Shown: positions 1 through 64,000 of the stretch, piece by piece
Numbering within the stretch: the stretch's first letter is position 1
Layout: each line of letters starts with the position of its first letter
DNA from: Hondaea fermentalgiana
Lineage: Eukaryota > Sar > Bigyra > Thraustochytrida > Thraustochytriidae
Length of the DNA: 64,000 bases
NCBI GenBank assembly: GCA_014084085.1
Contig: NPFB01000119.1
Span: forward strand, 115,220-179,219
Direction of reading: 5' to 3'
Notes under the pieces: generated by a model
The model's input: the letters and a program-made list of their open reading frames with translations, nothing else
What the model was told of the DNA's origin: nothing
Databases searched by the model: none
Position numbers and translations under genes: made by a program

Positions 1-1235
1 AAACTACGTCCGACTTGCAATTAATCTGTCTCGGTCTCAGAATTTATCGATTCATTCACGAACGAAATGTTCGTGAAACGGATTGCGGTCCGAAAAAGTT
101 TTCCTTTTCCCTCTTCACTAGCCAGCTGCACGAACTCTTAGTTTTTGACACTCTCTCGGCGCTACGTTGTTGTACCGTATGATGTGTAGGTGCGTGCCTC
201 CGTCTCTCGGTGTCTCTCTGATTTCTCCTGATCTGCATCCAACGACCCTCTTTTGGCTAAGGTTTGGCAGGGGACACCGCTCGCGGGCGAGGCTTGCACC
301 GTGTTTGTTTTCGCGGTTCACTGCGGGCACAGCATCTTGTTAGCAATGAGATCATCACTTCCTGGCCAAAGTTTCCGTTCGACCGTGAGCGCCACGGTCA
401 TTTTCCTGGAACGAGGCGTATATACGCCCTCCTGCTAGCCACTCAGCTGGACTGAAGAACACGGAAAATCGGCCCGGGCCCGGAGCGCCAATTTGCCCCC
501 GATTCCAAGAAAGGATCGCCTCCACGGAGCCACGGCCCAAGCGACCCACTCGGTGCATCCTTGGTTCCGTTGAACAGCCTGTCAGCGGCCTGAGCCTTAC
601 AGCCAGACTCACTGTCAGACTGCCAGCCAGCATTCTCCCGCGTGCAGGCTGCAAGAAGATTTTTTGGAGGGTGGGGTGGGGGGGGGTGCGAGGAGAGCCT
701 GCCAGTGCCGGTCTGCCTGACTCTGAATTTTCGCCATCTCCATGGCCACTGCGCGCGCCAGAATTGCACCATTGATGTGGCTGACTGTGAGACGAGAAAC
801 GGAGCGTCGGCCGATTGCCGGGTGCATTTGCATATAAAATGCAAAAATTGGAAGAATTCAATCGGAAACGGAACCTTTTCTTCTACCCAAAACGAAACGG
901 TTGCAAGTCCAAGGCCTCCAAGCCTAAAGTATACACCACCCGCCCAAGCAGTGAGACAGGACTCGGAGGCCGCCACTGGCCGGTAAAATCATCGTGGAGT
1001 TCGCTGCAGCTGGCTGCCTTTGAGAAAGAAAGACTGACAGGTGGTCGGGATCGATCGAGACAACGGATTCAAAAACCAGGCAAAACCAGGCAATAGCAAA
1101 CCAGAGAGGAGAGCGAGCTTGCAGTCAACATTGATTAATTTGAGTAAGGAGTAAGCTCGAGCTGCACTCGAGGGACGCAGAGCCTACTTCGCGTTAGGCA
1201 TCGCTGCCGAGGAATTATAAAAAGGTGAAGAAGTT
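1..1235. other. Intergenic 3' flank of receptor A, no gene seen
   Basis: This stretch lies downstream of the minus-strand receptor A gene. Open frames occur on both strands but none resembles a known family, and their composition is what GC-rich random sequence gives. A TATA-like element (catataaaatg, about 829-839) and a short G-rich run (about 666-690) are visible. There is no supported gene or RNA. Confidence 0.6.
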
Positions 1236-4200
1236 TTAACTTGGCGCAACAGCCGTAGTAACTGAGCCGTTCACAGAGGGAATCGTTTGATTGATCGACT
1301 TGACCGTGGCGACGTTCGACTTGTTGTTCGACTTGCTGTGAAGCGCTGAAGTTCCTGTACCGGAGGAGTCGGGCGGGCCAAACATGGAAAAGTACATTTT
1401 CGGGCCGAAGATAAGCAGTGTCGTTGACAAATCATTCAGAAAAACGGCGATACTGCGAATGAAAATTGAGGTACCCGCATCGTCTGCCGTTAAGATGATG
1501 ACTGGAAGCGCCAGCAACAGAACCTGAAGGTTACCAATCATGGCCAAGCTCAAGTACTTTGTCTCTGCAAAGACGCCGTTCACCTTGCGGCACTGGTAGC
1601 TCAAGTTTGCGCCATAAAAGAGAAGACTGAGATGGTAGGCCGCCAAGAGTCCGACAAAAGTTGACGCCAAAGGGCTCTTACACGAACCATTGAGAGGGTC
1701 CTCGTCAGGTCGCTCAAACTTGAGGGGGTCAATCACAGTCCAAAGCATGAGCAAGAGAACCTCCACCGAAAGGAGGCCGACCAAGAACATCAAGGTCACG
1801 CGGAGCGAGACGCCCTTGACCTTTTTCAGCGATGCCGCGCTCTTGAACACCTTGGCGACTCGGCGAAGCTTTACAATCATACTGCAGTACGTGAGTGCGA
1901 ATCCGAGGCCATAAAACCATGGCTGCGCCATGCAGGCAATGTTTGCCCGTGCGTTGGCCCCGCTGCCGGCAGGGCGACCGACGCTATCATCGATGGTCAT
2001 CATGAAAATTGTGCTCGACGACACCATGGTACCAGCGCCCACAAGGACAAGTAGCATTGGTTGCGAGACTCGAACGATGGTGGTCTTGCGCATGGCGACC
2101 GTCCACGTGATGCAGAGCAAGGCAACGCCGAGGTTGAGCGAGCCGAGGGCCTGGGCAATACTCTTCACGCTAAGGATCGACATTTTCTCCTCATCTTCAA
2201 TGCATGTCATTACGAGGGTGTTGGTGAAAGTGTTCGTGCACGCGCTTTCCTCCGTGCTGTTTTCATACTGCACAGTATAGTAAAAGCCGCACTCGCAGCG
2301 AAGAGGGAGTCCCGTGCCATGATCGACGCAATATGCGTTTTCCGGGCATCCCGCGGAGCATAAGGTCGGGGCTGGTTCGTTAGAGAACATGGTGAGCACG
2401 TAGTACGTCGATTCGGATCCGCTGGCGGTAGGGCGTTTGGCAGCCTGTACAAAGATCACCTTGCTGGTGATTGAGCCATACGCATCGTTCCACGCCACCT
2501 CAAAGGCCTCGCCTCCGACCTCGAAAGCCTTTGCACGAAGTGTCGTCTCGAAGTCGTTGCCGAGCGACGACACGGCTTCATGTTGCTGAACGTAGGTGAC
2601 AAAGGTCTCTCCTTTCACAGCGGTTTCCCAGTCGTCACGCCCTGCTGCGTCTTCGAGCGCAAGAATGGCAAAGTTTTCGTCCAGAACGATGGCATTAAAG
2701 TCTGGACCTACAGCATAGGTCTGGTCGAGAGGACTGTTGATAGCGGTCAAAAGTGTCTCGAGATCCTGGGCAGAAGATGCGAGCTGGATTTCAGAGACGA
2801 GGTGGCCGATGAGAGCCTTTGCATTCACCTCTGAGCACTCGTGCGCGTAGTCCGCTGAGCAGTCTTCAACGATTGGTGCGCGATCCCGTCTGTAGCCGCT
2901 GAGCAAGTAGTATGCGCGTTCGTACTTGTTCACTTTGGTGACATAGCCTGCAAAGTCAGCAGCCATCCCATCACCCGGCAGAGCTATCCAGCCGCCACCT
3001 TGATTGGCGAGTGCCACGAGCGCGGCGTGCGATGTATCTGCGTTCGCGATCTCTCGGGCCGCAAAGGCTGCGGTGACGTCCTCTCCCCACGTTGTGTCGT
3101 CGAGGCTATCTGCCATGACGGTTCGATTTTCCACATCGACGACCAAGACTCCAAAGCCGAGGTCCATGCGATAAGGGTCAGAGGCAAGCTCATCAAAACC
3201 TGTTTCTGTAACGGTGAGCAGCTCGACTTCGGCATGCGCGCTGAGCGATAAGGCGTTTCCAATAGCGCATGGCTCACTGTAGTTTGCGGAACATGTAGCA
3301 CATAGCGCAGATGGTGTTGCTGGGTCCCGGGTATGCATAAATCCAGCGCCAAGATAGTACTGCTGGCCAAAGAGCTCAACACCGACAACAAAGCTCACCT
3401 TGACCTGGGTAGGGACCGACAAAAACCAATCATAACGGGCCCATCCTCCACCTCGTTGAGCAGCGTCGGAAAAGGCAACCTCGAGAATTGTTCCATTAAA
3501 GAAATCATACTCCTCGAAAAGCTCATATGTTGTTAAACCAATCCAATCGGGGTTTGAATGCGCCACGAATATGTTTGTCCCGGATGGACCGCCCATTGAG
3601 CTCGAAAATACGTACCAACTTCCATCTACAAAAGTAGTGTCTTCTGGATAAGTCATCTCGGTCCAAAGAGCACGCAAATCAGCAGGCGTTCTAACTGAGA
3701 GCGCGTGCGAAAGTGCGCTGCCAACAAGGGACCGCACATTAGTAATACTGCAGCGCCGATTGACGTTGACAGGGCAAGCATCGACGTCCATACGCGGCAA
3801 GCTTCTCTGGGCCAAGCTTGCCATCACAACAAATGTCTCGCCAGCATCGTTCGTGGCCTCGCGGACGTACATGAGATGCCGGATGGGATCAGGAAAAACA
3901 TCGTCCTCCGAGACAAAAGTGAACTTGAGCCAACCTGACCCTTGAGAACTCGTCACGGCCTGACGAATCTCGTCGGAAATCTCTTCTTGTTGAACGAGCG
4001 TAGAGGAGGCCATTGCAATCTTATCCAGCGTAAGCCCGTTGAAATTTGTATCTCGGCCGTTTGCGAGGCAGGCCATAGATGTTGCGTTGAAGATATAGGG
4101 AGTAAATCCAAAGTTCACGTTGTGTTCGCCTGCATCTACGTTCGCCAGAATCGACGCTGTGTTGGACGTCACTTCGATCCGCGCGACAAGGCTCTCTACG

Positions 4201-4367
4201 AGACGGTACACGTTGTTGAATGCGCATGGCGTGGCGTAGCTCGCAGAACATGCTGGAAAGATGGGCACGATTTGGTTGTCAAGCAGGTGAATCTCATCTT
4301 GTGCGCTCACGCATGATGCTAGACAGGCTGCAAGTGCCGCCAGCACCAAGGCTGCTCTTTGCGCCAT
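1236..4367 (-). CDS. Tandem Cache-like / EGF-like / class C seven-helix receptor (receptor A)
   Basis: A 1043-residue cell-surface receptor candidate. The ATG at 4365-4367 opens a signal peptide (about residues 1-22, ending near SCVSA). Four repeats follow, each introduced by a short Cys-containing motif (ACSASYATPC near 38, ACPVNVNRRC near 198, CSANYSEPC near 360, CSADYAHEC near 508). They contain sCache_2-type signatures such as DGSWYVF and GGGWARYDW. An EGF-like module lies near 668-700 (CSAGCPENAYC, CECGFYY). Seven hydrophobic helices span about 734-990 and carry class C/GABA-B-type marks: VSQPMLLVLVG, ACMAQPWFYGLGFALTY, KLRRVAKVF, WTVIDPL and FAETKYLSLA. The cytoplasmic tail is short and Ser/Asn-rich. 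Cache domains sense small ligands in other proteins; ligand and G protein here are unknown. Its closest relative in the window is receptor B at 33735-36977, on the other strand. Family assignment is by motif reading, so the 7TM call is firmer than the Cache call. Confidence 0.85.
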   Translation of the reverse strand: MAQRAALVLAALAACLASCVSAQDEIHLLDNQIVPIFPACSASYATPCAFNNVYRLVESLVARIEVTSNTASILANVDAGEHNVNFGFTPYIFNATSMACLANGRDTNFNGLTLDKIAMASSTLVQQEEISDEIRQAVTSSQGSGWLKFTFVSEDDVFPDPIRHLMYVREATNDAGETFVVMASLAQRSLPRMDVDACPVNVNRRCSITNVRSLVGSALSHALSVRTPADLRALWTEMTYPEDTTFVDGSWYVFSSSMGGPSGTNIFVAHSNPDWIGLTTYELFEEYDFFNGTILEVAFSDAAQRGGGWARYDWFLSVPTQVKVSFVVGVELFGQQYYLGAGFMHTRDPATPSALCATCSANYSEPCAIGNALSLSAHAEVELLTVTETGFDELASDPYRMDLGFGVLVVDVENRTVMADSLDDTTWGEDVTAAFAAREIANADTSHAALVALANQGGGWIALPGDGMAADFAGYVTKVNKYERAYYLLSGYRRDRAPIVEDCSADYAHECSEVNAKALIGHLVSEIQLASSAQDLETLLTAINSPLDQTYAVGPDFNAIVLDENFAILALEDAAGRDDWETAVKGETFVTYVQQHEAVSSLGNDFETTLRAKAFEVGGEAFEVAWNDAYGSITSKVIFVQAAKRPTASGSESTYYVLTMFSNEPAPTLCSAGCPENAYCVDHGTGLPLRCECGFYYTVQYENSTEESACTNTFTNTLVMTCIEDEEKMSILSVKSIAQALGSLNLGVALLCITWTVAMRKTTIVRVSQPMLLVLVGAGTMVSSSTIFMMTIDDSVGRPAGSGANARANIACMAQPWFYGLGFALTYCSMIVKLRRVAKVFKSAASLKKVKGVSLRVTLMFLVGLLSVEVLLLMLWTVIDPLKFERPDEDPLNGSCKSPLASTFVGLLAAYHLSLLFYGANLSYQCRKVNGVFAETKYLSLAMIGNLQVLLLALPVIILTADDAGTSIFIRSIAVFLNDLSTTLLIFGPKMYFSMFGPPDSSGTGTSALHSKSNNKSNVATVKSINQTIPSVNGSVTTAVAPS

Positions 4368-5567
4368 GATTCGCGCAGCTTGTTTCGTTTCGGTGACTAT
4401 GAAGTACGCAAAGGAACGTATCTCGCAATTTCGGAATTGCTTTGGAGAATGTTTGGTGCTTACGAAGTCAGAGGCTGTGCTGCGCTAGTGGCTGTGGAGC
4501 TAGTTGTGTGATACGTTGATACGGTTGAGTGATCGCTGTCAAGGACAGAACCAAAACTCGCCTTTACCAACATCAGGACGGGGGGGGGGGGGTGTGAGCT
4601 TCTCGAGTAGACATTGTATTCGTTACAAGCCGTATCTTTACCACTCAAGCAAGGACATACTACACAGGGCAAGCAACAGTAGTCTCGAAGCTAAGAGGCT
4701 TTCGAAAGTGTGCCGGCCGTAGGATTGAACGACATTTTGGGTGTTCTCTGATTTTTTTGACAGTTTCGTTTTATGGGCAACAATGCTCGGTACACGCCCT
4801 AGCCTTGCCAAACAAACTCCATATCATTCCTTCAAGCTGTCAGGAGTGGCCAGTCTTAAAGGTGGACATTTTGTTTCGTCTTGGGTTCAACCTGCTCTTC
4901 AAGTTGCTTGCGGTGGCTTCGAGGGCATTTCAGCCACACGGATCTTCATTTCCTGCGGCAGTTACCACAATAAGGTCAGGGGACCTTTAATCTTGGTAAC
5001 CACTTGGTCACGCCACCGCCACTTGGGTGACTTTTGGCACCGCTCATATTTATAAAGGGGCCAGTGAAACGACCACAGAACACCACGGCAGCTTGCTCTC
5101 TGGAATGAGCCGTTGAAATATCTGGTAAGCCTCTTTCCGCCTCGGTGGCATTCGTCGCCGCGCTGTATTGTCTATAGTGCGCTCGAGGCTTTGTCTGGTG
5201 CGCGCTTGGGACTTTGCCTGAACGTTGTCGTGCCATGCCGTGCCATGACGGGCCGCACCGCGCCGCGCCGCGCCACGCCCGGACCCGGGCCGCGCCGCAC
5301 GTGACCTCTAACGGACAGCCAGGAATCCAGCACGAGCGCGAAGGGCCCAACTGGAATCGCGCAGATGACACCAACCATGCTGGAGAGATCCTCTCGGAAA
5401 ATGTGTATGTGTGTGTCCCAACGCATTTTCGTGATGAGCTGCTCGATTGCAATTCGAATGCTGACTTTTGGCACGGCTGGCCTCAGCGCCCTTGAAGGAT
5501 AAGGGCAGTTACACGGAACATTCTTTCTCGGTGGCTCATACGATACGACCGGGTGTGGAAGAGACCT
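4368..5567. other. Divergent intergenic region between receptor A and MDN1
   Basis: No gene can be supported here. It should hold the receptor A promoter (minus) and at least part of the MDN1 leader (plus). A run of 12-13 G lies near 4579-4592. A TATA-like element is noted separately near 5046-5059. Around 5225-5300 the sequence is a GC-rich degenerate repeat of gccgcgcc and gccatgcc type. No frame before the gap resembles a midasin N-terminus. Confidence 0.6.
5046..5059 (+). promoter_or_regulatory. TATA-like element, possible MDN1 core promoter
   Basis: The sequence catatttataaagg is a good TATA-box match on the plus strand, about 600 bases before the open midasin frame re-emerges from the gap. 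Its role is inferred from position only, and the true distance to the start codon is hidden by the gap. Confidence 0.3.
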
Positions 5568-5667
5568 NNNNNNNNNNNNNNNNNNNNNNNNNNNNNNNNN
5601 NNNNNNNNNNNNNNNNNNNNNNNNNNNNNNNNNNNNNNNNNNNNNNNNNNNNNNNNNNNNNNNNNNN
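5568..5667. other. Assembly gap (100 N) inside or just upstream of the MDN1 5' coding region
   Basis: Exactly 100 N, the conventional placeholder for a gap of unknown size. The midasin frame is open from the first base after it, so the gap removes the start codon and N-terminal residues. Confidence 0.98.
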
Positions 5668-8600
5668 GCGCTCGCGGCCAGGGCGGGCAGGCTCGGCGAG
5701 GCGAGCGGCGACGCTGGACTCGAGAAGGAAACCCGCGCCGCGGTCGAAAGCCTGGGGAAACTGGTCCGGCGCAAGGGCGAGCGGGCGTGCAGGAAGCAAA
5801 TCGTCGAGGTCCTCGCGGCCGTCGCAGAGGCCGTTCGCGTGAACGATGCATGCGTGCCCGTCGCGCTGGACCTTGTCACGGGCGAGGAGCTTGGCCACGT
5901 TGATGTGCTAGCCGCAGCAGAGAACGCGCAGGATCGAATTGCGGTGTGCAGGGCTTGCGAACTCCTCTTTACGAGTGCCGCAGGCGCCGCTTTCGTGGCG
6001 TCGCGATCTTGGGAACCGCTCTACGCCCTTGTGCTCGACCAGAACGATCTCGTGCGCGCCCACGCATCCAGGGCCGTGCGCGAGCTTCTCGGTCTTCCTC
6101 TTGGCGCGCATGGAGCAAAATTGCAAAAAGCGACCACCGCTGCGCGCGATGCCGCCGCGCTCGCGCCTCCTCCTGTCCGCATTCAACGCGACCTTGAACA
6201 CCTCCTGCTCCAATATCAAGAGCAACAAACAAGCGAGGTCGACGCAAACGTCGCAATGAATGTCTCGAACGAGACTCCTGGCAACAACAGCATTTCTGAG
6301 GCGATCGAGCGCCACTGGGCCAAGGATGGCTCGGCAAGGGCCGTGCGTTCTGCCACCACAGAGAGCAATCTCCGTGCGGCCATGGTTGCACTCCGCAACG
6401 GAGCCCCTGTTCTTCTTGAGGGACGAAGCGGTGCAGGAAAATCACTCCTCGTGCAAGAACTTGCGCGCATGCATGGCAAGGAATCTACCTTGGTGGAATT
6501 ACAACTTGACGACCAAATGGACAGTAAGACGCTCCTTGGCACCTATGTTTGCACTGACGTGCCTGGAGAGTTCCGCTGGCAGCCCGGTGCGCTGACCCAG
6601 GCCGTCCTTAATGGCTGCTGGGTTTTCATCGAAGATATTGACCGTGCGCCCTTTGAAGTCTTAGCGGCCCTTATTCCTCTGTTTGAGTCGCGCCAGCTGC
6701 TTCTTCCCAACCGGGACCAAGTCATTGCAGCAGGCCCGGGATTCCAGCTTTTGGCCACGAGGCGATCGGCTGTTCGGGGCCCGCCACTTCTTGAGCGATT
6801 GTGGACCTCGGTCCACGTCCGTCCGCTGCCACCCAAGGAGCTCCTCGCTGTTGCGAAGGAGCTCTATGCGGACTTGAGTCCATCATTACTCGCCCTGATT
6901 CTCCGCACTTTTCAGTGTATTGTTCAAGACGTTGGATCGGGAAAGCTCCGCGATGGCAAAGTCGACTCCTCTTCCAAAATTGGTAAAGAGGAATCTGAAA
7001 ACAAGATGGAAATCGAAACGCCAGAGGATGAAGGCGACCAGGACGAGATTTTGCCTCTTCCTGTGGACCCTAAACGTGTCATTCCTGGTCGCACTATGTC
7101 AGAGCGCGACCTTTTCAAGTGGCTTCGACGCATTGGGGCACTCGTGAAACTTCATGCACGCGAACGCGCATCAAAGAGCGGCGGGGGTATCTTTCTCACC
7201 GAGCAGGAGCGCGAAGACCTTCTTGTAGAGGCAATGGACTGCTTTGTTGCAGCCATGCCGAGCGTCGAGTCCCGCATTTCCATGGCTCAGTGGCTGGCCG
7301 CAATCTGGCACCTTCCCAAAGAACGTATTCTTCACCGTATTCGATCTTACAAGCCAGAGGTCGTACCTCGGGGGCGATCAGACCCTTCTCTGCGTGTTGG
7401 ACGCGCACGACTGCTCATGTCCGCGCGGGAAGATGCCCAACGCCCCGGCCGCGTTGCTGCTACTGGCGTAAGCATGCGCCTTCTCGAGCAAATCGCTTGT
7501 AGCGTTCAAATGAACGAACCCGTTTTGCTTGTTGGCGAGACAGGTGCAGGGAAAACGTCCATGGTTCAGCATTTGGCGCGCCTGCTCGGCAAGAAGCTCG
7601 TTGTGCAGAACATGCATGTGCAAAGCGACACAACTGAGCTCCTTGGTGGCTTCAAGCCTGTACAATTGCGGCACGTTGCCATGCCTCTTTACGCGCGCTT
7701 CACGCAGCTCTTTTGCGAAACCTTTGCCGAGAGCGCCAATCAGCGATTCCTGCAAGCTGTCGAAGACGCTGTTGCCAAGTCGAACTGGAAAAAGTTGGGC
7801 AAGGCCTGCGTCGCGGCATGCAAGATGGCCGATGCCAAGTGGACCAAGCAGCGCAAAGCCTTGGAGGCAGACGAAGAGGCACCGCGGAAACGCCGTCGTC
7901 GCGGTCGTAGCAATGAGGGTGGCAACGAAGCCGATGACGCAGAGGCAAGCGGCGACGATCTTGAGATGGATGCTCGCGAGCTCGCTGAACGCGAGGCAAT
8001 CTGGGAGGACTTTCGTGCCGAAGTATATCGCTTTGAGCGACAGCGTAAACGTGTTGAAAACAGCTTCGCCTTCTCTTTTGAGGAAGGCGCACTTGTCAAG
8101 GCCATTAGGGCCGGAGATTGGGTACTCCTCGATGAGATAAACCTCGCAAGCGGCGAGACGCTCGAGCGTTTGAGTGCCCTACTCGATGACGAAGACGGCA
8201 CGCTGTCCCTCACGGAAAGAGGCGATCTGGAGCGCGTGGAGCGCCATCCAGACTTTCGCATCTTTGCAGCAATGAATCCAGCCACCGACGTGGGCAAGCG
8301 TGACCTTCCACCGGCGTTGCGGAGCCGCTTTACCGAGCTTTTCGTCGACGAGGTCGAAGATGCCGCCGATCTTCAGCTCGTAGTCGGGCTCTATTTGGAC
8401 GACATTCCCAATCCGCCCGTGCATGAAATCGTCGACCTTTACCTCACGGCGCGCAAGCGTGCAAACGAGCAAACCTTGCTGGATGGTGCCAATCAGCCGC
8501 CAAGGTACAGTCTGCGGACCTTGTGCCGCGCCCTGCTCACGACGAGAGTTCTTCTCACCAAAGGCTTTGGCCTTGCACGTGCGCTATACGAGAGCTTCGT

Positions 8601-11600
8601 CATGACCTTTGCGACTCTTCTCAACGAGAAGTCGCTCAAAGCCATGTCCAAACTGCTGAAAAAGACCTTCGTTGCTGATGTTAGTGTCAAGGCCTTGGAG
8701 AGCGCCCCTCGTTGTCCAGGAACCAAGAGCACGCGCAACAACTACATTCTCTGCGACAAGTTCTGGCTTCTCAAGGGCCCGCGCTTGACCCGTCCAGCCG
8801 CAGACGCAATGCCCGAGTCCAGCCCAGCGGCAGAAGCCCTTAAGCTTGAGGCAGCGGCCGAGGACCGGGCGGCTGCGAGCCTTATTTCCTCCTTTGTGGA
8901 GACACCCCTTGTCTTGCGTAATATTCAGGCGCTTGCGCGAGCGATCGCAGCGCAAAAGTATCCCGTGTTGCTCCAAGGACCCACAAGTAGCGGCAAAACC
9001 ACCATGGTGTCGTACCTAGCAGCGAAGGCAGGCTACAAGTGTGTTCGTATTAATAATCACGAACATACCGACCTGCAGGAGTACATGGGTTCCTACGTGA
9101 GCGACGAGAGGGGTAACCTCGTCTTCCGCGAGGGTGCCCTGGTGGAAGCCGTGCGGAATGGCTATTGGATTGTGCTCGACGAGCTGAACCTTGCGCCTTC
9201 CGAAGTCCTCGAGGCTCTGAACCGTCTTCTGGACGACAACCGCGAGGTTTTTATTCCAGAAACCCAAGAAGTCGTCAAGCCGCATCCGAACTTTATGCTT
9301 TTCGCGACGCAGAACCCGCCGGGTCTCTACGGCGGCCGCAAGATGCTTTCGCGCGCGTTTAGGAACCGGTTTCTCGAGCTGCATGTTGGCGAGATCCCGA
9401 CAAAGGAGCTGGAGACGATCCTGAACAAGCGCTGCGCGCTCGCGCCGACATTTTGCAAAGTCTTGGTCAATGTGATGACGGACTTGCAAATGCACCGTCA
9501 ACAGAGTAAACTTTTTGCTGGCAAGGAAGGCTTCATTACCCCGCGCGACCTTTTGCGGTGGGCTAATCGGAATCCCACGACTTACGAGGAACTTGCCGTA
9601 GAGGGTTTTCGTCTTCTCGGTGACCGTGTCCGGTCAGATGCTGACAAGAGAATTGTGCAGGACGTGATTGAAAAGCGCTGCAAGACACAACTCACGGATG
9701 CCCTCTTGTACCCTGCTGGGGAAGGCACAGCATTTGCAGGTTGTTCCGGAGAACGCGCACAGGCCGAGGGCGTGAGCAAGGTTGTCCCAACGCGCGCCAT
9801 GCGGCGAACGTACGCCCTTGTGCGACGCTGCCTCGAGGTGAAGGAGCCCGCTCTTCTCATTGGCGAAACGGGATGCGGCAAAACCACCGTGTGCCAGATG
9901 CTTGCCATCGAGGCGGATCTGGCTCTGCAAATTCTCAATTGTCACCAAAACACCGACACGGCTGATATTCTCGGTAGTCTGCGGCCGATGCGCAACAAGA
10001 ACCAGCTTCAAACGCGTGCATGGGAGCTCGCATCAGCACATGGCTGGGATCGCGACTCTTGCGCGAGCCTTGATGAGCTCGAGTCTCGCGCGACGTCTCG
10101 GGTGAACTCTTTGGCAGATGCATCCGAGGACTCCCGGGCTTCTCTTCAAGAGATCATTTCACTCGTGCGGCGCTACAGAGCCCTCTTTGAATGGCAGGAC
10201 GGTCCATTGATTGACTCCATGCGAAAGGGCGACATGTTCTTGCTCGACGAACTTTCGCTGGCCGAGGATGCCGTGCTCGAGCGACTCAATAGTGTTCTCG
10301 AGCCTTCCCGCACGCTCTTTCTTGCTGAACGGGGCGGCGATCAAGTAGAGGAGATCGTCGCACACGATACCTTTCGCATTTTGGCCACAATGAACCCGGG
10401 TGGTGATTACGGCAAGCGCGAACTTTCACCCGCGCTTCGGAATCGCTTCACAGAAATTTGGATCCCACCCGTGCACGACGAGGCCGACCTTGTTCTCATT
10501 TTGCAGCGGCATTTGAACGCAGTTGCAGCGTCGGCGGGGATGAAGGATGCAGAGGCCCGCTCTGCTCTCGCGCAGGCCCTCGCTACTTTCTACACGTGGT
10601 TTAATGGGCCCGCACAGAATGACCACGCGCTCATTCAGCTCACCCTTCGTGATCTCATTTCCTGGGCCGCTTTTATGGTGCACGTCACGCAAACTGCAAA
10701 CATTGAGCCATGGACGGCGTTCCTTCATGGCGCAGGCCTCGTCCTCCTCGATGGTCTTGGTCTGGGCTCGGGCGTTTCCGAGGAAAGCTGCCGTAGCCTT
10801 CGTGCAAAGTCATGCGCGTTTCTCCTTGAACTAGTGCCTCTGGACACCCAGGTTGCGGTGCGCGAGAAGGGTGATCTCTTGCTTCGAAGCTTTTTCGTGG
10901 AGAATACCCGTGACGCTCCCATGATGCGCAAATTGGGCCCTTCTGGGGACATGAGCGTTAGTGTCGTTGTGTCCGACGAAGCCATCGTGCACATGAGTAC
11001 CGAGGAAGATTTGGACTCGCGTTTTGGTTTGCATCCCTTTTACATCTCGCGTGGCCCTGTGGGTGACACTCTGTCTGGCCCCGACGGCGTAGGGTACGCC
11101 CTTGACGCGCCGACGACCTCGGAAAACCTTGCACGAGTTCTTCGCGCCATGCAGCTGGAGCGCCCCATCCTATTGGAGGGTAGCCCTGGCGTTGGTAAGA
11201 CCAGTCTCATTGACTCTCTTGCGAAACGATCGGGTCATCGCCTCGTACGCATCAATCTTTCGGAGCAGACAGATTTTGCTGATCTAATTGGGTCTGATAT
11301 TCCCGCTGCGGCCAACTCGACCGAGGAAGGTGCTGTCGCGGACAAGGTCTCCTCGGGAGCGAAATTTACCTGGAGTGACGGCGTTTTCCTCGCTGCTCTC
11401 AAGGCAGGAGACTGGGTCCTGCTCGATGAATTGAATCTGGCATCCCAGTCGGTGCTCGAAGGCCTCAACGCATGTCTCGATCATCGAGGCACTGTGTACG
11501 TGCCAGAGCTGAACCAGTCTTTTCACTGCCCGCCATCCTTTCGGGTGTTCGCGGCACAGAACCCGGTGCAGCAAGGCGGCGGAAGAAAGGGTTTGCCCAA

Positions 11601-14600
11601 GAGTTTTCTGAATCGATTCACCAAGGTCTTTGTGCAGCAGCTCACCGACGAGGATTACGGATTCATTGTGTCCAAAATGTACCCAGAGATGGATCGTGCG
11701 CTTGCGGACCGCCTCATTGCCTTCAATAGCTCCATTGTCCATGACACAATCAAGACGATGAAGTATGCGCGCGCAGGTGCACCGTGGGAGTTTAATCTTC
11801 GTGACATTTTTCGCTTGTGCGAACTGTGCGCCGGCGCAGTCGACATGGAGGCAGCGATTGTACGTCACGCTGGCCTCGTTTACTTTGATCGCCTCCGCAC
11901 TGAGGAGGATCGCGAAAAGATGCGCGCGGCATTTGCAGAACATTTTGGCGCTGCATGGTCTCAGCGCCGTATCGAGCTGCGGACGTCACGAACAAGTCTT
12001 TCTGTAGGCGCCGCGAGTGTAGCGCGATCTCCGTACACGAGCAACCAGCGCACCGCTTGCGACGAGGCAGAGCTGCCGACAGGGTTCATCCCTCGCAGCG
12101 CGCTGCCCACGGTCGAACATATTGCGCATTGCGTTGACAAACAGTGGCCTGTGCTCTTGCTCGGAGCAAGCGGGACCGGCAAGACCTCAATCCTTCGTGC
12201 CTTCGCCCAACTTTGCGGACGTCGATTGCACGAGTTTGCCGTGACGAGCTCCACCGACTCTACAGAACTCTTGGGGTGCTTTGAGCAGGTCGATCTCGAC
12301 CGAAAGGTCCGCGAACTTCGCACTGGGTTGACGGCAGTGTGCTGCAACACTCTTCGCCACCTCGTGGTCCTCGGGGACGAAAGCATGAATGCAGATGCGT
12401 TGCAGCGCGCAGAGACACTTGAGGCCCATCGCCATTTGCTCGTTCATGGCCCCGAGCTTCTCCCTCGCGCAGAGCTTGACGCTATGTTTGCGGACCTTGG
12501 CGAAGTTGTAGACGAGTCCAATCCGTATGGTCTGGAACCTCTTCACCTGGAGGTCTACCGCTCGGATCTTTCCCGCTTGAAAACGGAATGGGAGGCCGAG
12601 CTGGCGGCTTCCAAATCAGGTTCATTGTTAGGAGCCTTTGAATGGGTTGATGGTACCTTGGTCCGCGCAATGGAGCGAGGTGACTGGGTGGTTCTGAACA
12701 ACGCAAACTTGTGCAATCCCACAGTGTTAGACCGCCTCAATCCGGTGCTGGAGATGGGTGGCGAGCTCATGATCAACGAGTGCGGTATGGTGAACGGCAA
12801 GCCGCGTATCATTCGTCCTCACAAGGATTTTCGGATCTTTCTTGTAGCTGACCCGGCCTTTGGCGAGGTGTCGCGTGCCATGCGAAATCGCTGTGTAGAA
12901 ATTGCGCTCCTATCACCTTCGTGGGGGGCCACGCTCGCGTCTGGAGATGCCGAGCGCGCACTGGCGCATCTCGGAATTTCTTCGCAGGCGGCCATGTGCA
13001 TGCTAGGTGCCTTTTCGGTCCTTGCAGAAAGCTCTGAACGTGCATGCACTGAAGTGGCGACGCCGAGTTCGCTCGTACGTTGGGCCAAGATGTACCGTAC
13101 CTTTGACAGTTTCTCGGTCTGCGGATCGCGACCTGACGAGGCACTCCGACTTAGCTTCGAGGCATGCTTCGATGTAACAATGCCCTGGGACGCAACAGTT
13201 GCGCGAGCCGCCGGTAACATTCCGGACTCTACACTTGCACTCAATACAAGTCGCTTTCCGTGGGCGTGCGCTCCCATTCTGGGCGATGGCGACGCTCGTC
13301 TCCTCGGGGTACTCCAGTCCGGCGCCGCGCTTGCGCAAACGTTACAATATGCGACGCTTGCGTCGGAAACTCGGACTGTGGAGTCAAACGATGATAAGAG
13401 TAAGGCGAGCGCGGCGCGTGCTGCAATTGCGCACTTTATTCACGCGGCTTCGTCTTCGGACTGGAGTCTCCGCACAGCTTTTGCGCAAGCCACGAGTCAA
13501 GAGGCAAGCGATTTGGTCGTGGCGGTGCAAGAAAGGTACAACAACCTCGTTGCATCCATGGAAAAGGATACTTCGATCCCCTCCGTTCTTGAACCTCAGA
13601 CGTTTGATGCCTGCCTCGTCGATGAGCCGGCTGTGGCGCAAGGACACATTGTTCGTTTACTTGTCTCCTTGTGGATTCGTTCTCACATTGCGGAAGCAAA
13701 ATTGCCAAAGCTCGGCTCTGGAGATGGGGCCGGAAGTGCAATCATGGAAAATGTCCAGTCTTTGCTTGACGCTGTGGAGCTCTGCGATCGCGGGAAGCTG
13801 TCTAAGGCGGACTTGCGCGTCCCCGGCGCGGCCGTTCTTCCTGTTCTTTTGCGCTCACTCGAGAAATTCGTGCAAGCGGCTTCCACGTCGTTGCTTGGCC
13901 AGTGTGATCGTGTCGATGCCGACGTACGCGATGCGCTTTTGATGCAACTTCGTGATGTTGTGGAAATTCATGCTAATATGGTGCGGATTCTCTGTCAAGT
14001 CCATGTCGAGTGGACCTCAAAGGACGCATCGCCGCTTCAACACGCTGTGGGTAAAGTTTCCTTGGAGGCTCGTGCTGCAGCGAAAGCAAGCAAGCTTGTG
14101 CGCGAAGGACTGGAGGAAGATGAGATGGTCCGCCGGGCCGCACAGGACTTGGAACATGCTTTCAAACGAACGGATCGGGCTCTTGGTGTGCGCAGCAGCA
14201 ATTGCTTCGTGGCCTTTTGCGGCACGACAACGAACGGGAGGGGTCAAAATGGTGCTCAGGATGAGTTGCGCTTGGCCCGGGATCTCTGGAGACAGTGTGG
14301 TCAGCCACGACCCATGAGGTCAGCGGACCTCTTTGAGTCTCTTGTCAAGGTTGTGGATCTCTCGAGGCGCAGTTGGCTGCAGGACGCGGCAACTTCGTTC
14401 CGGGATGCGCTCGAGTCTGGCCACCTGGCACTGCTCATGACTGCGGCCCAGCGGCATACGCTCGTAGATGCGGCGTGTGCGATTCGCTGGGCAAACGCAC
14501 AACGAGCTTCCAGTTCGGATGCGCTCGAGGAGAGTGCCGCAGCTGTTGATGGCATTGTGCAGCGCATCTCTCGCACGCTCGAGGGCAAGCAGACCTTGGT

Positions 14601-17600
14601 GCAACGGGCGAACACAGAGTATAAGATGCTGGGCGCAGTGGACACTTGGTCATTGATGTCCGCAGAGGACATGAGTCAGCTCGCCGATCCTGAGCTGAGC
14701 AAGTCGCTCCATGGACAAGCTCCAGAAGCCAGTCGGGGTTGGGGGTTTGTTCAGCTCCAACCTTTGATGGACGCCTGGGCGTGCCGTGCGCTGCTCCATT
14801 TGTGTGCAGAAGCCTTTTCTCGCAACGAGGATGGCACGCCGGGCGCGTTTGACGTGCAATCCGCGGAGGACACCCTCGGATACGCCCTCGAGGCTTCGTC
14901 GCTCCCACCGCATTTGATTGTGCCTTTCAAGGAGCTTGCCCTGCGTCGTGACGCGGGGGCTCCGTGCGAAAACCTCGAGCTTGACCTCCTGCATGGTCTG
15001 TACGAGGCCATTTCCGGAGCCACCTTCAATTCGAGAGAGAGCATCGATGCAGACGCCAGTGCACACATTCGCGAGGACCTTGCGAAGTTCATGTTCAAGA
15101 GAAAGGCGTGGACCCCCTTTGTGGAGATCGACGTCTTTGCCGACACTCTCAGCGCGGGTATGCCCCGTCTGGTCCAGGATGTGGCAAGTCTCGTCATCTT
15201 TCGCGTCGTGCGCGGAAGCGGTGTCGGTATGGACAGAAATCAGCCTCGAGACCGGTCGACGACGCCATTTGGGGAAACCGTCTCCATCCGCGATCGTGCG
15301 ATGCGCTTGGGACAGCTTCAGATTCTATTTGCACATCTCCTCAGCGAGACGACTTTCGCAGAGAAGTCTGATGGTAAAGCTGCCGCTCGCCAGTCCAAGG
15401 TGGCAGAGGTTCTCGGCGATGAACGGCGCCTCTTCGCGCGGGAGCTCCTCTCGACGCTGCGCGTTATTTGCTCCTTCTCGGCATCGCTTGACTTGCTAGA
15501 GTCGCGAATTCTCGGCAAAAGCTTTGCAGACGATGGCGAGGCCGTTTTTGGCGCTCTGCTTGATGTCTTGGACGAGAAGCTTGGGGCTCTTGGGTCTCAT
15601 CTCGTGGACTGCACGCTTCGATCGGCGCTCTCAACGCTTCGCTCGGGCGTTGCGCGACAAGACATTGCGCTTGCCTCGACGATGCTAGCTCTTTTCCGAC
15701 TTCACGTTCTCTCGCCGAACTCTGCTGTCGATCCATGCCTCAAGCCGCAAGTACGTCTTCTTCGTGCTGAAGGCGCGCGCCGGGAGATCGTGCGCGAGCT
15801 CGAAGTCCGTCGCGAAAATGACTGCGTCACAGGCCGTGCCTTTGGACCTCTGGCGCACGCGCATGAAGGCCTGTTGGCTCGCGATGGGGCCTTGCAAGAA
15901 GAGATTGTTCAGCTCCATGAGCAAGTTGTCCATCGGCCGTCGAGCGGTGAGGCAGGCTTCCCAGCTTTGCATGCGGCAGTCTTTGAGTTCAACACCTCAA
16001 TTGGCGCGGTTGACCGTGTTCTCGGTATTGTCCGCGCGGTGCAAATGCGTGCTCAGGATGCCGATATGCAGGAAGATATGTTGTTGGAAGCGTGTCGTCA
16101 GCTCTGCGCGAGCCTGGATCGCGATTTCCAGGGCTACGAAGATGTCGTCAGGCCCGTGCAGGTCTCGCTTCGTCGTCTGCAGCACGGCTTGCGAGTTCTT
16201 GGTGTCGAGGCTCGACGTGGCTCCGAAGCCGCGCGTCGCGCAGAAAAGCTCAGCGAAGTTCGTCGTGTGCTTGGCGCTTTCCCATCGACAGCGGTTGGAA
16301 TCGCAGACACTCGTTTTGGGAACCCTCTCGATGCACTTCAGTCCACACTTGTGGAGACGCGCGACATGGTCAGCAAACGCACGTGGACCCGCATGTTGGA
16401 AGCAGTCTTTGCGCGCGCCTCAGCGCTGCTGCAAGCGCGTCAGTCGCAGAACCGCAAGAATCGCGGCGGGGAGAATGAGCCAAAACTCGGCGCATCCGAC
16501 GCATGGAGCACGCTCTCTAATATTCTTGCAGCCTTTACTGAAGAGTTCCTCACGGAAAAGCGCGAACGCAAAGTGCGCGAGGAGGAGGCAAACCAAACTT
16601 TCAAGTACAAGACTCGCGAGCATCTTGCTGCTGGTACGCCAGAAGCAATCAAGGCGCAGGAAGAGGCCTCCTTTCGCGAGATGTTTCCCGACTTTCATGA
16701 GGAGTTTGATCGGGTAGCCAAAAAGGTCTTGGAGGACCTCGATGAATTGGCCGTCGGAGATGACCAGGACATGGGCAATGACGGAAACGGGAGTGACGAG
16801 GAGGGCGAGAATGCGGACGGTGATGACGAAAATAGTGCGGCAAGGCTCGAAGGCTTGGACCACAAGTCGTATGTGGCCATCGTCGATCGCGTGGTATCTC
16901 TACTCTTGATGGGTTCGTCGATGCGTAATCGCGGTACGACTGCGCCTCAGCCTCTGTTTCGCGTCGCAGAGGCTTATCTTGGTGTTGGCTACCATGCTGC
17001 CGGTATCTTTGCGGATCCTCTGGAACTTGGCGTCGATGAAAATCGTGGAGGAATCCTTGGTGCCCATGTGCTGGCTCTGGCACTCGGCGCCCAGGACTGC
17101 CAGCGTCGCGTAAAACTCGCGCCATTGGCAGATGAGCCTCAGGATGTTACGGTCGATCTCGGCGAGGTGGTACCGGTCAAGAAGAACCTGAACCAAGACA
17201 GTTTTGTGGAGGAGGTCGCGTTGTTGGAGGTACCGCTCATTCAACTTTCTGCAAAGCTGGACGAGCTCCTTGCCAGCTGGCCGGATAATGCGCCCCTGCT
17301 GCAGCTTGCCAAGTTGACGATGCGGCTCCGCGAACTGCCGCTGACGTGCCCGCTAATGCGCGCACTGGTAGGTATTGAAACCCTTTTGCGCATTGCCAAC
17401 GACTGGGAGATGGTCGCGCACAAGGACGTGAGCATTCGTGGCTTCACGGCACCTTTTGTACGACTTGTGGTTCGTTGGCGCAAGCTCGAGCTCCGCTCTT
17501 GGCCCTATCTGCTGGAACAACGCGCGCGTGCGTCTCAGGACGAGGCCAAGCTGTGGTTCTACGAGACGTACTCACTCGTCACTGGCGAGCTAGAAAGCGC

Positions 17601-20600
17601 CGAAGTTGCGGATGTGTTGTTCTCGACGATGGACCAGTTCGCTCGCACTGCCACGCTTGGTTGCTTTGAAACGCGGCTTCGCATGCTTGGGGCATTGGGC
17701 GAGCTTTTGCGTTGCAAACGCGAAGCACGCGAAGCTGACGGAGATGCTGGTTCTGCGGACGAGTCGTTGACGGTCATGGAGCACCAGTTTTGGCATCTGG
17801 AGCGATACTATGCGCAGTGGATTGCCGACATTCGCGCCACGGCAGATCGCCAGCGCGTGCCGATCAAGCAGAAGCTCAAAGATCAAGTCAAGCTGGCCAA
17901 GTGGGATGACCGCAACTACTATGCGCTCAAGGTCAGCGCAGAGAAGACGCATCGTCTTTTGCACAAGCTCTCTGGTGACGTCGACGAGATTCTCGCGCAA
18001 CCTTCTTACCAAACGATTGAGCACGTGCTTGACAGTCGCGTCGGTAAGCGAACGGAACCCCGTTCAGGTGAAGGCGAGGCAATCCTCGTCGAGATGGACG
18101 ACATTGATACGGCCCGCCTTCCTGCGGTCGGCAAGCTGTCTCTTGCAAGCGTGAAGGCAAGTCCCTCTGAGGCTCGTGGCGAGAACGTGTCGGGCTCATT
18201 TATGGACACGCCGGGTGGCTATGGGCTGCGCTTGCCCAAGCTGGCCACTAAAACGGAGATGATCGCGCGCAAGGTTGTGGCGCGTGCGCTTTCAAGCGAG
18301 GCTTGGCGTCAGGATCTAACGCGCGCAGCCGCTATGAATGAGGCCGTCATTGATCGCATCAAGAGCCTACGAACCGGCAAGGCCCCCCAAAGTGCCAAGC
18401 AGCGTGCGGTGGTCGACTTCTTTCGCGCGCTCCGTGAGGAAGGTCTCTCACAGGCACGCGCTGACAATGCCATGCTGTTTGCCGCTATCGGCGAGGAGGA
18501 GCAAAAGAACAGTGGCACCTCTCTGAAGCTCTTTTCGATGCGCCCCATCGTGGTGCAGGATTTGGAGAAGATTGGCATGCCGTCGTCCGCCACGGCGCTC
18601 TTTGCTCGATCAGACCGTGACTTTTACAAGGACCTCGCGCAGCTCCAGCGTCTCCGTGTTAACATTGTCTCGGGCGCGCTTTCGGCAGATCTTCCGCGTA
18701 TGCAAATGCAACGTGGTCTTCGCTTTTGTGAGCATGCCATGGAAATCATGGTTGACCAGCGTGAGGCGCTGGCTTTGCACGTGGACGGGCGACTGGCGTT
18801 GCGGCAAGCTGCTGCTGATCTCGCGCGTGTTGCGCAGAGCAGCGCTAGGCTCGACGAAGCAGGTGTCGAGTTCCATGTGCGGCTTGTGGAAATGCTGCAG
18901 GCTTTGCAAGGCAACGCAGAAGAACTGGCGGACTTCCTCCGGGTCTTGGCGGCGCAACCAGGTGCAGACGAAGTGAGTGCATATCTTCGCGCACGAGGCG
19001 CCTCCTCGATGCTTGGCAAGCTATCCACACTGAGCGACCTCCGCAGTCATGCCGAGGGCGATGGTGCCGTGGCTGTCCGTACACTTGCGGACCGCGTGGC
19101 ACGGGCACTGGCACTCGTGAGCCCCGGTCTCGGCCATTTGTGCCTCACGCACGATGAGACCAAGCATTTGGAAGAGCTGCCAGAGGTTCTGCGGGATGTG
19201 CAAAGCGCCATTTCGGATCTTTCTGTTGGTCTTGAGCACGTCGGGCTTCCATCCCAGGTCCTTCGCGAGGTTGTTGCTCACGTTCGCGAACTCGTGGCGA
19301 CGGGCGACGACTTTGGCGCAAGTCTCTTGTCTGCCTCGTCGCTGGCGTCAACACACGAGCAAGGCCAAGCGCAACGAGCGGCCAAGTCACAGGAAGACGA
19401 CAAGGAAAAGGCCTCGCGGCAGTCCCCGCAGTCTCAGCAGACCGCGCCAGCATCCGTTGACGAGGTTGTCGAGTTGGCTCTCGTGATCATGCAGGATGTG
19501 CGGTCGGAGCTGCTTCCGTTCACAGAAACGTCGGGTGAATTGCAAGCCTCCGGAATTGTGGCACAGCACCAGCGGCAGCTGGCTTTGCTCAAGAGCACAA
19601 GAGTCACGCAGCTGGCAACAAGGGTTGGCGCAGCGTCTCGCGACTGCTTGACTGCCCTCTGCGACGGTGGGCTCGACGAGCACTCGTCACGTGGACTTCG
19701 CGCGCTCGTGGAGCTTGCATCGAACTTTGTGGGCCAAGTGGAAGCCACGGTGCGAGCTCTGGAAGTGCAGAGCGTGGAGTTTCTTGCACACTTGGGGCGC
19801 TTCGAGTTTCTCATGCTTCGCGTATTCCGAAGTCTTGCAAGCAATGGGTTTTGCAAGCCGCCTGACGAGGAGGAAGAGGGTGAAGGTGAAGACGCTGAAG
19901 CCTTTGGTGAAGGAGAGGGCACCGGCATGGGCGAAGGCAAGGGCCGTGAAGACGTCACCGACGAAATCGAGGACGAAGAGCAGCTTTTGGGCCAAAAGAA
20001 GGAGCAAGAGGACGGCGACCAGGACAAAAAGGAGGAAGAAAAGCCCGACGAGCGCAAGGGCGACGATGGCATGGAGATGGAGAACGAATTTGAAGGCGAT
20101 ATCTTTGATGTGGAAGATCCTGAGCAAAAAGAGGATCAAGAAGAGAACAACGAGGATGACGAAGAAGAGCTCGACCGAGAAATGGGCGATCTCGACCGCG
20201 AGGACGAGCATGTCGTCGACGAAAAGCTGTGGAACGAGGACGACGAAGACAGCGAGGACGAAGGCAAGGACGATGAGCCGGAAAGCTTCGAGAAGGACGC
20301 TCCCATGCAAGGCGACGATGGCAATGACGAGCTTCGCGCGAAAGAAGAAGATGAAGAGGATGATAAGGATAAGCAAGAGCCAAAGGAAAAGCCCGACGAT
20401 GCGCAGGATCGTAACAAGCAGGATCCCAAGGGCGACAAGGACGAGGACGAGGCCGAGGGTCCTGATCGTGTCGACGAAGCCGACAATGTCGAGGAACGCA
20501 ACATGGATGTCGCGCAGGACGAAGATGAAGACGTTACTGGCGAAGATGCAGAGGAGCAAGTCTTGCCGGACGATCGCAACGATGAGGTCGAAGATCTTCC

Positions 20601-22926
20601 CGAGGACATGCAAATTGACGAAGACGAGGACGAGGAAAAAGCTGGCGCAGACGAAGGCGAGGACGGCGCAATGGATGTTGACGGCGCTCTTAGTGATGGT
20701 GCCGACGAAGATGGCGAAGACAAGGAGGAGGAGGACGCCGAGGCAGACGCTGAGGCCAAGGATGATGATGCCGGCCAGAACGATGCGGAGGAGAATGACC
20801 GCGAGCAGGCGGATCAGGATCGCACAGAGAATCAAGGCCAAGAGGAAGTCGACGACGATGAAGGCGACAAGGGCGATGAGGAGGACAAGGACGAGGAAAA
20901 GGAGGACGAAGACCCGAGCGAAAAGCCCGTGCAACTCCCCGAACAAGCCGCTGAAGACGAGGACGATAAGATGGAGGACCGGGCGTTTGGTACAGACGCT
21001 CCGAAGGCGGGCGAGAATGACGATGAGGCCGATCAGGACAAGCAAGATGCGGCTCAGTCTGCGGCTCAGCACGCAGAGGATGCCGAGGACCAAGACGAGT
21101 CCGAATCGAAGGAGAAGGACCCCGGACAGCAAAGTTCGAGCCGCGGCAAACCTCAGGACGAAGGAGACGCGTCTCGCGAGGATTGGGTCAAGGACGAGTC
21201 ACAGCTTGACGAAGATCGCGACGGAGACGAAGGCCAGGACCAAGATCAAGACAAGGACCAGCAACAAGCGCGTGAGCGACCGAATCCATGGCGAGACGCT
21301 GGAAGTGCTTTGGAGCATTGGCACAGACGTCTTTCGATGCTCGCCGACGAAGGCAAGGATAAAAATGACAAGGACGATGGCGAAGACAGCGACGCCGGTT
21401 TGGACGATGCCAACCATCAAGATGAGGAAAAGGGCAAGGAACAAGACGCTGATGCGGATGATCGCGCGTACGAGTTTTCAGACTCGAAAGCCGAAGCCAC
21501 GACACAAGTTCTTGCGCCCTCTGCTCAGGATACCACCGATGAAGCAGGTCTCCCTCCTGAAGATGAAGACGAGGGCCAGGATGAAAAGGAGGACGAAGGA
21601 AAGACTGGCGAGGATGCCATGGAGGAAGAAAACGACGAGCGGGAAAACCAAGGCGAAGGCAAGCGCAAGATGACCGATGAGGACGACGAGGACGACGAGG
21701 ACGAGGACGCAGACGGCAATGACGACAAGAATGATGACGACGCCAAGGACGATAATGAGGCGCAATCGTCGAAACCACGCAAGAAACGGCAGCGCACCGG
21801 TCTCGAGGTCGATGGAGAGACGGAAGAGAACAGCGAGAAAGCCCGCGACGGCGATCAGGACGGGCATTCTGACGACGAAAAGGACAACGAAGTCGATGAG
21901 GACGATCTAGGACACGTGATCGAAACCGACAAGGACCTTCCTGCGCAGGTTGCGGAGGCGCGCGGCGCACTGGCGGACGCCCGACGCAAAGATTACGATG
22001 CCGCAGAGGATGACGAGGATGCCTTTGGCAGGGCGGTCAAGCTTGAGGAGCTGTCCGAAGCTGATCGCGAGCGCTGGGGCCGTCTGGCAGGCGACACGAA
22101 TGAAAGCTCGCAGAGGCTTTGCGAGCAACTCCGACTTTTGCTGGAGCCAACACTGGCTTCGAAGCTTCGTGGTGACTACCGAACCGGCAAGCGAATCAAT
22201 ATGCGCCGCGTGATCCCGTACATTGCGAGTCAATTTCGCAAGGATAAGATCTGGCTCCGGAGAACCAAGCCAAGCAAGCGCGAGTACCAGGTCCTCTTGG
22301 CGATTGATGACTCCAAGTCTATGGCCATGTGCGGAGATCTAGCATTGACGGCTTTGGTGACGATTAGCAAGGCCTTGACCAAGTTAGAGGTCGGCCAGGT
22401 CGGCGTTGTGAGCTTTGGAGACGGCGTCGACATGGTCCATGATTTGTCGCAACCCTTTTCAGACAACAGTGGAGCTTCGATCGTCTCGCAGGTGAAATTC
22501 GACCAGGAAAAGACTTCGATTGAAGAAGGTTTGCAGGTGATTTTGCGTCGGTTCGAGCGCGCGCGGGACGACCTTGGTGCAGTTCATGCCTCAGCGTCAG
22601 GGCAAACGACAGAGTTTCGTCAGCTTGCGTTTTTCATCTCTGATGGTCGTTTCGACTCGGCAGCTCGCGAGCGAGTCAAGCGCATGGTTCGCGAGGCGAT
22701 GGCGCAACGCGTGCTGATTGTTCTTGTGATCGTTGAGTTTGCTGGCCAAGAAAGCATTCTGACGACGCGTCAGGCGAGTTTCGTCAAGGGCAAGGTCAAA
22801 ATGAGCAATTACCTGGATGACTACCCGTTTCCTCTTTATGTGATTCTCAAGGATATGGAGTCGCTGCCTGAGGTTCTTGCCGACGGACTTCGCCAGTGGT
22901 TTGAGCTTTTGAGCAGCCGCGAGTAG
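5668..22926 (+). CDS. MDN1: Midasin (Rea1/MDN1), 5'-partial
   Basis: Giant dynein-like AAA+ ATPase of the nucleolus and nucleoplasm that removes assembly factors (the Ytm1 and Rsa4 steps in yeast) from pre-60S ribosomes. The frame is open for 5752 residues with no intron and enters the gap without a start. A GTG at 5839 is not a credible eukaryotic start. Six AAA+ modules have Walker A motifs at about residues 252 (GRSGAGKS), 621 (GETGAGKT), 1102 (GPTSSGKT), 1396 (GETGCGKT), 1836 (GSPGVGKT) and 2162 (GASGTGKT), numbered from 5668. Walker B is IEDID in AAA1, DE-type in AAA2-5, and degenerate (VVLNNANLC) in AAA6. An Arg/Lys cluster (RKRRRRGR) lies in AAA2. A long linker leads to an Asp/Glu-rich domain (about 4730-5415) and a C-terminal VWA domain with an intact MIDAS motif (DDSKS, near 5545). 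Yeast Rea1 has roughly 320 residues before the AAA1 Walker A, so about 70-100 residues may be missing. Confidence 0.98.
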   Translation, partial: ALAARAGRLGEASGDAGLEKETRAAVESLGKLVRRKGERACRKQIVEVLAAVAEAVRVNDACVPVALDLVTGEELGHVDVLAAAENAQDRIAVCRACELLFTSAAGAAFVASRSWEPLYALVLDQNDLVRAHASRAVRELLGLPLGAHGAKLQKATTAARDAAALAPPPVRIQRDLEHLLLQYQEQQTSEVDANVAMNVSNETPGNNSISEAIERHWAKDGSARAVRSATTESNLRAAMVALRNGAPVLLEGRSGAGKSLLVQELARMHGKESTLVELQLDDQMDSKTLLGTYVCTDVPGEFRWQPGALTQAVLNGCWVFIEDIDRAPFEVLAALIPLFESRQLLLPNRDQVIAAGPGFQLLATRRSAVRGPPLLERLWTSVHVRPLPPKELLAVAKELYADLSPSLLALILRTFQCIVQDVGSGKLRDGKVDSSSKIGKEESENKMEIETPEDEGDQDEILPLPVDPKRVIPGRTMSERDLFKWLRRIGALVKLHARERASKSGGGIFLTEQEREDLLVEAMDCFVAAMPSVESRISMAQWLAAIWHLPKERILHRIRSYKPEVVPRGRSDPSLRVGRARLLMSAREDAQRPGRVAATGVSMRLLEQIACSVQMNEPVLLVGETGAGKTSMVQHLARLLGKKLVVQNMHVQSDTTELLGGFKPVQLRHVAMPLYARFTQLFCETFAESANQRFLQAVEDAVAKSNWKKLGKACVAACKMADAKWTKQRKALEADEEAPRKRRRRGRSNEGGNEADDAEASGDDLEMDARELAEREAIWEDFRAEVYRFERQRKRVENSFAFSFEEGALVKAIRAGDWVLLDEINLASGETLERLSALLDDEDGTLSLTERGDLERVERHPDFRIFAAMNPATDVGKRDLPPALRSRFTELFVDEVEDAADLQLVVGLYLDDIPNPPVHEIVDLYLTARKRANEQTLLDGANQPPRYSLRTLCRALLTTRVLLTKGFGLARALYESFVMTFATLLNEKSLKAMSKLLKKTFVADVSVKALESAPRCPGTKSTRNNYILCDKFWLLKGPRLTRPAADAMPESSPAAEALKLEAAAEDRAAASLISSFVETPLVLRNIQALARAIAAQKYPVLLQGPTSSGKTTMVSYLAAKAGYKCVRINNHEHTDLQEYMGSYVSDERGNLVFREGALVEAVRNGYWIVLDELNLAPSEVLEALNRLLDDNREVFIPETQEVVKPHPNFMLFATQNPPGLYGGRKMLSRAFRNRFLELHVGEIPTKELETILNKRCALAPTFCKVLVNVMTDLQMHRQQSKLFAGKEGFITPRDLLRWANRNPTTYEELAVEGFRLLGDRVRSDADKRIVQDVIEKRCKTQLTDALLYPAGEGTAFAGCSGERAQAEGVSKVVPTRAMRRTYALVRRCLEVKEPALLIGETGCGKTTVCQMLAIEADLALQILNCHQNTDTADILGSLRPMRNKNQLQTRAWELASAHGWDRDSCASLDELESRATSRVNSLADASEDSRASLQEIISLVRRYRALFEWQDGPLIDSMRKGDMFLLDELSLAEDAVLERLNSVLEPSRTLFLAERGGDQVEEIVAHDTFRILATMNPGGDYGKRELSPALRNRFTEIWIPPVHDEADLVLILQRHLNAVAASAGMKDAEARSALAQALATFYTWFNGPAQNDHALIQLTLRDLISWAAFMVHVTQTANIEPWTAFLHGAGLVLLDGLGLGSGVSEESCRSLRAKSCAFLLELVPLDTQVAVREKGDLLLRSFFVENTRDAPMMRKLGPSGDMSVSVVVSDEAIVHMSTEEDLDSRFGLHPFYISRGPVGDTLSGPDGVGYALDAPTTSENLARVLRAMQLERPILLEGSPGVGKTSLIDSLAKRSGHRLVRINLSEQTDFADLIGSDIPAAANSTEEGAVADKVSSGAKFTWSDGVFLAALKAGDWVLLDELNLASQSVLEGLNACLDHRGTVYVPELNQSFHCPPSFRVFAAQNPVQQGGGRKGLPKSFLNRFTKVFVQQLTDEDYGFIVSKMYPEMDRALADRLIAFNSSIVHDTIKTMKYARAGAPWEFNLRDIFRLCELCAGAVDMEAAIVRHAGLVYFDRLRTEEDREKMRAAFAEHFGAAWSQRRIELRTSRTSLSVGAASVARSPYTSNQRTACDEAELPTGFIPRSALPTVEHIAHCVDKQWPVLLLGASGTGKTSILRAFAQLCGRRLHEFAVTSSTDSTELLGCFEQVDLDRKVRELRTGLTAVCCNTLRHLVVLGDESMNADALQRAETLEAHRHLLVHGPELLPRAELDAMFADLGEVVDESNPYGLEPLHLEVYRSDLSRLKTEWEAELAASKSGSLLGAFEWVDGTLVRAMERGDWVVLNNANLCNPTVLDRLNPVLEMGGELMINECGMVNGKPRIIRPHKDFRIFLVADPAFGEVSRAMRNRCVEIALLSPSWGATLASGDAERALAHLGISSQAAMCMLGAFSVLAESSERACTEVATPSSLVRWAKMYRTFDSFSVCGSRPDEALRLSFEACFDVTMPWDATVARAAGNIPDSTLALNTSRFPWACAPILGDGDARLLGVLQSGAALAQTLQYATLASETRTVESNDDKSKASAARAAIAHFIHAASSSDWSLRTAFAQATSQEASDLVVAVQERYNNLVASMEKDTSIPSVLEPQTFDACLVDEPAVAQGHIVRLLVSLWIRSHIAEAKLPKLGSGDGAGSAIMENVQSLLDAVELCDRGKLSKADLRVPGAAVLPVLLRSLEKFVQAASTSLLGQCDRVDADVRDALLMQLRDVVEIHANMVRILCQVHVEWTSKDASPLQHAVGKVSLEARAAAKASKLVREGLEEDEMVRRAAQDLEHAFKRTDRALGVRSSNCFVAFCGTTTNGRGQNGAQDELRLARDLWRQCGQPRPMRSADLFESLVKVVDLSRRSWLQDAATSFRDALESGHLALLMTAAQRHTLVDAACAIRWANAQRASSSDALEESAAAVDGIVQRISRTLEGKQTLVQRANTEYKMLGAVDTWSLMSAEDMSQLADPELSKSLHGQAPEASRGWGFVQLQPLMDAWACRALLHLCAEAFSRNEDGTPGAFDVQSAEDTLGYALEASSLPPHLIVPFKELALRRDAGAPCENLELDLLHGLYEAISGATFNSRESIDADASAHIREDLAKFMFKRKAWTPFVEIDVFADTLSAGMPRLVQDVASLVIFRVVRGSGVGMDRNQPRDRSTTPFGETVSIRDRAMRLGQLQILFAHLLSETTFAEKSDGKAAARQSKVAEVLGDERRLFARELLSTLRVICSFSASLDLLESRILGKSFADDGEAVFGALLDVLDEKLGALGSHLVDCTLRSALSTLRSGVARQDIALASTMLALFRLHVLSPNSAVDPCLKPQVRLLRAEGARREIVRELEVRRENDCVTGRAFGPLAHAHEGLLARDGALQEEIVQLHEQVVHRPSSGEAGFPALHAAVFEFNTSIGAVDRVLGIVRAVQMRAQDADMQEDMLLEACRQLCASLDRDFQGYEDVVRPVQVSLRRLQHGLRVLGVEARRGSEAARRAEKLSEVRRVLGAFPSTAVGIADTRFGNPLDALQSTLVETRDMVSKRTWTRMLEAVFARASALLQARQSQNRKNRGGENEPKLGASDAWSTLSNILAAFTEEFLTEKRERKVREEEANQTFKYKTREHLAAGTPEAIKAQEEASFREMFPDFHEEFDRVAKKVLEDLDELAVGDDQDMGNDGNGSDEEGENADGDDENSAARLEGLDHKSYVAIVDRVVSLLLMGSSMRNRGTTAPQPLFRVAEAYLGVGYHAAGIFADPLELGVDENRGGILGAHVLALALGAQDCQRRVKLAPLADEPQDVTVDLGEVVPVKKNLNQDSFVEEVALLEVPLIQLSAKLDELLASWPDNAPLLQLAKLTMRLRELPLTCPLMRALVGIETLLRIANDWEMVAHKDVSIRGFTAPFVRLVVRWRKLELRSWPYLLEQRARASQDEAKLWFYETYSLVTGELESAEVADVLFSTMDQFARTATLGCFETRLRMLGALGELLRCKREAREADGDAGSADESLTVMEHQFWHLERYYAQWIADIRATADRQRVPIKQKLKDQVKLAKWDDRNYYALKVSAEKTHRLLHKLSGDVDEILAQPSYQTIEHVLDSRVGKRTEPRSGEGEAILVEMDDIDTARLPAVGKLSLASVKASPSEARGENVSGSFMDTPGGYGLRLPKLATKTEMIARKVVARALSSEAWRQDLTRAAAMNEAVIDRIKSLRTGKAPQSAKQRAVVDFFRALREEGLSQARADNAMLFAAIGEEEQKNSGTSLKLFSMRPIVVQDLEKIGMPSSATALFARSDRDFYKDLAQLQRLRVNIVSGALSADLPRMQMQRGLRFCEHAMEIMVDQREALALHVDGRLALRQAAADLARVAQSSARLDEAGVEFHVRLVEMLQALQGNAEELADFLRVLAAQPGADEVSAYLRARGASSMLGKLSTLSDLRSHAEGDGAVAVRTLADRVARALALVSPGLGHLCLTHDETKHLEELPEVLRDVQSAISDLSVGLEHVGLPSQVLREVVAHVRELVATGDDFGASLLSASSLASTHEQGQAQRAAKSQEDDKEKASRQSPQSQQTAPASVDEVVELALVIMQDVRSELLPFTETSGELQASGIVAQHQRQLALLKSTRVTQLATRVGAASRDCLTALCDGGLDEHSSRGLRALVELASNFVGQVEATVRALEVQSVEFLAHLGRFEFLMLRVFRSLASNGFCKPPDEEEEGEGEDAEAFGEGEGTGMGEGKGREDVTDEIEDEEQLLGQKKEQEDGDQDKKEEEKPDERKGDDGMEMENEFEGDIFDVEDPEQKEDQEENNEDDEEELDREMGDLDREDEHVVDEKLWNEDDEDSEDEGKDDEPESFEKDAPMQGDDGNDELRAKEEDEEDDKDKQEPKEKPDDAQDRNKQDPKGDKDEDEAEGPDRVDEADNVEERNMDVAQDEDEDVTGEDAEEQVLPDDRNDEVEDLPEDMQIDEDEDEEKAGADEGEDGAMDVDGALSDGADEDGEDKEEEDAEADAEAKDDDAGQNDAEENDREQADQDRTENQGQEEVDDDEGDKGDEEDKDEEKEDEDPSEKPVQLPEQAAEDEDDKMEDRAFGTDAPKAGENDDEADQDKQDAAQSAAQHAEDAEDQDESESKEKDPGQQSSSRGKPQDEGDASREDWVKDESQLDEDRDGDEGQDQDQDKDQQQARERPNPWRDAGSALEHWHRRLSMLADEGKDKNDKDDGEDSDAGLDDANHQDEEKGKEQDADADDRAYEFSDSKAEATTQVLAPSAQDTTDEAGLPPEDEDEGQDEKEDEGKTGEDAMEEENDERENQGEGKRKMTDEDDEDDEDEDADGNDDKNDDDAKDDNEAQSSKPRKKRQRTGLEVDGETEENSEKARDGDQDGHSDDEKDNEVDEDDLGHVIETDKDLPAQVAEARGALADARRKDYDAAEDDEDAFGRAVKLEELSEADRERWGRLAGDTNESSQRLCEQLRLLLEPTLASKLRGDYRTGKRINMRRVIPYIASQFRKDKIWLRRTKPSKREYQVLLAIDDSKSMAMCGDLALTALVTISKALTKLEVGQVGVVSFGDGVDMVHDLSQPFSDNSGASIVSQVKFDQEKTSIEEGLQVILRRFERARDDLGAVHASASGQTTEFRQLAFFISDGRFDSAARERVKRMVREAMAQRVLIVLVIVEFAGQESILTTRQASFVKGKVKMSNYLDDYPFPLYVILKDMESLPEVLADGLRQWFELLSSRE

Positions 22927-23143
22927 TTGCGAGGTGTGGATGCGAGCGATCCTTTTGGATGCTCTTGAATGCTTTATTCGACGACAGCATGGCTGTAGCC
23001 CGGTTTGATTCACCAGGACTATGGATAGCGCGACGACGTTGCGCGTATACTTTAATAATAAGCAGAACAGCGAATAACATGATGATTTGTGTATTGTCTA
23101 GGTCAGCCTCGGCAGGTTTCGTGTGACAAAGGTGGCTTTACAT

Positions 23144-23608
23144 CTACTTGAATAGGGCCACGAACTCTTCGTAGTCAACGCGTCCGTCACCAGAGGTGTC
23201 CATCTCTTTGATCATGGTTTCGATGTCAATATTGAGGCAAAAGTCATGCTTGATGATTTTGATGAGCTTTTCTGCGTCAACGAACCCACTCAGGTCGGCA
23301 CCACCTCCGACGGCGACCCATGCGTCAAAGATGTCGCGTTCTTTGCCGGTGTCGTTGTTTTCTAGCTTTTGGCGAGCCATGACGATGAGAAACTCGCTAA
23401 ACTCGATGCTGTTCGAGTCATTGTCATCGACCTCGCTGATCATGTGCAGGATTTCCTGGTCGCTCGGCTTTTGGCCCAAGGCCTCGAGGATGCCTTTGAG
23501 CTCCCATGACTCGATGGTGCCGCTTCCGTCTGCGTCAAACTGGATGAAGGCCTTGTGGCAGTCCTCGATCTCCTCCTCCGTCAGCACCTCGTGCACGTTG
23601 ATCGACAT
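23144..23608 (-). CDS. EF-hand Ca2+-binding protein, outer-dynein-arm docking DC3-like
   Basis: A 154-residue calmodulin-superfamily protein. The ATG at 23606-23608 is chosen because homology-like sequence starts there (MSINVHEVLTEEEIEDC); the frame stays open upstream but is low-complexity leader. EF loop 1 (DADGSGTIESWE), loop 2 (DDNDSNSIEFSE) and loop 4 (DTSGDGRVDYEE) are canonical 12-residue Ca2+ loops. Loop 3 is replaced by a Gly-rich segment (VGGGADLSGFVDAEK) lacking the ligand pattern. The C-terminal half (LIKIIKHDFCLNIDIETMI) recalls the DC3 subunit of the flagellar outer-arm docking complex, but a general calmodulin-like or centrin-like role cannot be excluded. It is convergent with MDN1, 217 bases apart. 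The minus-strand leader carries a pentanucleotide repeat. Confidence 0.85.
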   Translation of the reverse strand: MSINVHEVLTEEEIEDCHKAFIQFDADGSGTIESWELKGILEALGQKPSDQEILHMISEVDDNDSNSIEFSEFLIVMARQKLENNDTGKERDIFDAWVAVGGGADLSGFVDAEKLIKIIKHDFCLNIDIETMIKEMDTSGDGRVDYEEFVALFK

Positions 23609-23674
23609 TCTCTCCCCACCGCGTCGTGTCGCGTCGTAGACGCGCCGTCCGCGTCTGTCCTTCTCCGCTTTAAC

Positions 23675-23699
23675 TCTTTCTTTCTTTCTTTCTTTCCTT
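23675..23699. repeat. (CTTT)n microsatellite
   Basis: About six copies of ctttc/tttc in the 5' flank of the minus-strand EF-hand gene, some 70 bases before its start. Confidence 0.85.
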
Positions 23700-23730
23700 C
23701 GAAGGAGAAGGAGAAGGCGGAGGGGTCCTT

Positions 23731-23788
23731 CGCCTTGCCGTGCCTTGCCTTGCCTTGCCTTGCCTTGCCTTGCCTTGTCTTGCCCTGC
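23731..23788. repeat. (CCTTG)n microsatellite
   Basis: About ten near-perfect cttgc-type pentanucleotide units with small variants at both ends (gccgt, gtctt, gccct). On the EF-hand sense strand this reads (CAAGG)n and lies about 125-180 bases upstream of the start codon. Confidence 0.9.
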
Positions 23789-24811
23789 CTTCAGGTTGCC
23801 TGAACCTCTTCCAGCCACTGGCAAACCCTGAGAGAGATTATGAAAAGACCGTTGGCCTTGCTTCAAGCTCTCGTGCTCAACCTGCCAAAGGTCCGTGTCT
23901 CATCATTTGACTTGGGACGACTAGTATAATAACGGTTGAAAATCGTCCCTACGACAGAGTTTATGTGAAACCGCTTTTTCGGTTTCATCAACGATGACTC
24001 TTGTCTTGGTTGGTTCGAAATCTTTCTTGCACCTTGTGCACTCACGCCCTAACAATCGACCAGGCAGGCAGATCTTGAGGGCGGGCTCGTTTCTTGCTTT
24101 TCAAAATTCACATCAAGCCTATGAATGTCCTTCCTCTCTCGCGGGTCTTCGAGGGCGAGCGAGGGCACAACGTTCTGACCCCCATTACTGTTGTTAATAA
24201 AGGGCAGCTGCAGCTCGCACGCGAGACGCCTCCTCGATGCCTTCTACCACATCACCTGCTGTTGCTGCTGCAGCTGCTGCTGCTATCGCTGCCATCGCTG
24301 CCATCGCCGCTGCCACTGCACACTGTGTCCTATCCAATCCTGGAGCGGAGGCGCCTCAGACGTCTCGCTCCGCTCGCGGCCAGTCATTCCTGCTTGCTTC
24401 CTCAACCCCGCTTCCATCGCGCAAGATGCATGCACAGTCAACTGCAAGTTGCCGACGGCGACCGCGACGCGCGGCCCAGGCGGCCCGAGCTCGCTTGCCC
24501 AGCAGCACAGCCAGCTCCTCTTCTCTCCCGGCCTCGCCGGCAGCGCCGTCCGTCTTGCGGCCAAGAGCGCTCTCGGGCGCACCGTGCGCCGGCCAGCGTT
24601 ACGTTACGAGCCTCGCCCGTGCTTGCTGCTAGGCCTAGTACCACTACCTGGCTGTGCTGTGCTGGGCTCCGCTCCGCCCGGTTCCTGCCCGGAATTGGGC
24701 TCGCGGCGCGGTTCTCGGCAGCGGCGGGCCCGCGGTCTTGCGCGAGCTGCCTGCTGCGCGTTGCCAGAACGCGCCGGGACGCGCGAACGGATGGGACGAG
24801 CGCGGCTACTA

Positions 24812-25013
24812 TGCATGAACGAACGCGAGCATCTGCATGGATCAATGAACGAATGAAGGAGGAATGAACGAAAGGATCCATGAACGAATGAATGGACGAA
24901 TGAATGGATGAGTGAAGGCTCTCGTGCACTGCATGAGCCCAACCAGCAACCGCACTGTGACAAACGTACCAACAAATGAACGAACGAACGAATGAATGGG
25001 TGGACGAGTGGCG
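24812..25013. repeat. Diffuse gaatgaac/gaacgaat tetranucleotide-derived repeat
   Basis: Imperfect repeats of gaatgaac, gaacgaat and gaatggat occur at about 24812-24918 and again at 24974-25013, consistent with a degraded (AATG/AACG)n tract. No coding role is apparent. Confidence 0.7.
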
Positions 25014-25231
25014 GCCGCGCCTCGAACGACCGCGTGGAATCGACCCACGACGCGGCCGCTTCGCTTCTGCCGCTGCCTCTGCCTCCCGCGAGCGGCGTCA
25101 GCGAGGCGCGGCAGCGTCATCTCTCTCCCTCCGCAGCTGCCTCGCGGAGCTAGCTCGCTAGCCAGCCGCTAGCTAGCTAGCAGGCAAGCTCGCTCGCTCG
25201 CTCGCGGTGCGTGCTCGCGCGAGGAGGATGC

Positions 25232-25279
25232 GATGCAGGCAGCGATGCAGGCAGCGATGCAGGCAGCGATGCAGGCAGC
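25232..25279. repeat. 12-bp minisatellite, four perfect copies
   Basis: The unit gatgcaggcagc is repeated four times in perfect tandem, flanked by partial copies (tgcagg). It lies about 330 bases upstream of the MTD1 start. Confidence 0.95.
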
Positions 25280-25534
25280 TGCAGGAAGGAAGGAAGGAGG
25301 GACAGGGAGGGAGGCAGAGAGAGGGTTAGATGCTCGCTAGCTCGCTAGCTAGCTATGCTGGCTCCGGCTCGCTGGCTGTAGCCAATGTAGCGCAGCACGG
25401 CAGGAGCGCATTCCAGTCATTACCGGTTCGCTGCATGCTCGCCTGCAGACCTGCTTGCGTGCGGTGGACGCGGAGCGCCCTGCGCGGGAAGGTGGCGAGC
25501 AGACGCGACGCGCGGCGCGGACCCAGGCCCCGGC

Positions 25535-25576
25535 AGCAGGCGAGCAGCAGCCGCAGCAGCAGCAGCAGCAGAGCAG
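25535..25576. repeat. (CAG)n-rich leader tract of MTD1
   Basis: A CAG/CGAGCAG run ends about 30 bases before the preferred MTD1 ATG. It is in frame with the gene and would encode Ser/Arg-rich sequence if an upstream start were used. Confidence 0.8.
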
Positions 25577-25605
25577 CCAGGCCGGGCCAAGGCGAACCGA
25601 GCAAG

Positions 25606-26610
25606 ATGGCCTCGACCGGAGACGACGCGGCGCGCAAGGTCAACGCGACCGAGGTCGCCGAGCCGTTCCGGCAGGAGACGCAGCGGCTCGTGCAGGCCAT
25701 GCCTGCAGAGGTCAAGCCGCTGCTGGTGGGCTTCCTTGCCAGTGAGGATGTGGCCAGCAAGCGGTACGCCGAGTGGACTGGCAAGTCCTGCCGCAAGGAC
25801 GGCATCGAGTTCGAGCTGCGCGAATGCAAGCCGCTCGACCTCGAGGCCAAGGTTCAGGAAGCCAACGAGGACCCCAAGGTGCACGGCATCATGATCTACT
25901 ACCCTTGCTTCGGCGCCGTCCCATCGTTCTACGGCGGACGCATGGACGACCACCTGCGCGACCTCGTGGCCGTCGAGAAAGACGTCGAGGGTCTCTGCTA
26001 CACGTACCGGCACAACCTGTACCATAACGTACGACAGCTGCCCATGATCTCCGGGGAGCCATCGGACAAGAAGTGCCTCCTGCCTTGCACCCCGCTCGCG
26101 CTCGTCAAGATCCTCGAATACCTCAAGGTCTACGACGAGGCCCTCCCTCTGGGTGACCGCATGTCTGGGCAGACGGTGACCATTATCAACCGCAGCGAGA
26201 TCGTTGGTCGCCCTCTCGGTGCCATGCTTGCCAACGATGGCGCCGACGTCTACAGCGTCGACATCGACTCCATCTATCTCATGCGTCGGGCCAAGATGCT
26301 GCCCACCGAAGTGACCGTCGAGGAGGCCTGCAAAAAGTCGCGAGTCATTGTCACCGGTGTGCCCTCCGAGAACTACAAGCTTCCCTCCGAGTGGGTCCAG
26401 CCAGGCACGGTTGTTCTCAACGTCTCTCACTTCAAGAATGTTGACGAGGAGGCACTTCTTCAGATCTCCGGCGTACGTTACGTGCCACTGGTCGGCAAGG
26501 TCACTGTGGCCATGCTCGAGCGCAACTTGATCCGTCTCATCAACAACTTCCACCTTCCGGACTCCAACGTCAAGGTTGTCGAGGCTGGAGGCCGTGTCGT
26601 CAACGTCTAG
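25606..26610 (+). CDS. MTD1: NAD-dependent 5,10-methylene-tetrahydrofolate dehydrogenase (Mtd1 type)
   Basis: A 334-residue enzyme of one-carbon metabolism that oxidises 5,10-methylene-THF to 5,10-methenyl-THF with NAD+. It follows yeast Mtd1 (320 residues) along its length: LLVGFLASEDVASKRYAEWT with the conserved Tyr/Lys substrate region, HGIMIYYPCFG, EKDVEGLCYTYRHNLYHNVR, LPCTPLALVKILEYLKVY, the dinucleotide segment INRSEIVGRPLGAMLANDGA, VIVTGVPSENYKLPSEW, and VGKVTVAMLERNLIRLI. The ATG at 25606 (MASTGDD) is preferred because it directly precedes the family-like sequence. The frame is open upstream with ATGs at 25330 and 25435. The latter would add an Arg-rich, acid-free leader (MLACRPACVRWTRSALRGK) that could act as a mitochondrial presequence. 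It diverges from the EF-hand gene and converges on IFT140. Confidence 0.93.
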   Translation: MASTGDDAARKVNATEVAEPFRQETQRLVQAMPAEVKPLLVGFLASEDVASKRYAEWTGKSCRKDGIEFELRECKPLDLEAKVQEANEDPKVHGIMIYYPCFGAVPSFYGGRMDDHLRDLVAVEKDVEGLCYTYRHNLYHNVRQLPMISGEPSDKKCLLPCTPLALVKILEYLKVYDEALPLGDRMSGQTVTIINRSEIVGRPLGAMLANDGADVYSVDIDSIYLMRRAKMLPTEVTVEEACKKSRVIVTGVPSENYKLPSEWVQPGTVVLNVSHFKNVDEEALLQISGVRYVPLVGKVTVAMLERNLIRLINNFHLPDSNVKVVEAGGRVVNV

Positions 26611-27063
26611 ATGTTCACGTCGTGGACGAATTGCTCGAATTTCTCTCTCCTTTTCCTCTACCCAGATCAATCCAATCCAAACCAAACCAATTCAAATCAA
26701 ATCACACCAAGCAAATCAAATCAATTCAATTCAGTTCAATTCAATCCCACTCTGATGTGAGATCTTTACCTTTCTTTTTCTCCATTTTGCCTTCTTTTGA
26801 CCGACTCGTCCACCATACCTTTTCTTTCTTTTTTTCTTTTTTCCAAAACGATACGTTCAACCTGTTGCTGCACGAATTGAGTGATGAAAGAAGAGCAACC
26901 GACCAACCAAGGAACTTGAACAAACAAAGAGAGTGGCAAAGGAACCGTAAACGAAAGCTCATGTGAATGCAAGTTTTATCGACTTATGCGCCCGCGTCTG
27001 CATACGGGACGCGCAGGAAGGGAGAATACAGGCGCGGGCGATCGTCTGCTACATTTTGTCCGT
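26611..27063. other. Convergent 3' intergenic region MTD1 / IFT140
   Basis: No gene. A/T-rich 3' flank with degenerate caatc/caaat repeats at about 26668-26748 (caatccaatcc, caaatcaaatc, caattcaattc), followed by T-rich runs near 26818-26842. Confidence 0.7.
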
Positions 27064-30000
27064 TCACTTATGACCCCAATCCAGGTCCTCCTCAATCTCG
27101 TCGTCAATCTCGTCGCCCGAGTCAACACCGAGACCTGCACTACCCTTGCCAACGCGCGGTCCATCGTCGTCAATGAGGGAGTCAACGCCAACAGCTCGAG
27201 CAATCTGCTCCAGAAGAGGCGCCTCAATGTACGGCGCCACCGCAATGTTACGTGCCTTCATGTTCTCGATGAGGCGATGCGCGTCGTCAAAGTCGCGGTT
27301 CCCAACATGGAACTCGACGAGCAGCGCGAAAATGTCTCCCGCGCGCACAGCTGTGTTGACCTCTGGATGAGCCAAGAGCGCGTTGCAAATGCGATCAGCC
27401 TCATCAGGGTCGCTCACAACGAGCGTACGCGCGTGTACAAAACGCTCCACAAGGGAAACACGTTGCTGCAGAGAGGCAAGCATTTCCTCTTTCAACTCGC
27501 CATCCCTCTCCTTGCCGAGGGCTTTGACAGCCTCCTTGAGTGCGCCAAGAGACTTGTCGTAGTCACGGTACTCGTCAACCTCCATTTGAGCGCAAGCTTC
27601 GTAGAATCCGGCGAGCTGCTGGTATGCTTTGGCCTTGGAGTAATAGCTGATGATTGCCTTCATGATCTCCGCATCATTGCGCCAGTCGAGATTCTGCAGA
27701 TAGTTGGCGGCGAGAATGTAAATCTCGCGGTTGCGGGACACACTTGCATACAGAATGATCTTCTCCGTATTACCGGAACGTAGCAGGCACTTCATCGCAC
27801 GGAGACGATCTCCAGCCTGCGTGTACTTTTTCGTGGCAAGATGATACGAGCCTTGCTTCTTGCAGCACTTGGCAATGCTCTCAAGAAGTCGCTGACGGCG
27901 CTCGTTTTGCTCCTTGATCCGGGCCAGCTCGCGCGGCGTCTGCTTCTTGTTACCTGACTTTGGAGCAACCGACAGCTTATCCAGCGTCATGGACTCGGCC
28001 ATGTCTTCGGAAATGTGCACCTTTTGGTGAAAACAAAGTTCAATCGCCGTCTCAAAGTCGCCAGCAGTGATGTAAAGATGCACGGCCTTGTCAAACTTGC
28101 GATGTTCAATGAAAAACTCGGCGCAGCGCGTGAGGATCTCCGGCGACGACTCCGTGGTGTCCTGCTCATACTCTTCGCGGCTTTGACTTGTGGCGCTCTC
28201 GGGCCGCTCGCGATGCAGGCCTTGGCCCCCGTCGATGCTTTGGCTTCGCATTGCGGACCCAGGGCGCGATCGCGAACCCGAGTCCGGGCGCGCTGAAGGC
28301 TTGCGCAGCGTCAGGCTGTCTGCAATAGACGTGAGTTGATCAAAGAGCTGCGAGCGAAAACAGAGATCGAGCGCACGAGGCACGTTGCCGCCCTTTTGGT
28401 AGAGAACCACAGCATCTTCGTTGAAACCCTTGGCCTCAAGGTATCGCGCGGCCTCCACCATTGTGGTCTTCGAGGCGCGCAAGGCCAAGTTAACAATGTC
28501 CGCATTGAGTCCGCGCTCCTTGGCGAGGCGCACAGCATGGTTGTAACGCCCCGCGCGAGAGTAAAACTGAATTGCCTCATTGATCTCCCCGCGCTGCTCG
28601 CATTGGCGCGCGAGGTGGTACGAGGCCGCAAGATTGGTGCTGTTGAGCGCGATTTCAGCGGCAGCCTTGAAATTCTCCATGACGCAGTGCACTCGTACAA
28701 GGGAGAGGTCGTCGGATGCACGCTGGTAGACACGGATCGAGCGGTCGTACTCGCCAAGGCTCTCGCAGTAGTGGCCCCACCATTTTGTAAGCTCTTCGTC
28801 GCACTGCGTTTGGATATAAGATTCGAGCTCATCAAGACGCTCCGCTTCAAAGAGCATGCGTGGAACCTGTTTGCGGTGCGTTCCCGAAGCCTCGTAGTTG
28901 GCAATAGCAGCCTTAAAGTCGCCCATGCTTTCGAGATGACGACCATACTCAAAGTGGGACTCGCGGAGATGAATGCGATCAAAGCTGTTGGCGACTTCGA
29001 GCGATTTAGTCCACTGGCCGCTGTGCCGAAGCATCTTATTGAGAAGATCATACCGCCCGCACTCAATGTAGAGCCTTTCAGCGTCCTCGAGAAGACCGAG
29101 CTGAATTGCGACTGTGGCAATGCGCGCCTCGACCTCAGGCTCACGCTTGCTCTCACGCAGTGCTTGCGCACCTCGCACGTGACCCATGTTGCCCATGCAC
29201 ATTTCAGCAACGTCGAGACGCCGCGTCTTAACGCACATGTGCGCCATGTTCTCCCACACCGAAACGTTATCAATGAGCTTGACGGCGCGGTAGGCCTCGT
29301 CCATGTTGCCAATGGTGAGATAGTAGCTAAAGTCGATGAGAGCGCGCTTCGTCTCATCGTCCACACGCTGGTCGAGACCGACAAAGTCGCGCATCGTGCG
29401 ACCCTTGAGGCGTGGAACGCCACCGTTCTCGCTCGGCTTGCTGATAAAGAAGAGCCGAGGAACGCGCATGCCGAGGAGCGCCTCGAGATTGCCTTCGAGT
29501 GGGAAGGCGTCCTGCATCATGACACCGACACGTTCCTCTGTTGCGAAAAGGGTGACCACCTCGACCTCGGCAATTTCAGCGCTGCCATTGCGAGCCCGAA
29601 GCGCGGTTCTCATCTTTTGCAGCCGATTCTTTTCTTCGTCCGCTGCCGCCGCCGCCGCCACGTCATCCACACCTGCATTGCCACCAGCACCACCGGGTGC
29701 ATTGCTGCTCCGGCTAGTGCTACTATTCCCGCGACGCAAGTCACCCAAATCCTCGTCCTCGTCTCCGACAATGCGTAGACGGCTGCCTTTGAGCTCCTTT
29801 GAGGACTTGACCTTGGCATCCGATGCCTCCTCAAAAGAGTTGACGCTCTTGCGCAGACGCTTGGCCTCGCAGGCGAGAAGCTTGGGCTCTTGGCCGTCCC
29901 AAAAATGCGACACAGGGTACCTTGTGGGGCCAAACTCGTACGCCTGAAACTCGTCCCTGTTCAGGTTCCACACGTGGATGCGCGTGTCGGGCTCGCGGAG

Positions 30001-31917
30001 ATGCTGGCCCCGCACAATATCGCAGAGCACGCTGACGCGAGTACCGTCAGCATTGCAACGGATGGACCGAATCTCGCCAATTGGTACTTGCTTGCCCAAA
30101 GGCTTGCCGCCCTTGGAACGCGCCGACGAAACGAACCAAGCGCCCCCACCGACGGGGCGTGGCTCCCGACGCGAGACATCGAAAACTTTCAACATGCCTT
30201 TGTGCGTGGCGACAGCAAGATATTTGCCGTTAATGTGCATGAAGCGAGGTTCGCCTTCATGCTCCGAAAATGAGACCTCGGCGCGCGAAACGCCTTGAAG
30301 GTTGCACACGGAAAGGTGACTGCCCTCAGTCTGCAAGATAGTTTCTCCGTAGAGAGCCATGGCCTCGGCGCGCGTGGTAAAGCTTGCGATGCGCTCCATG
30401 CGATTATCCTGAAACGCGTACACCTCTGCTTTACGTTGTGACCACACGAGAGCATGTGAATCGTTCACGTCAAGACCCTTGATGCGTAGACCTACATGCG
30501 TCTCCATGCGGTGCGATGCGCCACGCTGCACCAGGAGGCGCTGTGCTGAAAGCTGCAAGGCCGCCACATCACAGCGCAGAGCACGGTGCAGCACTGTTTC
30601 ATTCATGATGCTCACGCGATCCTTCATGATGACCGCGAGACAGCCCTCACGGAGCCCCCAGCCAATGGACAAGACCGGTGCAGACACGGCACTCAGCGTT
30701 GCCACGGCTTCCCAACTCGAGCGATTTGTCTCGGGAAAGTGAAATCGCGTCGCAAGGGCCTCAGAGGACTTTGTTGTCGAAGAGTGGATGTTTTCCTTTT
30801 CGTCAGCTGCGTCATTTTCATCACTTGCATGCTCGAAAATCGGCGTCGCAGCTTCACCGACAAAGCGCCACAGCGCGAGACGGCCTTGGCGTGTGCTTGC
30901 AGCCAGAATGCGCGTTTTTGCATTGAAAGAAATGTGCGTGGCAAGGTCCTCAGGACGCGGGCTCCCTGGGGCGTCCGTGTCACCAGCGACGACAGGCAGC
31001 GGCAAGGAGTAGCTCGAATCGTTCGCAAGATCCCACAGACGAATGTGCGGTTCTGTGGCACAAGTCGCCAAAAGGCCTGGGCAGGTCCATTGGGCTTCTG
31101 TGATGCCACTAATCGCAGCCGAGGCGCTCAGTGAAAGCTTTGACTTGGAAGCCACCTGCAACTCGGTGCACGCGTTTTCTGGCTTGAGCTGGATGAGCGA
31201 AGCGTCCTCGGTAACAACGACGAGCTTTTGCTCTTCCTCAAACCAGTTCATACTGCGCAGGCCAGCATCGAGGCGTGCAGCGCAAAGAAGCTCACCTTTG
31301 AGATTGACAAGGTATACATTGCCGAATTTAGTGCCGAGAAAGACTTGTTGTGGCGGAGTAGCGAGCTCGCGCTGGGCCTCGCGGTACTCCGGAGTGAGCA
31401 TCCAGCAGCAGCAGGTAATGTCCTCGCCACTGCCGAGGTCCTTTTTGCAAACTACCGCGAGGCGACCGCGGTGATCGGTACGCCAAAGTGCCATCAATCC
31501 GTGTTTGTCTGCCGTCAAAAGTCGTGATCCTTCAGGGCTCCACGATGTCACAGTGACGGCCGTGGCGTGCACCGATGTATCTTCCTTGAGAATGCGGTCT
31601 TTGACGTTCCACAGCGTGATGGCACCATCGTCCCAGCCAGTAGCTAGAACTTTGCTGCGTACGCGCCAATCCAGAACGCAAGCATCGCTGTTGCGACTGC
31701 TGCGCACGAGATCTGCACCCTGTACGAGTTCTCCCTCGTCGTTGGCAAACCAAACGCCGCGACCTCGGCCTGCAATAGCCAAGATACTTTCCGATTTGCA
31801 CCAGGCCGTCGTAATGGCATCGAAAGTCTTTCCTTGGCCATCTTCCTTGCCTTCCGTGGCCTCATCTTCATGCACGACAGCTGGCGCCGCGACAGGAAAG
31901 TCTATGAACAGTGACAT
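27064..31917 (-). CDS. IFT140: Intraflagellar transport protein 140 homologue (IFT-A core)
   Basis: A 1617-residue subunit of the IFT-A complex, which carries retrograde cargo and brings membrane proteins into the flagellum. The ATG at 31915-31917 (MSLFIDFPVAAP) aligns with the start of animal IFT140. Residues 1 to about 640 form two WD40 propellers (LATGWDDGAITLWNVKD, SWSPEGSRLLTADKHGLM). A strongly conserved core follows near 835-920 (RDFVGLDQ, YYLTIGNMDEAYRAVKLI, VWENMAHMCVKTRRLDVAEM, GNMGHVRGAQALRE). TPR-like repeats run to about 1560, including GSYHLATKKYTQAGDRLRAM, ASVSRNREIYILAANYLQ and CAQMEVDEYRDYDKSLGAL, all typical of IFT140 rather than IFT122, WDR19 or WDR35. It is longer than human IFT140 (1462), partly from a Ser/Arg-rich insertion near 1210-1255 and an acidic C-terminus. 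No intron is needed. Confidence 0.97.
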   Translation of the reverse strand: MSLFIDFPVAAPAVVHEDEATEGKEDGQGKTFDAITTAWCKSESILAIAGRGRGVWFANDEGELVQGADLVRSSRNSDACVLDWRVRSKVLATGWDDGAITLWNVKDRILKEDTSVHATAVTVTSWSPEGSRLLTADKHGLMALWRTDHRGRLAVVCKKDLGSGEDITCCCWMLTPEYREAQRELATPPQQVFLGTKFGNVYLVNLKGELLCAARLDAGLRSMNWFEEEQKLVVVTEDASLIQLKPENACTELQVASKSKLSLSASAAISGITEAQWTCPGLLATCATEPHIRLWDLANDSSYSLPLPVVAGDTDAPGSPRPEDLATHISFNAKTRILAASTRQGRLALWRFVGEAATPIFEHASDENDAADEKENIHSSTTKSSEALATRFHFPETNRSSWEAVATLSAVSAPVLSIGWGLREGCLAVIMKDRVSIMNETVLHRALRCDVAALQLSAQRLLVQRGASHRMETHVGLRIKGLDVNDSHALVWSQRKAEVYAFQDNRMERIASFTTRAEAMALYGETILQTEGSHLSVCNLQGVSRAEVSFSEHEGEPRFMHINGKYLAVATHKGMLKVFDVSRREPRPVGGGAWFVSSARSKGGKPLGKQVPIGEIRSIRCNADGTRVSVLCDIVRGQHLREPDTRIHVWNLNRDEFQAYEFGPTRYPVSHFWDGQEPKLLACEAKRLRKSVNSFEEASDAKVKSSKELKGSRLRIVGDEDEDLGDLRRGNSSTSRSSNAPGGAGGNAGVDDVAAAAAADEEKNRLQKMRTALRARNGSAEIAEVEVVTLFATEERVGVMMQDAFPLEGNLEALLGMRVPRLFFISKPSENGGVPRLKGRTMRDFVGLDQRVDDETKRALIDFSYYLTIGNMDEAYRAVKLIDNVSVWENMAHMCVKTRRLDVAEMCMGNMGHVRGAQALRESKREPEVEARIATVAIQLGLLEDAERLYIECGRYDLLNKMLRHSGQWTKSLEVANSFDRIHLRESHFEYGRHLESMGDFKAAIANYEASGTHRKQVPRMLFEAERLDELESYIQTQCDEELTKWWGHYCESLGEYDRSIRVYQRASDDLSLVRVHCVMENFKAAAEIALNSTNLAASYHLARQCEQRGEINEAIQFYSRAGRYNHAVRLAKERGLNADIVNLALRASKTTMVEAARYLEAKGFNEDAVVLYQKGGNVPRALDLCFRSQLFDQLTSIADSLTLRKPSARPDSGSRSRPGSAMRSQSIDGGQGLHRERPESATSQSREEYEQDTTESSPEILTRCAEFFIEHRKFDKAVHLYITAGDFETAIELCFHQKVHISEDMAESMTLDKLSVAPKSGNKKQTPRELARIKEQNERRQRLLESIAKCCKKQGSYHLATKKYTQAGDRLRAMKCLLRSGNTEKIILYASVSRNREIYILAANYLQNLDWRNDAEIMKAIISYYSKAKAYQQLAGFYEACAQMEVDEYRDYDKSLGALKEAVKALGKERDGELKEEMLASLQQRVSLVERFVHARTLVVSDPDEADRICNALLAHPEVNTAVRAGDIFALLVEFHVGNRDFDDAHRLIENMKARNIAVAPYIEAPLLEQIARAVGVDSLIDDDGPRVGKGSAGLGVDSGDEIDDEIEEDLDWGHK

Positions 31918-33734
31918 TCTTGCGACCGTCGCACACTTCGACTTTGCTTTTGAGCTTGCAAAAAATATTTATGCACCTTGTCGACGTCCTTTTTCTCGGC
32001 GTCAATGCTCCGCACGCTAGTTGTACTCGTTATAAACGCGATAAATCAATGCGCGTCCTCTCCACGTCACGCTACGCCGCGCAGAACAGAGGAGAGCAGA
32101 GCAGCGCAGAGCAGAGAAGAGCAGAGCTAGATCGCCCGCTAGAGGTCCGCCCACCCGCCTTCGCCGAAGCCAGAGCAAAGCGAATTTGGCCAAGGGACAA
32201 GTCTCCCTTTCCTTTTCTCTCTCTTTTGCGCGTGCTGTACTCGCTGTGCCCGCGCAGCCTCGTTCGCCGGCCACGCGGTTTCGCGCTCGCTTTTGCGCGG
32301 GCTGGTTTGGCCTGCTTGACTGCTTGGCCGACTGACTGCTTGGCTTATACTCAGCTAAAACAGACAACATACCTGTCGCGCGCACGCACGAAGGCTCGAA
32401 GGCAGGCAGGCAGGCAGGCAAGCAGGCAGGCAGGCAGGCAAGCAGGCAGGCAGGCAGGCAGAAGAAGCACACGCCGAGCGCTCTCGACTTGGCGCTCCAT
32501 TTGACCGTTTCAACCTAGGGGTCCTTTGGTGACGGGACACCCCTCATGAGTCCCTTAGCTGGTTGCGCAGGAAGGAGGCCAATGCCCCAGAGCGAGCGCG
32601 TCGTCATCACCATCGCAGCGTCAGCACAGACCTTTCGGACCTTCCGCGGCTTGGCTTGTCCGGTGACTGCTACTTGCTGTATGTAGGGGGCCAAGCGGCA
32701 GCGCAGACCGTCCGTGGTTTCCGAGGAAGGAGACGCCAGCCAGGCGAGAGGAAAAAATTGGAACTTTAGGAAGGAATGTCGTGTCGCAACAAGCAAGGTT
32801 TTACTCTAGTCATAGATACCTATAGCAAAGGAAAAGTGTCGGTTTCGCTCGCCTATTTATTTTAAAGCCGGCGCCAAGTCGCGCCTTCGATCCAATCCTG
32901 CTACATGTTTATTGCCAACCAATTCTAAATACTTTTGCATCGGAGCAATCGCTGCAATTTCGTACAGTAACAAAAGGACCTATGGCTCACTCTGCATGTC
33001 TGCAACGCACATCCGTTTGAGAGCGCACGGCTTTGTCACTGCAGTGGGCCGCGAATGTAAGAGCAAGTCCTGGACCCGCTGCAGCTTCAAGGTGCAGGGC
33101 CGTGTCGTGGCGATCGCCATTTTTGCGGGGAATGGGCCAAGGCCCTCGCCATATCTGGCGCCTCGCAGTGAAATTTTGCAACCGCCACAATTCGCGGTAT
33201 GTGAGCAACCCACCCTAAGCGCGAGAATGGCTGTCTAGACTTAAACGATCTTTCGGTATTTGCAAAGGCACGGACGGACGCTGCCGGGGATCCGTTAAGA
33301 TAAGGGTGCTTGGTTGACCACGTAAAGTCGTGCGTTCGGCGGTACCAACTTCCTCAAATCACCTACCACAAACGCCGCACGTTTCATGGCCCGCCGGACC
33401 GCCCCCGCCATTCTCTAATGTCAAATGACAGAAACGCTCGATAGGTGTTTGCGGCCGCAAAAAAAAATCCTTTCTGCGGGGCGCGGACGCAGCTTCGGAC
33501 GCCGCGTCCTCCACTCGTGGAACGGCTCGTGGAGGATGAGCTAGTTCGCTTCCGGCAAAAACGAGAAATTCGCGGTCCGGCGATCGCGCTGAGGAGCCAC
33601 CCGATGTTTCTTCAACGACGCAAGCTGCTCCAGTGCTTCTGCGAAGGCTCGGTTCGTAGCATTCAGACGAAGCCAAAACCGAAACCGCGCAAGACTGCTG
33701 CACCATTGGTGAGGAGCTGGAGAGGCACTAGCCA
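31918..33734. other. Divergent intergenic region IFT140 / receptor B
   Basis: No gene can be supported. A TATA-like element (read tttataa on the minus strand, about 32028-32035) sits about 110 bases before the IFT140 start. A gcagagc-rich tract lies at about 32085-32130 and a GGCA repeat at 32401-32461. The section 32800-33730 has no recognisable coding or RNA signature. Confidence 0.6.
32401..32461. repeat. (GGCA)n repeat with a 20-bp higher-order period
   Basis: The tract is built of ggca tetranucleotides interrupted by aagc at regular intervals, giving about three copies of a 20-bp unit (gcaggcaggcaggcaggcaa). Confidence 0.93.
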
Positions 33735-36700
33735 ATGACGAAGTTTCGAAGCTGTGCGCTTCAGCTTGCATGCGCACTTTTGCTCTTGCAATGTATAACG
33801 CCAGCCTTGGGGAGACGACCGCCGCGTTTCCACGATCGATTTCTGACTTCGGAGGACGAGATTTCGAACACGACGGTGACTGCTTTTCCTGCCTGCTCCG
33901 CTGACTATGCGGCTCCTTGTTCCTTCAACAATGTGCTTCGTCTTGTTCTGACCACGTCGAAGCTCCTATCCGCGCAAGCGAACGAAGAACAGCTACAAGC
34001 CATATTGGACCAGGTCAACGCTCAAGAGTTTAACATCAAGGACGCCTACGGTTTTGTTCCGTACATTTTCGACGCAGATTCCATGCGCTGCATCGCCAAT
34101 GGTCGCAATGCCGTGGGATTTAGCAACCTGACGCTCGAGGAAATGGCCCTGTCTCTCGGTGTGACCACCACTCAAGATGGTCTCTCTGAAGAAGTTCTTC
34201 TTGCGTCTGCAGAAGACAGCGATGGATGGTTCAAGTTCAACTTTGTGTCCGAAGACTTTGACGGCGAACCTGTCTCCTTTCTTGGGTACGCCAATCGCAT
34301 CGATGTGATCGGGCACTCATACGTCATCGTTGCGGGTTTCGCGCATCGTTATTTGCCTCGTCCACCCGTTGAGACTTGCCCGACCACAGTCAACAGGCTC
34401 TGTAACATCGTGACTGCTCAGTCTCTCGTTGGCGCGGCGCTATATAGCGCAATGACAGCCGATACACCTGCCGAGCTGCGCGAGACCTGGAATGACATCA
34501 CCTTCTCGACAGACACGACCTATCAGGAGGGAGGCTGGTATGTCTTTGCGTATGGGTTTGGCGAGAACTTCACGAGTGGGGCTTTTGCTCACAAGCGTAG
34601 CGATTGGATTGAGAAAACACTATTTGACATCTCTCTGTCAATTGTTCCGGATGTCAGCAAACAGAACGGCACAAGGCTGCACGAGCACTTTGTTGCCGAG
34701 GCTCTGTCAGGTGGTGGATGGGCCAGCTATGACTGGGCCGTTTCGTCCACAGCGACAGCACAAGAGAAAGTTAGCTACGTCGCAGGTCTCCGGCGCTTTG
34801 GAAACGATTACTATGTTGGCGCAGGTTTCAACCATATTCGTGACCCAGCCGCGGAGAGCGCATTGTGCGGCACATGCTCGGTCGAGTACAGCGAACCATG
34901 CGCCATGAGCAATGTTCTCACACTCGCGGCTCATGCTCAAGTCGACATTCTCACTCGCAGTGAGGAGGATGGTCTCTTTGTCGGAATCAACAATGTCAAC
35001 TCCGAGGAGTACATCATGCCTGGCGGATTTGGCGTCCTCATCGTTGACTATGCTACCAGAACTGTCATGGCAGACACAGTCGACGCCAGTCTTGTTGGTG
35101 CAGACGCGGCAGCGGCCTTCGCCGTACGTCACATTGGGGAAGTATCAACCGCGGACGCCAAGCTAAAGGATTTGGCCGACTTGGGCGGCGGTTGGCTCGA
35201 GCTGGCTGGAGAAGACAACGTTAGTTCTTTTGCGGCATTCGTCCAGAAGCTCGTCACAGATGATAATGAATACTACCTGATTCTCGGCTATCGACGAGAG
35301 CGCGCACCAGTGACAGAGGCTTGCTCCTCGATGTACTCGGCGCCATGCTCCGAAATCAGCAGTCAGGCGTTGATTGGTGAGATCGTCACAGATATTCAAC
35401 TCGCGAGTTCGGATGCCGAGGTGAGTGCTATTCTTGTGGAAATCAATGCTGGCAACGTGACAGTTGGGCCAGACTTTTATCCGATAATCCTCGATGAGAA
35501 TCTCAATATTGTAGCGCACGGAGACGTCACAGCGCATCAAGGGTGGAATATGTCGGACCCTCAGCCGTACGTTGACTTTTTGCAGCAAACTGAGTCCGTC
35601 ACTTCGCTCGGTGACAGCTTTGAAGCAAATGTTGTTTACAATGCCTTCAAGCTCGGTGGCGGCACCTTCAGTGTCTCGTGGAACGATGCGTTCGGCTCAA
35701 GTGTGGACAAAATTGTGTCCGTTCAGGCTGCAAGGCAGGTCTCCGCCGCGGACGGCGGCGTGACGTGGTATTATGTCATGACAATGTACATTGACGCCCC
35801 GGCGCCTACACTGTGCAGTGATGGATGTCCAGCAAACGGGTACTGTACGGAGGAAGACAGCAGCGATGGGCTTCCTGCGCGTTGCGAATGCGGGTTTTAC
35901 TACACGGCCGTGTACGCAGATGCGTCCAACGAGACGTGCGCATCGACGTTGACGCGAAATCTAACAATGACGTGCGAGGTGGACGAAGACAAGGCAGGAG
36001 TAAGCAGCATCAAACTGATTGCCCGGGTTCTTGGAGGCATGAACAGCGCGTTTGCCTTGGGCTGTATTGTCTGGACAATCGCAATGCGCAACAATGCAAT
36101 CGTGAGAGCTTCACAGCCTGTGCTGCTCATCCTAGTGGGATTCGGTACGATGACGTCCTCCATGACCAACTTTGTCATGGCTGTAGACGACAGTGTCGGT
36201 CCTGCCGCAGGCGAAGGAAAGAATGATCTTGCCAATTGGGCTTGCATGGCTCAACCTTGGTTCTATGGCATTGGCTTTGCAATTACATTTTCGACAATGA
36301 TTGTCAAGCTCCGACGCGTGGTCAAAGTCTTTCGCAGCGCAGCAAGGATGAAGAAAGCGCGGGGGGTCTCGCTGAAAACTGCGGTGCAAGTGCTTATTTT
36401 CCTGGTGGCTATCGAGGCGATCGGGCTCTTGGCCTGGACGCTCACGGACCCGCTCCAATTTGTCCGTCCTTCTGATGATCCACTTAACGGTGCCTGCGAA
36501 AGTCCTCACTCTAGCATATTTGTTTGGTTTATGGCAGCATACCACTTGGGTCTACTCATGTACGGAGCGGTTCTGAGCTACCAATGTCGCAAGGTGAATG
36601 GAGTGTTTGCAGAGGCAAAGTATTTGAGCTTGGCCATGGTGAGTAACCTTCAGATCTTGGTCCTCGCCTTGCCTGTCATCAAGCTGACTGCGAACGATGA

Positions 36701-36977
36701 GCAGACCTCGATGTTTATTCGTGCCATCGCGATCTTCCTCAATGACTTTTCGACGTGCGCTCTCATTTTCTGCCCCAAGGTATACTTTTGCATATTCGGT
36801 CCTCCGGAGAGCTCTGGATTTGGCACGAGCGCCCTCAAGCCAAAGAGTAGGAGCCGAGCGGGGGTTTCAAGAACCCAGGTCGCCTCGGTGACTCAGGCGT
36901 CGAGTAAAGTGACGAGCAATGCCCCGGAGACGAAGCAGGAGTCTCTTGGCGCGACAGACTCTGTCGCAAAGTACTAA
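33735..36977 (+). CDS. Tandem Cache-like / EGF-like / class C seven-helix receptor (receptor B)
   Basis: A 1080-residue paralogue of receptor A with the same plan. The ATG at 33735 opens a signal peptide (about 1-26, hydrophobic ACALLLLQCITPALG). Four Cache-like units begin near residues 53 (ACSADYAAPC), 212 (TCPTTVNRLC), 380 (CSVEYSEPC) and 531 (ACSSMYSAPC). Unit 2 carries EGGWYVF and GGGWASYDW, and unit 3 carries GGGWLEL. The EGF-like module lies at about 693-728 (CSDGCPANGYC, CECGFYY). The seven-helix region at about 765-1025 shares long identical blocks with receptor A, such as ACMAQPWFYG, SYQCRKVNGVFAE and DDPLNG, and keeps the class C marks RASQPVLLILVG, KLRRVVKVF and WTLTDPL. The tail is Ser/Thr/Lys-rich and differs from receptor A. 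Ligand and coupling are unknown. The two genes lie about 29 kb apart in opposite orientation, so they are paralogues but not a simple tandem pair. Confidence 0.85.
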   Translation: MTKFRSCALQLACALLLLQCITPALGRRPPRFHDRFLTSEDEISNTTVTAFPACSADYAAPCSFNNVLRLVLTTSKLLSAQANEEQLQAILDQVNAQEFNIKDAYGFVPYIFDADSMRCIANGRNAVGFSNLTLEEMALSLGVTTTQDGLSEEVLLASAEDSDGWFKFNFVSEDFDGEPVSFLGYANRIDVIGHSYVIVAGFAHRYLPRPPVETCPTTVNRLCNIVTAQSLVGAALYSAMTADTPAELRETWNDITFSTDTTYQEGGWYVFAYGFGENFTSGAFAHKRSDWIEKTLFDISLSIVPDVSKQNGTRLHEHFVAEALSGGGWASYDWAVSSTATAQEKVSYVAGLRRFGNDYYVGAGFNHIRDPAAESALCGTCSVEYSEPCAMSNVLTLAAHAQVDILTRSEEDGLFVGINNVNSEEYIMPGGFGVLIVDYATRTVMADTVDASLVGADAAAAFAVRHIGEVSTADAKLKDLADLGGGWLELAGEDNVSSFAAFVQKLVTDDNEYYLILGYRRERAPVTEACSSMYSAPCSEISSQALIGEIVTDIQLASSDAEVSAILVEINAGNVTVGPDFYPIILDENLNIVAHGDVTAHQGWNMSDPQPYVDFLQQTESVTSLGDSFEANVVYNAFKLGGGTFSVSWNDAFGSSVDKIVSVQAARQVSAADGGVTWYYVMTMYIDAPAPTLCSDGCPANGYCTEEDSSDGLPARCECGFYYTAVYADASNETCASTLTRNLTMTCEVDEDKAGVSSIKLIARVLGGMNSAFALGCIVWTIAMRNNAIVRASQPVLLILVGFGTMTSSMTNFVMAVDDSVGPAAGEGKNDLANWACMAQPWFYGIGFAITFSTMIVKLRRVVKVFRSAARMKKARGVSLKTAVQVLIFLVAIEAIGLLAWTLTDPLQFVRPSDDPLNGACESPHSSIFVWFMAAYHLGLLMYGAVLSYQCRKVNGVFAEAKYLSLAMVSNLQILVLALPVIKLTANDEQTSMFIRAIAIFLNDFSTCALIFCPKVYFCIFGPPESSGFGTSALKPKSRSRAGVSRTQVASVTQASSKVTSNAPETKQESLGATDSVAKY

Positions 36978-38462
36978 CCCTTAGCTACTTTGCGTAGTAT
37001 TTGAAAAAAATCAGAAACAAAAAAGATCAGCCAGAAGGCAGACTTTGTGTTGTTTGTATCCTGCCCGCGGCAGAACCTCGCAGCGTCAGAAGGTGTACGC
37101 CAGCATCCGGTTTTGTGTCGCGGCATCTCCAGCATTCGGTCTCGTATCGCAGCATCTCCTTCATCTTGTCCAGTCCACTTTCCTCTCCGCATCTCGTCCC
37201 TTTTTTTATCTCCCGATCTCCCGAACTCCCGATCTTCTCCAGAACTAATTAGTTCCCACGGCCGAAGACCAACGTGGACGCGCTCGTCTCCTGTTGTTGC
37301 TACTGGCCGCTCTCCCGTCCTCACGCCCCCGCAAAACTGGTGGACGCCTTCACGACTGCGCTGCTCCGGGGTCCGGGGCCGGACGTGCAGGATCCGGGAT
37401 CCAGATCGACGGCTGCGGCAGCTGCGGCGCGCAACTCCGGAGCGGCGGGTGTGGCAGGCGGCACGAACAGACACCAATGATCACAACGCGGCTGGCCACC
37501 TGCCACCACTGCCCGGTGACCTGCAATGCTGGTTGCGGCCACGGCGCGTCCAGGCTTTCGGAAGCCATGACCCAGGCTATAAAGAGCGAGCGAGGGAGAG
37601 GGGTGTCCCGGACGCGGTCGAAGTGAAGGGCCCGCAGCGGCCCGCCTCTTCCCCGCAGCCGACTTTCTCTCAGCCTCCGAGAACGGCGGCCAACGCGCCT
37701 TGCCCTGGTTGGCGCCGCTTGTGTGGGGGAGGAAAGTGCGGAAGTAGAGCTGTGGAGAGGGAGGCGTCCACCGACGATGCACGCGCCAACACATGGTACG
37801 ATTACGCGACGGAGGGCGGGAATCTCCTCTCGTCTCGGAGCAGCTCGTCTCGGTCGGCTGTGATCGTCACGGGCTGACACGTCACGCCTCAGCGCCACGC
37901 AGCACAGCACGGCGCGGACTCTGAGCTGTGCAGGAGCAGCCATGGCAGCTGCAGCTGCAGCTGGCTGCAGGCAGCTGAGCAGCCAGAGTGCAACAAAATC
38001 ACTGGCAGCAGGCGCAGGCCGGCGAGGAGACTCAATTTCACGCCGGCTGGCGCAAGGCTGCGCAGTTGAGTCAGGGTTCATGGACCCTGCGTGCGGCTCT
38101 CTCGCGGACACCCGCGCGCGCGCGTTGCCATGCCTCGCCTCGTCCGTCGCTGCAGGAGACCAGGACAGCACAGGACGGCGGAGCGCGGCGCGGGAGAGCG
38201 CGTCCTGCAGAGCGAGGTGTCCACCCCTGCTTTACGTGCATGCTCGATGCACTGCACGCGTGCTGCGCATTCTCCCGGCTCTGCACACGCGTTGGTGATA
38301 CGTCTCACGGCCCGTCCTTGGAACTTGACAGTACGTCCGCCCACCGCCATCTTCCAGCTCGTCCTTCTTGCCCTCAAAATCTACGCCAGCGATGGCGGCC
38401 GCGGCGCGGCCGGCGAAAGCAAACCCCAATCCTCTTGCCCATCCAAGGAGAGAAAGAAGAGA

Positions 38463-38496
<34 letters not shown>

Positions 38497-38506
38497 GTAT
38501 CGAACA
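36978..38506. other. Intergenic region before the secreted Cys-rich gene
   Basis: No supported gene. Long GC-rich open frames on both strands overlap each other and resemble no family. A TATA-like element (ggctataaagag, about 37575-37586) is visible, but it is over 900 bases from the next start. An AAGC microsatellite closes the region. Confidence 0.6.
38463..38495. repeat. (AAGC)n microsatellite in the leader of the secreted Cys-rich gene
   Basis: About eight perfect aagc units ending 11 bases before the start codon at 38507, so the tract is almost certainly in the 5' UTR. Confidence 0.93.
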
Positions 38507-39754
38507 ATGCGGACCACGGTGCTCATTGCGTTCACTGTCGCCTGCCTCGCAGCGCGGACCGAGGCGTGCGGTCTCAAAGGCAAAGAGCCCTGCGACACCG
38601 AGATCCCCTGTCGCGGCGGCCTCACCGTGATCGACGGCGAGTGTACCCCGTGCGGCTCAAGCGGCAAGCCCATCTGCCCGGAACCCAATACGCTCGACTG
38701 CCGAGGACGTACCGTCGAATACAATAAAGGGTACTGCTCATCCTGCGGCGGCAAGGGCCAGCCCCTCTGCACAACTGGCGCGCCATGCAACGGCGGTCTC
38801 GCCCCTAATCTCTCTGACGGCACAAAATGCTCCCCGTGCGGAGGCAAGAAGCAACCCTGGTGCACGGGTGACAACGAGCTGCGCTGCGATCCGCTGTACA
38901 CGCCCCAGATTGACGGCTCGTGCAGCGTGTGCGGCTTTGAAGTCTTTAAAGGTTCGACTCCGCTGCCCCAGTGCGCAATCACCGGCCACTTCCTCGCCGA
39001 GGAGTTCGACAGCGGGGCCGAGGATGCCACAAATCGGATGCTGCTTGGCAAGCAGAAAGCCACGCTCACCTTCACGCCCATGGGAGAGCCTGGAGCCGCT
39101 GAAGAATACATCGTTACGAAGACTTACGATCAAGCCCTCACCGCCCCCGAGGAGGATCACTTTGCCAATATTGACGGAGCGCCAATGGCTCTCACAGCTG
39201 ATGACATCGGTTTCAACTTTCCCTTTTATGGGCGCACGTATGGCACTGCAGACTATCATGTCATTTGTGTGAGCCCGCAAGGCTTCATCTCGTTTGTGCG
39301 CAAAGCCGCTGATTGCGAAAGTGACATTCTTGATGCGGAGAGCACAGACCTGACAAGGTTGCACTTCATGCAACCGCGCATTAGCGGCTACTTTGCAAAA
39401 TGGAAGCCCACCGACTGCTCGGTCAGCCCCAGCCAAAAGCCCCATGGCTGCGTCCGAGCCTTCAAAGGAAAGACTGCGGAAGACGTTTCTTACTTTCACG
39501 TTTTCTTCTCCCAGCTTATCGACTACGACCAGGAAGATGGCAAGAGAGTGCAGTTCGACATTCGCATCCATGAGAACGGCGTGATCCAGATCAAGCACCA
39601 ATGGGCAGTCGCTGGCTACAAGAACGGAGTTGTTGGTCTTTCTCCCATCAATGACCGCTTCGTCGGCCGAATGGCTGAACGAGTCGATTTCACTGTCAAC
39701 ACCTGCTACAGTGGTTTCACCGAGCAAGCGGATGGTACGTGCGCTCGCGACTAA
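38507..39754 (+). CDS. Secreted Cys-rich protein with nidogen/PLXDC-like beta-sandwich domain
   Basis: A 415-residue predicted secreted protein. The ATG at 38507 opens a signal peptide (MRTTVLIAFTVACLAARTEA). The frame extends upstream, but only as low-complexity leader. Residues about 21-155 contain three or four Cys-rich repeats of the form CxxCGxxGxPxC (CTPCGSSGKPIC, CSSCGGKGQPLC, CSPCGGKKQPWC), ending in CSVCGFEV. Residues about 195-405 form one globular domain with FNFPFYGRTY, VSPQGFISF, ISGYFAKW, a strand pair ending FDIRIHENGVIQIKH, and VVGLSPINDRF. The pattern of FPFYG followed by a GFI-F strand and a final H-x-G-x-I hairpin is what nidogen (NIDO) and plexin-domain-containing proteins show. 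I recognise the fold type, not a named orthologue. A role in the cell wall or extracellular matrix is an inference. Confidence 0.75.
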   Translation: MRTTVLIAFTVACLAARTEACGLKGKEPCDTEIPCRGGLTVIDGECTPCGSSGKPICPEPNTLDCRGRTVEYNKGYCSSCGGKGQPLCTTGAPCNGGLAPNLSDGTKCSPCGGKKQPWCTGDNELRCDPLYTPQIDGSCSVCGFEVFKGSTPLPQCAITGHFLAEEFDSGAEDATNRMLLGKQKATLTFTPMGEPGAAEEYIVTKTYDQALTAPEEDHFANIDGAPMALTADDIGFNFPFYGRTYGTADYHVICVSPQGFISFVRKAADCESDILDAESTDLTRLHFMQPRISGYFAKWKPTDCSVSPSQKPHGCVRAFKGKTAEDVSYFHVFFSQLIDYDQEDGKRVQFDIRIHENGVIQIKHQWAVAGYKNGVVGLSPINDRFVGRMAERVDFTVNTCYSGFTEQADGTCARD

Positions 39755-40356
39755 TCTTACCGAGGCGTACCCGACTTATCATCCTCAAATATCAATTCTC
39801 TCTTTTTCTTGTTTTCTTGGCCCGCCACGCTTCAATTCGTGCTCTTCCAATGTCGGTTTTTCTTGGCAAAATAGATTTGCGGGTCCTTTAAAGTCACTTC
39901 GACCTCTTTACTCTCGACAATGGATTCGTTCAACTGTCATCAAATTGTAGCCAGGCTATTTAATATGTAGGAGAAGGAGAACAACGTCAAGGACTGCAAC
40001 GCACGAGGCCTTCAATGCCTTGTCAGGGCAAAGCAATCCTTTGTAAAACCAGGTGTAAAGATGGCAAAGATGGGGTTTTGGGTCTCAGAGGAAGAGCAGG
40101 GAGTCTTCGGTCCATCTTTTAATTAATAGAGGGGTCGATCTTGTCTGGAAAGGCAACCATCGATATGGGTTTTGAGAAACTACTTTTAGGCGGAAACTCG
40201 ATTGCCAAGGTCCTGCGCACCCCTCGTTCACGCCGCTTGCTTACCTAGCTGCTATTCCACCGTTACTATTTATCTCTATAAACAATATTTTACAAGCCGT
40301 AACTAGCATAAGTTTACCAGAAGAGTCACTTCGTGCACGAGATGGATTTGATGTAA
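39755..40356. other. Intergenic region before the PWP1 gap
   Basis: No gene visible. It is A/T-richer than its surroundings, contains ttaattaa near 40120, and should hold the PWP1 promoter. It ends directly in the assembly gap. Confidence 0.6.
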
Positions 40357-40456
40357 NNNNNNNNNNNNNNNNNNNNNNNNNNNNNNNNNNNNNNNNNNNN
40401 NNNNNNNNNNNNNNNNNNNNNNNNNNNNNNNNNNNNNNNNNNNNNNNNNNNNNNNN
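40357..40456. other. Assembly gap (100 N) at the PWP1 5' end
   Basis: Exactly 100 N. The PWP1 frame is already open at the first base after it, so the start codon and first residues are missing. Confidence 0.98.
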
Positions 40457-42193
40457 AGAGGTTCCGGACCACTACACAATCAAGGAGGCTGCCGCTATTC
40501 CGAGCTGTCGGCGGAGGAGATCGAGCACATTCGCAAGGCACAGGCGCAGGAAGAGGGCCAGGACAATGCCCAGGAAGAGAATGAGCAAGAAGCCAAGGAG
40601 GCCAAGAGCAAAAAGTCCAGCAAGGACCGCCACGGCCTCCCCGCGGAGCTCCGCATGGATGACTACGGCGAGGAGGAGGACGCCCTCAACTGGCAGGCTG
40701 CGCAGGACGATGACGAGGACCTCGACGACGACGACGACGACGAGGCCATTGCCACGAGCCATATGGAAGACGTGGTGGAGAAGGCCGCCGGCGAGGAAAG
40801 CGACGGCGACGAGGACGAGGACGAAAATGACGATGATGATGACGACGACGCCGTGATCGAGGACGAAGATGGAGAAGATGACGGTGCCGAGATGAGCGAT
40901 GGAGATGATGACGACAACAATGATGATTCAGAAGATGATGGCCTCGATTCGGACGCGGAGGACATGATGATCAAGGGCTCGGATCGGGTCATTGTTGTCG
41001 CCAACACGGATGAAGAGTACAGCAACCTCGAAGTGTATCTCTACGACGATGAGGAGGGAAGCATGTATGTGCACCACGACATCCCCATGCCGGCCTTTCC
41101 GCTGAGCACAACGTGGATCGGGTGCGGAGCCGAGGTCTTTGGTGGAGATGCCGTCTCCAATGGATCTCGCAGCATGATCGGCGTCGGTACCTTTAAGCCG
41201 GTGATCGAAGTGTGGAACTTGGACGTATTGGATGCTCTCGAGCCAACGATCGAGCTCGGTAAGATCGCTGGGGACGAAGGCCGGTGCGCAGTGAGCACTG
41301 GCGCCCCGCACACGGACGCTGTCATGGGTCTCGACTGGAATCGCGCGCACCCTGCCCTTCTCGCAAGTTCGTCTGCAGACAAGACCATCAAACTTTGGGA
41401 CATGAGCAAGAACGCCTGTGTCCACACGTACACGCATCACAAAGACAAGGTGCAGTCAGTTGCCTGGAACCCGGTGGAATCCAGTGTTCTTCTCGCGGGT
41501 TCGTTCGACCAGACGCTTTCTGTCTTTGACGCAAATGCCGGCGCAGGAGCCCAGGTCCTGTCCATGAAGCTTGCCTCTGACGTCGAAAGCTGCATCTGGA
41601 ACACACACAGGCCTGAGCAGGTTCTGGCTTGCACGGAAGACGGCAAGGTCACCTGCTTTGATGTACGCAATGCCGCGGCCGGCCCCCTGTACAGCTTTCA
41701 GGCGCATGCACGCAAGCCTTGCTCTGCGATCTCTGTGTCGCCGCTCGTGCGCGGTCTTTTGGCCACTTGCTCAGTTGACAAGTCTGTCAAACTCTGGGAT
41801 CTCGAGGCCCTCCCCGGTCCACGCTGCGTCGGTCAAAAGACCATGAGCGTCGGCCCGCTCTTTGATGTGGCTTTTGACCCGGACTCGCCCTTTATGCTTG
41901 CTGCGGCAGGTCAAGGCCCGCTGGCGCTGTGGGAGGTTGATGAGGACGAGAACGATTTGCAAAAGATCTTCAAGTCACGCATTTTGGGCGGCAACGATGC
42001 CTCTACTCCTTCCGACGCTGCCGACGGCGCCGCCACGGCTGCTGCCATCTCTTCTGCTGCAAGTGGAGGCGATCTTGCCGCGGGAGACAGTCCTGCTGCC
42101 GAGAGCATGGACACGAGCCTCACGGGCGCGTCCAAGAAGTCATCCAAAGCCAAGGGCAAAAACAAGAAGAACAAGAACAAGAAGAAGGCGTAA
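40457..42193 (+). CDS. PWP1: Periodic tryptophan protein 1 homologue, WD40 ribosome-biogenesis factor, 5'-partial
   Basis: A nucleolar WD40 protein linked in yeast to 25S rRNA maturation and in animals to rDNA chromatin. 578 residues are open to the gap. The first good family match is SELSAEEIEHIRKAQ (about residues 15-30), comparable to the N-terminal ELSxEE helix of animal PWP1. A long Asp/Glu-rich stretch (about 70-165) follows, as in the family but longer. Then come the PWP1-specific strand NLEVYLYDDEEGSMYVHHD, FKPVIEVWNLDVLDALEP, and WD repeats such as LASSSADKTIKLWDM and TYTHHKDKVQSVAWNPVE. The C-terminus is Ala-rich, then a Lys-rich tail (KAKGKNKKNKNKKKA) suited to nucleolar targeting. 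An in-frame ATG at 40655 lies after the conserved helix and is not the natural start. Just after the gap another frame reads VPDHYTIKE, which also resembles the family. Confidence 0.95.
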   Translation, partial: RGSGPLHNQGGCRYSELSAEEIEHIRKAQAQEEGQDNAQEENEQEAKEAKSKKSSKDRHGLPAELRMDDYGEEEDALNWQAAQDDDEDLDDDDDDEAIATSHMEDVVEKAAGEESDGDEDEDENDDDDDDDAVIEDEDGEDDGAEMSDGDDDDNNDDSEDDGLDSDAEDMMIKGSDRVIVVANTDEEYSNLEVYLYDDEEGSMYVHHDIPMPAFPLSTTWIGCGAEVFGGDAVSNGSRSMIGVGTFKPVIEVWNLDVLDALEPTIELGKIAGDEGRCAVSTGAPHTDAVMGLDWNRAHPALLASSSADKTIKLWDMSKNACVHTYTHHKDKVQSVAWNPVESSVLLAGSFDQTLSVFDANAGAGAQVLSMKLASDVESCIWNTHRPEQVLACTEDGKVTCFDVRNAAAGPLYSFQAHARKPCSAISVSPLVRGLLATCSVDKSVKLWDLEALPGPRCVGQKTMSVGPLFDVAFDPDSPFMLAAAGQGPLALWEVDEDENDLQKIFKSRILGGNDASTPSDAADGAATAAAISSAASGGDLAAGDSPAAESMDTSLTGASKKSSKAKGKNKKNKNKKKA

Positions 42194-42630
42194 GTGACCA
42201 CCGCTGTGCGGCCCACGTCTATGATTCGGCTCCCTTTTTGTTGTTATGGCGCAAAGATGCGCATGGATTGACTGTGGTGCCCATAAGCTTAACCGTAATA
42301 TGATCTATCTAGGCTTAGCCCTTTCCAGCCAGCCAGGCGGGATGAAGACATTGAAAGAGAGAAACAAAGAGAGAGTAAGAGGGTGCAGGTATACCTTTGT
42401 TCACCTCTTGGTTTCTTTGCTTGTTTACAGAGAGACAACCTAGGCGCGCGCGGGGGTGGGGGCACGTGAACGGATCTTCTTGTGGCGCAGGTAACCCAGG
42501 TTGTCCGGCAGAGCATATGCGTGTGATTGACATCTTTGGTTCACTTACTTGTTCATTCGTTTGTTTGCTTTAGTTGTCTGGCCAAGTTTGCCAGCGGACT
42601 GGCTCGCAGCGTGCCTCCAATCGTATGTAT
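42194..42630. other. Convergent 3' intergenic region PWP1 / sulfotransferase
   Basis: Short A/T-containing 3' flanks of two convergent genes. No gene, RNA or long repeat seen. Confidence 0.7.
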
Positions 42631-43968
42631 TTATATTTCAAAGGAGCTCGAGAAGGCATTGCAGGATGCAAGCGGCTGCGTCCACTGCGAAGCGTACATA
42701 CTCTTCGCAGCCTGATAAATGCGTATGTCATCCTGGAGGCGCTTGCGCAGGTCGGCCATGATCGCCTCGTCTTTCAGCTGTGTCTCGATTCGCTCATCAT
42801 AGACGGCAGCGTTGGCAATACGGTGTTTCTCGCGTACTTCGCGCAATGCATCTACATACGCTGGACCTAGCTCTTGCTCGAGTCGTGCGATCCCGTCAGC
42901 CAGGTCCTCCAATAGTAGAAATCGCATGCAAGGGTGGCCAAGGTTGTGAATTGCAGCTTCCGCGCCGCAGCCTGTGTCGCAGCCCCGCGTGAGACGCCAG
43001 AGCAAAAAGTGTGGCTCTCCGAGGCCCTCCTCAAAGAATTCCCAAATATTCAATGGACAAAAACCTTGCTTGCGCCATTCAGGCCGCCACTTTTTTCGAT
43101 TCTCGGCGCCTTGAATACACACGTAATTGTAATTGCTAATTGCTCTTTCCAAGGGATCGCGTAAAATCACCAAATATATGCAGGGTCGTTTGGGGAAGTG
43201 ATCACAGAGCCCCAGCGCCATGCTACCCCATACCGCTCGAAGAGGGCAGCCACTTGCACGATTTGCTTCTTCGAGAGAGTCCATTTGCAATTCATGCTGT
43301 GGCTTGCCGCAGCGAATATACACCGGCTCGTCCCATGATCTTGTGTTGCCTTCATCATTATGGTGGCTCTGGGTCTGTGCAAGAGCACCTGCACCCGTTG
43401 GCACGGCCCATGGCTCGCCTAGTGCGGGCCAACCTTGAAAAGTTCCTAGTCCTGCGCCGTCCCAGTGCTGCGAAGCCAGCGTCGGGAAAATCACGTCTTT
43501 CTTTATCGTTGACCCTCCAGCTTTGTTGATGTGGATGAAAGCGACAAGGAGATGATTCGCAATTGTTTCCTTGTTTAGCGCCTGGCTTGTAGGCGGCAGC
43601 GCGTACGTGACCGCGTTTGCCCCGTCCATTTCGGACCGACAATTGCACTGTCGAATGTCTTGGCGTTTGCTCGGCGCATAGCACGGGTCCTTATTTAGCA
43701 CATTGATTGCAGACGTCTCCCGGCACGATGCCAATGCTACTGTTGCCCCCGGCGTCGTCTTTGCAGGTGTCGTTGTCGGCTCCTCTGCGCTGCTCGTCCT
43801 CACAACTTGGAGAAAGTTTGGAGTCGTCGCATCCATCCAAAAGCCTCTTTCCCTCAAGACGGTCCACTGCGTCAGCGCAAGAACTGTCAGTCCCGCCAGC
43901 GCTGCAAGCAAAGTAACCTTGCGCGCGCCGCGGCCCGGCGCCGGCGCCGGCGCCGAGGTCTCGTCCAT
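42631..43968 (-). CDS. Golgi-type type II membrane sulfotransferase
   Basis: A 445-residue enzyme expected to transfer sulfate from PAPS to a glycan in the Golgi lumen. The ATG at 43966-43968 (MDETSAPAPAPGRG) is preferred: it has a strong context (G at -3 and +4), and the longer frame upstream would need a GTG. Residues about 17-38 are a signal anchor (VTLLAALAGLTVLALTQWTV), giving a type II topology. The 5'-PAPS-binding loop is FIHINKAGGSTIKK (about 145-158) and the 3'-phosphate site is RDPLERAISNYNYVC (about 267-281), the pair that defines the sulfotransferase fold. Cys residues in the catalytic half (CDTGCGAEA, HPCMRF) suggest lumenal disulfides. Acceptor specificity cannot be read. It lies head-to-tail with the carboxypeptidase on the same strand, but nothing shows they are functionally linked. 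Confidence 0.85.
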   Translation of the reverse strand: MDETSAPAPAPGRGARKVTLLAALAGLTVLALTQWTVLRERGFWMDATTPNFLQVVRTSSAEEPTTTPAKTTPGATVALASCRETSAINVLNKDPCYAPSKRQDIRQCNCRSEMDGANAVTYALPPTSQALNKETIANHLLVAFIHINKAGGSTIKKDVIFPTLASQHWDGAGLGTFQGWPALGEPWAVPTGAGALAQTQSHHNDEGNTRSWDEPVYIRCGKPQHELQMDSLEEANRASGCPLRAVWGSMALGLCDHFPKRPCIYLVILRDPLERAISNYNYVCIQGAENRKKWRPEWRKQGFCPLNIWEFFEEGLGEPHFLLWRLTRGCDTGCGAEAAIHNLGHPCMRFLLLEDLADGIARLEQELGPAYVDALREVREKHRIANAAVYDERIETQLKDEAIMADLRKRLQDDIRIYQAAKSMYASQWTQPLASCNAFSSSFEI

Positions 43969-44245
43969 CGCCCTAGCCAGCAGCCGCGATCGAGGTTTGC
44001 GTCTGGGAGACAACAAAGTGAACCAGCTGGCCGACCGACCGTGACCCACTGGTGGTGACTTTGCGGCTCCAGGGGTGGGTCACGTGATCTTGGCCGCCAC
44101 AGCGGACAGCGATCAGAGAGATCATTTTGCAAAAACTCAAAGACACACGGCGGCACTCGTGCGTAGTAGTATCTTGAAAAGCAGGAGAAACTAGAGACGG
44201 CGAAAACGCTTTCGTCAAGGCTAGGTAGAAATGAGTTTGGATTTT

Positions 44246-45943
44246 TTAGGTGCGAATCGTGAACTGGCGAACCATGTGGAGCGCAACTTCGGGCTGGTCA
44301 AGAGGGACCATGTGGCCAGCCTCGTGAAGCTGGAGAAAGCTAAAGGCGCCGGCGGTAGCCTGCTCGCGGTGCGAGCGAAGCTTGCCGACACTCTTGCCCT
44401 CAAACGTGTAATCCTCATCAGCAGCGTTGGCAAACTCGTCCTTGCCGGGCCAGTCCATCTTGACAGCCCAAGCCTTGTTGCCAATCCAGTTGCAAATGTA
44501 GTCACAGTCGCCGACGTAGAGCATGACGTCGATGCCGTCCTCGAGGAGCTCAGGAATGAGATAGTCGACATTGCGCATTTCCTGGCCCGCAAACTCAAGC
44601 GCCGTAGTGCGGTCACACTCGGTCCAAGCCTTGTCGACTCCCAAGATTTCCTGAACATCGTCGCGGTTGAGAAAATCTGATACCACAGTGAAGTTGTAGC
44701 AGAGGCCCGGGACCTCGCACTCAATCCGCATGTCGTACTGGTTGTAGCCGGTGGCCGCATACGGCAACATCAAGCCCATCGTCCAAGCCTGCTGCGCGGC
44801 CTGGCACACGGGAAAGGTGCCGATCATGTTACAAGCCTTGGTGGCAGCATACGCGACGGGGGTCGCCACATTCTTGAGCAGGAGGTACTCCGCCTTGCTA
44901 ATGCGGGACGGCGCAGTACCGCTGTTGTAGGCCATGTCCGCGTACCAGCGGACCTGTTCTTCGGGGTTGGTGAGTCCATTTCCAATTGCGACACCCTTGA
45001 GCTTGATTGGTTTCTCGCCGTCAATGAGAGCCTTGTTGGCCTCGTTCACAGCGGTTGCCGTGTGCGGGGCCCACTTGCCACCATAGCTTTCAGCAAAGAT
45101 GAAAAAGTCGCGGTCAATGAAGCTGTCAAACTTTTCGAAAAAGACGCGAAGGAAGCTGTTGAGGTCCTTGCCCACAGTCTTTTCCGAGAAATCAGGCGTA
45201 CCGTAGGACCAGCCGGTGCCGGGGGGACTGTCAACAAAGATGACGGAGGCGTTGGCATTCCACGAGTACGGGTTCAGCTCGGTTCCGGAGCCATCACTCT
45301 TAACCTTGCAGGGGCCGTTCTCGACAAAGAGAGCCAGAGAAGACGAGCATCCAGGTCCGCCCGTGAGCCAGAGGATGACCGGGTCGTTGGCCGGGTCGTT
45401 GCGGCTCTCAAAGAACCAGAAAAAGTAGTGCTTGTTCGCGTCCTTGAGGCGGAAGTAGCCCGTCGCCTGCCTGACGTTGGGATCGCAAAAGTTCTCCTCG
45501 CCGTCGTCGGCCACAAGGGACGCGTTCAGCAACTTGCGCTCCATGCGTGCACCACCAGCCCGCAGGCCCATCGAGGCTGCCATCTTCGACTCGGCAGATA
45601 CGGCAACGGATTCCGAAGCACCGGTATCGCGCTTGATATCGAGAAAACCATCGTGCTTGGAGACTGCGTGCGCAGCTGCATTCTTGCTATCGCACTGGAA
45701 GACGCCGGGCGGCACCATTTTCGCCTGGTCCAACGTGAGGCATTCGGACGGAATCGCCTGTGCCTTGCACCAAACACAGGCGTCGTCTTTGTTGCACGAG
45801 TTCTCATCCTTGTGCTTGCCGATGCAGTCCTCATCCTTGAAGATTTCGGCGATGGACTTGGGCGCAGCAGCCTCCGTCTGCGCCGCGCCGGCGAGCGCCA
45901 CAGCGGTGCCCACAACGGCGCAGATCTTGAGCGTTAGCTTCAT
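44246..45943 (-). CDS. Serine carboxypeptidase, peptidase family S10
   Basis: A 565-residue vacuolar/lysosomal or secreted exopeptidase. The ATG at 45941-45943 starts a signal peptide (MKLTLKICAVVGTAVALAGA). Residues about 35-80 hold a Cys-rich PSI-like segment (DCIGKHKDENSCNKDDACVWC). The S10 core has the substrate-binding WLTGGPGCSSSLALF (about 196-210), the nucleophile in FAESYGGKWAPHTA (Ser near 284, usual consensus GESYAG), the catalytic Asp in YVGDCDYICNWIGNKAW (about 478-494), and the catalytic His in LHEAGHMVPLDQPE (about 535-548). The triad therefore looks complete. The GES to AES change beside the nucleophile is seen here and may be a tolerated variant. The closest characterised type is yeast carboxypeptidase Y. 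The next gene upstream on the same strand is CFAP251, separated by 1.16 kb. Confidence 0.95.
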   Translation of the reverse strand: MKLTLKICAVVGTAVALAGAAQTEAAAPKSIAEIFKDEDCIGKHKDENSCNKDDACVWCKAQAIPSECLTLDQAKMVPPGVFQCDSKNAAAHAVSKHDGFLDIKRDTGASESVAVSAESKMAASMGLRAGGARMERKLLNASLVADDGEENFCDPNVRQATGYFRLKDANKHYFFWFFESRNDPANDPVILWLTGGPGCSSSLALFVENGPCKVKSDGSGTELNPYSWNANASVIFVDSPPGTGWSYGTPDFSEKTVGKDLNSFLRVFFEKFDSFIDRDFFIFAESYGGKWAPHTATAVNEANKALIDGEKPIKLKGVAIGNGLTNPEEQVRWYADMAYNSGTAPSRISKAEYLLLKNVATPVAYAATKACNMIGTFPVCQAAQQAWTMGLMLPYAATGYNQYDMRIECEVPGLCYNFTVVSDFLNRDDVQEILGVDKAWTECDRTTALEFAGQEMRNVDYLIPELLEDGIDVMLYVGDCDYICNWIGNKAWAVKMDWPGKDEFANAADEDYTFEGKSVGKLRSHREQATAGAFSFLQLHEAGHMVPLDQPEVALHMVRQFTIRT

Positions 45944-47104
45944 GTTTCTCGTTCGCTGCGACGACCTATTTATGGGTTCCTGCCGCGCGAGCTCTTTCCT
46001 CGCGTCGGTTCTTTCCGCGACCAGCGGGCCTCTCGTCGCCCCAGTCGGTCACTCTCCGTCCCGCCTCGGCACTCCCCGTCGCGGTCGGCACTCTCGCGCT
46101 CGTTTGGATTTTGCTGCTCGCTTCTTATTGTTCTTGGGTGCAAAAGATCGCGAGGCTGTTGAGGGCCAAAAAAGGATTCCGGCGCCAAGACGCGCCGAAA
46201 GACCGGTTCTCAGTTCCTCGGGTTCTCAGGCTTGCGCAATCGCGCATTGTCAGCCGCGACTTGCTCTGCTCCACCGCATCGTCGAACACGAACGCCTTGA
46301 AGGAACCCGAAACTTGCTGGTGCTGCAGCTGACCGCAGACTTCATAAATCGCTGCCGCCAGTTCGAATCACTGGGTATCGATTGCTCCGAGCGCGGCCAG
46401 CAGCTCGGGAGTTGGGAATTCTTCGTCGGGCGCATCCGCATCCAGCAGAAAGAAACTTCATGCAAGTTGCGGTGAACGAAGACGTATATACCATCATTTG
46501 CGCGGCACAGCGCCAGTCGAAATTCCATGGGGATGGATGAAGGTGCTTGAAAAGACCACCGGGGTGCCCCCGGCCATCTCTCGGGCCTCTCTCGCGACGC
46601 AGCAACGGTTGAAGCGTGCTCGGCGTCCATTTGGAGGTGACTTCAGCAAGCGGTCGCCGCCGCGCAGCATGCCGTCGACAGTGCGCTCGGGAACACTCTC
46701 GTTAGGAAAAATAGGAGGAGACCGAGGCCTTGGCGATGACCAGACGAATGTGATGAGACGCGGAGGCTTAAAAAAGCCTGGTTGGTGAAAAAGGGAAATA
46801 CATAAAGCAGTCAATTTTGTTGCTACGCAAGCACGAAAAGGTGTTCGCATTGCATTGCAGTAGCGTAATGACTTTCTTGACGGCTGAAAACACAGATGAC
46901 TTCGCTGCTGTCAGATTCGATTTCAGCTCGGAAAAAAGACAGATCAAAAAGTAATTCTTTGCTTGTTCTTTCTTTATTTGATTCTTTGAGGTTTTACAAG
47001 TGCCCGGGTGGATAGAGCACGCAGACAGCAAATGATGGAGACTTCAGCAACGAAAAAAACAATCGACTTGCGTGATATAGTAACACAAATGATGTGCTCG
47101 CCCT
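45944..47104. other. Intergenic region with a possible broken or unannotated minus-strand coding stretch
   Basis: The carboxypeptidase promoter should lie in the first few hundred bases. Between about 46530 and 46131 the minus strand reads protein-like sequence in two frames: MEFRLALCRANDGIYVFVHR up to about 46455, then a frame offset to LDADAPDEEFPTPELLAAL, an in-frame TGA at 46368-46370, and more (AAAIYEVCGQLQHQQVSG, FKAFVFDDAVEQSKSRL) to a stop near 46131. The opposite plus-strand frame is also open, so this may be chance. I do not recognise the product. The rest (46640-47104) shows nothing. Confidence 0.35.
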
Positions 47105-50100
47105 TTAGCCAGCAAGGGGCTGCAGTCCAAGGACATCAGCACAAAAGGACTCGGCGGCGATTTTGGTGGTCGGTTTGAGAGCATCGACTGCAGTGCGGCC
47201 CATGAGCATCACCAAGCAGCTCTGTAGCTCTGTCGGGGGAAGACTTTCGGCCTGCTCGCCCAAAAACGCCTGCAGTGCGGACCAATTGAGGGGCGTTTGC
47301 AGTCCCGAATGGTTAAGCTCTGTCGTGAAAGCAGATAGGGTACTGATTGCAGAGCTAATTTCATCGAGCGTGACACCCGAGACGGGGCGGTGATTAATAT
47401 AGAGCCGCACGAGGTCTTCGAGATTAATTGTGTCCCGCGTGCGTGCTGTGGAAGCAAAGTCAGCGTACCGAACCTCGACGCACATGTCCTCAATCTGCTT
47501 TTCACTGGGATAAAAACTGAGTGCTCGCATCAAACTGGGAATCTCGCGCAAGGGGACCCGACCTTCGGCGCGTCGAGGAGAGGTTGTCTCTTCTCCTTGG
47601 CACCGAATTTGCGCATAGAAGAAAAAGTCGACAATGTCCTCGAAAATGGCGCTCCGTGTCGCTTCCTGTCCATCCATCTCGGCAACTTCTGGGTCGAGAA
47701 GGGGCATGTATGGCAAGAGAGAGGCCGGTACGCCAGGGATTGGGGCCACGGCAACGGAAACTGCAGCTAAATCAAGCGCTGGCGTGTTGACCGTCCACAG
47801 ATTACAGGTCATGTCCGGCCCACCGGCGGTGATGAGGTATTTGCCATCAAAAGAAGTTGCGAAACCGGAAATAGGACCGGGGTGTGCAATGAGACCCATC
47901 ATCTTGAAAGGGTTTCCGTCCAGCGGAGTTTTCACGAGACCAATCACCTTTTCTGCTGTTGCGTAGGCAATGTAGTCGCCTCTCGTGGAGGAGCCCTTGC
48001 CCAGTCCATCTCCGGCCCCTCCTCCATTACTGCTTGCGAGGAACTGCATGCAGGAGATGGGTCCTCCGAAAGTCGGCCCGAGCGTTGTCTTACGGCAGCT
48101 CTTGTTGTTGGCGTTAAAGACCTTGAACTTGAAGTCCGTGTTGCAGGTGATGATAGTGTCCTCGCGGTCGTCACGAGTGGCGGTCTGTGCGATGCAAAAG
48201 GTGGGCTCGCTCGTTCCATGCTCGATATAGACTGGCTCGGTCGCAAGTTTGATGCCATCCACTACAGAACTTTGCTCGAGGTCATACTCGACAAGCGTGC
48301 CATCCCGCGCTGTGGAGAAGAATCTGTTCGCGCCTTCCGCAGAAAGACCAAAAGTAAGACATGTCACGGGCGCTGTGTGGCTGATGTAGCGTCCGAGATA
48401 CGTCCATCCATTACGAGGTTCGCTACCATCACCGGGCTCGAGACCAGGCCCTGCTTCACCGCGTCGTTTCCCTCGATCCACTTTCATATGGTCCACGCTG
48501 GTGAAACCCTGGCCGTTTGCACTCACTACATCACTTGCGACAAAGCGGTAGAGGCCGACAGCGTGCTGTGTGTCGGCCACACCGAGAAAGCGTCCATCAA
48601 GGGAGAATCGTAGCGTGACAATGCCTGTTCCAGGACGAATCTGAAAGCAGGCAACCTCGGCCAGGTCATGCTTGCTGGCCCAGCGCAAGAGACGAACCAT
48701 GCCGTTCTCAAAACCCACGGCTAAGAGTGCTCCATCAGGGGAAAACGCTAGGCAGCTCGGAACGTCATCAGGGTGCAGGACCTTGACAACCTCTAACCTG
48801 CGATCCTCGTACTCCCAACCTTGCAAAACGCCGTTTCGTGAGACGGCCACAACGTAGGGCTCCATGGGATGTGTGCAAACGGACGCAAGAGCTCCATCGA
48901 AACCTTGCAAAAGTAAAGTTCCATGGCGATGATCCGAGGACGCCTCTTCGAAGATTGCGGCATCGACACCAACGAGAAGAGCCCGCGTCGTGCCGACCAC
49001 AAAGTCAGGAATGCCATGTTTGATGCTCTTGCGTCTCGAGTTTGGCGGGGCAATGGGCGCGTCGCCGGCTGCTTGGGCAGAACTGAGGGATGCCGATGCA
49101 GCATGCGCAGCCTCATTGACAGGGACATCGACGTAGTGGACTTGGGATGTATTGGCAAAAGAGACGCTGTTGATGGGGCCGGCCTCCAGATCCTCATACC
49201 AAGCGACAATGCGAAAGTCCATGTCGTAGAACCGCACACTTTCATCTGTGCCGCATACAACGAGAAGATCGTCGCACATGGTCATGAAAGGGATTCCACC
49301 GGAGCGGTTGAGCTTGACGACCTTGACGGCAATGCGCGCAGGCATGTCAGAGAGTGTTGTGGTCTTGCTTTCCATGGTCGCTTCATCAAGGAAGGCATCT
49401 GCTGCGCCAACAGCAGCTGCAGCCTCCGCTGTTGCTGCAGCTGCCCCGCCGGCTGGGATCGAGGACGTTGAGACGACTTCCCAAAGTACGAGATTGCCCT
49501 CTTCCGTGCCCGAGACGGCCCTTGCAGGCGCGCCCGTCTGCGCATTTCCAGGGGAGAGGAAGATGGTATGGGCGAAGTGGCCAATCTTGGTGCCAAAGTC
49601 GGCGGCGTCCATAGGAGGTGGTGTGCGACACTCGAGCTTGTGCGCAGCCCAGGACCAAAAGGTGACACGCTGAGGCGCCGTCGTGACGAATTCGTGCACG
49701 TTGGCGCCACTAAACTGAATGCTCGTATACGCAAAAGGATCGCGCGGGGAGTTTACAGTGAGTTCATTTGTCTCATCCTCCTCGACATCAGAGGATGTAG
49801 ATGACGGGCTCGGTGATGGCAGAGGCTTGTCTTTGCCTGCTGCTCGAGGGCATGCGCGCGTGTACAGTGCGCCGTCATGGTCGACTGTCCACTCCCAAAC
49901 AGAGACTTCTTGACCCTGCTCAGAGCTACCGAGCGATGCGATGAGCATGGCGTCTGGGGAGATGTCAATGCCCACCACTCCGTTCTCGTGAGGATTGAAG
50001 ATGGTCTTGATCGGGGTTCCTGAGTACGAGTCCCATACAACAATCATTGAGTCAGCCCCGGCATCTGCAGTGACAATCCACCGTTTGTCTGCGCTCACGG

Positions 50101-50425
50101 CGCAGGCTGTGATTGGATTGCAATGACCTTGCAAAAGCGTTTGCCGCCGGTGCACATAATCGTAGAGGACTCCGGTATGCGCGCACAAGTAGAAGACCAC
50201 CTGAGTATTTGAAGCGAAGAAGAGAAGGAAGCGCATGCGAATGCGATGCGATGCGGATGTTGAGTTCACGTCATGTCAGTGCGCGCGTTCGTGCGTGTGA
50301 TCTTCAAAATCGTCGAGCGATCATGAATTCGATATGTATCGTTAACTTACGTTTCTGTTGTCATCTGAGAGGTTATGTACGCTACCTCGGACATCCTTGT
50401 TGCAGCCAAAGCTCCACTTGAGGGC
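47105..50425 (-). CDS. CFAP251: CFAP251/WDR66 homologue (calmodulin- and spoke-associated complex), spliced, 5'-incomplete
   Basis: An axonemal WD40 protein of the calmodulin- and spoke-associated complex at the base of radial spoke 3, needed for regulated flagellar beating. Two exons are supported on the minus strand: 50425-50351 (25 codons) and 50200-47105 (1031 codons), joined in phase 0. The join restores the conserved start of the family: ALKWSFGCNKDVRG and HNLSDDNRN, then VVFYLCAHTGVLYDYV. Exon 2 continues with KRWIVTADAGADSMIVVWDS and YSGTPIKTIFNPHENGVVG, very close to animal WDR66, through two WD40 propellers. It ends in an EF-hand-like C-terminal domain (about the last 150 residues: EIPSLMRALSFYPSEKQIEDM, LEDLVRLYINHRPVSG). 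An ATG at 50234-50236 lies in the intron and is not the start. A TGA in frame precedes 50425 and the sequence there ends cttcag, so a further 5' exon is expected; I could not place it. Ala-rich insert near residue 270-300 of exon 2. Confidence 0.93.
50201..50350 (-). other. Intron of CFAP251 (150 bp, GT-AG)
   Basis: On the minus strand the donor is gtaagt (50350-50345), and the acceptor follows a pyrimidine-rich tract (cttccttctcttcttcgctt) ending in actcag at 50201. Removal joins AAC to GTG in phase 0 and restores a conserved protein block. In-frame stops inside it (for example TGA at 50276-50278) confirm that it is not coding. Confidence 0.9.
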
Positions 50426-51407
50426 CTGAAGATGTCAAGATGGCGTTTTGATTGTCAGCACACAAGGTTTGATTTTCAACGCCAGCGTTGGTTAGTCTGG
50501 TCTCGATCTTCGCGTGAATTTGGTTCGATCATCGTCATCTCCTTATTGAAATGGCAAGGGCATTTTTCTATCGCAAACGTACGAGTGCTTGTCCGAGCTG
50601 GTCGGCACGGTCATCATGGCCGCTGCTCTTTTCTTCGGGTGCTCCTCTTTCATCAGCAGGTCCTGCCATGGTTGTTGTTGCTGCTACTATTGCTATAACG
50701 CGCGTGCTTGCGCGATGGACCAACGACCAGAAGAAAAGAGTCTGGGTTTGCTTTCGTATGACTTTCTACAATCTCGTTTGCTCCTAATTCCTCGCTCTCT
50801 CAATCGCCCGATCGATCGTCCACCCACGTTGATAGAAGTTTCTCGAGCGAGCGAGCGAGCGAGCGATCGCTCGAACGATCTATTGACTGATCCGAGCCGG
50901 GCCCGCCCGCGCTCAAGAGCAGGCAGCGCCAGAGCGGTCCTGCTGCTGCACAGCCTCCGTGCTCTCTTTTTCCCTTTCCCCTTCACATTACTTACCGCTC
51001 TCAGCCGTCGCGCACACCTCTCGCAAACTGCGTTCCGCAACGGATCCCCTTTCACTGGCCCTGTCACCTCCCCTTCCCTCCACTGACATTAATTCCTCGC
51101 GAACTAGTTTTCCCGTGTGTGCCTTCTTTTCCCACCCAACCGATGTATATTATGAAACCATTCTATTTCGCCTTCACTACTCGGTCAAACTACTTCCCGA
51201 GTCGACACCACTGCCACCCTTTCCACTCGGCGAAACTCGTTGCGTGGTCGTGCTCAATCCACCTTAACCACGCTCCCAACGTCCGCAGTACAGACCCCCA
51301 AATTAAGGCGTACGTGGCGCGTGCGATTCGTGGTCAGGGTGGCGGGGAACGGGGGGAACGCGGGGAGCGGGCGCGGGGAACGGCGGGAAAGGCGCGAAAG
51401 GAGGGCG

Positions 51408-51480
51408 GCGAGAGGCGGAGAGAAGAGGGGAGAAGAGGGAGGGAGAGGGAGGGAGGGAAGAGGGAGGAGTGGGTGGAGAG
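51408..51480 (+). repeat. Homopurine tract with a G-quadruplex motif upstream of RPS14
   Basis: About 70 bases almost entirely of A and G on the plus strand. It contains runs of three or more G with one- to three-base loops near 51437-51460 (gggagggagagggaggg), which meets the usual G-quadruplex pattern. It lies about 80-150 bases upstream of the RPS14 ATG, so it is in the promoter or leader. Confidence 0.8.
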
Positions 51481-51504
51481 GAGGCAGCGCCAGATCGGCA
51501 ACAA

Positions 51505-51552
51505 GAGCAGAGCAGAGCAGCAGCAGCAGTTGAGCAGCAGCAGCAGCAGCAG
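51505..51552 (+). repeat. (AGCAG/CAG)n leader tract of RPS14
   Basis: An agcag then cagcag repeat, broken once by ttgag, ending five bases before the RPS14 start codon. It is almost certainly transcribed as 5' UTR. Confidence 0.85.
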
Positions 51553-51557
51553 GGAAG

Positions 51558-52013
51558 ATGACCACCATCAAGAAGAAGGGCGCGGCCGTGGAGGAGAAGA
51601 CGACCCTCGGCCCCAACCGCCGCGAGGACGAGCACCTCTTCGCCGTGGCGCACATCTTCGCCAGCTTCAACGACACCTTCGTCCATGTGACTGATATCTC
51701 CGGCCGCGAGACCCTCGTCCGCGTGACCGGTGGCATGAAGGTCAAGGCCGATCGCGACGAGTCGTCGCCGTACGCCGCCATGCTTGCGGCCCAGGACGTC
51801 GCCGCGCGTCTCAAGGAGCTCGGCGTCACCGCCCTCCACATCAAGCTGCGCGCCACCGGTGGCAGCAAGACCAAGACCCCCGGCCCCGGCGCCCAGTCGG
51901 CCATGCGCGCTCTTGCCCGCGCTGGCATGACCATCGGCCGCATTGAGGACGTCACGCCCATCCCCCATGACAGCACTCGCCGCAAGGGTGGTAAGCGTGG
52001 TCGCCGCCTGTAA
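51558..52013 (+). CDS. RPS14: Small-subunit ribosomal protein uS11 (RPS14)
   Basis: A 151-residue cytosolic ribosomal protein of the 40S platform, near the 3' end of 18S rRNA. The ATG at 51558 ([20 protein letters not shown]) fits the usual eukaryotic length. Family blocks run throughout: [100 protein letters not shown], and the highly basic C-terminus [14 protein letters not shown]. No intron interrupts the coding sequence. Third positions are strongly C/G-biased compared with neighbours, as expected for a highly expressed gene. Confidence 0.99.
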
Positions 52014-52900
52014 GTTCCGTCTTTTTTTACGGACTTGCTTGCTTGGCTTTCGGTGCTAGGGACGGCCCGCGGGATGCAAGACAGTGAGCCGACGACCGGC
52101 GTCTCTTCATTGCTGCTGATGCATCTCTATTGCGCAAGATGCTCTGTGGTTTGAGAGGTCATTTCTGGGTCATTTTCCCGTTGTCAATGCATGTCCGAGC
52201 CGTAACTCTTTTTGCTGCTCAACGCTCCTTTTAGTGTCTGGCTTTCGGGGCCCCGCCGACACGCCGTCGCGCAGGGGTGGCCGCCATGAACGAGATTCCT
52301 CCTCTTTCCCGCTTCCTACCCTCTTTTCCTCTTTTTCATCTGAAGGGATGAAATTGAGGGTGGGTGGAGAGGGAGAACTTTTTTTCTGGCGCCCAGCCTC
52401 TGCCGGGCCCCATCTACATCCTATAAACCAATAAGTTTTACCTTTGGTTTTGCGCACTACGTATCACTCCATTTGTTTTTGAAAAGTTGGCTGTTGATGA
52501 CGAGGACCTGGCCGGGCAGGCAGGCCACGCGTCCTTGAGTCCTATAAGACCATCCTTGAAAGTTTTTCTCGATCGAGCTTGCCGGATTGACATGCATGCC
52601 TTTCAAAAAAAAGCGTGCGACTGGTGTGTTATGTGTGCGCGCACGAGACATTTGTCTCGGGGTGAGCTCTCCAATTTGTTTGAACCTTGCGAGCTCGTTG
52701 GAAGCAGCATGCCATGTCAAAGCAAACAAAGTATCGAACGTGGGTCCATGAAACAAGTCCGGCTTGTCGTGGACAAGGAAAGAAACCTGTTCTTTCGAAG
52801 CGCATAGGCCTACATCCCATTTGTATCAATCACACTCTACGCGATCCTTCTCTTGAAGGGAGGTAAAAAAGTGATGTGGATTAAAATTACAAAAAGGAAT
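52014..52900. other. Convergent 3' intergenic region RPS14 / polycystin-like gene
   Basis: No gene. Contains the 3' flanks of both genes, with T-rich runs just after the RPS14 stop (52020-52028) and an A-rich segment near the polycystin stop. No recognisable RNA. Confidence 0.65.
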
Positions 52901-55900
52901 TCAGTCATCGCGAGGGACGCGCGGAGAACGCAAGAGATTTATACTTTGGCGGATGCTTTCAATGTCGGCAAGCATCCTGTTCTGATTCTCGTGGAGATTT
53001 CGAAAATCATGCAGTAAAATCTCGAGAGAAAATTTGCTTGAGTCCTCGAGCTTGCGAAGACGCTCTGTCATGGCGTGAATCTCTGCAACGTCAGTCTTTG
53101 CGTCCTGCCACTGAGCGATATTAATGCGGCGGCGGCGCCCTTCGGCAGCGGCAATGTCCGCTGCTGATGGCTTATTGAGCGCCTTTGCGTTCGAGCGCAA
53201 GATGCTCTGCATTTCGTGGCGGAGCTTGACATTGGCATAGTATACGTTGCCCGAACCAACAAGAGACATGATGTCGAGGATCATTTTTTCGGGCACAGCA
53301 ACTCGCTTGCCGTTGGGCTTGGTGCCGATGACGGCAGCGATTTCGCTATAGGACACAAACACCTTATTGACATTTTCAGGGCGAACTGCAAACACTTGCA
53401 AGCGGTAGAGCGCGTTGTTTTCCCCGATGAAGCGACTTGGCAGCTGGGCAAGGTCCGGAGGCGTCGCCAAGGATCTTTCAGAGAGGCTGCAGAATTGCCG
53501 CGCTCGCCGGAAGCCACGTACGACGGAACGTCCAGCGTTCTGCACGCTGACACGTAGGCCGGTAGCCCACGCGTGAAGACGGCGGACGACGGGCGAAGGC
53601 CCAACACCAGCTTGCTCGTCAGGAAACCTAGCGTAAGAATCAAGGATCTTGTCGAGTCGTGTCGCAAATTCTTGGCCATTGTCGTCGTCTTGGTCTCGGC
53701 CCTCAACGTCTTGGTCGCCACCATACGTATTGTTGCCACGCTGTTGCGCAAGGGCCGGAGGGAATGATGCATAAGATGGTGGCCTTAAAGCATTCGCAGC
53801 GTTTTCCCGCAGGCGTGCGAGCACAGCCTCGGCTTTGGACGCTCGCGCGTCAGCAATGGCCTGTTCAGAGCGCTGACGATGGTGAGCGTCGGTGAAGACA
53901 ATGGAGAAATAGAATGCGGATATTGCAAGAGCCGCAAAGGGAATGACGACAAAAAACTCAAAGAGCCACAAATACACAAAGAAGCGGACGGTGGTGTCGG
54001 TGGCAGCCTCGCTGGGGGTCCCGGTAAGGTGCTGGCCCTGCATCAACGCGGTCCACGCAGAACTGCCCGAATCAATGTGCATTGTCAGTATCGCCAGGAT
54101 CGCATTGTAAAAGCTATTGAACTGCTCGTAGCGATGATGCAGCACAATAAGGTTCACCATCGCAAAGACGACCCAGAGCATCATGAGGATGATGAGCGCT
54201 GGGGTGTAGTAGAAAAAGCCGCTTACGATGGCTGTCCAGGTTTGGCTGAGAGCGGGGACGAGCGAAATGTACTTCATGATACGAAGCATGATGCAAAGGA
54301 GCAAGAGGGCCATTATTTGCTTGATGCGATTGAAATTGATTCCAAAACTCTCGCTCTCGCATTCGGAAGGCCCTGCCTCACTGCTGCTAAAGTCGAAGTC
54401 GTTGCTTTGAATACCTGTTTGAAGGAGAACGAGGAAGAAACAGTAGAGTGCAAGGAGCACAAAGTCGACCGCATCCCACCATGATCGATATTTGCGATAG
54501 TGCGCAATACGCGTGGACCGTGAGTGGATGGCGCAGCAGGCGCGCGCAAGGGGGAACAGCGTGCCGAATCCAATGTAAGCAATGGCGAGGATGAGAACCA
54601 CCGCGACAAATGTCGCCACGGCGTTGAGGTCCCCATTTTGTGTGGCAATATCTCCAAGTTGCGCTAGTGCGAGGACTTGTTGAGATGACTTGGCCATGCC
54701 ACTGAGACTGATTTGAAATGATAATCGTGCAACGAACATGGCCTTTGCCGGCTCGTTGACTGTGACTACGGCGGTGGATAATGTCCTGGTGTTGCCATCC
54801 ACCCATGCAAACTCGTACGCGTTGCTTTCCGCGGTGGACTCATTGAGAAAATTAACCTGCATGGTGTATTGAAGGTCTTGAATGCGCTCAACGAATGAGG
54901 CATTCGAGAGGCTGGTATTGAGTGTATTCATGTGCCAGTCACGAGTGCCAATGAAGCACCCTGACTGAGAGCCGTAGGGAATGGCGAGACAGCGATCAAA
55001 GGAAGCCAAGGCCGAGGTGCTTGCGATGCTTTCCGTCCACAAGCGATTCAACAAATTATCGTCGGGGCCGTCATCGCCATCATTGAAGCCTGCAAAGCAG
55101 AGCGTGTCTGACGAAGGGTGCAACTCGACGCTGGACACGAACCAGTCAATGTCGGTGGCATCCTCTGCATCAAATTCGACGAGCAGACCAGAATCTGCGG
55201 GGCTCACCATGCTTCGTTTCTGCGCTTGGTTTGACACATCATGGCATACGCCAAGCGCTGATCCTGGTTGACAGAGGCGCAGCGAGAGAATGTCAGCGTG
55301 GTAAGCAAAGTATTCTTGGAGCGAGTCCACATCGTAGGGGCGAATTTGTTGTTTGTACTCTGTTGACAGCTCGTCAACCGTCTTGACTTCTGCGGCAGGG
55401 CAGCTCGTGTCCTGAAGAAAGCGCTCATGCAAAGGACTTGTGCGATTTACCGAGATGTCAGCGTCGGTATTGACGATTTGCGTGGCAGCAATCTGATCGA
55501 ACAAGATGTATGAGTGGGAGAAAAAGGCGGTGGAGGACAAGCTCAGGTGGATTTGCGCTCCCGTGTAGAGGAGCGCAGAGTCGGCCCTGCCAAATGCCCA
55601 GAATGCAAAAATGAGCAGCACGATGATCCAGACAATGTAAAACAGGATGCCTCGCTGAAGACGGGCCCGCTGTACTTTGACATCGAAGTTTTCGAGCAGG
55701 AGATCAAGAGGGACGCAGCAGTTCTGCCGTTTCCATACATGACGCGGCGGTAGACTGGTGCCCTTGTTTGTCGTGCGCCAAGTGTATTGGTCCGCGTCCG
55801 TGTTTGAGAAGCCAGCCTCGTTGCCAAGGGCTGTAGCTCTGTCCTCCGCGCTTGCTGTGCTTGCGCTCGACGCGGCCTCCAAGTCCACCATCTGGAGCAT
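52901..55900 (-). CDS. Polycystin-2-like (PKD2/TRPP family) cation channel
   Basis: A 999-residue predicted tetrameric cation channel subunit. The ATG at 55898-55900 (MLQMVDLEAASS) gives a cytosolic N-terminus. S1 is at about 84-106 (ILFYIVWIIVLLIFAF). A large extracellular domain (about 107-420) follows, as in the polycystin TOP domain, with paired Cys (LCQPGSALGVC) and N-glycosylation sites. S2 is near 425-450 (FVAVVLILAIAYIGFG), S3 near 475-497 (DFVLLALYCFFLVLLQ), S4 near 528-550 (LLLLCIMLRIMKYISLVPAL), S5 near 565-590 (YYTPALIILMMLWVVFAMV), a pore helix near 597-612 (FNSFYNAILAILTMHIDSG), and S6 near 640-668. The C-terminus has a helical, probably coiled-coil segment (about 930-990). The pore sequence lacks the LGD of PKD2. 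Family membership rests on topology and on the S4-S6 pattern. A flagellar location is possible but not shown. Confidence 0.8.
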   Translation of the reverse strand: MLQMVDLEAASSASTASAEDRATALGNEAGFSNTDADQYTWRTTNKGTSLPPRHVWKRQNCCVPLDLLLENFDVKVQRARLQRGILFYIVWIIVLLIFAFWAFGRADSALLYTGAQIHLSLSSTAFFSHSYILFDQIAATQIVNTDADISVNRTSPLHERFLQDTSCPAAEVKTVDELSTEYKQQIRPYDVDSLQEYFAYHADILSLRLCQPGSALGVCHDVSNQAQKRSMVSPADSGLLVEFDAEDATDIDWFVSSVELHPSSDTLCFAGFNDGDDGPDDNLLNRLWTESIASTSALASFDRCLAIPYGSQSGCFIGTRDWHMNTLNTSLSNASFVERIQDLQYTMQVNFLNESTAESNAYEFAWVDGNTRTLSTAVVTVNEPAKAMFVARLSFQISLSGMAKSSQQVLALAQLGDIATQNGDLNAVATFVAVVLILAIAYIGFGTLFPLARACCAIHSRSTRIAHYRKYRSWWDAVDFVLLALYCFFLVLLQTGIQSNDFDFSSSEAGPSECESESFGINFNRIKQIMALLLLCIMLRIMKYISLVPALSQTWTAIVSGFFYYTPALIILMMLWVVFAMVNLIVLHHRYEQFNSFYNAILAILTMHIDSGSSAWTALMQGQHLTGTPSEAATDTTVRFFVYLWLFEFFVVIPFAALAISAFYFSIVFTDAHHRQRSEQAIADARASKAEAVLARLRENAANALRPPSYASFPPALAQQRGNNTYGGDQDVEGRDQDDDNGQEFATRLDKILDSYARFPDEQAGVGPSPVVRRLHAWATGLRVSVQNAGRSVVRGFRRARQFCSLSERSLATPPDLAQLPSRFIGENNALYRLQVFAVRPENVNKVFVSYSEIAAVIGTKPNGKRVAVPEKMILDIMSLVGSGNVYYANVKLRHEMQSILRSNAKALNKPSAADIAAAEGRRRRINIAQWQDAKTDVAEIHAMTERLRKLEDSSKFSLEILLHDFRNLHENQNRMLADIESIRQSINLLRSPRVPRDD

Positions 55901-57801
55901 CTCTTCGTGGGATCTTATCTTCTTCTCGAGAGGATCTCTGACGGGGCGGGAGCGCCGAGACTGGCCGTTCCACGCGATGCGCTGTGGCGCGCACGGGAAT
56001 CCGTTGTTGTGTGGCGCGCCGCGCGCCCCCCCCCCGCGGCGCGCGAGCCCGAGCGTCGAGTAAGCTCTTCAAGTAGTAGAACCTGGAATCCCTTATTTGT
56101 CGATGAAAGAATCGAAAACTTGTCGTGGTAGTAGGGCCTAGAAGGCCTAGTTGGGCCCAGGACACATGTTCATGAGCCTGGCTGCTGCTCACATTTTCGA
56201 CTAGTATCTGTATAAACGGTTGCTTGCTTTGAATAAAAAGAGCACGATGCCGGCAAAGAAAATTTGGAGAGAATTTTTAGCGAAGAACAACGGCGAACAT
56301 CAGTAAAAATGCAACCGACCTGGACCTTTCTTATCCAGCTAGCCCCTTCAATTCAAAATCGAACGACGTGAGCTTACGTTTGATGCGCTTGACTTTTGAT
56401 TCTCGATCCGACCGATTTCTTTTCATTTATTCAGCCGACCCGCACGCCCGCCCGCCAGCCAGCCCAAAATCTCCACGTCGATAAGCAAACATCATTTGCG
56501 AAACAAGAAGATCCTGCTGCGCGCTCCCACATGTCCATTTGTTCGCTTCCTCTGTGTGACCTTGCGCGTGCGCACGCGTCTGTGCGCTTTGTTGCGTGTC
56601 ACTCTTTTTGGTGCGTCTCTTGCCATTCGCATTTGACGCGCGTCGATCTGTTCAAGCCCTACCTAGCCTAGTAGGCCTACTTCATTTTTGGATACTAAAA
56701 GCAAAGGCCTTGGCCTAGCACGACGCCGGGCCATGCGCCGAGAAGATCTCCGTGGCCATGTGCGTGATGCGCGTCACGCACGTCTCTGTGCAGAGCTGCG
56801 CGCAAGCACGTTTCACGCTCTCCACGCGTACATTTACGCGCGGTGCCCACCTACGATGTTTACTGATCACAGGGTTTTCGCAGTTTGCGACAACGGAGCT
56901 TGCGTCGATCGCAGGTTTTCTTTTCGCCAGCTCCATCGATCACAGGCTGCGTCCGCCATTCCGAGCATCGCGACGCCTTTGCCGCGCGCGCGGCCAAATC
57001 TTGACGACGACATCGACGGCAAGAAGGAAGGAAAGAAACCTAATCCTAATCATCATGCTCACCTTTCTCCTTCAACTTGGCTGAGCACGGCATGTACGCG
57101 CGCTCGGGGCGCAGCAAGAAGTACGGCCCGGGCCACCTTGCAGTCGCGGGCGTCCACGCTGGCAGCTCTTCGTGCTACGAGTCGTGCTCGTGCCCGTGCT
57201 CGTGCCAGTCGCAGTCGCTGTCGCGCGCGCGGGCCGACGGCCTTTCTTTACGGCCGGGGAGGCACCGATAACAGGGGCTTCCAGGCGCCCCGCCACTGAG
57301 CACCGGCGCGGCACTTCGCTTCTGCTCGCGCTCTTGTTGTGGCTATCGCGGCCGGCAGCGGCAGCGGCGCTTGCACTGCTCGCGCTGCATTCTGCACTTG
57401 CACGCTCGTGTCGCGCGCAGCGGAGAGAGAGAATCACGCAGCCGCGCGCGCGGGCGGCACGGCAGCTGCTGCTGCTGCTGCAGCGGCGCGAAAGACCGTC
57501 ATTAGCGGCGCCTCGCGCGATCCGACCAGCGCGTCGCGCAGAGCGACGCGGCTGCGGCTGGCCGCTGATGATGGTGGCGAGGATGGATGGATAAACGATG
57601 GTGGCGAGGGTGGGTTGCATCGCGGTGATGATGGCCACCGCGATCGCGACGATGACCGCGATGCATCGAACGTTGTGATAGGATGCTTTTTTTGTTGTTG
57701 TTGAATGCCGCGAGGTGACGAGCGTGTCAGAAAAGGAAAAAGTTAAAGAAAGTGACTCACATCACAGTCCGAACAAAGAGAACGTGCCAGACGCTCCGAA
57801 G

Positions 57802-57870
57802 GTTCCTAGACTTTTGTGGGGCTTGCCAAGCCGTGGCTCCCGGCTTGTTCCTAGACTTTTGTGGGGCTTG
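57802..57870 (+). repeat. 24-bp direct repeat, two perfect copies 45 bp apart
   Basis: A 24-base sequence beginning gttcctagac and ending ggggcttg occurs at 57802-57825 and again at 57847-57870. The 21 bases between are unrelated. Not low-complexity, so chance is unlikely. Confidence 0.95.
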
Positions 57871-60800
57871 GCCTCAAGGTTTCGTCTTCGCACGCGCGTC
57901 ATGATGCGCCAGAGAAACAGCCACGGGCCTGGCCGGTCGGCAGGCTGCCGCGCAGGGATCCCCGGTCGTGCATGCACCGTGCGTGCGCTTGGCCCTGGCG
58001 TCTCGCGGTCTCAACCGGGAGTGGTGGGTGCGCTGGCTAACGGCCGCTGTCCGCACAGGCCCAATCGCTCGCATTCTTTGCTTGCAGGACCTCCTCCTCC
58101 AAAGTCCAGGCCTGGATTTCCATTCACATCCGGCCGCAAGCGATGGACCGATCGATCCTGGCCGGCCCTGGACAGCCCGTCCGCGCCCGCCGAGCCTGGG
58201 TTCAAAAGCGGCCAACCTGGCTGGCTGATTGATCAGCCGCAGCCGCTCGCCATCGCTGGCCGCTGGCACCGTCGCCCGGACTCGCCAGAAGGGGGAGGTA
58301 TGAGCAACAACTTGAACTCGAAGATCGATCAAGAGATTGGCGATCTTCTTTTATTTTGTTGTTGTTATTATTGTTATTATTTTCATCTCGCCTCGGTCTT
58401 TCAGCCGTGCGGCCAAAGTAACTTGCCGAAGCCACGGCCGCTCGAGTCACCTACGAGTTTTTACCCTTTCCCCCGGCCGCTCCCCCCGCGTCCTCGCGAG
58501 CATCCTGGCCAATGGGTTCACCTGTTTCATATCCATCGTTGCAAAATGATATGCAATTATGCAGGCGAGCGACAGCCAGCAGCAGCAGCAGCGGCTGGAG
58601 GCAAGGAAGATACTTTTCAAACCTCATTCTTTTACTTTTCGATTCTTTCAACTTCTGTTTCTCTTTTCTTTTCTTTTTCTTTCTTTAGGACTGTCCTATA
58701 CAGCAAATAGTGTAAATTCTTTTATTGTTTCAAGTTTACTTTTTCTTGTCTGTTGAAAGAAATATCTGGGTGGAGAACTTCTTTTTACAAGCTCATGCTG
58801 CGGTCCGTGCCGCTGCACGCAGGCTGCAACTGCTCGATGGCCGCGACAGTTGCCCGAAGCGATGTCTGCAAATGTGCGCACGGCGGTCCGATCGGCCACG
58901 CTGTAGCCTCTGCCCCACTCTCCCCCCGCGCGCCGACGCGTCGCGCAACGTGGCGTTCGTCTTACGGGCTCTCCCCGGCCTTCCCCTCATCATCAAGATC
59001 AGCAGCTAACTTGCTCGCCCAACGAGTATATATCGGGGCCGCGCCGCCTGCTCCGCTGCCTCCCTGCGACCTTCCTCCTTCACCCTCCGCCCGCACCGTT
59101 TCGTCCAGCGCGCCCGGCGGGCCTGCGCGGGGCGCAAGGCGCCAGGCGGGCCGTGCGGCCGCGAGAGCCGGAACCGGAGCTCGCGGGGCGCGCGGCGGCG
59201 GCGGCCGTGCGAGGTGCGAGTCCGGATTGAAAGACCGCCTGCGGCCCGCAGAAGTGTGCATGGCCAACAGCTGCGGGAGACACCTCCGGCGTAGCCTAGC
59301 CTTGCTGAGCGAATGGCGACTGCCGGAGGCCGTTGCCCTCGTCGATCGGACAGCCAGCCCGTCGCCGTTGCGCTGCCATGTCCGTTCGGGCGCTTCGCCT
59401 TTGGCTACGCACGCCGAGCGCGCGACCTTCGAGGCACGCGTAAACGTCATGCTTCTTCTGACGTGGACCCTCCTGGCAGGCGGAAAGTCTCCGCGCGGCA
59501 GCGGCGGCTCCGTGAATGATTGATGCTAGTTGCCTCTGCAGGCAGCCCTGGTAGGCCACGCGGTGCACCGTTGCGCCAGACTCGCCGGCCAATGAAAGAG
59601 AAAAGCCGGCTTGCCTGGCCCTGGGTCCGCTCGTCAGTCAGCCGCGATTTTTGACGTGCATTGCGCGCGGCGGCAGGCATGCAACAGGTGAAGGAGGCCA
59701 GGAACGATGAACGCCGCCACAGCGCTTTGTTCCGCCGTCTCCGGCTCCTCGGCCGTACTGCTAGATCGGGAAGCAAGCAAGGCAAGTAAGCGACCGTTGG
59801 TGGGGGTCGCTCGCCATGCCATCCATCAGTGCCTCTGCTGCTGAAAGAAAACCGCGGAGTACGGCCGTCGGGCTGCACCAACTGCAGCACCAAGAGAATG
59901 CTGGTGCTCTTTCTGCCTGCCGTGCCGAGAGAAACTTTATGATGATTGTCCTCATCTTGTCTTGTCTTGTCCTGTTCAACTTGTACAAAGGTGAGACGCT
60001 GGGACAGGCATCACCGCAGTTGTTGCAAATACTCGTGCAGCGTCGGGGCTACGCACGCGCTGCGCGTCGAGGGAGCGAACTGCTCGGAAGAGCAATCGCG
60101 CGTGCAGCGCACGCTGACGCTGGAGCGGTTGTGCATGGCAAGTAAGGAGGCGCAGGACCGAGCGCAAAGTCTCGCATGGAGCGGACCCACTTCCGAGGGT
60201 TCGCTGTTTCTTGTGGGGGAGGCGGGCTGCAGATTGATCGACGGCTCGATTGTTCGAGTCTGCCAGCACAGCTCGCGCCGCGGAAGGTGATAGAGACGAA
60301 TAGAATAACGCGCTTGCACAACTGGGACGGGGCCACTTTAGGTTTTTTGCAACCGATCTGCGCAGTCTCGTTTGCAGTGGGGGGTCCTTTTTTCTGATTC
60401 GAAGCGGCGGTCCCAAAACGCCAGCTTTGTCGATGGATGGCGTCTTTCTTTCCATCTTTCTTTTCGCCTGCTGCGGCAGACCGCGGGCAGCTGACTCGCC
60501 CGCCGTTGAAGATTGATGAACTCGTTGTATATCCTCGGCGATCGCGCAGCCTACAGCATCAGACAGGGCAGGGCAAGGCAGGACGGGGCAGGACAACTTG
60601 TAGGCAGGGCAAGCTGAGGCGCCTCCCACGGTAGACTATTTAGTGGCACGCAATCCATGCGTCCGTTTCCTAAACTTCGGGCAACTGACTTTTTTCTTTT
60701 TCGAGAATTTTGATAAGACAGCCACTGCCACCTGTCTACCAAGGATTGTTGCTACAAACTTTTGAGGGGACTTGCCTTTTGTTTCAAAACTTGGCTCATT

Positions 60801-61449
60801 GCTGTTGCACCCATCTTGAGCTTGAGGAATTAGCACTCTATGCTTCCATGCCACAACGGACTAACTTTCACCCAGCGCTGGCTGGTTGGACGGCTATCGA
60901 TGAAGCAAGCTTGGCATGCCTGTAGCGCTATCTCCGCTTCCGTTCCTGGCTTCTCCTCTTTCACTGTCCGCTCTAGAGAATCCGTGTGTCCCATACCCTC
61001 CGTGCCGGTCAGGTGCCCTTGGCGGCAGAAGGCAACAAATTGAGGTAAATGGAATGGGAAGGCGTTCCTGCTCCCACGTCGATCAGTCACACTGTCAGAG
61101 AATCAGTCACTCGGTCAGTTTCTGACTCAACTATCGGTGCAGCCAACACAAGCAAGCAGCCTGGACGCTGGGCGTCTCGCTTCAATTGGCCGCGGTGCGG
61201 TGCTTCCTTGAAATTGCTCGCGAAAAGAATCAATCTTGCCCAACGATTGGCTCGATTGTTATCCAGGCGCGCGAGGTTCGCCACGATAGCGAAAGCGAGC
61301 GCGCTCCTTCTCCTCTCAGCTCCCCTACCAATGCAGCTCGCACTGCCGCTACTTATACCGCATGACGCGACACGAGCGCCGTTCTTGCCGCGGCGTCAGC
61401 CTCAGGAGCATCGCGAAAGACTCGCCGCTTAGTTTCTTACTGTTAGGCA

Positions 61450-61506
61450 ACGAGAAAAAGAAGAAGAAAAAAAAGAAAGAAAAAAGAAAAGGAAAGAAAG
61501 AAATAA
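61450..61506 (+). repeat. A/G-rich polypurine tract
   Basis: About 57 bases of gaaaaag, aagaag and gaaag repeats on the plus strand, in the gene-free region. Confidence 0.9.
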
Positions 61507-61866
61507 GATCTTTCATTCATCGCTGCAGCTGATAGTCGCGCTCGAACGCCGTGAGACTCGGATATCTTGGTCGAAAATAGAGCTCTGAGCCTTGCTGGGT
61601 TTCAAAGCGCAGGCGCACGCTCGGGGTGGGCCCATTCGATTGTTTTCCGTAGCAAAAGTCTGGCATCAATCGGCAGGAAGGGGCGCACGGGCATAAGGAG
61701 CGCTACCACTTGGGCCCGGGAAAGTAGGCGAGGGGAGCCGGGAAACCGGCCACGCGGGGCGCAGCCAGCCGCCACAGCCACCACTGCCACCCGTGAAATC
61801 CGTTCATTCATCCGTCATCCACCCGATCCGGGACGCAAGCAACAGCAGCCAGACCGCCGGTCGGCC

Positions 61867-61900
61867 GATCAATCGATCGATCAATCGATCGTTCGATCGG
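61867..61900. repeat. (ATCG/ATCA)n self-complementary repeat
   Basis: Runs of atcgatcg and atcaatcg units, which are largely palindromic and could form a hairpin. No gene context. Confidence 0.85.
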
Positions 61901-63630
61901 GCGGCCTGTCGGTCGCCTCCGCTCCAGCCTCGGAACATCAATTTCTACAAGTAGCAGCAGCTGCAGGTATCTTGAAACCCAGCTAGCGATCCGGCCAACC
62001 AGGTGCCCCGAAGCAAGCCTGGCCCTGATGCGCCTGGCCCCGTCCCTCCCTTCCTGCCCTCGAGAGCGGGCAGTCTGCAGCAGCTGCCGCAGCCACGCAC
62101 GCAGCCACTCGCTTCGCGCATCGCGCGCGTGGCGGCGCCACTGGGACGCGCGTCCCAGTCGGGGCGGCCGTTAGAAAGCTGGGGGACCGGGCCCAAGGGT
62201 GACGTTATATGAAAAAGTACCCACAATTGGTGATCTAACTGCCCGAGTCTTTCAAGTCGGCAGATTTTCCCACAGCGTGCGAAATATGAATGTAGGGTTT
62301 CGAGTTTCGGGTGAATGGAAGGTTAACGCTTGTACACACTGGCGGAGATTGTGTCTACCTCCACTGCGCTACATGGCTGTAGAAAACGCAGTGGAGTAGG
62401 TCTTGTAAAGACGCAGTGGATTGAGTGGCGTATGTGGGGCTTGCGGGGCAAAGAAATTGGATCGAAAGGTTGGCGGGTAGTCAGTGCTCCAGATGAGCTC
62501 GAGGCGAGGAAAAGAGGGGGGGCTTGGCTTAGTGGGCCGCGAAGAAAAGTGCATGGCATGTGGGAGAGGAGCTCGACAACTGCTCCCTTCGAGTGGTTGA
62601 TCGACCCGATCGAGTTTCGATCTCGCGGCCTCGGCCATGCACAGGGTACTCTATGGCGTCGTTTGGCTGCGAGACACAATAGCTTTGCAAGGCCTCGGCA
62701 ATTCTTTCGCACAAGGTCTAACGCGTCGCGTCGCATCGCATCGCGTCGCAGGCACCCCCGCGACGAATTGTGTGTGGCGTGCTTCATTCAGCCTCCGAGC
62801 GAGGAGGCTCGCGGCCAGGACATCCACCAGGCCAGCAGTGTGGCCTTCCTTCCTTTCACAGTCTTGAAGCAAGAGCCTGCGAAAAGGATAAACCGTCAAG
62901 GCCTCCCTGGTAGCAGCGATGACGCTGGTTCTAGACTGTCAGCGACGGCTTTGCTGGCTGGAGAGCACAAAGTCGCCCTTCCGGAACGCTGCGTCGCGTC
63001 AGTGGCGCCGCCTGGGGCCGACCCTGGCTGGTGCGGAGCCTGGAAGCTGCTACTGACGGCGATTATTAACAAAAAAATAAGCGCAGTGGCCACTGCTGCT
63101 GCTGCTAGTTATCCTCGAACCTCATCCAGATTCTGAGCCCTTGAAATCGTCCCGGTGTCCCGGAGCTGGCTATTTGTTTCATGGATGAGGGTGGAAACGA
63201 GATGCAATCGTGTCTTGCGCGTCTGTCTGTAAAAGTTTGCAGTGCGCGCGATGGAAAACAATGTAAGTTGGTTGGTAGCCCGGCACGGGGGCAGAAAGTG
63301 AAAAGGAGACGCAGTGCAAGCAAGTAAAAGCAAGCAAGCAAGCAAATCAATCGCCGCCAATGAGATGGATCCAAGACGAACGATTTCTCGTCGGTAGCCT
63401 CGAGCGAGAGTCAGTCAGACAGTCAGCCGCCGACGCGGGAGGGAGACGCTCCAAGAACAAGTGACGGCCGCAGAGAAAAGGGGTTTGGGAAAGAGGAAAT
63501 AGAGGGGGGGGGAGATGCACTCTGCACGCGTCAGTTGGCCTCCTATTCCTCCTCTTCTTCTTGCTGCGCAGCCCGAACGGGACCGGGAAATGATGGGACT
63601 GGTCTCGCGTGTCCATAATAAAGCATAGGT

Positions 63631-63674
63631 CAGGACAAGACAAGACAAGACAAGACAAGACAGGACAGGACAAG
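63631..63674. repeat. (GACAA)n microsatellite
   Basis: About seven acaag/gacaa pentanucleotide units with gacag variants at the 3' side. Confidence 0.93.
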
Positions 63675-63941
63675 AAGGACAGGGCTGCTTTCTTTCGCGC
63701 CCTCACTCTCGTTCGGTCCTTCCGGCCTCGCTTGCATTGCGCTGCGATGCTTGGGCATCGGTCGATCTACCTGCCGATGCCCACATCGCTTGTGTTCCCC
63801 AGCTGTCCTGCTTCGTCTGGCATCGCGGTTGCTTTGCTTTCTGGAAACTCGGTCATTGGCAGCAGCAACTAAGCGGCAAGAGGCGGCCGAAAGGAGGGAC
63901 TCGGAGGCGGTTGAAATGATCCAATGGAATTGACGCCGCCT

Positions 63942-64000
63942 GCCTTCGCCTTCGCCTTCGCCTTCGCCTTCGCCTTCGCCTTCGCCTTCGCCTTCGCCTT
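63942..64000. repeat. (CCTTCG)n hexanucleotide repeat, running off the window
   Basis: Nearly ten perfect ccttcg units to the last base of the window, so full length is unknown. Confidence 0.97.

Follow-up and report, generated by a model that had tools for sequence, protein, structure and literature searches.

A class C receptor of the thraustochytrid Hondaea fermentalgiana with four tandem Cache-like units and a predicted carboxylate-type pocket in the second unit

Class C G-protein-coupled receptors usually, though not universally, carry a Venus-flytrap ligand domain, and coupling to the RGS7-Gbeta5 complex is a trait of the GPR158/179 group. GPR158 and GPR179 are described as combining one Cache and an EGF-like domain with a class C seven-helix (7TM) domain and as having no Venus flytrap (PMC12716839), and the Cache domain of GPR158 (mGlyR) is reported to bind glycine or taurine, with the receptor acting through an RGS complex (PMC12834959). 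For the diatom Thalassiosira pseudonana, placed under Alveolata by the authors of that report, a Cache_1 domain on a glutamate-family receptor, TP_7830, was described in 2012 (PMC3251606). GPR158/179 and this one diatom receptor are precedents for Cache-bearing class C receptors, and no four-Cache receptor was found in the literature on architecture, with subscription papers mostly outside its scope. Two of the InterPro entries listed for an enrichment of GPCR domains in thraustochytrids are, as we take it, family 3 and GABA-B. The enrichment itself, comprising three such domains, was reported in 2018 (PMC6050695). Beyond this receptor class, sCache_2 sensors occur as single domains on bacterial methyl-accepting chemotaxis proteins (4K08 Adeh_3718; 2QHK/4EXO; PscD 5G4Y/5G4Z), and in the eukaryotic extracellular protein Cav alpha2delta four Cache domains are described that are interwoven with a VWA domain (PMC10761187).

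The receptor described here is encoded in a window of 64,000 nucleotides, the whole stretch of DNA that was analysed, of Hondaea fermentalgiana (Table 1). This is a thraustochytrid, in agreement with the initial annotation, which had taken the gene for a protist receptor. We are highly confident of its fold and architecture as a four-Cache class C receptor, with units 1 and 2 established by structural matches and units 3 and 4 assigned by inference. It resembles GPR158 and GPR179 in that Cache, EGF-like module and class C 7TM follow one another in the same order, and differs from them in that four sCache_2-type units, one with a carboxylate-type pocket, stand in place of one Cache. With TP_7830, the earliest precedent that we found, it shares a Cache domain attached to a glutamate-family 7TM, in both cases from a stramenopile; compared by description only, the diatom receptor is reported with one Cache_1 versus four sCache_2-type units here. 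The signal peptide that had been annotated is borne out by the hydrophobic N-terminus. An artefact, i.e. a wrongly joined or decaying gene, might be suspected from the flytrap-receptor names that relatives carry in the database and from two database gene models whose N-terminus departs from the open genomic frame. Against this stand the 1043 codons in a single open frame and an architecture common to ten receptors, six of them from further sources; the conserved relatives with the same layout rule this reading out, and we dropped it as having a negligible probability.

Table 1. Features of the four-Cache receptor gene and its two paralogues; positions refer to the window unless a contig is named.
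Feature	Residues	Position	Strand	Remark
Four-Cache class C receptor, whole gene	1043 aa	1236..4367	minus	one uninterrupted ATG-to-stop frame
Signal peptide	about 1-22	4302..4367	minus	hydrophobic stretch 5-23; cleavage site by eye
Cache unit 1	38-195	3783..4256	minus	canonical pocket lost
Cache unit 2	196-355	3303..3782	minus	carboxylate-type pocket intact
Unit 2, first-to-last pocket codon span		3399..3614	minus	encloses the six pocket codons
Cache unit 3	356-501	2865..3302	minus	pocket replaced; helix/strand order similar in model
Cache unit 4	502-668	2364..2864	minus	pocket partial; helix/strand order similar in model
EGF-like Cys module	670-722	2202..2360	minus	seven Cys; Cys pattern
Class C seven-helix domain	740-995	1383..2150	minus	PF00003; scores against solved 7TM relatives
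Short cytoplasmic tail	996-1043	1239..1382	minus	48 residues; no known domain (Pfam scan)
Paralogue, same architecture	1080 aa	33735..36977	plus	51% identical over nearly full length; database model P0005
Paralogue		C23:111988-115071	minus	same contig, just left of window; 55% identical; database model P0003

The family comprises ten receptors, namely the three in the examined Hondaea genome, P0004, P0002, P0006 and P0008-P0011. P0004 is a Hondaea protein from another contig, and a search of the examined Hondaea genome found no identical match to it. Since the two paralogues show substantial identity (Table 1) and seven further relatives have the same layout, the four-unit arrangement is more than chance. 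For P0005 and P0003, the N-terminus of the database models is different or cut, and the genome offers longer open frames with hydrophobic starts. The family is present in Hondaea and in sources that are probably thraustochytrid, and neighbouring copies may be common, with P0002/P0008 and P0009/P0010 as possible pairs. The same domain order, which the initial annotation had proposed to look for in other proteomes, is thus seen in ten receptors. The three protein searches scored only the 8000 candidates with most shared words, so that relatives elsewhere may be missed. No relative was found in viral contigs (A3 and A11 as queries) or in phages (P0014 as query), and A11 matched one bacterial Cache-like piece in prokaryote genomes.

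A four-unit Cache array is also present in three proteins of another type, P0007 (1244 aa), P0014 (1150 aa) and P0013 (874 aa, which ends early). They share the C-x7-C-led array with the receptors, with best matches running roughly unit to unit, and differ in what follows: in P0007 and P0014 the array lies outside, and a single membrane helix with WWE and PARP domains on the cytoplasmic side takes the place of the 7TM (the helix of P0014 and P0013 was assigned by eye). It would be unusual in itself for ADP-ribosylation to be coupled to an extracellular sensor. The label of one tandem-Cache PARP-type protein gives a Tiarina transcriptome as its source, a data set that may include other species.

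Each unit of the receptor opens with a C-x7-C motif (Cys 40/48, 198/206, 359/367 and 503/511), and this spacing is kept in every unit of all 13 array-bearing proteins. The four Cys-led units of the initial annotation are therefore present, but the ACSxxYxxPC type that it ascribed to all of them does not hold for unit 2, which reads CPVNVNRRC. The three sCache_2 signatures that it listed (DGSWYVF, GGGWARYDW and QYYLGAGFMH) all exist and all lie within unit 2. Since no Cache family of Pfam matches the receptor's own sequence even at E 10, the units are identified as Cache from relatives, profiles and the model. Unit 2 of P0002, P0005 and P0008 passes a Pfam Cache cut-off (PF17200 or PF08269), and among the ten unit-2 pieces dCache_2 matched six (best 1.9e-5) and sCache_2 five (best 8.3e-5) at E ≤ 1; the receptor's own unit 2, searched as a piece at this threshold, matched neither. 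Unit 4 pieces gave an sCache_2 match in four of ten receptors and unit 3 pieces a Cache family match in none. Aligned by hhalign, units 3 and 4 scored 92.1-97.5 against the other units. A six-frame search of the genome with the Pfam profiles sCache_2 and dCache_2 returned no matches at E ≤ 0.001, and receptor-only profiles of the single units gave no significant Cache match in the PDB, with lists resembling chance matches. Profile A10 was made from five of the ten receptor unit-2 pieces together with the first three units of each of the three PARP-type proteins, unit 4 being left out, a selection that was our own.

The predicted structure of residues 25-735 consists of Cache-like units. The model of unit 2 has the fold of solved sCache_2 sensors and that of unit 1 the fold of solved Cache sensors, as judged by structural matches, most of which, among those listed, cover model residues 21-323, with 6 of the 50 rows reaching well past that. 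For units 3 and 4 the model is confident over most of their length, and an order of elements similar to that of the other units makes their assignment probable. The sCache_2-type nature claimed for the units is supported by relatives, profiles and the model together, directly for units 1 and 2 and as a probable assignment for units 3 and 4. The bacterial sCache_2 sensors share with the receptor the fold, a profile match and the pocket residues of unit 2.

In the bacterial sensor PscD, Tyr90, His103, Tyr143 and Lys156 are described as holding the carboxylate, with Trp92 and Trp145 sandwiching the ligand (PMC5062169), and a lactate sensor is reported to have Leu at the place of the His, a change of which to His permits pyruvate binding (PMC12415202). 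We counted the residues Y, W/F, H, Y/F, W/F and K at the corresponding places of all 52 units. Unit 2 of the receptor has the full set (Y252, F254, H270, Y312, W314 and K323), and the same Y F H Y W K is found in unit 2 of 7/10 receptors, this one included; P0006 has Phe for Trp, and the set is gone from P0010 and P0011. Neither unit 1 nor unit 3 retains it in any of the ten receptors, with Asn at the His place of unit 1 (9/10) and Asp at that of unit 3 (10/10). Unit 4 is intermediate, keeping Trp in ten, Tyr in eight and His in three receptors, and the one studied here keeps Trp and Lys. In the PARP-type proteins the full set occurs in units 1, 2 and 3 of all three and in unit 4 of none. The spacing in the PARP-type reference unit (Tyr-His 13, Trp-Lys 11) equals that of PscD, whereas unit 2 of our receptor has 18 and 9, indicative of small length changes between its pocket residues.

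Comparison of the receptors with the PARP-type proteins yields the same picture. In unit 2 identity reaches 150/180 at the pocket places versus 1025/4542 at the others, while pocket identity amounts to 6/180 in unit 1, 0/153 in unit 3 and 42/180 in unit 4, with a background of 23-25%. The observed value was reached by 14 of 20,000 random draws of six PARP-invariant unit 2 columns and by 7 of 20,000 draws restricted to Y, F, W, H and K columns, figures that serve as a guide and not as a probability since the sequences are related. A second alignment method agreed on what units 1 and 3 have lost, at those pocket places that it covered. As the canonical residues of these two units (3% and 0%) fall below background, the known binding mode is gone from both.

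Taken together, our best reading, which we hold with moderate confidence, is a receptor for short carboxylates. Unit 2 is probably the binding unit, a prediction drawn from its pocket residues, and a C2 or C3 carboxylate is a candidate ligand for which we see the chances as evenly balanced. Unit 2 would bind acetate, propionate, glycolate or pyruvate, and pyruvate would fit better than lactate because of the His at the selectivity place. Units 1, 3 and 4 would for the most part act as scaffold, dimer contact or lever.

The initial annotation had instead suggested that the array integrates several small ligands such as amino acids. This is not borne out, since the canonical pocket is present only in unit 2 and is of the carboxylate type; on the pocket counts we rejected an array of four amino-acid sensors that each use the known pocket independently. 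A modified form, in which each of the four units binds a different small molecule, units 1, 3 and 4 through remodelled pockets, and the 7TM reads the sum, is unlikely in our view. In its favour, units 1, 3 and 4 equal unit 2 in conservation, the substituted residues at the changed places are conserved in their turn (Asn of unit 1 in 9/10, Asp of unit 3 and Trp of unit 4 in 10/10 receptors), and three units keep the pocket in the PARP-type relatives. What speaks against it are the canonical residues of units 1 and 3 at 3% and 0% versus a background of 23-24%, and the Tyr/Trp place of unit 3, which is a gap in the second alignment where the first has Leu. Rather unlikely, too, is a scenario in which the whole array was transferred in one piece between two output machines, a GPCR and a membrane WWE-PARP, after which the GPCR units would have split into a carboxylate-reading unit 2 and remodelled pockets of other specificity, one receptor thereby reading several chemicals at once; the invariant Asp at the carboxylate-binding His place of unit 3 hints at a cationic ligand. 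Alternatively, the array might chiefly have a structural role or bind proteins, as in CACHD1 or Cav alpha2delta, with the receptor sensing a partner protein or matrix. The retention of all six unit 2 pocket residues in 7/10 receptors and in the distant PARP-type proteins renders this quite improbable. Cav alpha2delta and CACHD1 are both among the structural matches; they are not 7TM receptors and lack a C-x7-C-led array.

Between unit 4 and TM1 lie the seven Cys of the EGF-like module, five of them invariant and two present in 9/10 receptors. The disulfide pairing of EGF includes a 1-3 bond, and P0002 lacks exactly the first and third Cys of the module, as expected if the two pair. The Cys pattern quoted in the initial annotation is thus found before the membrane, an assignment by pattern only; no EGF-type Pfam family scored above cut-off in the receptor and the relatives scanned.

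The seven-helix domain matches PF00003 (7tm_3) over residues 742-990 (E 3.6e-34, 119 bits versus a cut-off of 33.5). C812, C896, F987, P989, K990 and Y992 are invariant in all ten receptors; the first two correspond to the TM3-ECL2 Cys pair and the others to the F-x-P-K-x-Y mark of class C in TM7. The GABA-B-type marks that had been noted (WTVIDPL, KLRRV and FAETKY) are present, and the W-x-x-x-DPL and D/E-x-K-Y marks align with GABA-B. GABA-B1 and GABA-B2 are the best solved 7TM relatives, with family profile scores of 77.8 bits for GABA-B2, 67.0 for GABA-B1, 42.9 for mGlu7, 26.4 for GPR158 and 18.8 for GPR179. The Venus-flytrap ectodomain of GABA-B is absent here, no ANF_receptor or Peripla_BP match being found in this receptor by Pfam at E ≤ 10. 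As two other Hondaea class C receptors that were tested also scored best with GABA-B2, this preference marks a broad group.

The Hondaea genome holds 24 7tm_3 loci, three of them from the four-Cache family. Among 20 of the 21 others (all but L043), most of which were cut about 500 residues before the 7TM, an ectodomain scan identified five with ANF_receptor above cut-off near the 7TM, one with Peripla_BP_6 and one with Phosphonate-bd, and no Cache domain at E ≤ 0.01. The Phosphonate-bd type ligand domain (93 bits) precedes the 7tm_3 of L042 on contig C224; in L023, L026, L029 and L032 the roughly 500 residues preceding the 7TM have no Pfam match at E ≤ 0.01. Swapping of the ectodomain has evidently been frequent in this receptor class.

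We calculated an unrooted maximum-likelihood tree of 30 7TM sequences, which included 18 of the 21 other Hondaea 7tm_3 loci (L039, L043 and L044 were omitted as partial) and GABA-B2 as the sole animal representative, with GPR158 outside the tree. The ten Cache receptors form one side of a branch (support 100/99), and the ten together with the Venus-flytrap receptor P0012 form one side of another (99/98); both branches stay when six long or odd rows are left out (99/97 each). Hondaea flytrap receptors adjoin them with moderate support (88/82 and 87/82). Since the tree is unrooted, the sister rank of P0012 is something that we infer. The pairing with this flytrap receptor makes it the simplest reading that the Cache array replaced a flytrap, which it probably did, judged from the sequences. 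The 7TM phylogeny proposed in the initial annotation thus places the family beside a flytrap receptor, in a tree without GPR158.

These data bear on the relation to GPR158/179, for whose origin the receptor had been thought informative. If this protist receptor belonged to the GPR158/179 (mGlyR) group or were ancestral to it, it would be expected to read glycine or amino acids via its Cache and EGF-like stalk, and the order of its parts is indeed the one described for that group (PMC12716839). The four units in place of one, the sCache_2 carboxylate type of the pocket, the far higher 7TM score of GABA-B2 than of GPR158 and GPR179, and the pairing with a flytrap receptor argue against membership, which we rejected, and make the whole reading very improbable. 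It is consequently not supported that the receptor bears directly on how GPR158/179 arose. Since the 7TM scores favour GABA-B2 and the tree pairs the family with a flytrap receptor, its Cache would have been gained independently, and the likeness looks convergent.

For the carboxylate receptor, a binding signal in unit 2 would reach the 7TM by way of units 3-4 and the disulfide-rich module, and the 7TM would then switch a heterotrimeric G protein. Coupling to a G protein is likely from family membership, and eleven G-alpha loci score over the cut-off in the Hondaea genome, one with an in-frame TGA, so that partner machinery exists. Thraustochytrid chemotaxis has reportedly been studied. Thraustochytrids are described as having swimming zoospores (PMC12221091), and a likely use of the receptor would be the detection of decay products or nutrients by a saprotrophic, zoospore-forming protist. 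Elsewhere in the window, positions 27064-31917 (minus strand) encode an IFT140-like protein, consistent with a flagellated stage; positions 52901-55900 (minus strand) encode 999 aa that by eye resemble a channel of several helices whose outer loop is large, with no Pfam match at 1e-5; and positions 6256-22926 (plus strand) form one open frame of 5556 codons, midasin-like by eye, in which AAA-like ATPase motifs recur and which also has an acidic part.

Our analysis indicates that class C receptors with Cache and EGF-like parts exist outside animals too, apparently via replacement of a flytrap. The carboxylate pocket of bacterial chemoreceptors suggests what the ligand of an orphan protist receptor might be, a guess that can be tested. 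Finally, one sensor array is common to a GPCR and a membrane PARP, and since the receptors keep the pocket in one unit and have erased it in others, the family constitutes a natural experiment in loss or change of function among repeated sensors.
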